NCBI RefSeq assembly: GCF_019320115.1
Contig: NC_089581.1
Location: forward strand, 12,929,152 to 12,993,151
Reading direction: 5' to 3'
Origin: Miscanthus floridulus
Lineage: Eukaryota; Streptophyta; Magnoliopsida; Poales; Poaceae
Length of the DNA stretch: 64,000 nucleotides
Each line of letters starts with the position of its first letter. Position 1 is the first letter of the stretch. This document shows positions 1 to 64,000 of the stretch, piece by piece. The notes under the pieces were generated by a model, which ran no database searches, was not told the DNA's origin, and was given only the letters and a program-made list of their open reading frames with translations. The position numbers and the translations under genes were made by a program.

Positions 1-599
1 TGTGAGGCAGAATCACACAGGCCATACCTGAATTAGACAAGAGTCGATAACTAGTCTATACTAGAGTCGCAGTGGGGGTCGACCGGATCGATGCAGCCAT
101 ACGAACAGAGATATAAACCATAACGGTACTTACAGACAAGCAGTGGAGGTCAACCGGATCGATGCAGCCATACTTGCTGAAGGACTCACCGGGATCTACT
201 CTACTCCTACTCCTAAGGGGTGGCCGGAGCTGAAAAAAGTAATTGACTTTGTATTTGATTGGTTGATGATTTACAATAGCCAGGGTTTGATATTTATACT
301 CGGAGCCTAAAACGAACCTTACTCGAGTACGACTCAATACAATCTTTGGTATAATAAAAACATTCCTAATTTAAGATAACTTGGACTCTAATCTTTCCCT
401 TTTTGTAGAGTCCAACATGTCTCGTCCCAGCGCCAATCATAGCTTCTGTCGTTATCTGCTGGCGCTATCTGAAGAAAGATGATTCTAGTGCTGCATCTGA
501 ATCAGCTGGTTTCGATCTGCACGCAATTGGTCCCTTGCTGACATGATCTTGGGAGCGCTCGAGCTTTTGAGATTCTTCTTCTAAATTCTGGTGTAAACA
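1..599 (-). repeat. 3' LTR of element 1 (partial)
   Basis: This stretch matches 9392-9967 and ends in CA at 598-599, directly followed by a C/T-rich run that is a G-rich polypurine tract on the minus strand. The rest of this LTR lies before the window. Confidence 0.85.
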
Positions 600-613
600 C
601 ATGCCCCCCAATT
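600..613 (-). other. Polypurine tract of element 1
   Basis: On the minus strand the bases abutting the 3' LTR read AATTGGGGGGCATG. This is a G-run tract of the type that primes plus-strand DNA synthesis in Tat elements. Its position next to the LTR edge supports both the LTR boundary and the minus orientation. Confidence 0.7.
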
Positions 614-1503
614 TTAGGATAAAAGTAATTTTATTCCAAAATTATCATGTCTGCATCCCTGATTGGTCCATAGTCACGGGTAGAGAACCTTGATTCGGGG
701 CCCATTGTTTGTCGCTGCTTGCGTCCATTCATGAGCCTAAGCCTCAAAACTTCTTACAAGAGCATCACTGTTTCACAGGTACTTGGATTCATCTTCTCGG
801 GCCGGCTATAAAATACCCATCCGACTTTGGTGAGAGCAACTCAACAATTCAGCCATGCTTTGTTTTCATCTAATTTCTCGAGTGCCTCTAGTTCCGCCAG
901 ACCCTCCATGGTCTACCCTTTTGTTATGAAGATCTTTGAGCGACTAGAAGAATTCTTATGCATAGGGTGATTGTGTTACTTATCCTGTCGCCTCGTTGAG
1001 CAAGAAGACCAGTTATTGCGGTTAGAAGAATTCTTGTGATACCACCGGGGTCTTCTCTCCATGCTCACAAAGTTATTCTTAGTGTGTGCGAGGGCTAGAA
1101 TGTGTGATCACCTTCCCCTTGTTGCTCCTCCAAACACCCACCGGGAAAGCCTCAGGCTTCTTTCCCATAATTCCCTAATTTATTGAGAAATCTGTCGAGC
1201 ATATGTTAGGCGGGAGACCTTTCTTTCTCTCGGATATAACTTTATTGATGAGCCGATGCAACTGGGTTCACAATGAGTTTTGGCCTTGTGGAAATTCAGA
1301 CTCCCTTCAATCCAAAGAAGTTTTGGTGAGTTAATCTATGGTCAATGCATCCACCCCACGATATTCTGTAATCTGGAGAAGTAATAAATTTTAGTCCGTT
1401 ATCTCTTCATTATCCGTCCCCTAAATTTCTAGAGTGCTAATCCGTTTCCGTTTCTGATTTCAATTTCATATCTCCATTGAAATCTTTCTTCTCGCTCTCC
1501 CGG

Positions 1504-2404
1504 GCTATATATACGGCCTATGGCTGTTAGTCGAAAAACAACCCTCTTCGCCTCAACCCTTCTTCGTCTTTAGCACATCTCCTGCCTTTCCGTGGGTTCG
1601 AGGTCATGGAGAACAACAAAAGGTCTGCTGAAGAAGCCCTCAATAGATCCACATCATCACATCAATGCCCTCATCGTCAAGAGGATGCATCTTGGGGTGC
1701 TCCTATCACTCCGGATCAAAGGGCGAGCTCCGCCTAGCCCTCAGGGTCATCTTTAGTATCATTCTGCCGCCAGTTTCCTCATCATTCGAGGCGATAGATT
1801 AGTAACGATGATCTGCTGGCCTCCATTGATCGGACCGACCAACATCTAGCCAACTGCCTCTCCCTAGCGGAATCAGCTCTGGCCATGATTGAAGACCGAT
1901 CACCCCTCGAGATCAGCCTTATGAGAGAAAGGTTGGCCAGGGCCGAAGCTAGAATCATGAGTGAGATGTCTGCCATTACTTCTCTGTTCTTTTCCCTTGA
2001 TTTTGTCCTCAAGACTTCTGATTACTCTTTTCTTGAATGTTTTAGATTTAACCGCTCAGTTGGAGAGTCTTCGATCCGCCATGGATCATGCAGCGGGATT
2101 CGTAAATGCTAGGGGCGCCGTTCTGGTGGTTCGCCTGCACGACATCCCAAATCATGTCAGGGAGATCGCCCTTCATGGAGTTCGTTATGGAGCCACCACG
2201 GCATTGGCTGTTGCACAAGCCCGTTCGGGTCATAATCTCCGGCTTCTTCCCCATGGTTTTCCAGACGCAACATACCCTGGGGAGCACGAGCGCTTGGTTG
2301 AGGATTTCATGAGCGCCGCCAACTCTGTAACTTTCAATAACCTGGCCGATGATATATTTGGCAAAGTATTTTCCAGCCTGTGGCTTGTAATAGTTGGCGT
2401 TTAG
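1504..2404 (+). pseudogene. Antisense ORF cassette A in the 3' half of element 1, degraded
   Basis: This reads opposite to gag. A good TATA box (GGCTATATATACGGC, about 1503-1517) lies some 90 bp before an ATG at 1606. That ATG frame runs 44 codons to a TAG near 1737. Further exon-like pieces follow: a helical, charged stretch at about 1800-1990, then from about 2050 to a stop at 2404 a segment containing the motif REIALHGVRYGATTALAV. Cassette B further right has the same order and a matching REIALHGV-type motif (QEIALHGVCHGASVALTT), so the two are duplicated copies of one spliced gene. I do not recognise a functional domain. Antisense extra ORFs between pol and the 3' LTR are known in Grande/Tat elements. 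Stops in exon 1 make this copy non-functional. Confidence 0.55.
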
Positions 2405-2689
2405 CAAACAACTTTCTTGCTTTGAGTGATTTCCCTTTATTTCGCACTTCATTTTGTACGCATCACTCTGTTGGCATAATCGATACGCATCGTACAGGCT
2501 TTCACCCCTTTGGTTTTACCCTCTCGCTAGCAACGATACCCTTCCAGTATCGGCTATTAAGACTAACGGCCGAGCAAATCAATTGTTAAGTGTGAATCCA
2601 AATGATAGGGTAATATTCCTTTAAATATTTACCATTTGATTGCTCTACCGAATTTCCTTTCCCTTCTCAGTATCTTTGGAATACAAGTA

Positions 2690-2830
2690 TTACTAGGCGC
2701 ATAACATTTGATCTGATAAGGTCCTTCCTAGTTGGGTGACTTTTTCGCCGAATCTGTTGCCCCTTGACTCGATCGGCGATTTTATTTTCCAGACTAAGTC
2801 TCCTTCATAAAATTGCTTAATTTTGGCCCT
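2690..2830 (-). pseudogene. Remnant of integrase C-terminal region
   Basis: On the minus strand this reads a short stretch with KQFYEGDLVWKI, followed after a gap by FGEKVTQLGRT. That is the spacing of the GDLVxK...FxPxWxGP C-terminal module of Ty3/gypsy integrases. A looser match continues to about 3040. It shows that the ancestor carried pol in the same minus orientation and that nearly all of it was lost. It is too short and broken to be functional. Confidence 0.5.
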
Positions 2831-3459
2831 CAATCCTTAGTTTATCGGCTTCAAAGTTTTTGAGAGCGCGCAACCAAAAGTAATTCAAATCTTCTGAGTT
2901 GTCCATTACAAAATTCTTGTAGTCTTCGGTTGATAAATCGTTCGGCACCTCTGCTCTTGGCTCTCAAACATAGTCCATGCCAGGTCTTTTCCAGAATTTT
3001 ACTGCCATTGATTGTCACAAGTCCAGTCTAGCTAAGATACCTGATGTCATCCAACAAGAGAAAAGGGAACTGCTGGTTAAGGTCAGAACAGGTTGAACTA
3101 TCTAAATCAGCCTCGAGATCATCAGCTTGTGTAGAATCGACCGTATTCCCTGTTGTTCAATTGCATTTTTTGTTTCGACCAAAGAGCCGATTCGATATAG
3201 TCGATCCCAGACTCCTGATCTTAATTTAATTAAGTCTGGAAACACGACTTTCATTTAAAAGAGCCCTTCGATCTTCTATCCTCGGTCATCTGATGTTGTA
3301 TTCTCTTCGACATTGGTGAAGTGGCGCTTCGCCTCCTATTAATTGTGGTTGCCTTTTGTGTGTTTCGAGGCGTCCGTCCCTTCGCTTCATGTCTTCAAGT
3401 ACCAGTCAATGGCTTCTACCTCGAACACATCTCCATCTGTAACTGTTCCTTTACTCTTC

Positions 3460-4378
3460 TCCGCCCACTAAAAACCCTGCAGCGATTCTTTCTTCTCCCT
3501 TTCTCTCTCCCTTTCGTAGATCCGATCACTCTTCATGGCTGGCGAAGACCACCGAGGCAAACGTGCGGTGGAGGAAATCCTGGTAGAGAATATGCCGATG
3601 AACCAGCGTCTCCGGTGCATGAGGTGAGATTGACATTTCTTGTTTATGATGATGAACAGTTCTGACTCACCTACAGATTTGTTGTGAATGATAGTCTCCG
3701 TCCCCTTCCTAGGGCCAGTGGGCCTTCTGACGCCGCATCTTCTATGCTGGCCTTGTCATCGGACTCCTCTAATTCCTACAACGACGACGACGCCTGGCGC
3801 TACCTTCATGAGTGGAGGATGGCCTAGAACCGTTACTCTAAGGCGACCTGGGAGACCGACCAACTGAAGATCCGCCTCGCGGTTTCCTAGGCCGCTCTTC
3901 ATGCGGCCGAGGAAGAGGCTAACGCCGCTCAAGCATGGCTGACTGAATCGGATGCCGTGGTGGCAGGTATGATGAGCCTTAGGAACGTCTTTATTTTGAT
4001 CTCGATTGTTTTTATCTTGATAGCTCTTCTTCTTCTATGATCACCAGCCCTAACGGCGTAGTTGGAATCTCTCCAACTAGCGGTGAGCGCGGCTGTGGAT
4101 GCCGTCAATTCTCGGGGTTCCTCTATCGACGCTCGTCTTCAAGACATCCCGGCACGGGTTCAGGAAATCGCACTCCACGGCGTCTGCCATGGCGCATCAG
4201 TGGCGCTGACCACAGCATAGGTTTGGATGGGATACAAGCTCCACGCCATGGAGATTGGTTTCCCAGTAGGTGATGGCCCTAAGGAGCATGAGGACCTACT
4301 TGAAGAATTCACCATGGCAGCGGAGGCTGTAGTGAACATCACATCCACTCAGGATGTGGTGAACAAGGTCTTTGATTA
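3460..4378 (+). pseudogene. Antisense ORF cassette B in element 1, degraded
   Basis: This is the second copy of the cassette seen at 1504-2404. A C/T-rich leader with an AAAAACC-type box precedes an ATG at 3536, which opens 30 codons ending at a consensus donor (ATGAG|GTGAG). A middle exon-like piece (about 3680-3967) reads as charged helix and ends at a donor, GCAG|GTATGATG. The last piece starts near 4060 and carries QEIALHGVCHGASVALTT, matching cassette A. It has an in-frame TAG near 4217 and ends at a stop at 4378. The first and last parts resemble cassette A in order and spacing, so this looks like a tandem duplication inside the retrotransposon. The function is unknown. Confidence 0.5.
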
Positions 4379-4949
4379 GTTTGTACTTAGGGAAACCAAT
4401 GAACAAAGACTTCTCTTTCATAAATGCGCCTCATTGCAATGTCCTCGTGCATGATTGTGAATGTTTCTTTTTGTTTTTGCTCTATAGGCGATACATATCG
4501 TATCGGCTTTCGCTGTCTTTAAAGATTTTCACTTTTTTGAACTAGAGGCGATACTCCTAGTATCAGCTATTGGAGCCGAGAACGAATCAGCTATCAGATC
4601 CAGATGTTAGGATAACATTTCTCCATGCATTTTTCATTCTAAAAGATCAAATGATTGATCAATCCAAGTCAAGCATCTTATTAAGTGAAATAGAACTTCT
4701 CTTAAGAAATCCATTAACTTTGAATCGCACTTACACTTTAACTCAGCATTCACGTGCGTCGGCCTAAACCCATCTCCAAGACTCAATGATTATTTTTCCT
4801 TAACTCAATGACCGACGCAACGCCACGACTATTGATCAAAACAAACTCTCAAAGCCGATTGCTTGAACCGGCTGTTGGCCTTTATTATTAATCCTGATGA
4901 AGCCTCCTTCCCATGTTTTGCCAGAAAGGCATTCGAAGTCTCCTAGCTT

Positions 4950-5513
4950 CTAAAACACTGGATCGACTGTTGCGATATTCACAGACTCATCAGCGTGAAC
5001 CACCTCGACACCATCCCCATGCCATTGGATCAAACATTGATGCATGGTTGATGGCACGCAGTAGTTGGCATAAATCCAGTCACGACCGAGGAGTAAACTG
5101 TATGAGCCTTTTCTATCGATGACAAAGAACGTGGTGAGCAGAGTTTTATTCCTGATTGTCAATTCAACGTTTATTGCCCCCCGGGTCTTGGATGTATTTC
5201 CTCTGAAGTCTCTAAGCATCATGTTGGCCTCAAACAGATCTCCTAGTCCTTTGCCAAGTTTACAAAAAGTAGTGTAAGTCATAAGATTGACAAAAGCACC
5301 TCCATCCACCAACATCTTGTTCATCGGCTTTCCATCAATAAAACCTTTCATATATAAAGCCTTTAAGTGCTGATGCATGATTGGCTTATTAAATATTGCT
5401 TGCTGCACAATCGTTAACTTGGCAACTATCTCTTCATACTTTGATTCATCGAAGTCTGAATAAACTTCCTGATCTGCTGAAGCTCTGAATTCTGATGGCA
5501 ACAGAAAAGCCAT
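4950..5513 (-). pseudogene. Retropepsin (aspartic protease) domain of element 1, fragment
   Basis: A 187-codon open stretch reads as a retroviral-type aspartic protease. The active-site segment is MLVDGGAFVNLM (D-G-G where retroviruses have D-S/T-G; D-G-G is normal in this lineage). The second conserved segment is SLLLGRDWI, near the C-terminal end. Protease would release mature Gag and Pol from the polyprotein. The domain is cut off from any RT downstream. Only this stretch is open; the adjoining gag reading has several stops, so the polyprotein cannot be made. Confidence 0.75.
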
Positions 5514-8160
5514 TTGGACATTAGCCGATGGTTGCTTTCTATCGGCTGTTTACTTGGTACGCCACACTTGAGTTTTACCAGATGGCTGAGCATGTTCCAT
5601 CTCTTTATTCCTTAGGCGTTGTACCCTTCTTTTCTGGCTTCTTGTCAATCCTCTGGGGCACCATTGATCCTCCTGCCAGACATGTTCCCTCTGGTTGCTT
5701 CCTTCTTCATGATCAGCCCAGTCTTGGTCAACAACTCTTTTTCCCAGCTGATCATAAATACTTTTATTTTTTAAGCGCCGATACATGCTATTATGATGAT
5801 ATGCATCCTGGGTATGGATAGACCGACGGTTGATTTGAGATTGCCTAAACTCCCAATATTAATTGCTGCATTCTGGACAATCATGTCTGGTAGGCAATTT
5901 CAAACCTTTGTTCCAGCAGTATCTGAAGAAAGAACAATTCCAGTGCGATTCAGCTTACTTCCTTTCATACCTTTCTTCTTCCAATTGACGCTGGTATTCT
6001 TGATCCTCTAGCCATCACTGATAATCTCTTTCTTTCTGCCGCCGCCACTTATTCAATAGGATTTGAGACGTGACTCGCGGCTTCGTCGCTCCATCCTTTG
6101 ATGTTTCCCCCTGCTCATATCGGCTCCTCCACTGATCATGATGTTTTCTAATCTCTCTGTATTCATCAGCCAATACTTGCATCTTGGGATCAACTATTCT
6201 GGCTTCTCTCAATCTGGCCGATGTTAGGACCTTAGTCTTTCATTTGAATATCCCAACATCAACCATATTTTGATCTCATGGGAAAGGATTATCATCAACT
6301 TTCATCTTTCGAGGCATATCGAGCTTGAGCCTCCCTTATTGAATAGCCCTCTGTATGTGCTGCTGGAAAATTCTACACTCATTAGTGGAATGAGAAGTAG
6401 CATTATGGAACTTGCAGAACTTCTTATTCTTCAACTGTTCAGGGGGTAACATAACATGATTGTTCGGCAATTTGATCTAGCCTTTCTCAAGTAAGAAGTC
6501 AAAGAGCTTGTCTGATTTTGTGACATCAAAGTCATAGCTCTCCTCGACTCCTTTTCCCCAAGGATTTGACACCATTACTATTTTCTTGTCCCAATTGATT
6601 TAAGCTGCAGCAACCTCCTCTTCTTCATCTTCATAGCCATCTTCAATTGAGTATGGATCATAAGCTTTGGCTACTGTGGTGCTCTTCTAGAATCGGGTAT
6701 CTCTGTGCATACTCTAGAATTGGCTATTGAGCGCTGCCACCTGTTGAGCTAATTGTCTCAAGTTATCAAACTCTTATCCTAGCAGCTTTTCTTTCCACAT
6801 TGGCAGCATTCCTTAGACGGCTAGAGCAGCTAGCTGATCATCGGCCAAGCTAAATGAGAAACAAAAATTCTTAGTCTCTCAAAATCTCTGAAAAAACTTA
6901 GTGCCCGATTCATTAGTCCTCTATCTCATGGTTGTCAAATCAGTTATTTTCTTCTCTCTAGTCCCAATGTAAAAATATGTATGAAATTTTTTCTCTAGGT
7001 CAGCCCAATTGGCAATGGAGTCGACTGGTAGTGATAAGAACCAAGTGAAGGCCAGCCCTGATAGGGACAAAGAGAAGAAATGAACTCGATGGGCATCCTC
7101 AACTGATGGTTCGCCTAATTGTGTAAGATACCGACTGACATGTTCTATTGTGCTTGTACCATCTTAACTAGTGAATTTAGCGAATTCTAGGAGCCTGTAA
7201 TTTATAGGAAGAGTGACCAAATCATACCATTTTGGATATGGGCGTTTATACGAAAAAGTCATTCATTTTGGCTTCAGACCGAACTGATTCTTCATCATCT
7301 CAGTCACCTTGAGCAGCAACTCGTCAGCTTGCGGATTTGGATTTCTCGGTACTTGCTAACCCATCTGTGGATTGAAATACCGTGTGCCTTGATATCCTAG
7401 ATTTGGTATCATGTGGAGGGTGTTATAATCCGTGCCATAGTGATAGCCTTATGGAATCTCAATCTGTTGGGTCCTTTGCTGGCTTGCTGCTTGAAGTCTC
7501 TGATTTTAGACATAAGGATCTATATCTCTACGAATCCTTTGAACTGATGGTGCTATCTTCTGAGTCGATAATGGTATGTGGCCTGATGTGCCAAAATTGA
7601 TCATCTGGTTTTGACTTTGCCCCGTCGCCTGTTGCACATGCTAAATTGATAGTCTAGGATTGTACTGTATCTGATTTATAGTTGTACCTGAAGTTTGTTC
7701 AGATGAACCTTGAAGTGTCCGGATGTCACCATTACCAACTGGTGCTGCGTCTTGATGGCTGGTACCAACTTGATTAGTCCCTTGAGTCGACAGATCTGGA
7801 ATATTATACCAAGTCGATCCAACCTGACCAACTGGAATTCCATGAATCGCCTCTTTCATGGCGTCGTGAAATGCGTCAATGAAAGCTTCATTGCAGCTTG
7901 ATATGGCATCACGAACAGACTTGTCTATGGCTTTTGTAAAGAAACGCCTGTCTTCAGCTTCGACCATATCTGTCTGCCCGTGTAGTAGAACTCTTGGTAG
8001 TGGAAATTTCTAAATAATTATGTTGTCACATGTTTTGGTGTAGGACAGCAAACACTTTTTCTGAAATTCTTCTATAGCCTTGTTGATGGTATCCTTATCT
8101 TTGTCAGGTAGGTCTTCATAATGTACCATAAGGATGCTGTCGTTGTTGTGAACCATCATG
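5514..8160 (-). pseudogene. Degraded gag of element 1
   Basis: Reading from the primer-binding site leftward, Gag-like pieces appear in order but in changing frames with stops. They are an N-terminal piece (about 8010-8150, with LPDKDKDTINKAIEEFQKK), a helical piece (7641-7967), the retrotransposon Gag core at about 6985-7220 (segments such as FTWFLSLP and EKKFHTYFY), a zinc-finger-like CKFHNATSHSTNEC at about 6360-6420, and at 5550-5790 the linker WCPRGLTRSQKRRVQRLRNK, typical of Tat gag-pro polyproteins. Gag would form the particle. The pieces show the full gag-protease order of a Tat element that is now inactivated by many point changes. Confidence 0.7.
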
Positions 8161-8171
8161 ACGATTGTGGT

Positions 8172-8189
8172 GTCCCACCGGGCGTGCCA
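8172..8189 (-). other. Primer-binding site of element 1
   Basis: On the minus strand this reads TGGCACGCCCGGTGGGAC, six bases inside the 5' LTR. It differs at one base from the corresponding site in element C (32162-32179), so the two elements use the same tRNA primer. I did not identify which tRNA. Confidence 0.8.
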
Positions 8190-8195
8190 GAAACA

Positions 8196-9967
8196 TGTGT
8201 CGACACAAAATTTTCGTCTCTGGGCCGAGGACACACACAGCAAGCCGGAAGGGTCCGCTCGATGGAGCAGATCTGCCTATCTTTAGCGCAAGGGTGGTCG
8301 ATCCTGCGCAATCCTCCCGAGATGTGCCAGTCAATTTGACCCTGCAATTGACAAGGAGAGAAAGCTCATCAGTAATTAAGGGCGGAACGTGCCGGTGTTG
8401 CCAGACAGTTCTGAATGTGCGGCTCTGAGAGCCGATATGAGAGAAGATCGACTAAATAGTCTATCCCAGCATATTTACAAGAATGAATCAGTTAAAGCTC
8501 ATGGGGTTGTATAAGAAGAATCGGTTATCATTCAAGATAAATGTTATTTAAGCAAATATTAATCAATGGCAATAAGGTATCAGCGGTGATCGGTTTGTAT
8601 TGAGCCAATGATTATAAGTAACCGAACTCCTTTTATATAAAGAAACAATTCGACATCACTTAACCGTTTAATAAAGATAAATCTAATGAACATGTTAGAT
8701 CTCATCTATCGTCATGACCAATGGGGCATGAGGCAGAATCATGCAGGCCGTAGAAACAATAATAGACTCAACGACCCTAACTTATTACTAATATTAGTGG
8801 GGCATGAGGCAGAATCATGCAGGCTGTAATACAATAACAAGATCATGGGGCTAACATGTCTTTCAACTTATCTCTACTTCAATGATCTCGTAATGCGAAT
8901 TGTTCGTGAAAGCATTCGATATCGGCTAAACAGTCGATTCAGGCATAGCGCACAGTTAAGGTCATGCCTTCTCAGAAACGGGTCTACCAACTAACGATCC
9001 CCGCTCCACGGTGCCAACAGTGGGGTGAGAGGCAGAATCCCACAGGCCATGATGACGGGCCATGGAACAGTTTTCATTAGCTAATAGATCTACTCAAGAT
9101 CAGACATGCCTTAACCGCACGCTATGCACGATTAGGATTGACACAAAATAGCTAATAAAAACATAACTCATCACTTAAGATGTAGATTAGATCAGTTTTA
9201 AATTAGCAAACAATGAGTTAAGCAAGATATAAGGCCGATCTAGATCAATCTCAATCAAGCATAATGATATTGCTATAATTAGATAAACAATGAAAGCAAT
9301 AAGCAATATCGGTAACTTAATGAATCTACCAAAGACTGTCATGCTAAGGTAGAGTCGATAACTTGATCTTGATCTAATTCAAGCAGTGGGGTGTGAGGTA
9401 GAATCACACAGGACATACTTGAATTAGAGAAGAGTCGTAGTGGGGGTCGACCAGATTGATGCGGCCATACGAACAGAGGTATAAACCACGACGGTACTTA
9501 CAGACAAGCAGTGGAGGTCGACCGGATCAATGCAGCCATACTTGCTGAAGGACTCACCGAGATGTACTCTACTCCTACTCCTAAGTGGTGGCCGGAGCCG
9601 AAAAAAGTAATTGACTTTGTATTTGATTGGTTGATGATTTACAATAGCCGGGGTTTGGTATTTATACCCGGAGCCTAAAACGAACCTTACTCAAGTATGA
9701 CTCAATACAATCTTTGGTATAATGAAAATATTCCTAATTTAAGATAACTTGGACTCTAAACTTTCCCTTTTTGTAGAGTCCAGCATGTCTCGTCCCAGCG
9801 CCAATCATTGCTTCTGTTGTTATCTGCTGGCGCTATCTGAAGAAAGTCGATTCTAGTGCTGCATCCAAATCAGCTAGTTTCGATCTACACGCAATTGGTC
9901 CCTTGCTGACATGATCTTGGGAGCGCTCGAGCTTCTGAGATTCTTCTTCCAAATTCTAGTGTAAACA
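8196..9967 (-). repeat. 5' LTR of element 1, complete
   Basis: It runs from TGTGTCGACA after the primer-binding site to GTGTAAACA, about 1772 bp. The right 576 bp match the partial LTR at 1-599. The start could be off by 2 bp (8196 or 8198). The LTR carries four internal copies of a 25-30 bp motif, listed separately. Confidence 0.8.
8721..9412. repeat. Four dispersed copies of a ~27-bp motif inside the LTR
   Basis: Variants of GTGGGG(C/T)GAGGCAGAATC followed by (A/C)CACAGGCC occur at about 8721-8750, 8797-8825, 9020-9048 and 9387-9412. A fifth lies in the partner LTR at 1-22. Each is a short imperfect palindrome around GAATC (TGTGAGGCAGAATCACACAG). I do not know their role. Confidence 0.7.
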
Positions 9968-12900
9968 CTAAGATACACCGAATCAATTATGTCTTTGTCC
10001 AAAGGCCTGACTTCGCATCGGATGTAGCATGAAGGCTAGCGATAGCTTGAGTCAAAGGTTCACACGTGCAAAGGCCAACTACCCGAGTCCAATGCTCTCA
10101 CGTGCTAATACCAACAGTTTAGGTCAGATTTGCTGCAGTATCCATCAAATTTGTAACACCCTAGTGTTAAGCTTTGCAATTGGCACCTACATTTCATGAG
10201 CACAAGCATCATTCAAGCATTCATGAACATGAGCATATGAAATTTCATCTCATTCTTATATATTATCACATGAAATGTTGATTATATATATACATTTATG
10301 CTTGCAATCATGTATGACCAATATATGAGATAGTTGTGAGGTTATGAAAACACTTTAGACACATCTAGGATGGTAAATGGAATACTGTTTGTATTCATAA
10401 CATGGGCCAATTTTGCTTCTAAGTGTTGGTTTCATTTGAAATGTTATTTTCATGATACTAGTTTGACCAAAGTTGAATAATAGCTTAGATTGTTTACATG
10501 GCTGTGTGACCTAAATAAAAATTGTAGTTCTTATCATGGGTAATAAACTTTATTTAAGGGTCATGAGCTAATTCAGTGTCTAACATGGTCAAATAGAGCT
10601 TACAAGTATCAACAAAATGTTGTTTTGTGACAAGAAATTTTCTAAGTGTTGAAATTGTTTTCAGTTTCAAAGTACCTCACTATAGAACAATGTAGTTTGT
10701 AAACCAGTGAGAATTAGATGATAGTTCCTAAAGCAAAGTTGGAGATCTCACGTAGCTCTACAATAGTTATTAAGGAAGTTTTTGCTAAATTGCCACGGAT
10801 TAGGAGTTATAGGTACACGAACTTGCGTTGTCAGTCATGGGTGGTAGGCCTAAAACTAGTCGGGGTAGCACGGTGTCGTGGCCGACCAACCACAGACTAT
10901 GGCTGCCGCGTGGCATACACGCACCGGGGCTAGGCCATGTAGCGGCTGGGTGTGCACTCAAGAGGCCGCCAAACGTCCCTGCCCTCACTCACGTCCTCAC
11001 TCTCTTCTCTCGCTCGCTCTCGCGCTCACCAAGTGGAAAAATAGTGCCACCATCACCGCCGCACCTCCGCTGAGCTCGCTCACTGCTGCCACTATGCCAT
11101 TGTTCAATAGCTCATGCACACAACTCTGCCACCACCTCCTCCACCTTGCCAACCCGCTAGCACCACCATTTGAGTAAGGGTAAGATTGCATTACGTGTCG
11201 TCGTCGCCGCCATGGCCACGGAGCGCTAGCAAGCTCTGAGCTCACCGTGGCCAACCTTTTCCACCGCTCCTCCTACCTCCTTAATGGTTCCGTCATCGCC
11301 TTAGGCCATAGATGCTCACATCAATGTTGCTTAACCGCTACCACCGCCGTCATGTGGGAACACGCGACGCCGCCATGCGCATCCACCATGGCTGCTAGCA
11401 CGTGCTCATTGCCGCCGACTTCACTTCACTGACTGCCCTTAGCCCGCTCTGGTACCCATTACTATGTCGCTTAGAGGTGTTGCACCTTCCCTAATGATGG
11501 TGACCTACCTTTGGCCACCATCTCATCAGAGCAATGACACCACCGCAGTGCTCTATGCGCCGCCATGCCACCATGCACGTGGTCGAAACTCATCGCACTT
11601 CACTGTGGCTCAATCCACACCGTAGAGCTCCGCTAAGGTTCGTAGACGCTTAGACGTGCTCATCTAGCCATGCCGTTGCCGAGGATGGCCGAAGCACCAT
11701 CGCACACCGCCACTGAGCCGCCATGCTTACCGATGAGCTAGCTCCGGTGATCCTTCGAGCAAACCAAGGGTACCTATAGGTGTGGAATAGGATGGGGAAC
11801 ACGTTGGTGCCGACCTCGTCGCCGGTGACCTCGTTGTCGATGAGCTCTTCGCTGGTCAAGCCCCACCTCTGTTCTGTGTCGCTAACATGTGGGTCCCATT
11901 GACTCGCAGGCCCCAGCTGTCAGTCGATTTTTGAATTGTTTTCTAGATTTATTTTCATAGGTTTGAATGCAAACTTCCAAAATTCATATCTAGAGCTAGG
12001 TGTGTCCAAATGGGGTGAACCAAATTTTGTTGGTTTCATCTTGAAGTGTACTATTTGATAAAAATATGAAATCTATTGTTTAGGGTATTTTTAGGTAGAA
12101 TTAAATTGAGCAAAATAAGTACTTTTAAAGTAGTTCATATCTTGTAAAAGACATAACTTGAGCTAGGAAAGTGATAAAATTGTAATTCCAAATTTTTTGG
12201 TCTTATGTTGCCATGCTATAGCTAAAAAAATACTAAACCTACAGTAAACATACTTGAAATATGGTCCTCATATTTAATCCTAATTATTTGCTAGTTTCTA
12301 GTAAAATTAATTGGGGTAAAAATACATAACATATGATTATATAATTTTTTGCACAATATTTTTATGCTAGGAGGAAAGTACGAAAAATATTAAATCTATT
12401 ATTGGACAGTTTTCACTATGTTTAACTATTTTTGCTAAAATAAGCCTATATAACTTGTCATTTTTGTAGAGGCAGCTGCACTTATCCAAAGGGCATAAAC
12501 TTTGTACAGTGGACTATTAAGGTCATTTGTAGGATATTGTCATTTTCTCAAAATTTATTAAGCACCAGAAATATTTATCCTTTAAATCACCTTATTATCT
12601 AAGGAAATTAATAAATGAATATAAATAAATTAGTTATGTTTAACCATGATGCTTTCTGCGGTGCATGTGAAGCATATGATCTATTGATGTTATTAGTTAG
12701 GCTTAGAAGTAATTGGTTGTATGCAACTAGTTAATTATTGTCTTATAATTTAACTAGGTTGGCTGCATGTATAGTTTCTCTTGTAGTGATGATTTCATGA
12801 TGATAATAATCTTTTTTGTAAATATGGTTAATAACAAAGTTGTAGATAACTTACTGATCTACCTTGTGTTAAATTTTTATAGTCATAGGCCGTATGGTTT

Positions 12901-13370
12901 AAGAATTATGTCTATTAGAAATCTACTATCAGAAATGCTTGCTCTCTAGATGGATCTAAATAATTGAATTGTTTGACCTAGATAACTATTGAATCACATT
13001 AATATGATGAAAATAAAGTTGTAGGCAATTTCATAAGCTTTCCAGAATGTCCACAATCATATTATTTTGATGTGTATAACTCCAGTTATGGTCAAAACAA
13101 GTGGCTGCTATCTTGTAGTCCAGAAAATAATTTACATAAGTGTTTGTTTAAGTTATTAGAGAAGAGATATGCACATACTAAGTAAAGAAAAATATAACTT
13201 GTTATCATCTTAATACAAGGCTATTGAAAACACTTATGAGGATGCATTCGTCACATCATATCATATTATACATGTCATTATATATACATTCATGATATCT
13301 TATTTCATGCTCTTGCATATAGGATCATCCAAAGGGATAACCCTTTTGGAGTTCAACGAAGAAGAAGAGG

Positions 13371-14155
13371 GGGATCAGTAGGAGATGCCTCAGACCACAG
13401 CACTAGGAGAAGAGGAGCAAACTCTTGAGGACCTCCCTGAGTGCCTGGATCACAGGCCAATCTCTTTCCTCAAAGGTAAGCCCCAAAGCATTCTAAGTCT
13501 CCTATATTTTACAAAACTTTACTTGAATCCTTTATGTTTGATGCATTAGGTTATAAGAGTTGATTGGAAACACTTGATGCATAGAACTACCTTATCCAGT
13601 TATATATACCTTTAACCCTGTGTAGGTTCAGGATCAAATATATGCTTAGCCATGCTTAGATCGGTAGAAGTCGGGTGATTTTTTGTCACCTGCGAGATAT
13701 AGGTGAATAAAGAAGCACGATTGGCTATATTTGCTACCGTGGAAAAGAACCGTGGGGGTAATTGTGGGGGTATGGCCCCTGGTATCCACAAGACAAAACA
13801 TAGGCCGCACCATCGGAGGTGGCCCAGCAGGCGTGCACGGCGCTGCTCGGCGTGCACCATAAGATATTGTATAGTACCAAATAGGCTACTTTCCTTGTAA
13901 CCTTGCCCCTCCAGAGTATATAAGGAGAGGCAGAGGTCCTCGAGTGGACACCACAATTGATACATCTCATACTCAATACAATACACTAAACACACAAGAC
14001 ATAGGGTATTACGTCGATCAGACAGCCCAAACCTGTCTAAATTGTTGTCTCTGCGCCTTATGTCACCATCCGGTTCCTGATCACGCGCACCTCCACCGAT
14101 CAATCTACCATCGCGGGATACCCCTCGATGGGCTACCGAGCATCTTTTGTCAACA
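13371..14155 (+). repeat. 5' LTR of element B
   Basis: It is collinear with 40443-41238. A promoter-like TATA (GAGTATATAAGGAGA, about 13913-13927) lies in its last third, and it ends in TTGTCAACA. The first ~345 bp are also homologous to part of solo LTR D (about 38200-38480), which is unexpected. The exact 5' edge is uncertain. Confidence 0.6.
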
Positions 14156-14156
14156 G

Positions 14157-14174
14157 TTAGCGTGCCAGGTAGGG
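14157..14174 (+). other. Primer-binding site of element B
   Basis: TTAGCGTGCCAGGTAGGG follows the LTR end with one spacer base. It resembles the TTGGCGCGCCAGGTAGGGG site common in grass gypsy elements, with a degenerate second half of the TGG start. Confidence 0.55.
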
Positions 14175-14187
14175 GTGTGCGTGCTGA

Positions 14188-14520
14188 TCTATGGCGAGCC
14201 AGATGGACCTCAAATCAACAGCGCGTTCTCGTCATCAATCTCGTGGAGATCCATGTCGGTCCATGGCTATGACTCATCGCTGGCTACATCAACACCTGTG
14301 ACTGTAGATCCGATCTTGGAACCACCTCCGAGGTCACCTTCATCAACAACTCGCTGCCCGCTTCCTTGCTACCAGAGGAGGCAGATCAACAACGATGATC
14401 TGATTGCATCAATCGATTAGATCTATCAGAGGCTGCTCGGGAAACTCTAGGGGTTATGACCCTACCCTTTGGGTTCACCAACGCTGCCACCACTTACTAA
14501 CATGCCTAGAGGGGTAGATT
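14188..14520 (+). pseudogene. Fused remnants of gag start and RT in element B
   Basis: An ATG at about 14191 opens a short reading (MASQMDLKSTARSRHQSRG) of the kind that starts gag in this class. It hits stops within about 40 codons. Only about 270 bp later, at about 14456-14500, the reading TLPFGFTNAATTY matches the RT motif (M)PFGLTNAPATY. Gag C-terminus, protease and the front of RT are missing between them, so a large internal deletion joined the two. Nothing here can be translated usefully. From 14520 to 15112 there is only low-information internal sequence of the same element. Confidence 0.5.
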
Positions 14521-15117
14521 CGCCGACCAAGTTAAAGACGTCCATCCTCTCGCCGACCAAATAACGCTATATGTCGCCGACTAGACTTTTTGCCTAAAGC
14601 AAAGTCATGTTTTAATATTCTTCTAAATATTCTCTAATCTCTGTATATCGCCATAATGTTTCTCTGACCTGTTTCCTCTATGTTTGCTCTTCAAATGATT
14701 TTCCAAACCCCCGAACAATCATGTTGATGCTCGGATGCCTCCAGAGATGACCCTATCTCTGGCTCCTCCCTACACGTGCTATGGGCTCCGCGCTCTACGT
14801 TATGGGTGGTCGGCAGTGACTCCTTGGTCATGTCTGTTCCTCCTACATGTGCATGGGCTTCGCGCTCCGCATTATGGTTAATGGGTTAGCTAGGGATGGA
14901 GACTCAACTACACACTAACTGGTTGGACGGTTTATATTAAATATAAATACATCTTCGCTCCAACTGATCGCCGAGCTACATACACTATTTTTTTCTCTGG
15001 AGTTCATATATTTTTACATCATGTACTACCCGTTCTACATGTTTGTATTCTAGGGTCATCGTCTAGGTGATCGGACCACCTGGTGCTCGAACTTCTCCAC
15101 CGATCAACTGGTCGGAC

Positions 15118-18100
15118 TGATGGCGGGAAAACGGGCGGCTAACGACCCGCCTCCACGTCAGCAGAGACAAATTTAATTTTGGTGAATTTAGACGGGACAA
15201 ATATAAAAGAACAGGTAATGCGAGTCCATACTTCCATAATTCTTATATTTTCATAAAAATTATGTTAATTACATCTCCGAAGAGAAAACCCCTGATTAAG
15301 AGTTCCAACATGATTACATGATGAATAAAGATTACATCATATGGCTTCCTATTACAAACTACAAAAGAAAACAAATTCTTCAGTCTTGTAGTTGCCGATG
15401 GATGAATATGAATTTCTCGATGAGCTACTTCACTTTTTTAAATATATGAGTGGCGGATAGCTTGTTTGGGTCTTTTAGTTGAGTATGCATGTATTTAACT
15501 CATGCGTATTTTGAGTGTATATCATGTTATTTATTTGGACCATGACATAAGGCTAGGTCTTAATTACTAACCCGGCATATGATTTCTGCTTAGTTGATTG
15601 GACATAGATGCCTTGCATGCATTTTGACATATGCTAATGTCGACGGAGGGACATTAATTTACTTGGTTCATTATTATATCACGTATACATGGACGTGATT
15701 TATCTTAGAGACTAAATTTGATATAGTCTCGTGCGAGACCATGGATTAACATATTTTGACATATACGATGCACTCATCATATATATGGTGCGATATTTCA
15801 TTTGGGCTTAAGCTAGGACGACGTTTATTTTACTATGGCCGAGGTTGCGTCACCGGCCTCGGCCAGGGTCTATGTAATTATATATATTATTTCATCAAGG
15901 TCAGCGTGCGTACTAATAGCATGGTGTTTGACCGTGGATCAGCACGTGCAATCTCATTTATTTAAATTTGATTTGGTTTGGTTTTTGATTTATCAGCTAA
16001 TTAGGCACAATCATATATGAATGTTGTCTAACTGAGATGCAATATTTGACGTGCCCATATGGTGCACGGTATTTATAGAGAGTCTATGCTTGGCATGTAT
16101 GACTGGTTTCGGGAAACTATGACAAATATTATTTATTTTAGCCAGAACGCCGCAGCCAGTTAATTAGCATCTGGGTGATGGACGTGGCATGGACGCATGG
16201 GATTTGGCATGGAAGGACTAATTTTATTTGATTCATTTTTGTGACACAGCAGGATCTAGGTTCAAGGATGAAGACCACCTAAGCACATAAGGGGATATTA
16301 ATTCATTTATTAACTTTGGATAGTACGGCGACTATTAGGATGACGATCATTTGATTTTAATTTATTTTATCTTTACAAATTTATCAGGTATATGAATCAG
16401 CTTGGCACTTTTCTGTTCATGTGGCTTGTGCTATGGTTTGATGCCGAGACTTGCTAGCGGCGTGCAGATGTATGGACTAAATATGCAATGCATGGCTGGA
16501 TCGATATATAGGTATATGTGCACATATATATATATGCTGGCTAGTCAATCGATGACGCACTCCAGGCGCATGCAAGCTAGTTAGTTCACAAAGTATGGCT
16601 GTTCTAATATACATCACATGTACATGTAGACGCTGGTTAGCTACTTATGCAATGCAAAGAAGACAACTGTCTAGAGGACTGCATATACACATATACTGCA
16701 TATGGGCAGCGCTTTGCATGGAGTTTGCATCTATCTCTGTGTCTTTCCGAGCAAAGGTTCCTGTTGATTTGAACCCATGCACAGATTGACTGCAGAAGAT
16801 GAAGATCTTTGCATGTTTGAGGTTTTAGCTCTTGTTCTAGAGAACAATGCTCTTCCCTGTCCGGTTTGCACGACAAATCCGGCATGGGGTCTTGAGACAT
16901 CTCATAGCAACTTGCCCGATGGAGCCAAGCCGCATCTGAGGTCTTGATCTTGGAGACGATAGCTCTTGTTCACGAGAACAAGGCTCTTCCCTATCCAGTT
17001 TGCATAACAAATCTGGCTTAGGGCCTTGGATCATCTCATGGCAACTTGCTCAAGAGAGCAAGGTTGCGCACGAGGTCTTGATCATGGTGTTGATGAAGTT
17101 GTTGCCGGACGCCGCCGTGGAGCCGTGAAGATGAAGACGTGGAAGAGGATCAGCAGAACGCCATGAAACGCCGCTCACCTTCTTCGGGATGCCGGCGGAC
17201 GGACGACGCAGCGGCTTCTTGCGAGGGGCCGACGGACGGACGTAGCAGCTCCTTGCGAAGGGGCCGCTGATGTGTGCTTCGACGACGCCGGAGGGCAGCA
17301 GCACGACGGTGAACTTCCGGTGGGCGGTTAGCGCAGCCTGACGGCACTATGTGTTGAGTGATGCAGCGAGGCAGCCTGGAGGCGATATGCAGATGGAGCG
17401 GGGGCAGCCTGGAGGCGATATGCAGATGGAGCCGGGCTTCTCTCTACTACTGGCCATGTATTTATAGGCCTAAAGCAAGAGCAGTTCCGTGGTGTTTTGG
17501 CGCTCTTTCCTTTGATTAACCGGTGCCGGCGCCAAAGTTTGAATCAACGGGAGCGGAGATCGTGCAGTCGTGCGCGAGCGGTGTCGACCAGACGCAGCCC
17601 TGTTTGAACGTGTAAGGCGCGCAACTGTGAACTCTTGAACCCCTTGCCTGACAACTGGTTTTTTGGGCCGTTTATTTATTCTTTAATCAAAGTAATTATG
17701 GAGAACGTACAGTCGACATCTTCTTGTGTGGGCTGGGCCGCATGCACGTACGTGTGTTACGTATATGTGCTGGCTAGCTAGCTTGTCAATTGTGTACAGA
17801 TACGTATCGTATATACACACGTACGCTCATGGCCATAATTTAATTAACCCAACGTGTGTGCGTGTCCAAACGCATTTGCTTCTATATATATGTTTTTATT
17901 TCCTTGGAATGTAGATAAACAATATACATCTCTCCTCCTTTTGTGAATGAACAATATATGGTATACAAATATATACGACGGGTATATATTTGCATAGGCT
18001 TTCATCTTTGTCATGCGTCTCTTTTAGATATATTAATTTCATTCTTTTCAATTATGTTTTATTTTATGATTTCTGTATATGGCATATAACCATCTGAATT

Positions 18101-18169
18101 ATTTATTATTTTATCTCTCATGGCATAAATATTCACATGTATTTAGGTAGGCCAAAATTTGTGCCAACA
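15118..18169 (-). repeat. 3' LTR of element C
   Basis: It is bounded by TG...CA and matches 32185-35236 without indels. Short open frames in it also occur in the other LTR and are not genes. On the minus strand its transcript promoter would lie in this repeat. A minus-strand TATA-like box (CTATAAATACATGGCC, about 17455-17470) is the best core-promoter candidate. Confidence 0.95.
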
Positions 18170-18183
18170 GATGCCCCCTCGAG
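18170..18183 (-). other. Polypurine tract of element C
   Basis: On the minus strand this reads CTCGAGGGGGCATC, directly abutting the 3' LTR start TGTTGGC. A G-run plus GCATC is also seen at the same place in element 1 (600-613). Confidence 0.75.
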
Positions 18184-19116
18184 GTCCGGATGCGAAAATA
18201 TATGCTTACGGATCCGGAGCTCGAAAATTGAGCTATTTTATATTTCATTATGTATTCCTCTGTTTTGTTTTATATGGGAAATATATTTGTCGTATAGCAC
18301 TTGAACGGACTTCCGTATCCTACGTACGTGCCGGATATATGAAGGATATATATTCATTCATCATTTTCATTTTGTCCCCCCCTTTTTTATATTGAAAAAA
18401 ATGCTCCTGAAACCTGAACTCCCGAGTATGCCGGGAGGTGGGAAGGCTCGTGGCTAAATAATAGGACTTGGTTAGTCACGTTTGCTTTTAACTCGAGAAG
18501 CTTGGCGGCGCAGGACTCTCCGAATATCTGCTCTTTCAATCTCTCCTAGTCCACGGTGATATATCCTTTCATTGAGCTCCTCTCTCATCTTTCCATCGTT
18601 CCTACCTAACATTATTGAAGTTTCCTCGGATTTGCTTCAGTTCATCGAGGCTCGTTCAAGTAAGATATTCCAAGTCTGGTGTACCGACTTCTCCTTGCCG
18701 TTACCTCCGGCGGCGACGAAAGGTATAATTCTTCTAATCTCCATCCGGCCGTCGTCGTACTTGATTTATTTAATCATGCTTTGAGCACACGCTTGTGTTT
18801 GTATTCCTAGATGGCTTGAGTTGAATTTATTTGATTTATCAGTCATAGGCTAGTCCCTTTTTTTCTAACAATCTGACAGACGTGGACAAATTCCTCGGAA
18901 CCTGTTCATTGCATATATATATCCATTTATTTTCTTACGTACGGCTTGTATTTTGGAGCCCTAGTGTTGCCAATTTATCTACCTTTATATGTGGTAGGAA
19001 CATTTTCGCAATTCTGTCGGCAATCATTTTTTTTTTGGTTTTACCCCCGTAAAAGGTAAAAGAAATGGTGATGGTTTCTGTGTATGATGCCTTGTGTCAT
19101 CGGCATTTTGTTGTAG
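18184..19116 (+). promoter_or_regulatory. Promoter and 5'-UTR region of the antisense gene of element C
   Basis: There is no long ORF in this stretch. A plausible untranslated first exon ends at 18722 with a consensus donor (GCGACGAAAG|GTATAATT). The matching acceptor (TTTTGTTGTAG) ends at 19116, so the ATG at 19117 is the first base of the next exon. TATA-like AT-rich runs lie at about 18558 and 18910. The true start of transcription cannot be seen and may lie in the adjacent LTR. Confidence 0.5.
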
Positions 19117-22100
19117 ATGGAGACGAATGAGCCATCTCCTGGTTCATTTGAGAGGCTGCCGCTTTCTTGCGTGGCTCAATTTCACACATATATCCCAGCA
19201 TCTGGTGATGAGGCCAACCCCGTGATTATAGAAACTGAATTAAAGAAAGGCGAGAGGGACGGTAGTGCTCGTGGGTGGAGAAGGGTGTCAACTTTCCGTG
19301 GCCATTGTTTTTATCCCCATGCACCCTCGCCTCAATCTGTGCAAGCATACACCTTGGGTAATCGCATGATATCTCAGGGTTTTGGATGGGAATACCATAG
19401 CATGGAGTATGTTTTAACTCCTTCAGGGTATGTGGAATGGGGTACTGCAGTCCTAAACCATCACTGTACAAATCTCAAAGGAGATGGGGAAGGTACTGAT
19501 TATATCTATGGGGCCATATATTGTTCCTTGGGCCGTTATTCCATCTCGCTTTCATTATTCAGGTCTTTTTTAGAGAGGTGGAATCCAGAAACAAACACCT
19601 TTATATTCGCTGATGGTGAGCGTACAATAACTCTCTTAGATATGCTTCGGCTTGCGGGTTTACCTCTAGATGGAGAGTTTTATGAAGAATTTGTTCCTTC
19701 TCGGCATGAGCAAGACCCTTCTCTCCTATGTTATCCCAAATGTCTGTCTCAGCTTCTCAGGGTATGGGATAAATTGCAAGTTGGAGGAGAAGTTTCATTT
19801 CAAGAATGGTGTGATCATTTTCATAATACACCAAGAGGACCCCCTAATTCTGACGATGCTGATGCTTCGCTTACCTGCAAAGCAGCTTTCTTGGCACTTT
19901 GGCTTTGTAGTTTTGTTGTCGTTGGAGGAGGATCTCTGATTCGGCCAGGGGTGTTTGTGATGGCCTCTTGGATGGCTATGGGTCGTCGCTATGCTCTAGC
20001 ACAGCCAGCACTATGCTCATTGTACTATTCACTGAGACTGATCAGCACAAACCCAGTTGGTCCCTCTTATCTGAATAGGAGTTGGTCTGTTCATTATATC
20101 ATAGGCTGGATGGGGGCCTATTTCAAAAATATCTTTGGTGATAGAATGCGGGGTGCACACGTTCCAGCCTATAACCATGCCTTAAAGAAGCCGATGATGG
20201 CGAACATCATGTTCAGAATTCCCACACATTTTAATTCTGTAGGGGCATTTGATTTTTTATGTAAAGATGCCAACATTCTTTGGTCTCCCTACAAGCCAAA
20301 ATTCTCAGATCGAGCAAGGGCACCCCCACCAGCATGGATCCGCAACACATTTTATCTATCTCTCCGTCGTGGTATGCTTCCTTGGAGGCGGGCTGGACTA
20401 TGCATTGCAGAGCCATACCACCCGGATCGCGTGGCTCGTCAATTCAGACTTGACCAAGTGATCCCATTCCTTCCACTAGCAAGTTTATATACCGTAGAAG
20501 ATTTTGGAATCGCCCATGCTTATTGGAGGCACATTCTTCGTCCTGTGCAAGATAACTTGCCTCTTCTTCCGGATGACTCCATTACTGGCCAGTGCACAGT
20601 GCATTGGCTCAAGTGGTACAAGAAATTTTCAGAGCCCTTTAACTCCATTTTGGATGCCCTGAGCCATGGTATTGCTGTGGGTAAGGTACCATATCAAGAC
20701 AGGAAGAAGAGAGCAGTTGACAATGTTATTGTCAGTCGTCGGCTTTCGCACCATGATTTGTTTGTGGTGCATGAGGTACCTGAGCAACGCCGTGCTCAGC
20801 ATGCTGAGTTCATCAAATCAAAAGTAGAGGAATTCACTGGTCCGTGGAAAAAAGCACTATGCGACTTTCTGCGTTCGGGGACTCTTCCTTCCATCCGACC
20901 ATTTCAGGTATATGCGTTCCCCCTTTTTTTTTTTTTTTAAATAAAATATCAGCAAATTTAATATCTCATTTCATTCTTTCTTCACGAGTCATCATTTATT
21001 TTTAATAATCTGTACATTCATCTCTGCAGCCAAGACGCAGTTCCTATGTCGATCCTGCTGCTGGCTCTTCCTGTATGCCTATTTTAGTTGAAGGTCCACC
21101 AGCTCAAGAGAACCAAGTGAACAATCAGGTGGCGATAGAAAATCAAGCTGTCTTGCCGCCGGGCGGTAACCAAGGGCAACCATCTCCCAACCCTATCGTT
21201 CCTGATGCCAGTGCCGAGCCTCGAGCCAAACGGAAGCTTGATTTCGATAATGAGGATGGAGATTCCAACCCAGTCATTGGAGCTGCCATCATCGGAGAGA
21301 ACCAAGGGCAGCCATCCCTTGATATTATTGCTCCAGAAGCCTTTGTTAATATGAATGAGGATTTTAATCCAGACATTGGAGAGGTCCCTCTTGATCGTGC
21401 CCCCAACATTGCTGGTCATAATCAGTCTCCCAGTGATGATGATTATCTAGAAGATGAAAACGATGACAATGCAACTGCTGCAGGTTTTGGCATAATGAGA
21501 AGGGGAGGTAATTTTCAGCCTCTTCCATCTATCGTTACCACGAAACCCGGTGGGGACTTTTCTTTTCTTCTTTTTTTATAAAAGTCTCTGCAACATGATT
21601 CGGGGAGTCTTTTCTAGCATTGATTCACTTGATGTTTCTATATTCATGAATGTTTTTTAATAACTATTATATTTTGTTCATTTTTTTTTATATTCATATG
21701 TCATTCGGTTTTTGTTTAGGATTGGAGCAGCCGCCTGATCGTCCTTCCGCAAGCCAAGCGCAATTTCAGGGGACGCAAAGCATGGACGTTTCAGAGATTG
21801 AGGAAGTGTTCCTGACAGCTGCCCGCAAGGTGGTGAAAAAGGTCCTTGATGGATTGAGTGTCACTTCATTGAGAGAGTCTGAGCGTCGTGCCGCCCTGCA
21901 AAACACCTCAGCTAAACTTCCTGTGAACTTTACTAGCATTTCTGAGATCAAGGCCATGTTGGACAAGCTGATTGATCTTTCTGAACAACTGCAGAAAGCT
22001 CATTCCGAATTTGCAGCAAGCAGCTCAGGGCAAGTAGACCAAGCTGTTGATGAAGCCAAAAAGGAGCTTTCAGCTAGGGAACATGCCCTTCAGGTCGCAG

Positions 22101-22363
22101 TCCAGGAAATAGTATCGGTTGAAAAGAAGAAAGATGAACTCAACCGTGCCTTGCAAGAATTAAATGAAAAAGAGAGACAACTTCTTGAGACTCGATCTGC
22201 TCTGGATTCAGCGGTGAAGCAACAGGAGCAGGCATTATGTGACGCCACTGCAAAGGCCAGCACAAGGGCTAGGAAAAACCTTGAGGCGAAGACAATGGTT
22301 CCTGCTCAGGAGGCCGAGAAGCTGCTCGGTGATTTGGTCCGTTTACTCCCTACAGCCGACTGA
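19117..22363 (+). CDS. Plant mobile domain (PMD) protein with coiled-coil tail, antisense gene of element C (3 coding exons)
   Basis: The exons are 19117-20907, 21030-21507 and 21720-22363. The junctions use GT-AG (CAG|GTATATG...TCTCTGCAG and GGAG|GTAATTTT...TTTGTTTAG) in phases 0 and 1. Joined they give 970 codons and a stop with no internal stop. Residues about 140-560 match the plant mobile domain (Pfam PF10536), for example FLERWNPETNTFIFADGER and LLDMLRLAGLPLDG. This domain is found in the Arabidopsis nuclear proteins MAIN and MAIL1 and in retrotransposons. Exon 2 is acidic and low in complexity. Exon 3 is a heptad-rich coiled coil ending before a stop at 22363. The gene is intact and opposite to gag-pol, between the pol stop and the 3' LTR, where Tat elements often carry extra ORFs. 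Its role in the element is unknown; regulating the element or its chromatin is speculation. Confidence 0.85.
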
Positions 22364-22868
22364 TGGATCCAGTTTCATCAGCTTTATTAAGTCTCGAATC
22401 AGACTCTGAATAAATTAGTTCTGAACATTTATTCGCTTTCATTTGCTGGACGTTGCGTCGTCATATTTAATTTGGTTCTGAAATCATTAGTTGGTATCTT
22501 TTGAACTATTTGTTAATTCAGATATGCATTGGGATCTTTGTTTATTTCCAATGCATTTGAGAAACCTGTTTGTCTGTTCCTTTCTTTTTTATTGTATATG
22601 ATCAGTGCGTTAATATCCTGCACCTCTATGCACTGAAGTTTGTGTGGTGTTTATACAATAAACTTTATTGATTACTAGCACTTTAGCTAGTTTATTATGA
22701 CGCAATGGCCATGTATGTTTACTTCTCGCAGGTCAGGCTAATGCGGGACTTTATATAGTCTTTGGCGCTGCAGTTTACGCTCATGCAGTAATGGAGCATA
22801 TGATTGATTTCTTTTTTTTTTTTTTTTTTTTTTGACTTCAGTTTAGCCTCATGAAGCAATGGAGGTTT
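22364..22868. other. Spacer between the convergent ends of the antisense gene and pol, with a 22-base T tract
   Basis: The antisense gene (stop 22363) and pol (stop 22869) converge here. The spacer holds no ORF. An uninterrupted run of 22 T occupies 22812-22833, which is a poly-A run on the pol strand some 35 bases after the pol stop. The reading is AT-rich and probably contains the 3' UTRs of both transcripts. Confidence 0.7.
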
Positions 22869-25800
22869 TTACGCGTAGTAACGCTTTAAGAATTTTCCAT
22901 TTACCGGCGGTGGGCAATATTCCCCGTCCGGAGATATGATTCTGTAAGCGCCACTAGAGTAGACGTCTTTTACAATATATGGGCCTTCCCATTTAGGCTC
23001 GAATTTACTTTGCATCTTATGTGTGATGTTCATAGGCCGAATAACTGCGAGAACCAAATCCCCTTCTTTGAACGACCTCCTTTTTACACATTTATCGAAC
23101 GCTCGAGACATTCTAGCTTGGTATGCCTCCAAATTTTGCAACGCTTGAAGCCGTTTTTCTTCGAGATTATCTAGTTCTTTTAGGCGTAATTTCGCCGGTT
23201 CATCCTCATTGAGTTCTTCTCGGATAGCAACGCGTAAGGAGGCGATTTGCACCTCCAACGGTAAGACCGCCTCTCCTCCATATACAAGCGAGTAAGGCGT
23301 CATTTTCGTTGGCGTCCGGGTCGTGGTTCTATACGCCCACAAAGTTTCAAGCAATTTTTCATGCCAATGTCTCTTGTTTTGCGAGACAACCTTTTTAAGC
23401 AATTTGCATAGCACTTTATTGAATGCTTCCGCTTGACCGTTAGCAGATGGGTTATAGCCAGTAGAGAAATGGTGCTTAATTTTGAATTTGGCACACATTT
23501 TCTCTATTTGCCGATTCTTAAAATTTGTTCCATTATCGGATATGATTCGAGCTGGAACCCCAAACCGATATATAAGGTTCGTCCTTATAAAATTTTCCAC
23601 ATTTTCTGCTTTAACCTCTTTTAGTGCTATGGCTTCCGCCCACTTAGAGAAGTAGTCGGTCGCGGCAAGGATAAACCTGTGCCCCTTAGAGGATGGGGGA
23701 TTTATTGGCCCGACTACATCCATTCCCCACATTTCAAAGGGCCAAGACATGTTGGTTGGATGTAACGGTTCATGGGGTTGGTGTATAAAATTACCATGTA
23801 TTTGACATTCATGGCATTTCTTTGCGAATTCCATAGAATCAACAAACATTGTAGGCCAATAATAACCCAAATGTTTTAATTGGTAATGGAGCTTTGGTCC
23901 AGATTGGTGCGCGCCGCATACTCCAGAGTGAACTTCTTTCAAAGCTTCAATTATTTCACCACCGGCAAGGCAACGTAGCAAAATGCCATCGCAAGAGCGT
24001 CGATAGAGTGTATCATTTATACACGTATAGTTAATTGACCTCTTTCGGATCCTAGACCTTTGACTAGAATCCAAGGGCAAATATCCATGGAGCAAATAAT
24101 CCAGAAAAGGTGTTCTCCAATCACCCATCTCGATTTCACACGTATCTATAGTCATGGCCGAAGTAGATAATATATTCTCTTCCTCAGCAAGTACGGGAAG
24201 AACTCTTCGCTCCTCCACATGAACGTCCATAGTTTGACATGGATTTATTGACATGCTGGCAGCTAAGCTTGCCAATGCATCGGCTTTCTCATTTTGGCTT
24301 CTTACGACATGCTGAATTTTCAAATCAGCAAACCTAGTCATTAGTTCTTTTGCTTTCTTAAAATAAGGTACAAGCCCTTCTTTCTTTACTGTATATGTTC
24401 CCAACAATTGATTGACTATTAATTGGGAGTCTCCATATATAGAGAGTGTGTTTAAGCCCATATTGTGAGCTATCTCAAGCCCAATAATTAGCGCCTCATA
24501 TTCAGCAGCATTATTTGAGACCGCCGAAGTGAGTGTGAAAGAATATGGGAATATCGCCTCATCAGGTGTGACAAATACAACTCCTGCACCTGCTCCCGAC
24601 TTTCGGCAAGCGCCATCAAAATACATTTGCCACGTAGGATTAGATACCGTAGTGGTGAAGGCTTCCTCATCTGGTAGATCATCGTCGATGGGAAAGTCGT
24701 CAGGTATAGGATGTGCAGCTAGAAAATTAGCCAAAGCTTGACCTTTAACGGCTTTTTGTGGCACAAATACAATATCAAATTGTGAAAGGATCATCGCCCA
24801 CTTGGCCAATCTACCTGATAATGTCATTTTACTTAAAATATGTCGGAGTGGATCAGCTCTCGATACGAGATGCACGGTGTGTTCTAACATGTAATGACGG
24901 AGTTTTTGAGCTGCAAATACAAGTGCTAGGCATATTTTTTCTATATCCAGATAGTTGCACTCTGCCCCCAGCAGGGTGCGGCTTAAGTAATATAGTGAGA
25001 CCTCTTTCCCTTCATCATTGGTTTGTGCTAATAAAGCGCCTAATGAAGTTGGCATAGCTGCTGTATAGAGGATTAGTGGCCGCCCTTTAATTGGCGCGCA
25101 CAACACAGGAGGGTTCGTTAAATATTTCTTTATATCATCAAAAGCATTTTGACATGCTTGATCCCATTGGAACGGGACTCCTTTCTTCATGAGCCGAGAG
25201 AAAGGCTTGCACCTCCCGGATAAATTTGAGATGAATCTCCTAATATACGCTAAATGGCCTTGGAGGCTCTTTAATTCGTGCAAGTTTGTTGGTCGAGGCA
25301 TGTCGACAATTGTCTTTATTTTAGTAGGGTCGATCTCAACGCCATGTTTAGTGACCACGAAACCCAGGAATTTCCCTGAGGACACCCCGAAGGCACACTT
25401 CATAGGATTCATTTTCAATTTGTGCTTTCTAAGGCGTGTAAACACTTCTTCCAAGTGTTTTAAGTGATCTTTCTCGCGCTTAGACTTTACCACAATATCG
25501 TCTATATAGCACTCAACGATTTCATACAATAAGCCATCTAAAATAATGGCCATCGCCCGTTGATACGTGGCACCCGCATTTTTCAATCCAAAGGGCATGA
25601 CTTTATAACAGAATATGCCTTTAGGTGTACGAAATGCTGTTAACTCTTCATCTTCTGGCGACATTTTTATTTGATTGTAGCCAGAAAAGCCATCCATGAA
25701 GGAGAATATTTCATACCCCATAGTGGCGTCAATAAGGATTTCAGAGATCGGAATTGGAAACTCATCTTTTGGACATGCTTTGTTTAAATCTCTAAAATCA

Positions 25801-26222
25801 ACACACACACGTATCTTCCCATTTTTCTTTTTAACGGGTACAATACTAGACACCCATTTCGGGTATTTTACTTCTCGAATAAACCCGGCAGCAATGAGTT
25901 TATCGACCTCAGCTTCTATTTGCGGGAGAAGTTCAGGACGATATCTTCTTTGTCCTTGCTTCACCGGAGTGACATCCTTTCGGACGGCCAATTTATGTTC
26001 AGCCACCATTGGATCTAAACCTGGCATTTCTTCATAAGACCAAGCAAATATATCTTTATTTGCAGAAAGAAATTTATGGTATTCTTTCTTACTTTCTTTG
26101 GATAAACGTTTGCTAATGAAGATTGGACGGGGATCATCGTCCGTGCCAATATTAATTTCTTCCAACTCATCAGTAGTTGGTTGATTTCCGTCCTTCCATT
26201 TGTGGAGAGGCTTCAGTAGCAT
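22869..26222 (-). CDS. Pol ORF of element C: reverse transcriptase, two RNase H domains, integrase
   Basis: It encodes 1117 residues. RT spans about 100-300, with FRDLNKACPKDEFPIP and the catalytic YIDD at 239-242. A Ty3-type RNase H follows (about 384-455), but its first catalytic position reads YTAA, with A388 where D is expected. A second, archaeal-type RNase H at about 533-655 has D536, E574, D598 and D648 in place; a dual RNase H of this kind is characteristic of the Tat lineage. Integrase has the zinc finger H765, H772, C803, C806 and the catalytic triad D835, D896, E932. The C-terminus has the GDLVLAV...WEGPY module and no chromodomain. The enzymes copy the element RNA into DNA and insert it. 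The ORF is fully open, but it starts out of frame with the upstream Gag-protease ORF. The ATG used here is only the first one available, since the product is presumably made as a fusion. Confidence 0.93.
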   Translation of the reverse strand: MLLKPLHKWKDGNQPTTDELEEINIGTDDDPRPIFISKRLSKESKKEYHKFLSANKDIFAWSYEEMPGLDPMVAEHKLAVRKDVTPVKQGQRRYRPELLPQIEAEVDKLIAAGFIREVKYPKWVSSIVPVKKKNGKIRVCVDFRDLNKACPKDEFPIPISEILIDATMGYEIFSFMDGFSGYNQIKMSPEDEELTAFRTPKGIFCYKVMPFGLKNAGATYQRAMAIILDGLLYEIVECYIDDIVVKSKREKDHLKHLEEVFTRLRKHKLKMNPMKCAFGVSSGKFLGFVVTKHGVEIDPTKIKTIVDMPRPTNLHELKSLQGHLAYIRRFISNLSGRCKPFSRLMKKGVPFQWDQACQNAFDDIKKYLTNPPVLCAPIKGRPLILYTAAMPTSLGALLAQTNDEGKEVSLYYLSRTLLGAECNYLDIEKICLALVFAAQKLRHYMLEHTVHLVSRADPLRHILSKMTLSGRLAKWAMILSQFDIVFVPQKAVKGQALANFLAAHPIPDDFPIDDDLPDEEAFTTTVSNPTWQMYFDGACRKSGAGAGVVFVTPDEAIFPYSFTLTSAVSNNAAEYEALIIGLEIAHNMGLNTLSIYGDSQLIVNQLLGTYTVKKEGLVPYFKKAKELMTRFADLKIQHVVRSQNEKADALASLAASMSINPCQTMDVHVEERRVLPVLAEEENILSTSAMTIDTCEIEMGDWRTPFLDYLLHGYLPLDSSQRSRIRKRSINYTCINDTLYRRSCDGILLRCLAGGEIIEALKEVHSGVCGAHQSGPKLHYQLKHLGYYWPTMFVDSMEFAKKCHECQIHGNFIHQPHEPLHPTNMSWPFEMWGMDVVGPINPPSSKGHRFILAATDYFSKWAEAIALKEVKAENVENFIRTNLIYRFGVPARIISDNGTNFKNRQIEKMCAKFKIKHHFSTGYNPSANGQAEAFNKVLCKLLKKVVSQNKRHWHEKLLETLWAYRTTTRTPTKMTPYSLVYGGEAVLPLEVQIASLRVAIREELNEDEPAKLRLKELDNLEEKRLQALQNLEAYQARMSRAFDKCVKRRSFKEGDLVLAVIRPMNITHKMQSKFEPKWEGPYIVKDVYSSGAYRIISPDGEYCPPPVNGKFLKRYYA

Positions 26223-26820
26223 CGAGAGGTTCAGTGGAAGTCATATTAACTTCATAGCCTAAACCATATTTCTCTTCTTTCAACACTTCATCTTGATGTA
26301 GAGCATTGAGTTGAGCCTGAGACAACAACTTTTCGAAAGGTGCGAGCTGCCCCCGGCCATCACATAAAGACGGGCCAGTAGATATATCATATCCCATCTG
26401 TTGCATAATGTAAAGAATTTTGTCGTCATATAAAGAGATAGGTAATGTTTGATCATCTTTATTTAACAAAGTATTTGTGTAGACCCCTTTATTTTAACGT
26501 CTCTTTCACTTTGGGCTTGTTTAATGTTATATTGCACCAAAGGAGGTAAGGGAGTTGGAAATGAAGTACCTCTATTTTGAGAGGGCTTTTTATTTATGAT
26601 GCGAAATATAGGATCGCCTTTCTTCCTTTGGTTATTTGGTATATACCGATATACCTTTTTGCTTGATGTAGTCTCGCCAACTTCTATCTTGGGATATTTT
26701 CCTCTAATGGTAATGTTGGTTTCGGCTTTGAGACTTTATCAACATGCTCAAAATAGAACTTTGCGTCAGCATAGAAGGTTTCCGCCGTGGTAAATGGCTT
26801 CTTATCCGCAAAAATCCTTA
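26223..26820 (-). other. Gag-Pro/Pol junction of element C with stops and frame changes
   Basis: Protease-linker homology continues past the upstream ORF's stop in another frame up to a stop near 26685. A 100-codon reading at 26170-26469 (MLNKDDQTLPISLYDDKILY at its start) is in the frame of the upstream ORF and overlaps the start of the pol ORF, which uses a third phase. In Ogre elements gag-pro and RT are likewise separated by stops, and a spliced intron joins them. This stretch could be such an intron, or simply damage. I could not find a convincing donor/acceptor pair that puts protease and RT in one frame. Confidence 0.5.
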
Positions 26821-29800
26821 TTATATCTCCTGAAGGATCTTTGTACTTGATGCATTGATGGAGAGTAGATGGAATAACTTTATTTCATGTAGCCATGGGC
26901 GTCCAATGAGAGCATTATATGAGGTTGCTGCATCAATCACATAAAACTTTACATATGTCGTGAAACTTTCAAACTTTAAAACTAGACATATGGTACCCAA
27001 TGCTTCTTGGCCTGATTGATTGAAGCCATGGATGACAACATTCGAGTGACATAAATCTCCTTTGGAATATCCAATCTTTTTGAGAGTGCGCATGGGCAAC
27101 AAGTTTATGGCTGAACCACCATCAATCATTATACGATTAATAGGAAGATCGTCAATTTCACCAAGCATGAAAAGGGGCCTGTTATGTTTTGTATTCCCTA
27201 ATAACAGATCCTCATCACTGAAGGTAATACTTTGAGCTCGAGCTAATTTTACTTCTGCTTGTGAAACCTCAACCCTATAATCTTCAGGAAATGAAAGTGC
27301 GGTAATAAATGCTTTTCGTAAATCAGAAGAGAGACACAAAGCATCATACACAGACAACATTGCTGGTATTTTCTTCAAGTGCGAGATTACATCATATTTG
27401 ACCGACACATTGGGAACATGGTCAGTTACATCACTCGGAGTTACATTTGGGGGATTTCTTTGTTGAGGAGATGGTCTAGGCAGTTGACGGCCTGATCTAA
27501 GCTGAACTTCATCAACTTCTAATGTCTCTTCTTCAGGGAAGTGAAGAGACTCGTCATCATCATCCTCAAACATTCCGATGGGGAAGGCATCGTACTTTTC
27601 GAGGGGGTCGGCCTCGCGCTTCTTAATATTTTGGTAGAAGCGCGGGCCTTCGCCCTTTTCCATCATTCGTCGTAGAGCAAATCGTCTTGAGAGTTGCTGT
27701 CGACACTCTCCGGATCTTTGGGAACTTGATGGTCCTCCTTTTGGGGAGTGGATCCATCGAAGGAAAGTCTTGCCTTCATGCTGGCACTCAGCTTGCTGTT
27801 TTGGATATCCTGAGAAAGACACATTAACATGTTCAGGTTTTGATATCATATATTGATCATAACTTGGCCCTATTTTTGGAGCTGCACGACTCACCAAATC
27901 ATTTTGAAAGGTGGCGACATTTGACGTTGCCGTTTTCTTCCCTTTCGTCATGTCTTTCTGTTGATCAGCATCTAAGGTGCCTTCATCTATGAGCTTTTGT
28001 ATTAAGTTCTTGACCACAAAGCAATCTTTCAGTGTATGGCCTAGGATGCGATGGTAGTGGCAGAAATTAGGATCATCAAATTTAGAAGCTTCCTCGGGCC
28101 TCTTTGGTTTAGGGAGCTCAATGAGTCCTAATTCCCTCAATCCCATGAACAGATCATCCACTTCTTCAACAGGGAAGGAATATTTCTGATTTTGTCGCTC
28201 ACTAAGAGTTGGTCTCCTAGGAGCGGGTGCACCTTCTTTGTTTGGCATTCTTGTGGACGTACCCCCAGGTTGGAACTTTCGGGGTGCCATTGTTGCCTCC
28301 ATAGCTTGCACTTGTTTTGGCTTGGAGGAGGTGGGCTTATCTCGTGGGTTACTTTTGTCCAACGGTGCTTTATTGAATGTCCTTGGCGGACGAGACAGGT
28401 GATGCATATAATTTTCTATGTCTGTAGCCTTTGAAGACAACTCTTCAAAAGTTATTGGCCTCACACCTTGCAGGTGAATGGCCATGTCTGGACTCAAGTT
28501 GTTCATACACATACGAACCGCTTCGGGTTCGGTGATTGGCTGTGGGCAGTGGAGGCTTAAATTCCTCCATCTATTTATGAAGTCCGCAGCCTTCTCATTT
28601 GGCCTTTGCATAGTTTGAGTGAGCTCAGTTATTCCCACCATCCTTTGAGTGCTATAAAAGCGCTCTAAGAAGGCGTCCTGCATTTGTTCCCATGTGCGGA
28701 CTGAGCCTGGTGCCAACTTGCTATACCATGTGAAAGCTGGACCTGATAATGTTTGCACAAACTGACGTAGGAGGAGAGCTCCATTATGCGCTGTATCTTG
28801 GCACGCAGCGAGGAAATGAGCCACATGTTCATGTGGTGACCCAGTCCCATTGAACTTGCTGAATTGCGGCTGGCGATAATTGCTTGGAAATGGTATCATA
28901 TCTACTTCCGGCGGATAGGGCTTGACATACCCAGGGCGCATGGAGTAATGAGTTTGCATATATTGCGCTTTCACGCCCTCGGAAATCATCCTTTGTATGC
29001 TTTCAAGGGTAATTTCAGGTTGAGGGTGGCGATGAGGACCATCCTGATTTGCCGAAGGATGAGGAGGAGGATCATTCTGACTGGTCGATGCATTGGCCCC
29101 ATTTGTATTATTTCTGGCGTTGGTCACCTGCTCGCGGAGTGCGGCCAACTCTTCTTCTTTTTGCTGCAATGCAGCCATCATTTGATTCATTTGCTCTTGC
29201 ACGGATTGTCCATCATTGGTGGCAAGGACTTGTTCAGCCTCGCTAGGCTCACTCTCATTATGCGAAGAGTGTGAACCGATATCACTTGGGGCTTGTGGAT
29301 CTTCCCCGTTTGGTGGGTTTGGATCAGTTGAGCCTGCAGTATCCAATAATTCATTTTCAATATTAGAATGATCATTAAATAGGGGATTATAAGACCCTAC
29401 ATAGATCGCATGATTTTGTAAATTACCAGAACTTGTTTGGCTTCGAGTCACCGGACGATGACCCAATGGAATTTGGTTGCGAGGCTTCTTCCTTTTAAAG
29501 TGGGTTGAAGCTGAAGAAGCATCGCTTGTGTTGCAATCCTCTTCCTCAACACCCACCGGCATAGACGAAAATACCTCGAAACGATTACTCACAACCCTTT
29601 TATGAGGGGGTTGATAAGGCGTTGTTGTCGCACTCCTCAATCTCGGAGCGATTATCCTGATCTCATTTTGGGTGTCGCCAGTGGGTGTTGAAGATGTTTC
29701 CCCTTGCACCCTGCTAGAGGTAGAGTTTGTCGGGATTGCTAGCTCTCTTTCTTTTAAGCTAGCACGCTTTGCACGTACATTTGCAGCTTGCTTTGCATAT

Positions 29801-32085
29801 TTCTTTCGCCGTGAGTCCTTCTTTATGAACTCTTGGTACTCAGGTGATTTGGCTAGAGTCTCAGCACGACGCATGATCTCACCCTCAATATTATCCGAGG
29901 ATGCAGATACTCCAGGTAACAATTTCCTTAAATCTTGGCATATAGTTCTTTCTATGGACGCTTGGAAAGCTTGCCTTGCAGCATTTCGGATCCTGTGATA
30001 CTCCCTTTTTTGTTGGGCTAGGAGTGAATCACAAACGTGAGCCCTTTGTGCATCGGTCATTGAGTCAAGTTCATTGGAGAAGTCATCCCATGATTTAAGG
30101 ATGTTGTGTTGCTCTTGGCGGTGTCGCTTTGGGGACACAGAAGCTTGTGCAGAAGGTCGTGATAGCGCCACCTCTGATGATATGGGATCAGAGAGTGTTG
30201 CAGCAGGATCCACATATCCTCTCTTTATATCATTAAGGGAGAGGTGAATCCCCTGCCACCGAAGCTCATGCTTTGGCTGATCATAGCTGGGATTGCAGAC
30301 CATGGTGGGAATGAATTCCGGGGCCTCGGCCCGGAGTCGGCTCTTGGTCGATGAGTCACTCTCGGATGATGATGTAGACTCTACCATCATTATTTCCACC
30401 CTATCTTTAGGATTGCTTCTATCGTCATCACTTGTACTAGCATGGAAACCATGGTTGCGTAGCAACTGCTTATGGAGTTTTTGCTTTTCTTCGGTACCTT
30501 CCTTTTCAGAGAAAGCTTGACTCATAGCATGAGAAAAGGCTTCATTCCACATCCAGTTCTTTCGCTTTGCAACACCTGGGCAAGCTGGGCAAGCTGGGCA
30601 AGTGTGGATTCTTTTTGTCTGTTGATTCTCGATAAAACACAACTGTACGTGTTGATCTTCTATGTCTTCAATGTCACCCGAAGAGTCAGAGCTAGGGTTA
30701 GGAGACTGCACGAAATGAAGATTACAACCATACTCATTCTGCAACATCTCTCCGATCATGTATGGCACGACAACATCGGTGGATGCATATTTGATTTGGT
30801 CGTCTGTCAGAAGCTCATTGTCCCACTCTTTATAACGGAGTGCAGTACCCTTTCCTTCCACAGACACGCCCAACAACACTTGTGCGAGAGTCGCAAGGCT
30901 TGGCACATTGTCCCAATGCTTGCCTGGTATTATAAATGGCACCATGGCTTGCAGCTCTATCTTGTTAGAAAGTTCAACTTGGTGACCTTCCCGTAGCCGA
31001 TCCAGGTCATTAGCGATTGCAACGCCAACGAAAACATGGTTTTCGTCCGCAAGGAAACTTTTGAGATCATCGGGGATGATGCCGGCGTGGCCGACCTTGA
31101 AAAGAAGACACTTCTTGCCAACACATATCTGAATAAGGGCTATTTTCTTGCGGTCCCACTCAAACCACTCGGTATCTAAGCCAACTATGAGGGCCTTAGA
31201 CTCCTTACTACGGACATCTCGCAGGAAGTGCTCCACCGTTGTGGTTGAGGATGTGACCGTGACCAGGATTTCATTACCACCAACCATGAACATCTTTTCT
31301 TGGTCCATGGAGTGAGAGGGGTTGTTGTCAAGATTGGATGACAAATTATTTTTTATTACCCCGGCCTTTCCTTTGCTAATAGAAGCCTTTTCCTTGTTGC
31401 TAGGCTGTGGGTTTTGAGGAGAATCCCGCAGCACTATCCCCCTACTTGGAGGTGGAATATTTGTGGTAGGTGCGATCTTTGTTGGAGCTGCCCCCAGTAT
31501 GCCTGGAGCAAGCTTGGGTGGACAAGCCCCCAACTTGTTAATAGTTGGTGGCGTTGGTGTTGTCATTCCCCCTTTTGCTTTTGCAGTTGATGAGGAGGAT
31601 GCCATCAGTGAAGTCGACTTGGCAGGCGACGCCCTCTTGGTGCAGACAGGCCACTCCCCAAGTGTGGCGGGGCGGAAGCTCCGCGCCACCTTGGAGCTTG
31701 AGGGTTTGGATGAGCTAGCAGCCACAACATTGGTAGGTGCAGCCTTGTTGACAGGTGCGGCCTTGCGCCAGTTGGTGGCACGTTCATTAGAGGCCATCCT
31801 TGCCTTGGCAGCAACTCTCCTTGCCCGTCGCTTAGCAGCTTTGGACGTTACAGGAGTGAAGCCCTCCTCGGGCTTGGAGTCAACTTCTTGGTCTTGAGCA
31901 ACCACAGCTGGAGAGGCAGCTGTGGTGTTGAGCGAACTTGCGTTGTTGGAGACAGCAGGACCCATGGGCACATCGACCCAAAGGGAGCCAATGCGGATGG
32001 TGACGAACTCTTGCACACGTCCAGCCATACCTTCATATATAAGAAAACCATATATGAGTCTTCTTGAATGCAAATATCTATGCAT
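26821..32085 (-). CDS. Exonuclease-Gag-protease polyprotein of element C
   Basis: This is one open frame of 1754 codons. The real start may be the second ATG (residue 20, at 32028). Residues 40-260 are low-complexity and basic. Residues about 275-455 form a DEDDy 3'-5' exonuclease of the WRN-exonuclease/RNase D family: motif I GLDTEW (D304, E306), motif II VGVAIANDLDRL (D360), motif III YASTD (Y433, D437). Residues 500-880 are unrecognised, with a basic helical segment at about 690-780. The retrotransposon Gag domain is at about 1085-1185, a zinc-knuckle-like C-x2-H-x4-H-x4-C at 1342-1355, and retropepsin with D-G-G at 1655-1657 and ALIGRPWL near 1725. The frame is lost just after the protease (about 26883) by what looks like a one-base loss, giving an early stop at 26821. 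Gag builds the particle and protease cuts the polyprotein. The role of the exonuclease is unknown. Confidence 0.9.
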   Translation of the reverse strand: MHRYLHSRRLIYGFLIYEGMAGRVQEFVTIRIGSLWVDVPMGPAVSNNASSLNTTAASPAVVAQDQEVDSKPEEGFTPVTSKAAKRRARRVAAKARMASNERATNWRKAAPVNKAAPTNVVAASSSKPSSSKVARSFRPATLGEWPVCTKRASPAKSTSLMASSSSTAKAKGGMTTPTPPTINKLGACPPKLAPGILGAAPTKIAPTTNIPPPSRGIVLRDSPQNPQPSNKEKASISKGKAGVIKNNLSSNLDNNPSHSMDQEKMFMVGGNEILVTVTSSTTTVEHFLRDVRSKESKALIVGLDTEWFEWDRKKIALIQICVGKKCLLFKVGHAGIIPDDLKSFLADENHVFVGVAIANDLDRLREGHQVELSNKIELQAMVPFIIPGKHWDNVPSLATLAQVLLGVSVEGKGTALRYKEWDNELLTDDQIKYASTDVVVPYMIGEMLQNEYGCNLHFVQSPNPSSDSSGDIEDIEDQHVQLCFIENQQTKRIHTCPACPACPGVAKRKNWMWNEAFSHAMSQAFSEKEGTEEKQKLHKQLLRNHGFHASTSDDDRSNPKDRVEIMMVESTSSSESDSSTKSRLRAEAPEFIPTMVCNPSYDQPKHELRWQGIHLSLNDIKRGYVDPAATLSDPISSEVALSRPSAQASVSPKRHRQEQHNILKSWDDFSNELDSMTDAQRAHVCDSLLAQQKREYHRIRNAARQAFQASIERTICQDLRKLLPGVSASSDNIEGEIMRRAETLAKSPEYQEFIKKDSRRKKYAKQAANVRAKRASLKERELAIPTNSTSSRVQGETSSTPTGDTQNEIRIIAPRLRSATTTPYQPPHKRVVSNRFEVFSSMPVGVEEEDCNTSDASSASTHFKRKKPRNQIPLGHRPVTRSQTSSGNLQNHAIYVGSYNPLFNDHSNIENELLDTAGSTDPNPPNGEDPQAPSDIGSHSSHNESEPSEAEQVLATNDGQSVQEQMNQMMAALQQKEEELAALREQVTNARNNTNGANASTSQNDPPPHPSANQDGPHRHPQPEITLESIQRMISEGVKAQYMQTHYSMRPGYVKPYPPEVDMIPFPSNYRQPQFSKFNGTGSPHEHVAHFLAACQDTAHNGALLLRQFVQTLSGPAFTWYSKLAPGSVRTWEQMQDAFLERFYSTQRMVGITELTQTMQRPNEKAADFINRWRNLSLHCPQPITEPEAVRMCMNNLSPDMAIHLQGVRPITFEELSSKATDIENYMHHLSRPPRTFNKAPLDKSNPRDKPTSSKPKQVQAMEATMAPRKFQPGGTSTRMPNKEGAPAPRRPTLSERQNQKYSFPVEEVDDLFMGLRELGLIELPKPKRPEEASKFDDPNFCHYHRILGHTLKDCFVVKNLIQKLIDEGTLDADQQKDMTKGKKTATSNVATFQNDLVSRAAPKIGPSYDQYMISKPEHVNVSFSGYPKQQAECQHEGKTFLRWIHSPKGGPSSSQRSGECRQQLSRRFALRRMMEKGEGPRFYQNIKKREADPLEKYDAFPIGMFEDDDDESLHFPEEETLEVDEVQLRSGRQLPRPSPQQRNPPNVTPSDVTDHVPNVSVKYDVISHLKKIPAMLSVYDALCLSSDLRKAFITALSFPEDYRVEVSQAEVKLARAQSITFSDEDLLLGNTKHNRPLFMLGEIDDLPINRIMIDGGSAINLLPMRTLKKIGYSKGDLCHSNVVIHGFNQSGQEALGTICLVLKFESFTTYVKFYVIDAATSYNALIGRPWLHEIKLFHLLSINASSTKILQEI
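30720..31265 (-). other. DEDDy 3'-5' exonuclease domain within the polyprotein
   Basis: This is residues about 275-455 of the ORF at 26821-32085. Metal-binding D304, E306, D360 and D437 and the tyrosine Y433 that defines the DEDDy class are all present at normal spacing. The best family match by motif is the plant Werner-like exonuclease. It is part of the transposon ORF, not a separate gene: there is no start codon context or stop around it. Confidence 0.85.
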
Positions 32086-32161
32086 AAAACTTCATTTGAC
32101 ATTTTAGGTCAAAGCCATATGATGCAAACATGATGGAACTCAAAGATGAGGTGAGAAGTAG

Positions 32162-32179
32162 GTCCCACTGGGCGTGCCA
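32162..32179 (-). other. Primer-binding site of element C
   Basis: On the minus strand this reads TGGCACGCCCAGTGGGAC, five bases inside the 5' LTR. It differs from the site of element 1 by one base. The matching tRNA was not identified. Confidence 0.85.
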
Positions 32180-32184
32180 GAATC

Positions 32185-35100
32185 TGATGGCGGGAAAACG
32201 GGCGGCTAACGACCCGCCTCCACGTCAGCAGAGACAAATTTAATTTTGGTGAATTTAGACGGGACAAATATAAAAGAACAGGTAATGCGAGTCCATACTT
32301 CCATAATTCTTATATTTTCATAAAAATTATGTTAATTACATCTCCGAAGAGAAAACCCCTGATTAAGAGTTCCAACATGATTACATGATGAATAAAGATT
32401 ACATCATATGGCTTCCTATTACAAACTACAAAAGAAAACAAATTCTTCAGTCTTGTAGTTGCCGATGGATGAATATGAATTTCTCGATGAGCTACTTCAC
32501 TTTTTTAAATATATGAGTGGCGGATAGCTTGTTTGGGTCTTTTAGTTGAGTATGCATGTATTTAACTCATGCGTATTTTGAGTGTATATCATGTTATTTA
32601 TTTGGACCATGACATAAGGCTAGGTCTTAATTACTAACCCGGCATATGATTTCTGCTTAGTTGATTGGACATAGATGCCTTGCATGCATTTTGACATATG
32701 CTAATGTCGACGGAGGGACATTAATTTACTTGGTTCATTATTATATCACGTATACATGGACGTGATTTATCTTAGAGACTAAATTTGATATAGTCTCGTG
32801 CGAGACCATGGATTAACATATTTTGACATATACGATGCACTCATCATATATATGGTGCGATATTTCATTTGGGCTTAAGCTAGGACGACATTTATTTTAC
32901 TATGGCCGAGGTTGCGTCACCGGCCTCGGCCAGGGTCTATGTAATTATATATATTATTTCATCAAGGTCAGCGTGCGTACTAATAGCATGGTGTTTGACC
33001 GTGGATCAGCACGTGCAATCTCATTTATTTAAATTTGATTTGGTTTGGTTTTTGATTTATCAGCTAATTAGGCACAATCATATATGAATGTTGTCTAACT
33101 GAGATGCAATATTTGACGTGCCCATATGGTGCACGGTATTTATAGAGAGTCTATGCTTGGCATGTATGACTGGTTTCGGGAAACTATGACAAATATTATT
33201 TATTTTAGCCAGAACGCCGCAGCCAGTTAATTAGCATCTGGGTGATGGACGTGGCATGGACGCATGGGATTTGGCATGGAAGGACTAATTTTATTTGATT
33301 CATTTTTGTGACACAGCAGGATCTAGGTTCAAGGATGAAGACCACCTAAGCACATAAGGGGATATTAATTCATTTATTAACTTTGGATAGTACGGCGACT
33401 ATTAGGATGACGATCATTTGATTTTAATTTATTTTATCTTTACAAATTTATCAGGTATATGAATCAGCTTGGCACTTTTCTGTTCATGTGGCTTGTGCTA
33501 TGGTTTGATGCCGAGACTTGCTAGCGGCGTGCAGATGTATGGACTAAATATGCAATGCATGGCTGGATCGATATATAGGTATATGTGCACATATATATAT
33601 ATGCTGGCTAGTCAATCGATGACGCACTCCAGGCGCATGCAAGCTAGTTAGTTCACAAAGTATGGCTGTTCTAATATACATCACATGTACATGTAGACGC
33701 TGGTTAGCTACTTATGCAATGCAAAGAAGACAACTGTCTAGAGGACTGCATATACACATATACTGCATATGGGCAGCGCTTTGCATGGAGTTTGCATCTA
33801 TCTCTGTGTCTTTCCGAGCAAAGGTTCCTGTTGATTTGAACCCATGCACAGATTGACTGCAGAAGATGAAGATCTTTGCATGTTTGAGGTTTTAGCTCTT
33901 GTTCTAGAGAACAATGCTCTTCCCTGTCCGGTTTGCACGACAAATCCGGCATGGGGTCTTGAGACATCTCATAGCAACTTGCCCGATGGAGCCAAGCCGC
34001 ATCTGAGGTCTTGATCTTGGAGACGATAGCTCTTGTTCACGAGAACAAGGCTCTTCCCTATCCAGTTTGCATAACAAATCTGGCTTAGGGCCTTGGATCA
34101 TCTCATGGCAACTTGCTCAAGAGAGCAAGGTTGCGCACGAGGTCTTGATCATGGTGTTGATGAAGTTGTTGCCGGACGCCGCCGTGGAGCCGTGAAGATG
34201 AAGACGTGGAAGAGGATCAGCAGAACGCCATGAAACGCCGCTCACCTTCTTCGGGATGCCGGCGGACGGACGACGCAGCGGCTTCTTGCGAGGGGCCGAC
34301 GGACGGACGTAGCAGCTCCTTGCGAAGGGGCCGCTGATGTGTGCTTCGACGACGCCGGAGGGCAGCAGCACGACGGTGAACTTCCGGTGGGCGGTTAGCG
34401 CAGCCTGACGGCACTATGTGTTGAGTGATGCAGCGAGGCAGCCTGGAGGCGATATGCAGATGGAGCGGGGGCAGCCTGGAGGCGATATGCAGATGGAGCC
34501 GGGCTTCTCTCTACTACTGGCCATGTATTTATAGGCCTAAAGCAAGAGCAGTTCCGTGGTGTTTTGGCGCTCTTTCCTTTGATTAACCGGTGCCGGCGCC
34601 AAAGTTTGAATCAACGGGAGTGGAGATCGTGCAGTCGTGCGCGAGCGGTGTCGACCAGACGCAGCCCTGTTTGAACGTGTAAGGCGCGCAACTGTGAACT
34701 CTTGAACCCCTTGCCTGACAACTGGTTTTTTGGGCCGTTTATTTATTCTTTAATCAAAGTAATTATGGAGAACGTACAGTCGACATCTTCTTGTGTGGGC
34801 TGGGCCGCATGCACGTACGTGTGTTACGTATATGTGCTGGCTAGCTAGCTTGTCAATTGTGTACAGATACGTATCGTATATACACACGTACGCTCATGGC
34901 CATAATTTAATTAACCCAACGTGTGTGCGTGTCCAAACGCATTTGCTTCTATATATATGTTTTTATTTCCTTGGAATGTAGATAAACAATATACATCTCT
35001 CCTCCTTTTGTGAATGAACAATATATGGTATACAAATATATACGACGGGTATATATTTGCATAGGCTTTCATCTTTGTCATGCGTCTCTTTTAGATATAT

Positions 35101-35236
35101 TAATTTCATTCTTTTCAATTATGTTTTATTTTATGATTTCTGTATATGGCATATAACCATCTGAATTATTTATTATTTTATCTCTCATGGCATAAATATT
35201 CACATGTATTTAGGTAGGCCAAAATTTGTGCCAACA
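32185..35236 (-). repeat. 5' LTR of element C
   Basis: It is 3052 bp long, starts TGATGGCGGG and ends GTGCCAACA in plus-strand reading. It is the same as 15118-18169 except for two substitutions that I noticed, with no indels. Confidence 0.95.
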
Positions 35237-35439
35237 CGGACCGCTAGGTTCATGGACTTCATCGCCGAACAGTTGATCGGACTGTTCGCTGATCGCTTCT
35301 AGTCAATGCTCACTTCACCGCTGACCAGTTCACCAGACTATTCGTCGCTCATTCTTCATCATCAGCTTCGCCGGGTACTCCTCGGCGCTCGGTTTCTTCG
35401 TCCTCGAGGACAAAGTGGGCACACTTCACCGCATGGACG

Positions 35440-35827
35440 TTGTCAGCTACGTCGGTGCTAGGACCTCACCAGATTCGTCGGGAACTCCTCGGTGCTTGGA
35501 CATCGCCAGCTATGCCAGGGACTCCTCAGTGCTCGAATATCGCCAGCGACGCCGGGGACTCCTTGCTCCTCGGTGCTCGGTCATCGCCAGCGACGCTAGG
35601 GGCTCCTTGCTCCTCGGTGCTCGGACATCGCTAGGGATGTCGGGGACTCCTCGCTCCTCGGTGCTTGGACATCGCCAGCGATGCCGGGGACTCCTCGCCC
35701 CTCAGTGCTCGGACGTCGCCAACGATGCTGAGGACTCCTCACTCCTTGGTGCTTGGACATCGCCAGCGACGCCGGGGACTCCTCGCTCCTCGGTGCTCGG
35801 TCATCGCTAGCAACGTCGGGGACTCCT
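35440..35827 (+). repeat. 44-bp minisatellite, left half
   Basis: About nine imperfect copies of a 44-bp unit occur here, containing CATCGCCAGCGACGCCGGGG and ACTCCTCGCTCCTCGGTGCT. Because 44 is not a multiple of three, all three frames stay open over 132-bp super-periods, which explains the long ORFs seen here. It belongs to the 3' untranslated part of element B. The stretch from 35242 to 35440 is unremarkable internal sequence of the same element. Confidence 0.85.
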
Positions 35828-38800
35828 TGTAACACCCTGATGTTATGCCAGCATTTAGGCACTGCAAATCATGCATATCATGCATCATCAAGCATCCTAA
35901 TCATACATGCCTAATCATGTAAATAATAACTGAAACACTGCTTCGAAACATACAAAACATGCTCGTGAAACGTAAATGTTGCATACACTTGTTTAGAGTT
36001 ATTTTGCCCTGATTATGCTTGCTAGGTTAGTAGAACTTGTTTGGCAATGATTGTAAATCATCTAGAATTATTTAGTATAATTTTTGGAGCAAAGTTGGTA
36101 TTCAAATTATTGCCAAATTTTTCTTTAAAAATAATTCTCCAAAATTAGGGTTTTGAGTTAAAATTTGACTTTAATTTTATAATTCAAAATCTATCAAGAA
36201 TTGGACTTTGGTCATAAAAGCAAAGTTGTAGAGAATTAAATTCTAAGCAACTTTCATTTTTGGGACAATTTCAAAAGATGTCATCTTCTTGCTCAAAAAT
36301 GATATTTGAAAACTGGTATTTAAAAATTTCTTGAAAACATAATTTGAAAAAAGGCTTTTCTCCTTTCACGGGCCGCCGCCTCCTTTCTCGGCCCACGGCC
36401 GAAGCCGGCCCGGCCTGTAGCAGCGAACCTCCCGCGCCCGCGCCAGCCCACCTCGCCTCAGCCCAGCCCAGCCCCGCGCGCGTCTGGCCTGCCTCCGTGC
36501 CGCGCCACGCCCGTTCCCGCTCGCCGTCCCGACCACGGCAGAGCATGCCCGCCGCGTGGCGGCCATGCGCTGGCAACGCTCGCCGTGCATCGCAGCCGGC
36601 CTGCGTCCGCTCCCACGTGCTTGCCTTCATCTGCCGAAGTCGCTGCGCTCCTCTCCACTCAATCCCGCCCGTTTCTCGCTCTCCCGTGCTCGCCCCTCCT
36701 CTCGTCGCGGCAGAGCACAGCACCGCAGTCGCTCCGTCGGTGACTTGCTCCCCTCCCACACCTCCCTCCTCGATTCCGCATGCCAGCAGCTCTGCCTCAC
36801 TCCCCGGCACCTGGTGCTCGTGGTTGTGACGTCTTTAAGCCAAGGTAGAGCCATTTTGCAAGCTTCGCCGCCGTCAGCCATGGCGCCGCCGTGCTCGGCC
36901 GTCGTGGAACTCACCCTTCCTCCCCTTCTCCACCCTTCCTAGCTGCCTGCTCAAGTTTGGCACTTGCTTGCGAACCCCATGTGCTTGCCTGCTTGCCCTG
37001 ACCTTGCCGGCAATGGCCGCCGGCCCGCTGGCAGAGCCGCGCCGCCGTGGCGTCTCGACGCCGGCGTGAACCCCCTTCGCCTCGGCCGAGCTAGGCCAAG
37101 TGGCCATGGGCTGAAGCCCCTGCCAGGCCACCGCACCCCCTTCGCTCGGTCTGAGTGGGCCAAGTGTGGCCGTGGGCCAGCTGGTTTCCATGGGCCGGCC
37201 CAGTAGCAATAGGAAGTTTCATTCTCAGTTTTCGTTATTATTTGAAAAGAGAAATGCTTTGGAAAATATTTGTATACTCAAATTTGCTCCAAATCTGTTG
37301 AAATAAATTTGTATAGGTTCCTTGTCACCAGATCTACATGAGAAAATTATTGCATGTCATTTTTGAGATACTTTTCTGTAGAACTTTATTTAATCCTTGA
37401 TATTGCTGATAACTTAAAAATGTGTAGAAAAACCTATAAGCTTTAGAAAAATATGATTTCCAAGTTATTAATCTTCTTATGTAATGTACTTCCTAGGAAA
37501 AATATGTGTCATGCATGTGCTGTAGAAAAATTATGAGGTGTAGTTCAAGTGCCTTTAATGGCTACTTTTTGTTATTTTTGCTAGAGAGCAAACTTTGTAT
37601 AAAACATGCATGTGATATTTTTTGTACAATAATTGTATGCTATGAAGATCATAGGAAAAATACTAACTCTATTGTTTGACACTTTTTATAGTACAAAGTA
37701 TTTTCATGTTCATAATCATGTCATAGCTTGTTATTTTTGTTTAGGCTAATCCACTCATTCAAATACCATGAAAATCTGATAGTAGACTACTTAGGGTAGT
37801 ACTATGCTATGGTAATTTTCTAAGATTTCTCTAAGTAATAAAAATAGATGTTACTATTCAAACCTATTATTAATTAGGGTTAAATCAAGTGTTGCTTTAT
37901 GTGTGATTAAGAAATTAGTGAAGCTTTGGTGTATCTTTGAAGCATTTAATAAGATGTGTTGACTTGGCATATTAGTAGTAGTAAAGAATGCAGTAGATGA
38001 CATGTGCTTGTAGTATATGTTCTTAGATGATGTTGACTACCTTGCATTCAAGCATATCCATTGTATTCATCTCATCCGATACACCGATTGCATAAGCACT
38101 TACGCACATTGCATCATATAGGATCGCAAACCGAGAACCCAGTCGTCATACCTGAGGAGCCCGAGGAGCAGCTCGAGGTGCAGCCACAGGAAGTGCCCGA
38201 AGCCGACGAGGAGGACGTTGAGGAACTTTCGGAGTGCCCCGATCACCGCCCGAGCTCCTTCGAGAGAGGCAAGCCCCAGAGCATTTTCTCCCGGTTTGCA
38301 ATTATTAATTCAATGCTTTACTTTAAATGATGCATTACGTTCAGGAGTTGTTTGCAACCGTTGCTGTATTATACCTTGCCTACCTTGTTATACTATATCC
38401 TTGTTACCCTGGTATCCGCAATCGAGTCAATGCTTAGCTGGCTTAGACCGGTAGAAGTCGGGTGATTTCCTGTCACCTACGAGCTATAGGTGGTTACCTG
38501 GATCTGCTTGGATGACTATGAAGTCATGGTATAACTAGGTGTTAAATGAAGTTGAGACCGGACGGAGACTTACAGAGTTTTGAACTGTAGTGCTTTCCGT
38601 CTGTGTCGATTAAGGACCGACCGTTGTTGGGCCTCGAGTCATGTTGAACGCATGCCTTACATTTAGCTGGCCGGATAAAGTACCTTCCGACCGTGAAGCT
38701 AGGAGATTATTCATGCCGAGTAGATTGCCCGCAGCGCACTGTGCCGGAGCAGGTGTGGTAGGACATGGGGGCGAGATGATAAGACCAAAGTGCAGTCGGT

Positions 38801-39736
38801 CGGCCCCCGGGTACATGTGGTTCCTGGCAAACTCAAGATACCTAGATAGTTGACTCGGTGATCAATACCTCACTTTAGCGGGTAAGTGAGGTTTATGTAA
38901 GGAATAAATCACCAGCTGGTTAGGAATCGATTCGAATCGCCATCGCTCCTAGATAGTGAGCACTTGACTTGAGTGACTTCATCGTAGTAATGTTGATGGA
39001 ACACTTGGACAGTTATAATGAATATGACATTATGGAAGTTGTTTAATGATCATTGGTTATCATTATCTGCTTAATCACATGTTTGCTCTAGTATAGGTGC
39101 AAATCTAGTCGACATGTTAATAACAATTAACTTGACAATAATGCTTTTGAAAAGGTTCTTGAAATGCTAAAAATGCTTCTTTTTGCAAATAAGTCAGCTA
39201 CCCTACTATAAAGCCTTCATAATCCTTGGTGTCACTTATTTTTGGTTATGTCGGGTAAGTCTAGCTGAGTACCTTCTCGTACTTAGGGTTTTATTCCCAC
39301 TTATTGCAGATGGGCAGATGTATTATGGCTACTGTATCAACTGCCTTTATCCTGCGATGGGTGATGCTTAGAACCATGGGCATGGTCATTCCTTATGTCT
39401 CGTCTGATGCTTTTGTTGGAGATGATCATTAGCTGGCACTGTAATTGAACTCCGTGTGAGTGTGTGTGGTTTTGAACAAATGGCTTTCGCTACTTTTATT
39501 CGAACTCGTTTTGTAATAACTATGTTTAAACTCTGATGTATCTGAGATGCAAACTTTTATGTAATATGTGATGGTGACCGCTAAACTTATTACGATCTTG
39601 GCTAGAATGGAAGTTGGTTTGAAATCCTTTGTGATTTCACGGACTACCGGGTTATACGGGCTTAAGTTTGCTAAATCGTCTGCTCTGGCGGATGATTTTC
39701 TTACTTAATTTTATATAATTGGTCGGTTCTGTTACA
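35828..39736. mobile_element. Solo LTR D of the same family as A, intact
   Basis: It is 3909 bp, TGTAACACCCTG...CTGTTACA, flanked by the perfect duplication CTCCT (35823-35827 and 39737-39741). No internal sequence is present, so it is a solo LTR left by recombination. A GC-rich block (about 36350-37210) gives overlapping ORFs on both strands that are composition artefacts. A short acidic reading at 38061-38330 (with EEDVEELSECPDHRPSSFER) has counterparts in A and B and is the only stretch that might once have coded. It inserted into the minisatellite of element B. Confidence 0.88.
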
Positions 39737-39741
39737 CTCCT

Positions 39742-40135
39742 CGCTCCTCAGAGCTCGGTCGTCGCCAGCGACGCCGGGGACTCCTTGCTCCTCGATGCTC
39801 GGACATCACCAGAAACGCCAGGGACTCCTCGCTACTCGGTGCTCTATCATCGCCAGCGACGTCGGGGACTCCTCGCTCCTTGGTGGTCGGTCATCTCCAG
39901 CGACGCCGGGGACTCCTCGCTCCTTGATGCTCGGTCATCGCCGGCGATGTCGGGTACTCCTCGCTCCTCAGTGCTCGATCATCGCCAGCGACGCCAGGGA
40001 CTCCTCGCTCCTCGGTGCTCGGTCGTCGCCAGCGACGCCGGGGACTCCTCGCTCCTCGGTGCTCGGACATCGCTAGCTACGCCGGGGACTCCTCAGTGCT
40101 CGGATCTTGCTATGTCTCATCGGTGTGCTATCAAG
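39742..40135 (+). repeat. 44-bp minisatellite, right half
   Basis: The array from 35440 continues here with about nine copies of the same unit after the solo LTR D. It was a single array before that insertion, as shown by the shared CTCCT at both junctions. Confidence 0.85.
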
Positions 40136-40425
40136 CTGCTCCATGCTGTTCAGATCAGGGTGCTGATCTTAGGCAGCATGTCTGGGGTCTTGATACGTGC
40201 ATGTCAGACGATGTTGGCAAGCTTTCAGACTTCTTTTTCTTTGACCCTGCTACAAGATTCATTCTTCATCTTCCAGCAGGCTCGAGGACTAAGTGGGCAC
40301 ACTTCACTTTGCGGTGAATGTGCGCTTTTCTTATCTCATGGCTATGTCCGGGAACTGGTTGCCTGCTCGGCTGGTCTTCTACTTTCTAACCCTGGCACCA
40401 CGTGACTACATCACCTACTGTCAGG

Positions 40426-40438
40426 CTCGGGGACTAGC
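40426..40438 (+). other. Polypurine tract of element B
   Basis: CTCGGGGACTAGC lies directly before the 3' LTR start TGTGAGG. The core CGGGGACT also occurs in every unit of the adjoining 44-bp minisatellite. Confidence 0.55.
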
Positions 40439-41238
40439 TGTGAGGATCAGCAGGAGACGCCTTAGGCCATAGCACTAGGAGAAGAGGAGCAAACTCTCGA
40501 GGACCTCCCTAAGTGCCCGGATCACAGGCCAACCTCTTTCCTCAAAGGCAAGCCCCGAAGCATTCTAAGTCTCCTATGTTTTACAAAACTTCACTTGATA
40601 GCTTTATGTTTGATGCATTAGGTTATAAGAGTTGATTGGAAACACTTGATGCATAGAACTACCTTATCTAGTTACATATACCTTTAACCCTATGTAGGTT
40701 CAGGATCGAATATATGCTTAGCCATGCTTAGACTGGTAGAAGTCGGGTGATTTCTTGTCACCTGCGAGATATAGGTGAATACAAAAGCACAATTAATTAT
40801 ATTTGCTGCCGTGGAAAAAAACCGTGGGGGTAATTGTGGGGGTATGGCCCCCGGTATCCACAAGGCAAAACATGGGCCGCACCATCGACGGTGGCCCAGC
40901 CCACAAGATCAAGGCGTGCACGGCGCTGCTCGACGTGCACCGCAAGATATTGTATAGTACCAAATAGGCTACTTTCCTTGTAACCCTGCCCCTCCAGAGT
41001 ATATAAGGAGATGTAGGGGTCCCCTAGTGGACACCACGATCGATACATCTCATACTCAATACAATACACCAAAGACACAGGACGTAGGGTATTACGTCGA
41101 TCAGACGGCCCGAACCTGTCTAAATCGCTGTCTCTGCGTCTTGTGTCACCATCCGGTTCCTGATCACGCGCACCTCCACCGATCAATCTACCATCGCGGG
41201 ATACCTCTCGGTGGACTGCCGAGCATCTTTTGTCGACA
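40439..41238 (+). repeat. 3' LTR of element B
   Basis: It is 800 bp, TGTGAGGATCAG...TTGTCGACA, collinear with 13371-14155. It has a TATA box (GAGTATATAAGGAGA, about 40998-41012). Positions 40470-40785 are homologous to part of solo LTR D. Confidence 0.7.
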
Positions 41239-44200
41239 GTAATGTAAATGGAGGCCGGGCGGAGTCTATGGGTAGGTTGCCTCATGTGATTCTGTCTGTG
41301 CCGATTAAGGACCGTACCGTTGTTGGCGCTTCTGACAAGATTGAACGCATGCCTCTCACTTAGCTGGCTGGATAACTCGTTCTGACCGCGAAGCCGAGTA
41401 GCTCAACTCAGGTCAGGCACCGTTCTGTAAAAGTGCGCACTCTGGATGGTAATAAGGATGTGCGGGGAACCAGACGTGAGCCCATGGGCAGGTCAGGCCT
41501 GAACGTCCTGGCAATTGGTCGTCTCTGATTGTGCAGCGCTGGGCGAACCCACGAAATATAGACCTGAGTTGTACCAAAGATGACCGTTGATCTAGTCTAT
41601 ATGGGTTTGTGTTAGAAATATATTCCTAGCTGATTGAAATCGATTCGAATCGCCGTCTCTCCCGAACAATATGAAACTTGGCTCATCCCAACATCGTAGT
41701 AACTGTGTTATGAAATGATGGTTATGATGAACATGAAATTACTACACCGGCTATGGTTACTACTGTATGCTACTAAACGATATACCACATATTTTGCATA
41801 GGCTAGTTGCTAATCTATAGATGAATAGCTATAATTGACTTGATGACCGAATTATAACTGTATACTTGAATTGGTAAGCTTTTTATGTAAAATGTTGTCA
41901 AGTTAGCTTCACTTATAAAGCCTTACATGATCCTTGGAGTCACTTTATTTTTGATTTACGACAGGTAAGTCTAGCTGAGTACCTTCTCGTACTTAGGGTT
42001 TTATACCCATTGTTGCAGATGGTACAGTTTATCATGGCTATTGCAAAAACTGCTTCTGTCCCGCCATGGACGAGTAGTGAGCCCTGGGCAGGCATCTCTT
42101 ATTAATCCTTCTCATATGCTTTTGTGGAAGTGTGATCAGGGGCTGGCACTATGTTTAAACAATGTTGCAGATGTTGGTTTTCAAACTTTTAATTTGCTTC
42201 TGCTACTATTTTACTCTAAATCATGTACGATCCTGGTTGTATGTTGATGGTTAATCGAGACCCTTTGTGGTACTCGACGGACTACCGGATTTATATGGGC
42301 TCAAGTATGACAGTGCGACCACTTGCAGGCTATCATTATACTTGTGCTCTTATAAATTAATCAACTCTGCTACAAAATTCCTAATGGGCCACAAGCTAAC
42401 AGGAAAGCAAGCTCGGAAGGCGACTAAATTGAGGATGCAAGCAAGGCCGAGGTATATGTGTATGTATATGCATGCACGAACACGTCATGCATGCCACGTC
42501 CGACTACCAGCTTCCGCCTCGACGACCGACCGAGTTTGACTCCAACTCTGCCTCACCAAGTCCAACTCTGCCGGTGCCGACTATGACTTCGTCTCGCCGA
42601 GTCTAACTCCAATTTCCAGCAGTCCTGCCTGTGCTGACTCTGTTCTGCCGAGTCCGACTCCGTCTCTACTCGGCAAACACTTGGCTCGATCAAGGATCTA
42701 CCAGAGGGCAGTTCAAGACATGCAAGCTACAAATTTGTGCGTATATTCCTGCGAATTCGTGCGTGTACTCGTGCGAATGTGCATGTGTACCTGTGCACAT
42801 ACAACCAGCAAGTCAATAGCAAAGTAAGCTATGGGCGACGTGTACACACGTATACATCGTTACGACAAGCATACACGTGCATGCTTATGCGAAGACGATC
42901 ATGAGCAGGCAAACAAGAAGACCGGACATCATCTACAGGACCATAATCATCGACGAGTTCTGTGATCGAGTTTGACTCCGCCTTCACGCCGAGTTCGACT
43001 ATATCAGAGCCAACTCCAACTCCAATGGCCACACATGCTGTGGATCTCTAGTGGGCACTCGTCTCCAATCGTCATCCTACGATGGCACCCAGACAATACA
43101 CGCCACGGCACTCGTTATCCGTCGTCATCCCACGGTGGTACCCGGACAGCACGCCGTGTTCACGTCAACGACACGTCGACTACTCCACTCAGTCATCAAT
43201 CAAGCTAAGTCACAGTTTTAATATTTTTCTAAATATTCTTTAATTTTTATATATCTCTGGATATTATATATGTGCCTCCTTGACCATACCATACTATAAA
43301 ACTGCGTTCCAGACTACTCACACAGCTCCAAGTTTGTAGTCGGGACTACACCTAACATGCGTTCCATACGCATTCTCTTTTTTCGTGAAGCGTCGACTGC
43401 TTTAATCTTCTCTTAATGGTTGCAAAAATACTTGAGTAGTGTGAACTCACATGTGACGCATTGTTTACTCACACGGCTCACATGGTCACGGTCATGAACC
43501 TCACAACCATACGCCAGAGATACAAGTGCTTACACATACAGGGACAGCTACTTGGAACATTTACACAGCCCAACAAGAGTAAGACGCGCAAATTTTTACA
43601 TGTCTTTCATAATACTGGGATCTGCTCCCGACTTATTATTTTACATACATGAGACCTGCTCCCGACTTGATATCCCGAATATCAATAACTACAAAATTTA
43701 TATATTTATCTTACAGGGAACCAGATCTGGGTGAGGTACGCACCTTCGCAAGCTACTTTACTCGGACCACTACTTCGTAGGGTGAGGTATGTGCCTCTAC
43801 GGGCTGCCTCTCGTTGATAACTCGCCGCCACGGCTCTTGTTGGCCCTCATCGACGACTCGCCACCATGGCTCGCGTCGACAACTCGCCGCTACTGACCAC
43901 CTCGGCTCTCGTCGGTTCTTATCGACAACTCGCCGCTACCGCTGCCTCGACCCTCGTCGTCAATGGCTCCGGCAATCGTTGTTAGCATACACGGTGGTTA
44001 TCACCGTCAGTATGCAACGACCCCGGTCGTTCCTTCTCACTACACGGACGGGTGGCCACTCCGCTACCTTACATCCACTATAGAGATATGCCGTTGATGG
44101 CTCACATCTCTGCGACTAATGTCGCATCTATTTTATAAGGTAAACAACCTAGCGTTGTTCACACCTTCGACAAGTAGCCATGCTGCTACTTTCTAAACTA

Positions 44201-45230
44201 TGAGATAGGCCAGCTATCCACACTGCTACATATCTCTCTGACTATGATGTCGCCACCCAGCACGCAATCTTGACAAGTTGCATACACTAGATACTGGGCT
44301 ATATTGCCTTTTTGTAAGGTACGCCGACTACTCGCACGGCTATACATCTCTAACTACGATTGATATCACTTGGTACACAGTCTTACACTGCATACGCCGA
44401 GTACTTGGATGTATTGCCCCTTTAGAGATACACTGACTACTCAGTCGGCTCACGTCTCTGCGGTTGGTGCGTGCCGCTAACCGATATTTAGTTAACGCTA
44501 TCGCATGTCGTCCTGGGAAGGGTGATTCCTGGAAGCAAGGTACCTGATTCATTCGCTACAGGACGGGATCCCAACAGTGAACAATAGCTACAAAGGTCCC
44601 TTGATACAAGTGGTATTACGCACTTAATGCCGACGGAAGGGTCTAACATGATTTCCATCATAATGACTGCGTCGACAGCTCTTTACTCGGCTAACTTGTC
44701 TTATACGCCTTTCTAAGGACTATACAAGGCAAAAACAATCCCACACTAGAAAGACTACAATCTTATTTAAAGATTAACAGTCTAAAGCAACTTTTTATAA
44801 ACAAAAGTTACTCAAACAAAGTCAACCCCCTAGAGCACTCGGTTTACTAATAGACTAACAGAATCTATTGATGATTCCTTACAGTCTTACATTGTCTATA
44901 GGCTATAAGCTAGTCTACAACAAGTTTAACTGATTAGCAAACGTGTAGGCTATCTCTTCAACGGCGCGAATGCCAACAGAGAAGCAGTCGACAAGTATCT
45001 TGATTTACAGTGCTTAATGATGCACTCGGACAGACTCGTCCTAAGTCATCCAAAACCTTTCACTCGGAAGCATCTTACTCTGCGAGCCGACTAAATGAGT
45101 TCAAAAATAAAGTCCAGATTTCTAGTCGGCCATTACCATGGCAAGTCGACGTCACACAACGGCGTCCTTCATCAGCCTGCGACAGACAACATGCAATGGG
45201 ACTTCTTGACTCGGAGTTATTGGAAGTGGC

Positions 45231-46081
45231 TAAAGATGGCAACGGGGACCCGCGACCCGATACCCGACGGGTATTTACTCCATTAGGGTCTAAATATTGG
45301 ACTAAACACACTACCCACGGGTACGTAAATGGACCAAACCCTTCACCCATCGGGTACGCGGGTACGGGTATATTCCAGCAGTCTCCGTAACCGTTTACCC
45401 ATGGGTGAAAAATACTCGGCCATCTGAAAGAGATCAATGCTCCGTGGTTAGACTATAGATTCTGAAAAGTAATGCAGGTAGAGAGAAACAAATATGCTTA
45501 CCAGTTACCTTGGTCATATTTGGTGCAAAAACCATAGCAATGTTGCGAGCATTCATCTTGTTGTAGCTTTTATTTTCCACCACATCTACCATGAGATTGA
45601 TGGCCCATTCAAGCAATGCTGCTTCAACAGGAGGTAGGGTACATGCAAGATGGCTACACTCTTCTTCAGTGTTGCAGTGCATCACTTGTTCTGGAGTCAA
45701 CGAGTCCAATACTCCACTTGGAAGTTCCCGAAACCATGTATATAATTAGTAACTTCTACATTAATCGTGACTAATGTAGAGGAGAAACTAAATGGAAATG
45801 AATCTTAATTTGCAGAAGATATTATTATATGCTATTATTTATCTAATTTTATGTGCTCTGGTTAGTGGTGGTTGCTGCTGAGTTGTTGATTTTCATGTGC
45901 GTGAATAAATTATTGGCGGGTACGGGTGATCCGACGGGTATGATTTACCCGGCCGGGTATGGGTCTGGGGAAAATTCCCCACCCATGACGGGTATGGGTA
46001 TTCTGACGGTACCAAATTTTTATGGCGGGGATGGGTCTGGGGTGGCCATACCCGATGGGAATTTACCCATTGCCACCCTTA
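45231..46081. mobile_element. hAT-type DNA transposon, non-autonomous, carrying a RopGAP exon
   Basis: It is flanked by the perfect 8-bp duplication GAAGTGGC (45223-45230 and 46082-46089). Its ends are inverted: TAAAGATGGCAACGGG at the left and, on the other strand, TAAGGGTGGCAATGGG at the right. Subterminal CGGGTA/TACCCG repeats occur on both sides. At 851 bp it has no transposase and would need one in trans. Its middle holds a captured gene fragment, annotated separately. Confidence 0.88.
45509..45736 (-). pseudogene. Captured exon of a plant RopGAP (RhoGAP domain) gene
   Basis: Inside the hAT element, reading on the minus strand, an open stretch starts WFRELPSGVLDSLT and continues with PEQVMHCNTEEECSHLA, then AINLMVDVVE and NKMNARNIAMVFAPNMTK. 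This is the core of the RhoGAP domain as found in plant CRIB-RhoGAP (RopGAP) proteins. There the conserved asparagine of NxAxxFxPN helps stabilise the GTPase for hydrolysis of GTP on ROP GTPases. The homology stops at 45509 exactly at a donor-like AAG|GTAACTGG, which indicates capture of genomic DNA with intron rather than of cDNA. No start, no upstream CRIB part and no downstream exon are seen, so it is a fragment. Confidence 0.8.
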
Positions 46082-47416
46082 GAAGTGGCATCCTACACAC
46101 TAGCTCACCGGAGTTCACTGGAATCAACATCGGGAAGCAAGTCGGTGATGACGAGATCGGCATCAGTCTAGCATGCATCCCGTATGGACGAGTATAAAGT
46201 CGGACAAACAACACATGCTAATAATCCGGCGACAGTGCCATGTAGCGGCACCCCATAGCAAGTGAGCCCGAGCCGCTGTACGAGTTGCTAAGTCACAATT
46301 TTCAAACAAGCAATACAGCAAGGAAATACTACACATCAGCCATGCAAAGTCGAGTACAAATCCTGCTTGCACGTGTGCATGCCTGTATGCATCAGGCATC
46401 CAGGAGTTGGCGTGTAGAAGAAGCAGCCCAGGCATTTATCGTGCTCAGCAGATATGGTGGCTTATCCATGATACGGGCAGCGCCACGTCGACGACCACTA
46501 TTCCACTAAGCAGGGCCAACTCCACATCAACCATGGCAGAGGTGCCTGATCAATAGCACGCTTCGGTAGCATCAAGCGGCTCTTACATGCAAATCCGAGT
46601 TCGAGTCCAGTGCTGCTGCCGTGCACCGCGGTACCGGTCCGTCCCGACAAAACTCGACCAACACGGCACGCATACACGGGTCTCAAGATGTATGGAGTAC
46701 ACATCAAGCCTTCAAGCTGCTGGTGATCCGAGAATGAGCTATCTAAGCCGGTGGCAAGGCACAGGCAAGCCAGTCGAGCAGTAAATCAGCAAACACAAAG
46801 CAAGACGCACAGCCTACAGCAACATGCAAGAAGACGACAAGCTTGAAGCTGCTGGGAGATTTAAATCATACATACGTACACGCTCTCACGACAGGCGTAC
46901 ATGTATATGCTCATCCATCTACTCGGATACCACGACACTAAGCTCGAGGCTTGGCTATTATCACGGCCTACTCGGCTTCACTCGAACTACGCTCGGGGGC
47001 TCGGACTCAAGGATGGAAGACCAAATTTACAAGCATTCTACCACTCAACAAACGGTCATTGATCATTATCTTCGGAGCGATACTCGCCTGCACCCTTGAG
47101 GACATCTATAAGATCCTATAATCGACTACCGAGTAGTCGGATTATAGGCTCAAAGGCTACGGGATATATATCCTCAGAGGATGCATTCAAAATTCTTCGA
47201 AAAGGAATTAAAGACAAGACCCTCCAACTCTTTGTTCTAGACAGCAAGAGGCTTGAGGGCTACACTCAGTGAGTGCTCTTTTTTTCGAAAAGTGCACACC
47301 ACTCGAATATTTCAAGAAGCACTATATGGTTTCTCTCAGACGAAGCTTGTTTCTACTCGGCAAAACCTAGAGGAATAAGAAGGCTTCCAAGATCAACCAT
47401 ACAGTGCTCGGGGGTT

Positions 47417-47806
47417 TGTGGGACATAGTCCTCGGGTACCCCGTAAGGAAGGGAGAAGATCTAGTTCAATTAGAAATTCTCTACATGTAATTCTAGTAAT
47501 ATTGCTACCATGTAATCCTACTAGGACTCTTACATTGTACCGACTAGGAGACTTGCCTCTTGGCCTATATAAAGGAGGGCATGGCTCCCTAGATCGGCAG
47601 AGACCAAAGCACACAATCATACCAATCAATGCAGCAAAAGGCTACACGCCGACTAGACGTAAATGATATTACTTGATTACGAGGGCCCAAACCAGTATAA
47701 ACTGTTTGTCTCTTTGTGTTTACTGTCGAGTTCTGCGTACGCCGAAGCCCTTCGAACATCGTCCCGGGTAACCCTGTGACGAGTTGTCGGTCATCAAACA
47801 CCGACA
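47417..47806 (+). repeat. 3' LTR of element E
   Basis: The LTR is about 390 bp from TGTGGGACATAG, preceded by TGCTCGGGGGTT, to CAAACACCGACA. It has a clear TATA box (GGCCTATATAAAGGAGG, about 47562-47578). The right edge could be 47800 or 47806. Confidence 0.65.
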
Positions 47807-48187
47807 ATCGGGCATGCAGGGACGGCGACGCGAGGCCCAGATCCTTCCCTGGTGGTGGATCCGGCAACCCGTGCAAGAGATCCATCAGTGACAGAACGTT
47901 CAGGTGTGGCCTAGATCTAATCGACGGCGAGGAGCAGCGGTTCGCGCAGCTCCACCGATGGCCCCGGCGAGCAGGTGACCGGATCCAGCCAGCGGGCGCC
48001 TGGATGGGCTCGATAGGCCTGTCCATGGATTTTCCTCTTTTTTGTTTTTTTATTTAATTAACCAAGGCGGACAGACAACCGCCTCGATAGTTCGTGTATT
48101 AACCGTGACCTTTTGTTCGAGGCGGTTACGGTTGCCCGCCTCGGTTAATCCAAAACGCCCACATCGATTAAACTTATCGTAGTAGTG
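47807..48187. mobile_element. Terminus of a CACTA (En/Spm) transposon
   Basis: Read on the minus strand from 48187 the sequence begins CACTACTACGATAAG. Subterminal copies of a GAGGCGG(T/G)-type motif follow in both orientations (about 48063-48152), the usual layout of a CACTA end. The other end is not in the window; element E or later insertions probably separate it. The GC-rich stretch at 47807-48020 is of unknown origin. Confidence 0.6.
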
Positions 48188-48828
48188 TAAATCGCAAACA
48201 AGAATGGAACAACGGCAACGAGTAATAGGAAGAGGGGAGCACCACCATGTCGTGAGGTTGAGACGGCGTTGTTAGCGGGGGCGATGACCAGTGCGGCGAA
48301 GTGGAGCTCCCCGTGGTCGCACGCACAAGGCTAGGGTTAGGCTGCACGTTCGCTTCTCCCTCTCCCTATTCGCACTTGCCGCCACCGTCATTCGCCATTT
48401 CTACTTCCGATAGCGACGGATTCAGTGCCCGACTGCACTATCGAAAGTCCGAAACAGATAGAAAAAGGAACAATGATTTGGGATTTAGGTGCGCTATTAG
48501 GAGAGGGACTTCGGTGGAGGCGGACCCGTCGTGGAGCGGCGTCACGCACAGAGGGTGTAGCATGACTGGTCGCTAAATGGAGATTGCGTTTGAGAATCTG
48601 GTGTTACTATTTGTTACTATTCGTGAGCATGCCAACTGACCTGCAGGCTGCAAATTCATGGCCCAGCTGTGTGGGCCCACAAGCAAAAAAGCCTAGCTAG
48701 CATTCCGGGACATACTTGGGAAGAACCGGGTCTGAGTTGAGCCCAATTGCCCCGTCCCCAATCGTCTCGCACGTACGGTCTCTCAGGCACATCGGCCTCG
48801 CCGCTGCAGAGACGACGGCGGCGGCGAG
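48188..48828. promoter_or_regulatory. Upstream region of the TMEM147 homologue
   Basis: This is the 641 bases between the CACTA terminus and the ATG. It becomes GC-rich near the gene, with a C/T-rich leader at about 48740-48830. I see no clear TATA box and no other ORF worth annotating. The CACTA end only about 640 bp upstream may have replaced older promoter sequence. Confidence 0.4.
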
Positions 48829-51800
48829 ATGACGGTCTTCCACTTCCTCAACTGCGCCTTCCTCACGTTCGGCCCCCACGTCGTCTACTACTCCGCCACC
48901 CCCCTGTACCTGCCTTTCCCTGTTTCGTCTCTCTCCCTCTCTGTCTCCGTGAGATCCGTATGCTAAACTTGCGGGATCTGCGTTTGTTAACTTGATCTGG
49001 CCGCTTTGTTGCGTGATCTGCACCGGAGTTTCTGAACGCATTATTGTGGGAGTTCTATTTTTGACCCAGCTTGTGGGATGGGGTTGTAGTCAGTGCAGTT
49101 GCAGTGAATTTCGCAGTGAACTTGGTTGGCGAACTTACGTTGCATTAGTTTGAGTGGATTAAGGTTTTCCATTCGAATCTAGTTAGCTGAGCCGCAATTA
49201 TTGTGGTGTTGTTTGTTGGGATTCAGAGCTTAGTTTGAGTGGATTAAGGTTTTCCATTTGAATCTAGTTAGCTGAGCTGCAATTATTGGTCTTTTAGGAG
49301 CTGTACCTGTCATGTAAGCTCACTTCATTAGTATATCTTTTTGTGGGTTGGGAGAGCAATATGATCGAGTGGAAGGCGCCGGTAAACTACACACTAGCAA
49401 TATGAAATGATGCTACTGATTGTTGAATCTTGTGAAGAACTTAATGTTACCAGAGGTGGAAGTAAATGCTTACTGGATCCATATTGTCTGTCAAGACTAG
49501 AGAGTAACCACATGTTAATTATGAAATTGTCAAGTACATTCTGCAGTGGAAAAGATTACATTGAAAGTCATGTAAATAACAGGCCGACGAATTGAATATT
49601 AAATGGTTGCTAGTATAGTGTTTTTTCTGTAGGTTTCTGGTTGTGGCGACCTGCCTTTTCAGTCACATAAAGGTCTGAATATCTCATTTCTCATCTAATA
49701 CAATAGTCACATCCAGTTCAACTAAACCCGTCACCCACTTGAGCATTGCCGGTGGGGCGTCTACCCATAACCCATGGAACATGTAGACTAGTTCATGGAT
49801 TCTTGGCAATGTATACCTAGCTGACCTAGTTTTATCTGAGCATACGAGGACCTTTACCAACATTTGAGTACGAAGGAAGGAGAGAAGGACATTTATAGGA
49901 TGGCTAGGGTTTGTGAGAGAAAGACAAGGGACTTCAACCGAGTTAAGTGCATTAAGGATGAAAGGGAGCATCTCTTGGTGAAGGATGATGAGATCCGACA
50001 TCGATGGCAAGAGTATTTTGACAAATTGTTCAATATCCCCGTCCCTCTGTAGCATTGATCCTAAATATCGAAAGGTATCCTTCCTAGGCACTACTTGACC
50101 TTCCAAACTAACATCTTCCTCCTCCCGAGTAGTAGTGCCGAAGTCACATCTCATATACTCAGTTTTAGTTCTACTAGGTTTTAGACTTAGTAGAACTAAA
50201 ACTGAGTATATGAGATGTGACTTCGGCACTAATACTCGGGAGGAGGAAGATATTAGTTTGGAAGGTCAAGTAGTGCCTAGGAAGGATATCTTTCGATATT
50301 TAGGATCAATGCTACAGAGGGACGGGGATATTGATGAAGATGTTAGCCATAGAATCAAAGCAGGGTGGATGAAGTGGCGGCAAGCGTCTGGTGTCCTATG
50401 TGACAAAAGGGTACCACAGAAGCTAAAATGCAAGTTTTATAGGATGGCGATTAGACCTGCTATGTTGTATGGTGTAGAATGTTGGCCTACGAAAAGACGA
50501 CATATTCAACAGCTAAGCGTCGCGGAAATGCGTATGTTGCGTTGGATTTGCGGTCATACAAGAAGGGATCGAGTTCGGAACGATGATATACGTGAGAGAT
50601 TAGGGGTAGCGCCAATTGAAGAAAAGCTTGTCCAACATCGGTTGAGATGGTTTGGACATGTGCAACGGAGACCTCCAGATGCACCGGTGCGTAGTGGAAT
50701 CCTAAGTCAGGATAGTAACGTGAAGAGAGGCAGAGGAAGACCGAAGTTGACTTGGATAGAGGCAATAAAAGGAGACTTGAAAGGATGGAATATACCCAAA
50801 GACTTAGCCATAGATAGGAGTGCTTGGAAGACAGCTATTCACGTGCCTGAACTTTGATTGCTTCTGTTGGGTTTCAACTCTAGCCTACCCCAACTTGTTT
50901 GGGACTTAAAGGCTTTGTTGTTGTTGTTGTTGTTCAATAGTGAGAATACGGACACAACCTTTCAGTTGGATGACTCTTTTGATGACACCAATAGGCGCTT
51001 TGTGCAGAGAATCCAAGAATCTGAGGTCAGAGAGGCGTTGAAAATGATGAAAGGAGGTAAGGCGATGGGACTAGATGGTATCTCAATCGAGGTGTTGAGA
51101 TGCCTCAGGGACATAGCTATAATATGACTAACCAAGCTGTTCAACCATATTTTTCGATCGAACAAGATGCCTGACGAGTGGAGGAGAAGTATATTGGTAC
51201 CGATCTACAAGAATAAAGGGGATATTCAAAGTTGTACTAATTACCGGGGAATTAAGTTGATGAGCCATACTATGAAGCTATGGGAGAGAGTTATCGAGCA
51301 TCGCTTGAGAACAATAACGCGGGTCTCTATGAACCAATTTGGTTTCATGCCCGGAAGGTCAACCATGGAAGCCATTTTCTTAATAAGACAAGTTATGGAG
51401 CGGTATATGGAGAAGAAGAAGGACCTACACATGGTTTTTATTGACTTGGAGAAGGCTTATGATAAAATACCAAGGAATGTTATGTGGTGGGCTTTGGACA
51501 AACATAAAGTCCCAACGAAGTACGCCGGGCTCATTAAAGATATGTATAACAATGTTGTGACTAGTGTTCGAACAAGTGATGGAGACACGGATGACTTCCC
51601 GATTAGGATATGACTACATCAAGGGTCAACTTTGAGCCCTTATCCGTTTGCTTTAGTGATGGATGAGGTCACAAGGGACATACAAGGGGACATCCCTTAG
51701 TGTATGCTTTTCGCGGACGATGTAGTGCTAGTTAATGAAAGCAGGATGGGAGTGAATCAGAAACTGGAGTTATTGCGGGAGACTTTGGAGTCCAAAGGTT

Positions 51801-54800
51801 TTAGACTCAGTAGAACTAAAACTGAGTATATGAGATGTGACTTCGGCACTACTACTCGGAAGGAGTAAGATATTAGTTTGGAAGGTCTAGTAGTGCCTAG
51901 GAAGGATACATTTCGATATTTAGGATCAATGCTACAGAGAGCCGGGGATATTGATGAAGATGTTAGCCATAGAATCAAAGCAAGATGGATGAAGTGGCTC
52001 AAAACATCTGGTGTCCTATGTGACAAAGGGTACCACATAAGTTAAAAGGCAAGTTTTATAGGACGGCGATTAGACCTGCTATGTTGTATGGTGCAGAATG
52101 TTGGCCTACGAAAAGGCGACATATTCAACAGATAAGTGTTCCGGAAATACGTATGTTGCGTTGGATTTGCGGTCATATGAGAAGGGATCGAGTTTGGAAC
52201 AATGATATACGTGATAGATTTGGGGTAGCACCAATTGAAGAAAAGCTTGTCCAACACCGGTTGAGATGGTTTGGACATGTCCAACGGAGACCTCCAGAGG
52301 CACCGGTGCGTAGTGGAATCCTAAGCCAGGATAGTAACGTGAAGAGAGGTAGAGGAAGACCGAAGTTGACTTGGGTAGAGGCAATAAAAGGAGACTTGAA
52401 AGGATGGAATATACTCAAAGACTTAGCCTTAGATAGGAGTGCTTGGAAAGCAGCTATTCACGTGCCTAAACCTTGATTGCTTCTGCTGTGTTTCAACTCT
52501 AGCCTACCCCAACTTGTTTGGGACTTAAAGGCTTTGTTGTTGTTGTTGTTGTTGTATATAAGAAAGCAGTGTTCTGCATCCAAAGGTTCCTTGGACTAAA
52601 CATTTTTTATCCAATCATCTGTTTCAGGTCAGAGTATGATACAATCGGCACTTCTGTAAAAGCGGCTGCTGTTTATCTTGGAACTGCACTTGTAAAGGTC
52701 AGCAACCAGTCCAGGATTCTTACGTATTGCAAATCTAAAGCAGTAAAGGGATAATCTAGTGCAAAATCATGATTAGGTGCAAGTTTGGAAAACAGATCTT
52801 TTTATTTGGGCACCAAATAACATGAAAAATTCCAGAAGGAAAAAGAAAATTAGATGTTGCCTCTGGATTATCGACTTGTTCAATATAGATATAGGTAGGT
52901 AATAAAAACCAAAACTTTGTATGTACAATAATAATTTGAGGTGGTATGCCTAGTTTTTGAATTTCTTTTGGCGTTATTTGGTACACAACTTTTTTGCCTA
53001 GCAGTGCTTTGTCATATTTCCCAGTGAGAACCATATGGTTGTTTAGCCAAATAATCTATCATTAATTGATCTGTTACCCAATCATTTTTTTTTCTTGTTT
53101 GATTGTGTTCTCATCGCCTTGTTGTGTCTACCTTTTTTTATTAATACTTGATGCTCTTTCAGTAGTTTGTCCTATTAATAACCTTAATATATTCTGCAAC
53201 CTATATACATCCTTTTGATTTTTAATACAAACTTTTGCTTTCTGCGTAACATGACACATAAGGAACAGATTTTTCTTTGATTGTTTTAAAGAAGTTATTC
53301 AAAACCTTTCCCTGATTTCAATTTTCTATAGTTTATTTTGCATGGTATAAAGTTTTGTTCTTAACTTTCAGAGGCTGATGTTACTTGTGTAATTCCTTTT
53401 CATAGCATTCTATTTTTTTCTATGCTTATTATCATGATAAGTTCAGTGAACCAATGGTAGTTAATTGTCTGCTAATGTTCCTATATCATATTGGCAGCTT
53501 GTTTGCTTGGCAACATTGCTCAAAGTACCTGAGAATGATAGCTTTGATCCCTATCAGGTATATTTGCTACACTTTATTGGACACGCAAAATACACTTTGA
53601 TTCCAACCTTGGTGTCCTCTAATCTATCCTGCTGTTTCCACTTTCAGGAGTTAATGAAAGTTTTTATTGGATTCATAGATGTAGCTGGACTGTATTTTGC
53701 TTTGACACAGTTGACCCACAGAAACATCTCTCAGAATCATAAGTTCCAGGCTGTTGGTCTTGGTAAGTACAGAGTTGTCTCTGAAATTTGATTCATGTCA
53801 AATTTTCAAACTGCATCCATTGGCTATAGTCACATTTATTCTCTCTTCTAATTTTGCATCTTCATCCTGTGCCTTTTTCTATTTGTCCTTGCGTGCTATG
53901 TGCTGAAAATATATGCTTAAGCTTACCTGTGCCCATCTTGAGTTGCACTGCACCTAGTTTTCCATGACATGGTTTTGGCTTGGATATATGGAAGCACACT
54001 TAGGCCCTGTTTGGATCTCCTAAGAAAAATGAGATGAGGTAGAAAAACGAGATTATGAGAATGAGATCCAAACACTTGGGTTCTAGAATGAGATTCTAGA
54101 ATCCAACTATCTACCCCAAACTCTATTTAGAGATTTCAGCTATGCAAAGGCAATAATGACTATGAGAATGGGATGCAAACTCCCTTTTTTTCATCCAGAA
54201 TCCAGATTCTACATTCACTATCTAGAATCCAGAATCTCGCTCTGAGAATGAGATCTGAATCTGAACAGGCCCTTAGACTTTGGCCCTTTCTCAATGTCTG
54301 AAATTTGACAGCATCTCGTTTTGTTAGTTTCTCTGCATAATTTTTTTTTTAAAAATGTGAGATTTTGGCCCTTTCTCAGTGTATGATAACTTTATTGTCA
54401 CTTATCATCAAAGGCCGGTTGTTTTGTGTTTTCAGGTTGGGCTTTTGCTGATTCAGTTCTGCACCGACTGGCACCTCTCTGGATTGGGGCAAGAGGGCTT
54501 GAATTTACATGGGAGTACATATTTCAAGGACTTGAAGCGAATGCTAATCTTGTATGCACTCAATACTATGTGAAAATATAGTACCAGATTCCTTGATTTG
54601 AAGAAAGCAACTTCCTAGTGCTGCAACCCATGATGTTTATTTGACATATTTGTCAACAAGAAGAATGCTTATTTATGTTTTTTCTACAGGTGATGACCCT
54701 CTCCCTTGCTGCATTAGGATCCTTGATGTGGCTTAGGAAGAACAAGCCTAGGACTTTGATTCCAATAATTTATGCATGTGCTCTGCTCTTGGCAACAATG

Positions 54801-55657
54801 CCATCTATCACCAGGTACAATGCTCCACTTTGTTTATATGTTCTTATTTCCCCTGTTTTCTGAAACAGAAAGTGCTTTATTACAAGAAATAGTAATTTCT
54901 AGATGTGTATGTCATCTTTTTTTGTTGTTCAGCCATGTCTGTAGATTATTCTAGCATGATTTGTATGGACTCGAGACTAAAAGGTTTCATTGTTGTTGCT
55001 GGTGTTGTCATTCAGTATGAACTCGGAAGATTATCTGAGTTCTTAACCGTTTCAACACCATGCTTAACACCTGATGGATTATATAGCAAATTTATTTTTT
55101 TGTCAACCCTAAACTTTTATATTATAATTTAGAAGTCCTAATTTTCCATCTCCATTGGATGTATCATCGTCATGTGCAAGGTTCCATGAATACCTTGAAT
55201 TCTTTTCGCTTGCTCCCTGTTAATCAAACTTAGTACACCAAAGGGCGTTTGAGTTTTCTGTTCAACTACGGCATGGATAGTAATTAATCTTATTCTTTGA
55301 GGAGTTATGGTGGCTCTTATATTTACCTAAGCTAGGACCAACTTTTGCATAGTGTTTCATGCTACCCAATTATGGTGGTGGACTATATATCTTATACTCT
55401 CCACTGACCAGGAATACCATTCCTTTATACCAATCATTGTTTATTGAATTTGCTGTGATTTGAGCGTTCCATGCTTTGTAGTTCTTTAGTATCACTGTCG
55501 TATTATTCACTGGGCCAAACATGCTCAAATATGCAGCTACTTGAGGAGGTCATTGGAGTGGCAGACACCAAAGGTGGTTGGCTTCGAGCTCTTCTCCTCG
55601 CTTGTTATGGCTTTCATCAGCTGGCAGCTGTTCTCGGCTTGTCAGAGACCGATGTAA
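48829..55657 (+). CDS. TMEM147: TMEM147 homologue (BOS/multipass translocon subunit), 7 exons
   Basis: The exons are 48829-48905, 52628-52697, 53498-53557, 53648-53762, 54436-54551, 54690-54814 and 55537-55657. All introns are GT-AG and the phases fit, giving 227 residues; human TMEM147 has 224. The N-terminus [20 protein letters not shown], then [25 protein letters not shown] and the hydrophobic tail follow the family along its whole length. TMEM147 is a multi-pass ER membrane protein. In animals it works with Nicalin and NOMO at the back of Sec61 during insertion of multi-span proteins. Several hydrophobic stretches fit this. The ATG was chosen because it opens the family N-terminus. Intron 1 is 3.7 kb, swollen by LINE insertions; intron 4 holds a MITE. 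The gene looks intact and is convergent with petM. Confidence 0.93.
49146..49288. repeat. 85-bp tandem duplication in intron 1
   Basis: The 58 bases starting TAGTTTGAGTGGATTAAGG at 49146 recur at 49231 with two mismatches. Both lie in intron 1 of the TMEM147 homologue, near its 5' end, with no coding potential. Confidence 0.85.
49860..52553 (+). mobile_element. RTE-clade LINE, 5'-truncated, interrupted by a second RTE copy
   Basis: The reading starts near [13 protein letters not shown] (49864), stops at 50034 and resumes at 50939 with the next part of the same protein. It continues through [11 protein letters not shown], the RT fingers and palm ([30 protein letters not shown] at about 51706) and the C-terminal [11 protein letters not shown]...[16 protein letters not shown]. 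It ends in a (TTG)n tail at 52535-52553, the usual 3' end of plant RTE elements. Stops at 51613, 51700 and 51868 and a frameshift near 52028 make it inactive. Its 5' part, including the endonuclease, is missing. It lies in intron 1 of the TMEM147 homologue in the gene's own orientation. Confidence 0.85.
50035..50929 (+). mobile_element. Second RTE LINE copy with inverted 5' segment, inserted in the first
   Basis: It is flanked by the 9-bp duplication TTGTTCAAT (50026-50034 and 50930-50938) and ends in a (TTG)n tail. The first ~142 bases (50035-50176) are in inverse orientation to the rest. From 50189 it reads the RTE C-terminal region up to a stop at 50857 (with [16 protein letters not shown]). 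The inverted piece repeats the start of the direct piece, so the two form a palindrome with a 12-base loop. A 5' inversion is what twin priming during LINE integration leaves behind. Confidence 0.88.
54003..54272. mobile_element. Tourist-like (PIF/Harbinger) MITE in intron 4
   Basis: It is 270 bp, flanked by TTA (54000-54002 and 54273-54275). The terminal inverted repeats begin GGCCCTGTTTGGATCT at the left and GGGCCTGTTCAGATTC at the right on the other strand. GAGAATGAGAT-type inner repeats occur. It has no coding capacity. Confidence 0.85.
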
Positions 55658-56302
55658 CAAGACATCCATAGCACTGCCAATTTTACGTGCGATTTGAAGC
55701 TCCTGAAGATGCCTTCCTGATACGTCAGAAGAATTAGGATGATAATTTGGCCTTTCCACTGCAACTCTTCTTGGCGTTCGGTTATAGCAACATTTTACTT
55801 AGAATCATCTGTTGTGAGCTGTAGAGCAGAAACCCATGCCTCAAATGAGTTGTTCTGTAACAGATGCTCGTGAAGGCGTTTGATCTGAAACCTTTTTGTT
55901 GTTATTATGGTGTGCATTTTGAATGATCAATTTAGTTGCATCATCTAGCGTATAGATCAGATAATTCAGGTATCTCACAGAATTCAAGAATAAAAACTTT
56001 GGTTCCATCTTTCTCCTGCTACGAAGCTGTATATGATTTGATTTTCAAGACATCATGATGTTTTTGGTTTCAGAGTGTCGCAAAACCGAATGAAGTCCTC
56101 TTGTTGTGAACACCTGGAGATCAATTGCAGACCTCGACTCCACAAACATGTTTCCACAGTATTCATCAATTGTCATGGATTACATACCAAAGTAAATTGA
56201 ATCGAAAGCATACATCACGTTTTATATATATCACGGCTTATGAAGCAGAGGAGGGCCAGAGGCGACAGTCGAGTGGCTGTTACTGGGGCAGGCGCGCGCA
56301 CC
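55658..56302. other. 3' flanks of the convergent TMEM147 homologue and petM
   Basis: This is 645 bases without a gene. AATAAA at 55989-55994 is a plausible polyadenylation signal for the plus-strand gene, 332 bases after its stop. The right part would hold the 3' UTR of petM on the minus strand. No repeats were recognised. Confidence 0.5.
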
Positions 56303-56657
56303 CTACTCGGCCTCCTCGACGGCGGCCTCCAACCGGAGCAGCACGAACCCGACGGCGACGCCGACGAGCACGAGGCCGTTCATGATGACGGCGATCCTGA
56401 AGATCTCCGCGGCGGCGTTCATCTGGGCGCCGAACGCGCCTGCCGCGCCGCTTGTTGCCCGCGGCGGGGCTGAGCGACGCGACGATCTTGGCGAAGGAGT
56501 AGTCGGCGGTCTTGCGCACCCCGAGCATGTTCACCTTGTTGAGCCCCTTGAGGCCGCTGTAGGCGTTCATGCCCTCCACGTACGTGACGCCGCCGGACCT
56601 CTTCTTGGCCGCCGGCGCCGCCAGCGACGGGATCGTTGCCACGGCGAACGACGCCAT
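56303..56657 (-). pseudogene. petM: petM, cytochrome b6f complex subunit 7 precursor, with a one-base frameshift
   Basis: PetM is a single-span subunit of about 4 kDa that is part of the thylakoid cytochrome b6f complex, between the photosystems. From the ATG at 56657 the reading is a serine/alanine-rich chloroplast transit region, then VTYVEGMNAYSGLKGLNKV and [18 protein letters not shown]. The frame then shifts. In the next phase the mature part follows intact: [32 protein letters not shown] and AAVEEAE, with a stop at 56303-56305. One extra base at about 56441 accounts for the break. Without it the length would be 117 residues, normal for the family. As read, the mature membrane span is not made. 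It could be a sequencing or assembly error in a GC-rich spot, or a pseudogene with an intact copy elsewhere. No intron would repair it. Confidence 0.8.
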
Positions 56658-56887
56658 CCCCTGCGCTGCTGGGTGGAGTAGCTAGAGAGCCTGCTGGCGA
56701 CGGGCAAGACAGGCAGTGAGAACAGGTGACTGTAATGCAGTGCGGAGAATTGGAACGCGGCATGAACCAAGGACGCTTACCTGTGGCTCGTGAGAAGTGT
56801 GGCCGGCGGGGTGGTGGTGGACGGGATGGATGGCTTGAGCGGCGGGCGGGCGGGAGGGAGCGCGGTTTTCTACGGGTGATGAGGGGA

Positions 56888-56935
56888 GGATAAGGCGGGG
56901 CGGGGAATGGACGGTCGCCAAGGGGGAGTTTATCC
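56888..56935 (-). promoter_or_regulatory. Two I-box-like elements upstream of petM
   Basis: GATAAGG at 56889-56895 (plus strand) and GGATAA on the minus strand at 56930-56935 lie about 230-280 bp upstream of the petM ATG. GATAA-type I-boxes are common in promoters of light-regulated photosynthesis genes. The match is short, so this is suggestive only. Confidence 0.3.
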
Positions 56936-57188
56936 TTGGTGGTGACATGGAGGAGGTCCATTTGGTGAGCGGAGGGACGCTGATTCGCCAAGGGGGATGT
57001 TTTCGTCTTCCTTCTCCCCGTGGGCCGGTGGCGTCCGTGGGATGCACACGCACACGCTGCCTGCGGCTGCCGTTCACTAGCAGCTCTCGACAGCACGACC
57101 TTTCTATTCTAGGATGAAATTTGTTACGGTGCTCATCAGAACAACCTGTGAGTCTGAGTCTCATCTCTCGTTCGAGCGTGTGTGAGCA

Positions 57189-58498
57189 GGAACCAGATCC
57201 TCTAACTTCGGAACCAGATCCTCTAACTTCACCCTCGATGACAGCAGAGTGCAGTCGAAGTATCAGGACCGTCAGCTGCGGATCGGACGATAGCTCTGCA
57301 ATTCCCTGCAAAAGTGACATGGGCTGCACAAAAGCAAGGCCCATCGTAGCCCACGGGTCCTGCCGAGGGCCGCATCGTCGCCGCTCTCATGCCGAGCGGC
57401 ACGCCTTCGCCGTCCCTGGCTGAGCGCCGTCGCCGTCCTGGACCCTGCTGGGCTGCAGCGTTTCCACCTCGCCCACGTCCTGCACACCTTATACCAGTGC
57501 GGAGCTTGAGTTTGGCTAGCTGCAGACATGGCTCCTGTCACAGGAGCTTTTTCAATTGCTGATTGTTGCAAATTCAGAGATGCACACAATGTTCTGGTGT
57601 TCTCTGTCATCCAGTAGGTGTATATGACCTTATTGCTGGTCATATGAACTTTACAATTCTCTGAATTTCAGGAGGCAGAAGGCATTCTTACAAATTTGCA
57701 AAAAGATAATTCAGAACGCAACCAAATATCCATGCTACTAGCATTCAGCAATAACATTGATTGCCCCCTGCAAAATAAAAGGTTCAGAAAAACAATGTAT
57801 GGTTCAGAGAAACAGTCTATCACTTTGAAATATTACAGTTAATACTTTGAAACACAATTTGTACATCTAGTCATTCATTTTGATAATTCAGTGGTCACAT
57901 TCTCACATGTTTAGTCACAATATCTCTTTACAATCTCACAATCCTATGTAACCACTCTGCTATTGAACTGCCAACAATCAGCTCTGCTATTTACAGACCA
58001 TTCTGAACATCTGAATAGCATGGGACACACTCTGAACATTTGACAGCCTGAAACTGCAAGGACGTCAAGAATATCCATGGCGCATCCATGCAAGAAACCC
58101 GTTCATGCTCGCAAGCAAGCCTAGCTCTCGTGTAGGCATGATCTACTTGCCGTGAGCCCACGGCCTGCTGCTCGCTAACTTCGCCGGCACACGGAGCAGA
58201 CCAAGTCGAGCATTCAAAGGCGAAGCATGGCGCGGCACACGGCAGCGAGCGGCGGCGCAGCAAACGGCGGTGAGCAGCAGCGCGGCGCCTAGGTTCTCGT
58301 CGAGGGAACTTGCGGATGCGGCCGCAACTCGACGAGCTGTCGACAGCGTGGGCTGTAGTTGGGCCGGACCGGACTGGAGGCTGTGAACGCACCCGTAAGT
58401 GCTAGCCAGATGCGCGGACGTCCGATTGTGAAGGAACGACGATCCTTCATCGACTGCACCCGGCAGTCATCCAAGTCGAAGTTAGAGGATCTTGTTCC
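57189..58498. mobile_element. Mutator-like non-autonomous element upstream of petM
   Basis: The ends are inverted repeats of at least about 50 bp: GAACCAGATCCTCTAACTTC at the left and GAACAAGATCCTCTAACTTC on the other strand at the right. Matches continue over GATGAC and GTGCAGTCGA. The flanks GTGTGAGCA (57180-57188) and GAGTGAGCA (58499-58507) agree at 8 of 9 bases, the target duplication length of Mutator-like elements. At the left end the first 21 bases are present twice in tandem. No transposase is seen; the interior of 1.3 kb could hold a captured fragment that I do not recognise. Confidence 0.65.
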
Positions 58499-58507
58499 GA
58501 GTGAGCA

Positions 58508-61090
58508 ACCCTTCTCGGTTCACCAGTACGAGACATACGTTTGATATCCATGTACAGGCTTGTTACAAAACTAAATGCATAGACGATTTGATGCGAGAGA
58601 TCTACAACAACCGCCATATGGGGTCAGGGGTTTCCATCTACGATCTACTACAAGCGGCATCGCCGTGGATGGTTGCCACTGCGGCGTTGGTTCCCTACCG
58701 AAAATATGTAACGACGCCGAATCAATGCATCATTCATCCCTCTCATTTGCCTCGCGTGCATTGTACATCCACACATTAAGCTCCGTCTGCAAGCTCCACA
58801 GTCCACACCCCTGTTCGCGTCACCTTTTCCTCCTGTCCAGACGTTAATGTAGCGGATTTTTACACATTTTTTTTGTACGTTGCCCTTGGCGGGATTCCAT
58901 TTCCAGGTCTCGTTCGAGAAGGCGCAGCCAAAATACCCTGCTTCTCTGCCTCTCTATGGGAAATGGTAGGAAGAAGCCTAGCCCAACAAGCGCCAAATCC
59001 TGCTAAAACAGCCCACAGAAGTAACTTTTTTTTTTAGGCAACCCACGGAAGACGTGTCAAGAAGCCCCTGAAAAGCCCATCTAAAAGTCTGACGAACGCT
59101 AAGGCCGCAAGCCCTCAACCCACAGCCGGGTGCCAACAACCGCTCCGAAACCGGCGTGCGATTGTGCGAATATGCGATGCCTCCGACCGTTGCGTTCACC
59201 CGCGCCGCCCACTGTGCCGTGGGGGTCAGGCGCGTCGCTGTGCTCGCGTGTTCCCCCGCCTCCTGCCCGTGCCCGGCTTTGGCGGGGGACCAGAACAAAT
59301 TTGACACCAACGGATCAACCACGGCACGGACCGGGAACAACAGGGATGCTGCTGCTGCCATTGCTGGCGTTCTCCTGGCCACGCTCCATGCCGTAAAAAG
59401 CTCCTAAAAAATACCATACCAAACTTCTCATTTCTCGATCCACGTTTCGCGTTGCTATCCTCTAGGTAGATGAGGAAAAACGCTCGAGCGATTAACCAGC
59501 TGAGGAGGCGCGCGAGGCAAGCATGTACGAGCGTTTAGCTATAGGACGTACGTACTGCAGTGCATCGCCATGATGAGAATGAGACCAGTCCACCACTCCA
59601 CCCTCGGCCCTAGCCCACAAACTCACAAAAGATATCCGGTGTTTTTGCCGGATCCGATCGCTTCCTCGCTCGCCGGCGGGGGCCCGGCGGTTCCTGACAG
59701 CGTATTTATGAGCGGCGGCAGCAAGTCGCGGAACGGACGAGCTGGACCCGGCGAGGCGGCGATGGTCTCCCACTAAAATTTGTATCTTTCCATTTGTATG
59801 CTTACTGGTACACTACCGGTAATCTGATGATCTTGGTGGCAAGCAAGTTGTTTCGGCGTGTTTGATACCCTGCATCTGGCCGGCCAGAGTCCGGTCCAAA
59901 TGGTGCAAGTGCTCGTGTTCGGAAACATTGGCTCCGTTCGTGTGCCCTTAAATCTTGATCCGTTTCTTTTTTTATTCGAAATAGTATTTTTCTCTCATAA
60001 ATTTCTCCAGATTCATCCAAGCGAATAGACCATTGCCCAGAAGAGCCGAGCTCGGTTCAGATCGTGTTTGTTTTGCCTGTACAGATGAATGCGGTGACCC
60101 TGGACTCAGAACGTGGTAACATTACCCCAAAACGTTATCGAACACGTGCAGGGCGAGTGGCATGGGGAACGCGGACTCACCCACCTCGGGCAAGAAGCCG
60201 CTGCCGCTGCCCTTCTCCGGCGCCATTGCAGGCCAGGAGGAAGAAGATGGGGAGGGAGAGGTGGAGGGAAGCGTAGGAGCCGCGGTCGAGGCCCAAGAAG
60301 CTGCACAAGCCGATGGCGAAGGACGCAGGCGCCAGGACGCTGTTAATGCCGTCGCCGGCGGCGGGGCCACCCGTGAGCTCAGCGTTCCTTGTGAGCTCGC
60401 CGGCGCTGGTGTTGGGGGCGGGAGCAGCGCGTGACCTACACAGCCAGGTCGTGGAGCTTCGCGGCACGCGACCGTGACCTCGTGCTCGGCATCGCCGTTG
60501 TCGTGCGCGGTGGCAGAGACAACCAGCCCGCGTATGACTCCGCCCACGCCACTCGACACGACCGAGACAACCTCCGCTCCTTCGGCCTGTACCGCTTCCG
60601 CTCCGGCGACCTCGGACCCAACCTCCCTGCCGCCGAGACAGAGGAGATGAACGAGAAGAATTAGCAGGCGGTGGCGCACTACGGGCGGAGCCGGTCTGAG
60701 ACGACGCGGCAGCAGGGCAAGAAGAAGCAGGAGGCGAGGATGAGCAAGTCGACCTCGAGCGACGTCGTGGAGGAGGCGGCCGCGGAGACGGAACAGTGTG
60801 TGGACGCGCGCGCGGACAAGCAACGGAGAAGAAGGGAGCGGTGGGTGAGAGAGGAGTCGGGAGGTGATTCCATCTCCATGCGCGAGCACACAACGCGCTT
60901 CAGCGAGCTGGGCTGAGAAGAAACGAAGGTCCATCTCGTTTCCTGAGAGCCATGAGAGAGAGGACGATTTGCACGGTTTAGGCCTGGCTCGCTGGTGGGC
61001 CTGAGGTACTAAACAGATGAAGTTACACGTCGATGGCGTAGCCGGGCCGACGGGCCACCCTTGCAAACACGCCCTTTGTTTTCCTGACAC
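58508..61090. other. No supportable gene
   Basis: This is 2.6 kb with several overlapping ORFs on both strands in GC-rich stretches (59100-59400, 60120-60920). Their predicted proteins are low-complexity, mostly Arg/Pro/Ala/Ser, without motifs, and frames on both strands are open at once, which points to composition rather than coding. A decayed host gene at 60120-60920 cannot be excluded. Confidence 0.5.
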
Positions 61091-61879
61091 GGACTCCAAG
61101 AGTATGGCTAAATTTGGATATGGAAATTGGCTCTCTAAAATAATTTAGCCTATCAAAATGAAAAGGTTCCGCAACAGCTTGGTTAAAGCTGGCTCTCTAT
61201 TTGTTGAACCGGCTGCCACGTCATTAGGCTTGGATTAAACTCATACGTCATCACTTTAAAGCATATCATCGAGCACCTCGGGGGAATGGACAGCGGCAGC
61301 TCGGCGCCTCTGCTTGCTGTTGGTGCCGAAGGTCTACTTTGAACAGAGCAGGCGCTACACTTCCCTCCGCAAGGCATCCACCTCGCCGCACAACAGCAGC
61401 ACCTCCTATACGCTCTCCTCCTGGTCAGTCAGATTCCTTGGTGCTCATGGCCCCACGAGCAAAGGCAGGCACAAGCACACAAACATGCCTCCTCGTTGCT
61501 GCCATTGTGGCGGCGGCGGCCAATCTTGGTTTGGCCTTCATCCCAGGAGTAGCAGTTAGGTGCTCGTTTGACTTCGGGTGGTGGTACACTTGATGCCCGC
61601 GGCTGCACAGCTACCGGAGCCTATGAATGCGTGTTGCTTCCATGACCGTTGCTGCTCGCAACTTGTTGCTTCATGGCCTGGGGGCATGGACGGCGTGACG
61701 CTTGGTGGGAGCGTGGGACGTGAATGGCAGTGGCGCTCGGCGGGGATGGGAGCATGGTCGGTGTCGGCACTCAGGCGGGGATACGGGTTAGGACGACAGC
61801 GATGCTTGGCGGATGAGGCCCACAACGGATGGGATGGCGAGCGAAGTCTGCTCGCTATTTCTCCCGAGCGATAAAGGCA

Positions 61880-61993
61880 GGGATACCGAGTTTGTCATTT
61901 TGGAGATCCGTTTGACGAGGCTGTTGGAGCCTGTTTTTCTAAAGTTTTGCCAAAACCGAGTAGGATAGCCAGTCTGTAGGAGATGCTCTTAGG
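61880..61993. mobile_element. Possible MITE terminus ending GGAGATGCTCTTA
   Basis: Read on the minus strand from 61993 it begins TAAGAGCATCTCC and, after a gap, continues with CAACAGCCTCGTCAAACGGA, as in a group of small grass DNA elements. The matching left end is not clear; the AAGAGTATGG at 61097 is only a weak candidate. Confidence 0.35.
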
Positions 61994-63249
61994 TTTGTAC
62001 TACGTGCCTGATTGTGTTTCCCTGCCTGGGTGCGCGCGATTTCCACCCTGGGGGCAGCGAAGTTGGCATGCACCAACCATCCAGCACGGCGGGCACTGGT
62101 TAACAGGCACCGACGGGGACGTGATGGGCGGACGTCGGAGTCGCCGAACTGAATCAGTGCACGCGCGAAAGGCGGCCTGGGCGAGCGGGGTGGGGCGGGT
62201 GGTTTTGGCCTTTTGGGCTATGTCGCGGCGGTGCGGCACGAGCCAGAGCCGCAAAATAGCACGCTGGTTTGCGTTTGGTGGTCGAGCTGGGCGGCGGCGA
62301 TCGCCCTCAGCTACTGCACAACTTTGCTACCCAACTCCACCATGTGTCCATGTCATGGTAAAACCCTGGCTTCGTCGTTTCGACATGATGAGGAATCAGC
62401 TGTAGGTTTTGAAGAACACGAGACGAGCTATCTAGAATGCTAACGTCATGGGATGAAACAAACAGTTTGGGTACGATTTATGCAGCTAGGAATAATGCAC
62501 TATGACATGTACTCTGTACTAGGAGTCTGTTCCATTTTCTTATGGTTTCCCATCATAGTTGGCCATGCAGCCCGAGCTCATCGGCTTGGCCCAAGGCCCA
62601 TTTTTTTGGCCTGGCCCAAGCACGGTCCGGCCCGACATCTAGCAGGCCTAGGCTGGCATGGCACAGAGGAGCAGGCCGTGCCTGGGCCTTACCCTAGGCA
62701 CATGGGTCGGTACGACATGGACCTCTATAGAACCAAAGGCCTGCTGGCGGCCCGGCCTGCTCATCTGCCGTAGGCCACAGCCTCCTCCCCCTGCACTGCT
62801 ACGCAGCTGCAGCCCCATGCTCCTAGTTCCCACCTACACCCTGGCCACCCCCGATCCCCCTCCCCCTCCCTGTGTAGCCCCCATGTGGCCTCGAACCCTA
62901 ACTCCCTTTCCCTCCCCCTCCCCGTCGCCCCATGTCATCCCCTATCCACGTAGCCGCGTCGCACTCACTCCTCTGCGATGCCACCACGTTCCCGTGCTGC
63001 CCCTTGCCTCCTGTTGCCCCTCATATAGCTCCATCGACCGGGACCACACCACGCTGGTGCTGGCACATGGCCCTAGAGCGGCGGCGCATGGTCCTCGAGG
63101 AGCAGCAACATGTGGTTCTCGAGGGACGGTGGTACGGCCAGGAGCAAGTGGCGCATCCACTGAGCTCTCAGCCCCGATGAGATCTGGATCCGGTGGCTTC
63201 ACGAGATTAGCATGAGGAGGCAGAGGACGACGAGATCCACTGCGCGAGG
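61994..63249. other. No supportable gene; GGCC/CGGG-rich stretch at 62565-62775
   Basis: I find no ORF with a recognisable motif. At 62565-62775 runs of GGCCC, GGCCTGG and CGGCCCG recur, a pattern seen in subterminal parts of some grass DNA transposons, but no ends were found. The C-rich stretch at 62770-62940 is low-complexity. Confidence 0.45.
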
Positions 63250-63440
63250 AGGTGTGTGGCGCTCCCCGACGGCGGATCCAGGGTGGGCGCGCTCATCGGT
63301 GGTGGATGCAGGGCATGCCCGTCCTCCGGTAGTGGATCAAGGGTGGTGGCATCCCCTAGCGGTGGATCCAGGGCGTGCTCGGCCTCTGGCGGTGGATCTA
63401 GGGTGGTGGCATGCCTGGCGGTGGATCGAAGGCGGGCACA
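63250..63440. repeat. Irregular tandem repeat built on GGTGGATC(C/T)AGGG
   Basis: Six or so copies of (T/C)GG(C/T)GGTGGATCCAGGG followed by a variable TGGTGGCAT/CGTGCTCGG spacer occur with uneven spacing of 26-36 bases. It has no coding meaning. Confidence 0.6.
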
Positions 63441-63582
63441 ACCGGATCTAGGGACGATGAGCATGGTGGCTAGCCTCGAGTGGCTCCTCTAGATCCATCT
63501 TCGAGGTCATAAGCCTCCTCGGATGGCGAGCGCGCTGGCCTCCTCCAGATTCGGTGTCGATCTCCTCGGCGGTGAGCGGCGT

Positions 63583-64000
63583 TGTCGGTGCTAGAAAGTG
63601 ACCAACAAGTAAATATTTATAGTTTTGTCGTACGTTGTGATCAGGAGGTGGCCTAGCACTCAATGACACAGAGTTTATACTGGTTCAGACAACGTGCCCT
63701 ATGTCTAGTTTGAGTCGGTCGGTGACTTTATCCCTAAGCCCTAGGTGCTTGAAGTTTGCAGTGTAGTTACAAATGAGAAGGAGAAAGATGGGGGTACAAG
63801 AGGTCTGGCCAGGCTCCGGTCAGAAAGGCCGAGAGCAATAGGAGCTCCGCTATGAGCTAAGTATTCAAGCGTGTGCTTGTGGTTTGACAACGCTATACTA
63901 GTTGATGTCCTGAGGCATGTGAGGAGTTTTGTCATGTTCACTCGGTACGATAAATGCCGGCACCCACAACACCAGTCGATGCCTAGAGGCACATGGGGGC
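63583..64000. mobile_element. Probable LTR fragment, truncated by window end
   Basis: It begins TGTCGGTGCTAGAAAG and contains GTTTATACTGGTTCAGACAA and GTCGGTGACTTTATCCCTAA, segments I associate with an abundant family of grass LTR retrotransposons. No end or partner LTR is visible, so the type and orientation are uncertain. Confidence 0.4.

What the first reader, a model, noticed from the sequence alone, without database searches (positions are those of the whole stretch)
30720..31265. Catalytically complete DEDDy 3'-5' exonuclease fused upstream of Gag in a recently active retrotransposon
Seen: one uninterrupted frame links a WRN/RNase D-like exonuclease (D304, E306, D360, D437, Y433) to a Gag domain, zinc knuckle and retropepsin. 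Known: Tat/Ogre elements often have an extra ORF of unknown function before gag, but retrotransposons normally bring only RNase H as a nuclease besides integrase. Inference: the element acquired a host Werner-like exonuclease. Conserved catalytic residues in a very young copy suggest selection to keep it. It might trim cDNA or RNA ends, process primer tails, or counter host defence. It may also mean that some grass proteins annotated as 3'-5' exonucleases are really transposon ORFs.
Basis: partly seen in the sequence, partly recalled or inferred. Interest (0 to 1): 0.9.

Follow-up and report, generated by a model that had tools for sequence, protein, structure and literature searches.

The report
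Exonuclease captured by a plant retrotransposon
A large jumping element in a plant genome, probably a grass, carries in front of its coat protein an apparently intact DNA/RNA-trimming enzyme taken long ago from the plant and seemingly kept since; similar captures are known in rotifer elements and in wheat DNA transposons.

Summary
A 20.1-kb LTR element on the minus strand (LTRs differ at 2 of 3053 aligned positions, TSD GTCCG) has one 1754-aa frame joining a WRN/RNase D-type DEDDy exonuclease (Pfam E 3.9e-15, all five catalytic residues) to Gag. Ten places in the same genome carry the whole domain; all ten keep D-E-D-Y-D without a stop in it, and five have a 3074-aa frame. In eight exo-less relatives of this genome, and in proteins from Eragrostis and Lolium, the N-terminal region runs into the Gag linker, so the domain is a delimited insert (about residues 235-582). 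Element exonucleases form one clade (97/98) among stand-alone exonucleases: one capture of a host gene. A diverged relative in another dataset (P0002) keeps the insert with 76% exonuclease identity. At the depth inferred from exo-less copies (dS near 0.75) this implies long purifying selection, but no exo+ relative's DNA was available. Copies within the genome show no constraint. Whether exo-less copies lost the domain is unresolved. Precedents: DEDDy ORF3 in rotifer LTR elements (PMC5408684); a 3'-5' exonuclease gene captured by wheat CACTA transposons (PMC4290129). New variant of a known kind; function inferred, not shown.

The parts
32185..35236 (-). 5' LTR (TG...CA)
   Evidence: 99.93% identical to the other LTR over 3053 aligned positions; ends checked
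15118..18169 (-). 3' LTR
35237..35241 (-). target-site duplication GTCCG, 5' side
15113..15117 (-). target-site duplication GTCCG, 3' side
32162..32179 (-). candidate primer-binding site TGGCACGCCCAGTGGGAC
   Evidence: read; primer tRNA not identified
26821..32085 (-). ORF of 1754 aa: N-terminal region, exonuclease, linker, Gag, knuckle, protease motif
31384..32085 (-). N-terminal region (residues 1-234), shared with exo-less relatives
30340..31383 (-). inserted segment (about residues 235-582): exonuclease plus host-type C-terminal tail
   Evidence: absent from 8 exo-less relatives read across this point, which have a short stretch of about 70-90 bases there instead; host homology over residues 261-555
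30733..31233 (-). DEDDy 3'-5' exonuclease domain PF01612 (D304, E306, D360, Y433, D437)
30406..30675 (-). tail (about residues 471-560, CPACP...NWMWN...LLRNHGF) also found in stand-alone copies on C17
28876..30339 (-). linker between insert and Gag (residues 583-1070), shared with exo-less relatives
28492..28761 (-). Gag domain PF03732
28021..28062 (-). knuckle-like motif CX2HX4HX4C
   Evidence: motif by eye
26890..27123 (-). retropepsin-like motifs DGGSAINLL and LIGRPWL
   Evidence: motif by eye
22869..26222 (-). pol ORF of 1117 aa: RT, RNase H, additional RNase H (RVT_3), integrase
19117..20940 (+). antisense ORF of 607 aa with plant mobile domain PF10536, between pol and 3' LTR

Best explanation
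A plant (probably grass) LTR retrotransposon of Tat organisation captured, once, a stand-alone WRN-like 3'-5' exonuclease gene (catalytic domain plus its own C-terminal tail). The gene went in frame into the region upstream of Gag, inside a short duplicated stretch of the element. The domain has stayed intact through a deep split between element lineages and is still carried by young copies. Shown: fusion, insert boundaries, host-family origin, intact catalytic residues, recent insertions. Inferred: purifying selection (about 75% likely). Inferred mechanism (about 35% likely): as part of the Gag precursor it is carried into the virus-like particle and trims 3' ends of nucleic acid there (overhanging or non-templated cDNA ends, or primer and RNA ends) before integration.
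For: Fusion frame and domain; WRN fold. Ten places with D-E-D-Y-D and no stop in the 246-codon stretch. At six independent sites a 5-bp TSD was read; seven LTR pairs differ by 1 to 7 positions, about 13-88 kyr at a recalled rate of 1.3e-8. In eight exo-less relatives the N-terminus runs into the linker. In P0002 and P0003 the left and right flanks of the insert resemble each other and the single exo-less copy (0 and 1 of 500 shuffles as high). Element exonucleases are one clade, 97/98, among stand-alone ones; the C14 gene pair lies between KIB1-4 beta-propeller genes, ordinary host genes. P0002 keeps the insert: exo 76%, N-terminus 60%, tail 61%, linker 72-77% identity. Window versus 8 exo-less loci: dS 0.67-0.83 (N-terminus, linker), dN/dS 0.03-0.09 in gag, 0.16-0.21 in the linker, 0.23-0.29 at the N-terminus. 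With a similar depth for P0002, 24% amino-acid change implies exo dN/dS near 0.2 (inference). Window-P0002 differences avoid host-invariant columns: 4 of 47 against 33 of 125, p 0.007.
Against: No DNA of an exo+ relative was obtainable, so dN/dS of the domain between element lineages was not measured. Among the ten copies, changes in the 246-codon stretch are 6 nonsynonymous and 2 synonymous: no sign of constraint. The column test is not specific: window-P0003 is not significant (p 0.34) and 1 of 7 control pairs of stand-alone copies is (L023a/L025d, p 0.011). Most family gag places here lack the domain (37 of 46). P0002 ends at the start of Gag, so its fusion to the capsid itself is not seen. 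The best linker tree puts P0002 with exo-less copies (94/92), which would need a loss. Support for host nodes around the element clade is moderate (84-93 bootstrap, 61-92 SH-aLRT). No expression, particle or activity data.
Confidence: 0.6

Rival explanations
1. Anti-silencing: the domain degrades small RNAs or silencing intermediates, or competes with host WRN-like exonucleases needed for post-transcriptional silencing, so the element escapes RNAi.
For: In Arabidopsis, WEX is reported to be required for PTGS, and induction of its homologue WEL1, which lacks the full DEDDY signature, is proposed to suppress silencing (passages in PMC8062710 and PMC8700014). The plant exonuclease RICE1 is among the fold matches (5v5f; its miRNA role is recalled). 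The capture came from a family of the same fold.
Against: The captured copy keeps all catalytic residues, so a dominant-negative role is not what the sequence suggests. The donor genes are not shown to be WEX orthologues. No small-RNA data.
Confidence: 0.3
2. Passenger: a host gene captured by the element, kept in frame by chance and spread by a recent burst, with no role.
For: Captured gene pieces in one or a few plant element copies are described (PMC7264820 passages), and wheat CACTA transposons captured a putative 3'-5' exonuclease gene (PMC4290129 passage). Copies within this genome show no constraint. Exo-less relatives multiplied without it.
Against: The intact domain also occurs in diverged P0002 (76%) and P0003 (91%), neither of which has a counterpart in the search of this genome. 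At the inferred dS near 0.75 an unselected 196-residue domain should have decayed, as stand-alone copies on C9 and C17 partly have.
Confidence: 0.2
3. The exo-carrying form is ancestral to both the exo+ and the exo-less elements of this genome, and exo-less copies are later deletions, possibly by recombination between the duplicated flanks. (A question of history, not exclusive with the other explanations.)
For: The best linker tree places P0002 with exo-less copies, 94/92; holding exo+ together costs 9.8 log-likelihood units, p-AU 0.069. Flank duplications are seen in P0002 and P0003.
Against: Not significant at 0.05. No exonuclease remnant or second flank copy was seen in the 8 exo-less junctions read. 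Eragrostis and Lolium relatives lack the domain at the junction, so a gain is needed in either case.
Confidence: 0.45

Closest known systems
Bdelloid rotifer Juno and Vesta LTR retrotransposons (and Terminons) with DEDDy exonuclease ORF3 (PMC5408684 passages; PMC6431247 and PMC5718144 passages)
   Same: LTR retroelements that acquired an RNase D-like DEDDy exonuclease; reported as at least two independent acquisitions, absent from the earliest branches
   Different: There it is a separate ORF3 and resembles a retroelement pool more than cellular genes; here it is fused in frame before Gag in a plant element and groups with stand-alone plant genes
Wheat CACTA DNA transposons (DTC_famc5 and DTC_famc6) with a captured putative 3'-5' exonuclease gene (PMC4290129 passage)
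   Same: Grass transposable elements that captured and multiplied a 3'-5' exonuclease gene (3 and 7 copies)
   Different: DNA transposons, not a Gag fusion; the wheat gene was not compared with ours, so whether it is the same gene family is unknown
Dada DNA transposons with a DEDDy DnaQ-like exonuclease domain (PMC3706591 passages)
   Same: DEDDy exonuclease inside a transposition protein, all four catalytic residues kept
   Different: DDE transposase of DNA transposons in Laccaria bicolor and Ectocarpus siliculosus
WRN / RNase D-like 3'-5' exonucleases, such as the human and mouse WRN exonuclease domain
   Same: Fold, D-E-D-Y-D residues, sequence similarity
   Different: No helicase; part of a retroelement polyprotein; 26-28% identity
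Tat-lineage LTR retrotransposons (Ogre, Retand) with extra ORFs (PMC6317226, PMC11963269, PMC7264820; section 13 and passages of the first, passages of the others)
   Same: Additional RNase H between RNase H and integrase, long LTRs, 5-bp TSD, long 3' region with an antisense extra ORF, here a plant mobile domain
   Different: The word exonuclease does not occur in the main texts of these three papers (supplements not seen)
Nidovirus ExoN (abstract start of PMC7968707 in the listing)
   Same: DEDD-type exonuclease associated with an unusually large RNA-based replicon
   Different: Different branch of the fold (recalled) and an RNA polymerase partner; no evidence here of proofreading

Membership tests
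Tat lineage (Ogre/Retand) of Ty3/gypsy | Additional RNase H between RNase H and integrase | tested here: met
   RT_RNaseH 381-482, RVT_3 535-653, rve 828-925 of the pol ORF; criterion from PMC6317226 section 13
Tat lineage (Ogre/Retand) of Ty3/gypsy | Placement in Tat by RT/INT phylogeny, and Ogre versus Retand | not tested
   no reference RT set at hand
Tat lineage (Ogre/Retand) of Ty3/gypsy | TSD of 4 or 5 bp, LTRs of several kb, extra ORF (usual, not exclusive) | tested here: met
   TSD 5 bp, LTRs about 3.05 kb, antisense PMD ORF
WRN/RNase D DEDDy exonucleases | Five catalytic residues D-E-D-Y-D in the three Exo motifs | tested here: met
   10 of 10 copies
WRN/RNase D DEDDy exonucleases | DnaQ-like fold | tested here: met
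WRN/RNase D DEDDy exonucleases | Metal-dependent 3'-5' hydrolysis | not testable with these tools
   needs assay
Host gene captured by a retroelement | Donor gene family identifiable, with the element copies nested in it | tested here: met
   element clade 97/98 among stand-alone sequences, wider group 90/92, rooted on L028 and L048; C-terminal tail shared; C14 genes lie among host genes
Host gene captured by a retroelement | Intron loss showing an RNA intermediate | tested here: inconclusive
   stand-alone relatives L019, L026 and L027 are single open frames, so capture from RNA or DNA cannot be told apart
Bdelloid DEDDy ORF3 elements | Exonuclease as a separate ORF3 | tested here: not met
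   in-frame fusion upstream of Gag

The most novel reading that the evidence does not exclude
The exonuclease acts as a proofreading or 3'-end editing partner of reverse transcription inside the particle of an unusually long (20.1 kb) element, a retroelement counterpart of nidovirus ExoN, and was kept because long elements need it.
Probability: 0.06. Interest if true: 0.92.

Novelty: new variant of a known kind. Interest (0 to 1): 0.6.

Why it matters
It is a traceable case of a plant LTR element taking a nucleic-acid-processing enzyme from its host and apparently keeping it for a long time in the Gag precursor, where it would enter the particle. It makes the function of accessory enzymes in retroelements testable: the donor family, the exo-less relatives and the insert boundaries are known. 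With the rotifer, Dada and wheat CACTA cases it suggests that 3'-5' exonucleases are captured by mobile elements again and again. It also warns that some predicted exonuclease proteins (P0002; likely P0003 and P0005) are transposon pieces.

Tried and rejected
Selection within the genome: uninformative, because copies are too young (7 nonsynonymous and 3 synonymous differences in 988 codons over 8 places, counted up to residue 932 in L003, whose frame is interrupted after that; 6 and 2 in the 246-codon stretch over 10 places). Window versus five stand-alone copies gave dN/dS 0.18-0.33 at dS 0.95-1.87, near saturation and mixing host and element branches, so not used.

Host genes derived from the element (domestication): judged unlikely, because the element clade sits among stand-alone sequences with the wider WRN-like genes outside; wider support is moderate. 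The organisms of P0004, P0006 and P0007 are not named, and P0006 and P0007 are short pieces.

Stand-alone copies being inside CACTA transposons, as in wheat: no CACTA-type terminus with the motifs CACTACAAGAAA or CACTA[CG]AAGAA in the nine stretches L019-L027; longer elements are not excluded. One frame beside an L021 copy has a sub-cut-off Transposase_32 match (E 0.004).

A flank duplication in the window copy itself: not detectable (481 of 500 shuffles as high); seen only in P0002 and P0003.

Viral contigs: 2 stretches matched a pattern, none was a relative. Retrosat2 ORF0 (LTRs about 3.2 kb, extra ORF before gag-pol) was considered; the word exonuclease does not occur in that text and its sequence was not compared. 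Searches for exonucleases in plant LTR elements: listings of an open-licence library. I opened 15 papers in all (passages, one section, or part 1 of 4), so most listed papers were not opened. Those opened gave the rotifer, Dada and wheat CACTA cases and a review naming DnaQ-like exonuclease as an accessory domain (PMC6338049, part 1 of 4); none of the passages described a plant LTR element with this domain.

Dropped rows: the 46 gag places are one row per place from the rows at 72% identity or more. Nine further rows were left out (eight second pieces of listed places and one separate fragment, C1:146500686). Rows at 44% identity or less were taken as other families. Some places may be duplicates or pieces of one element (C295 pair, C17:15.58/15.60 Mb, C5:41.93 Mb). 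One search scored 150 of 30766 candidates and did not list all matches. The exo+ copy at C9:7.0 Mb is not among its rows. One search also lists a 98-residue exonuclease piece at 100% near that copy (C9:7007649), not counted among the ten.

Full report
What is there. The element lies on the minus strand between two LTRs (32185-35236 and 15118-18169) that differ at 2 of 3053 aligned positions, with the 5-bp duplication GTCCG outside. A 1754-aa frame (26821-32085) holds an exonuclease domain (PF01612, E 3.9e-15, window 30733-31233) and a Gag domain (E 1.5e-11). A second frame (22869-26222) holds RT, RNase H, an additional RNase H and integrase. That order fits the Tat lineage by the criterion of PMC6317226 section 13; Ogre or Retand was not decided. 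Between pol and the 3' LTR is an antisense ORF with a plant mobile domain (E 4.3e-32).

Copies. The own genome (2.68 Gb) has ten places, the window included, with 99-100% identity over the whole 246-aa query. There is one further 98-residue piece at 100% (C9:7007649), and the next best match is at 55%. All ten keep D-E-D-Y-D and have no stop in that stretch. Five have a 3074-aa frame; the window copy does not. Seven LTR pairs (window, C2, C11, C19:98, C295, C3, C8; the two C295 places share one TSD and count once) differ by 1 to 7 positions, C3 over 2321 compared positions. TSDs were read at six of these seven sites, not at C3. The C9 and C19:3.3 copies were not dated: no 3' LTR in the stretch fetched for the first, and the second is rearranged.

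Origin. Of ten exo-less relatives fetched, eight can be read across the junction. Residues 1-234 are followed, after a stretch of about 70-90 bases, by residue about 583 onwards; L010 lacks the N-terminal part and L017 both. Of 46 family gag places, 9 have an exonuclease hit within 8 kb. The linker search gave 8 proteins (7986 candidates scored): P0001 and P0002 with PF01612, and six without it (P0008 and P0009 from Eragrostis curvula, P0010 and P0011 from Lolium multiflorum, P0012 and P0013 unnamed). Five of the six reach the junction; P0012 begins in the linker. The exonuclease searches gave 2 proteins of 834 candidates and 5 of 648. The insert matches stand-alone copies over residues 261-555, including a tail beyond the catalytic domain. 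The exonuclease tree puts the window, P0002, P0003 and P0005 in one clade (97/98) among stand-alone sequences. The intact C14 gene pair lies between KIB1-4 beta-propeller genes. So one capture of a host gene is the simplest account.

Age and selection. Window versus eight exo-less relatives: dS 0.67-0.83 in the N-terminus and linker, with dN/dS 0.23-0.29, 0.16-0.21 and 0.03-0.09 for N-terminus, linker and Gag. P0002 is about as far from the window or a little farther (linker 72% identity, against 69-73% for the nine exo-less copies with near-full linker coverage; summed branches about 0.45 against 0.34-0.37 for the nearest exo-less rows). Yet it keeps the insert and 76% exonuclease identity. 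From this I infer dN/dS near 0.2 for the domain; it was not measured. Window-P0002 changes avoid host-invariant columns (4 of 47 against 33 of 125, p 0.007; P0002-P0003 p 0.02), but window-P0003 does not (p 0.34) and 1 of 7 control pairs does (p 0.011). Copies within the genome show no constraint.

Gain or loss. The linker tree puts P0002 with exo-less copies (94/92), while one exo+ clade is not rejected (p-AU 0.069). Either the exo-less copies lost the domain or the tree is unresolved. In P0002 and P0003 the insert lies between two copies of a stretch that is single in exo-less elements; in the window copy this is no longer detectable.

Function. Being upstream of Gag in one frame, the domain should be carried into particles (inference). 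Trimming 3' ends of cDNA, primer or RNA is my preferred role; anti-silencing is close behind, given reports on the Arabidopsis WRN-like exonucleases WEX and WEL1 (passages). Neither is shown. Similar 3'-end processing roles have been suggested for the rotifer and Dada exonucleases (passages).

Novelty. Rotifer Juno and Vesta elements carry DEDDy exonucleases as ORF3, and their authors report no significant departure from neutrality for the extra ORFs (passages of PMC5408684). Wheat CACTA transposons of two families captured a putative 3'-5' exonuclease gene (passage of PMC4290129). The case here differs in element type, in position and in being fused before Gag. I found no description of it, which cover an open-licence library only, and not every listed paper was opened.

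Noticed in passing
19117-20940 (+): Antisense plant-mobile-domain ORF (PF10536, E 4.3e-32) between pol and the 3' LTR: a second extra ORF in the same element; next to it 21650-22363(+) has a weak match (DUF4686, below cut-off).
   Followed up: partly
L019 (C14 about 4.05 Mb), L022 (C17 about 87.73 Mb): Stand-alone exonuclease copies sit in large inverted duplications (successive arms adding up to kilobases, 95-99% complementary), a possible source of hairpin RNA; at C14 the surrounding sequence also holds KIB1-4 beta-propeller frames on both sides.
   Followed up: partly
G000 C295, 38-106 kb: Two element copies 47 kb apart share the same TSD and show the same LTR differences: a duplicated segment or assembly duplication.
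   Followed up: no
35434-35909 and 39656-40219: Two arrays of a 44-bp tandem repeat, one just outside the 5' LTR.
   Followed up: no
C5 and C6 of G000 (e.g. L026, L027): Many stand-alone WRN-like exonuclease-related open frames at 28-39% identity to the query; two examined relatives on C3 and C5 (L028, L048) have broken catalytic residues.
   Followed up: partly
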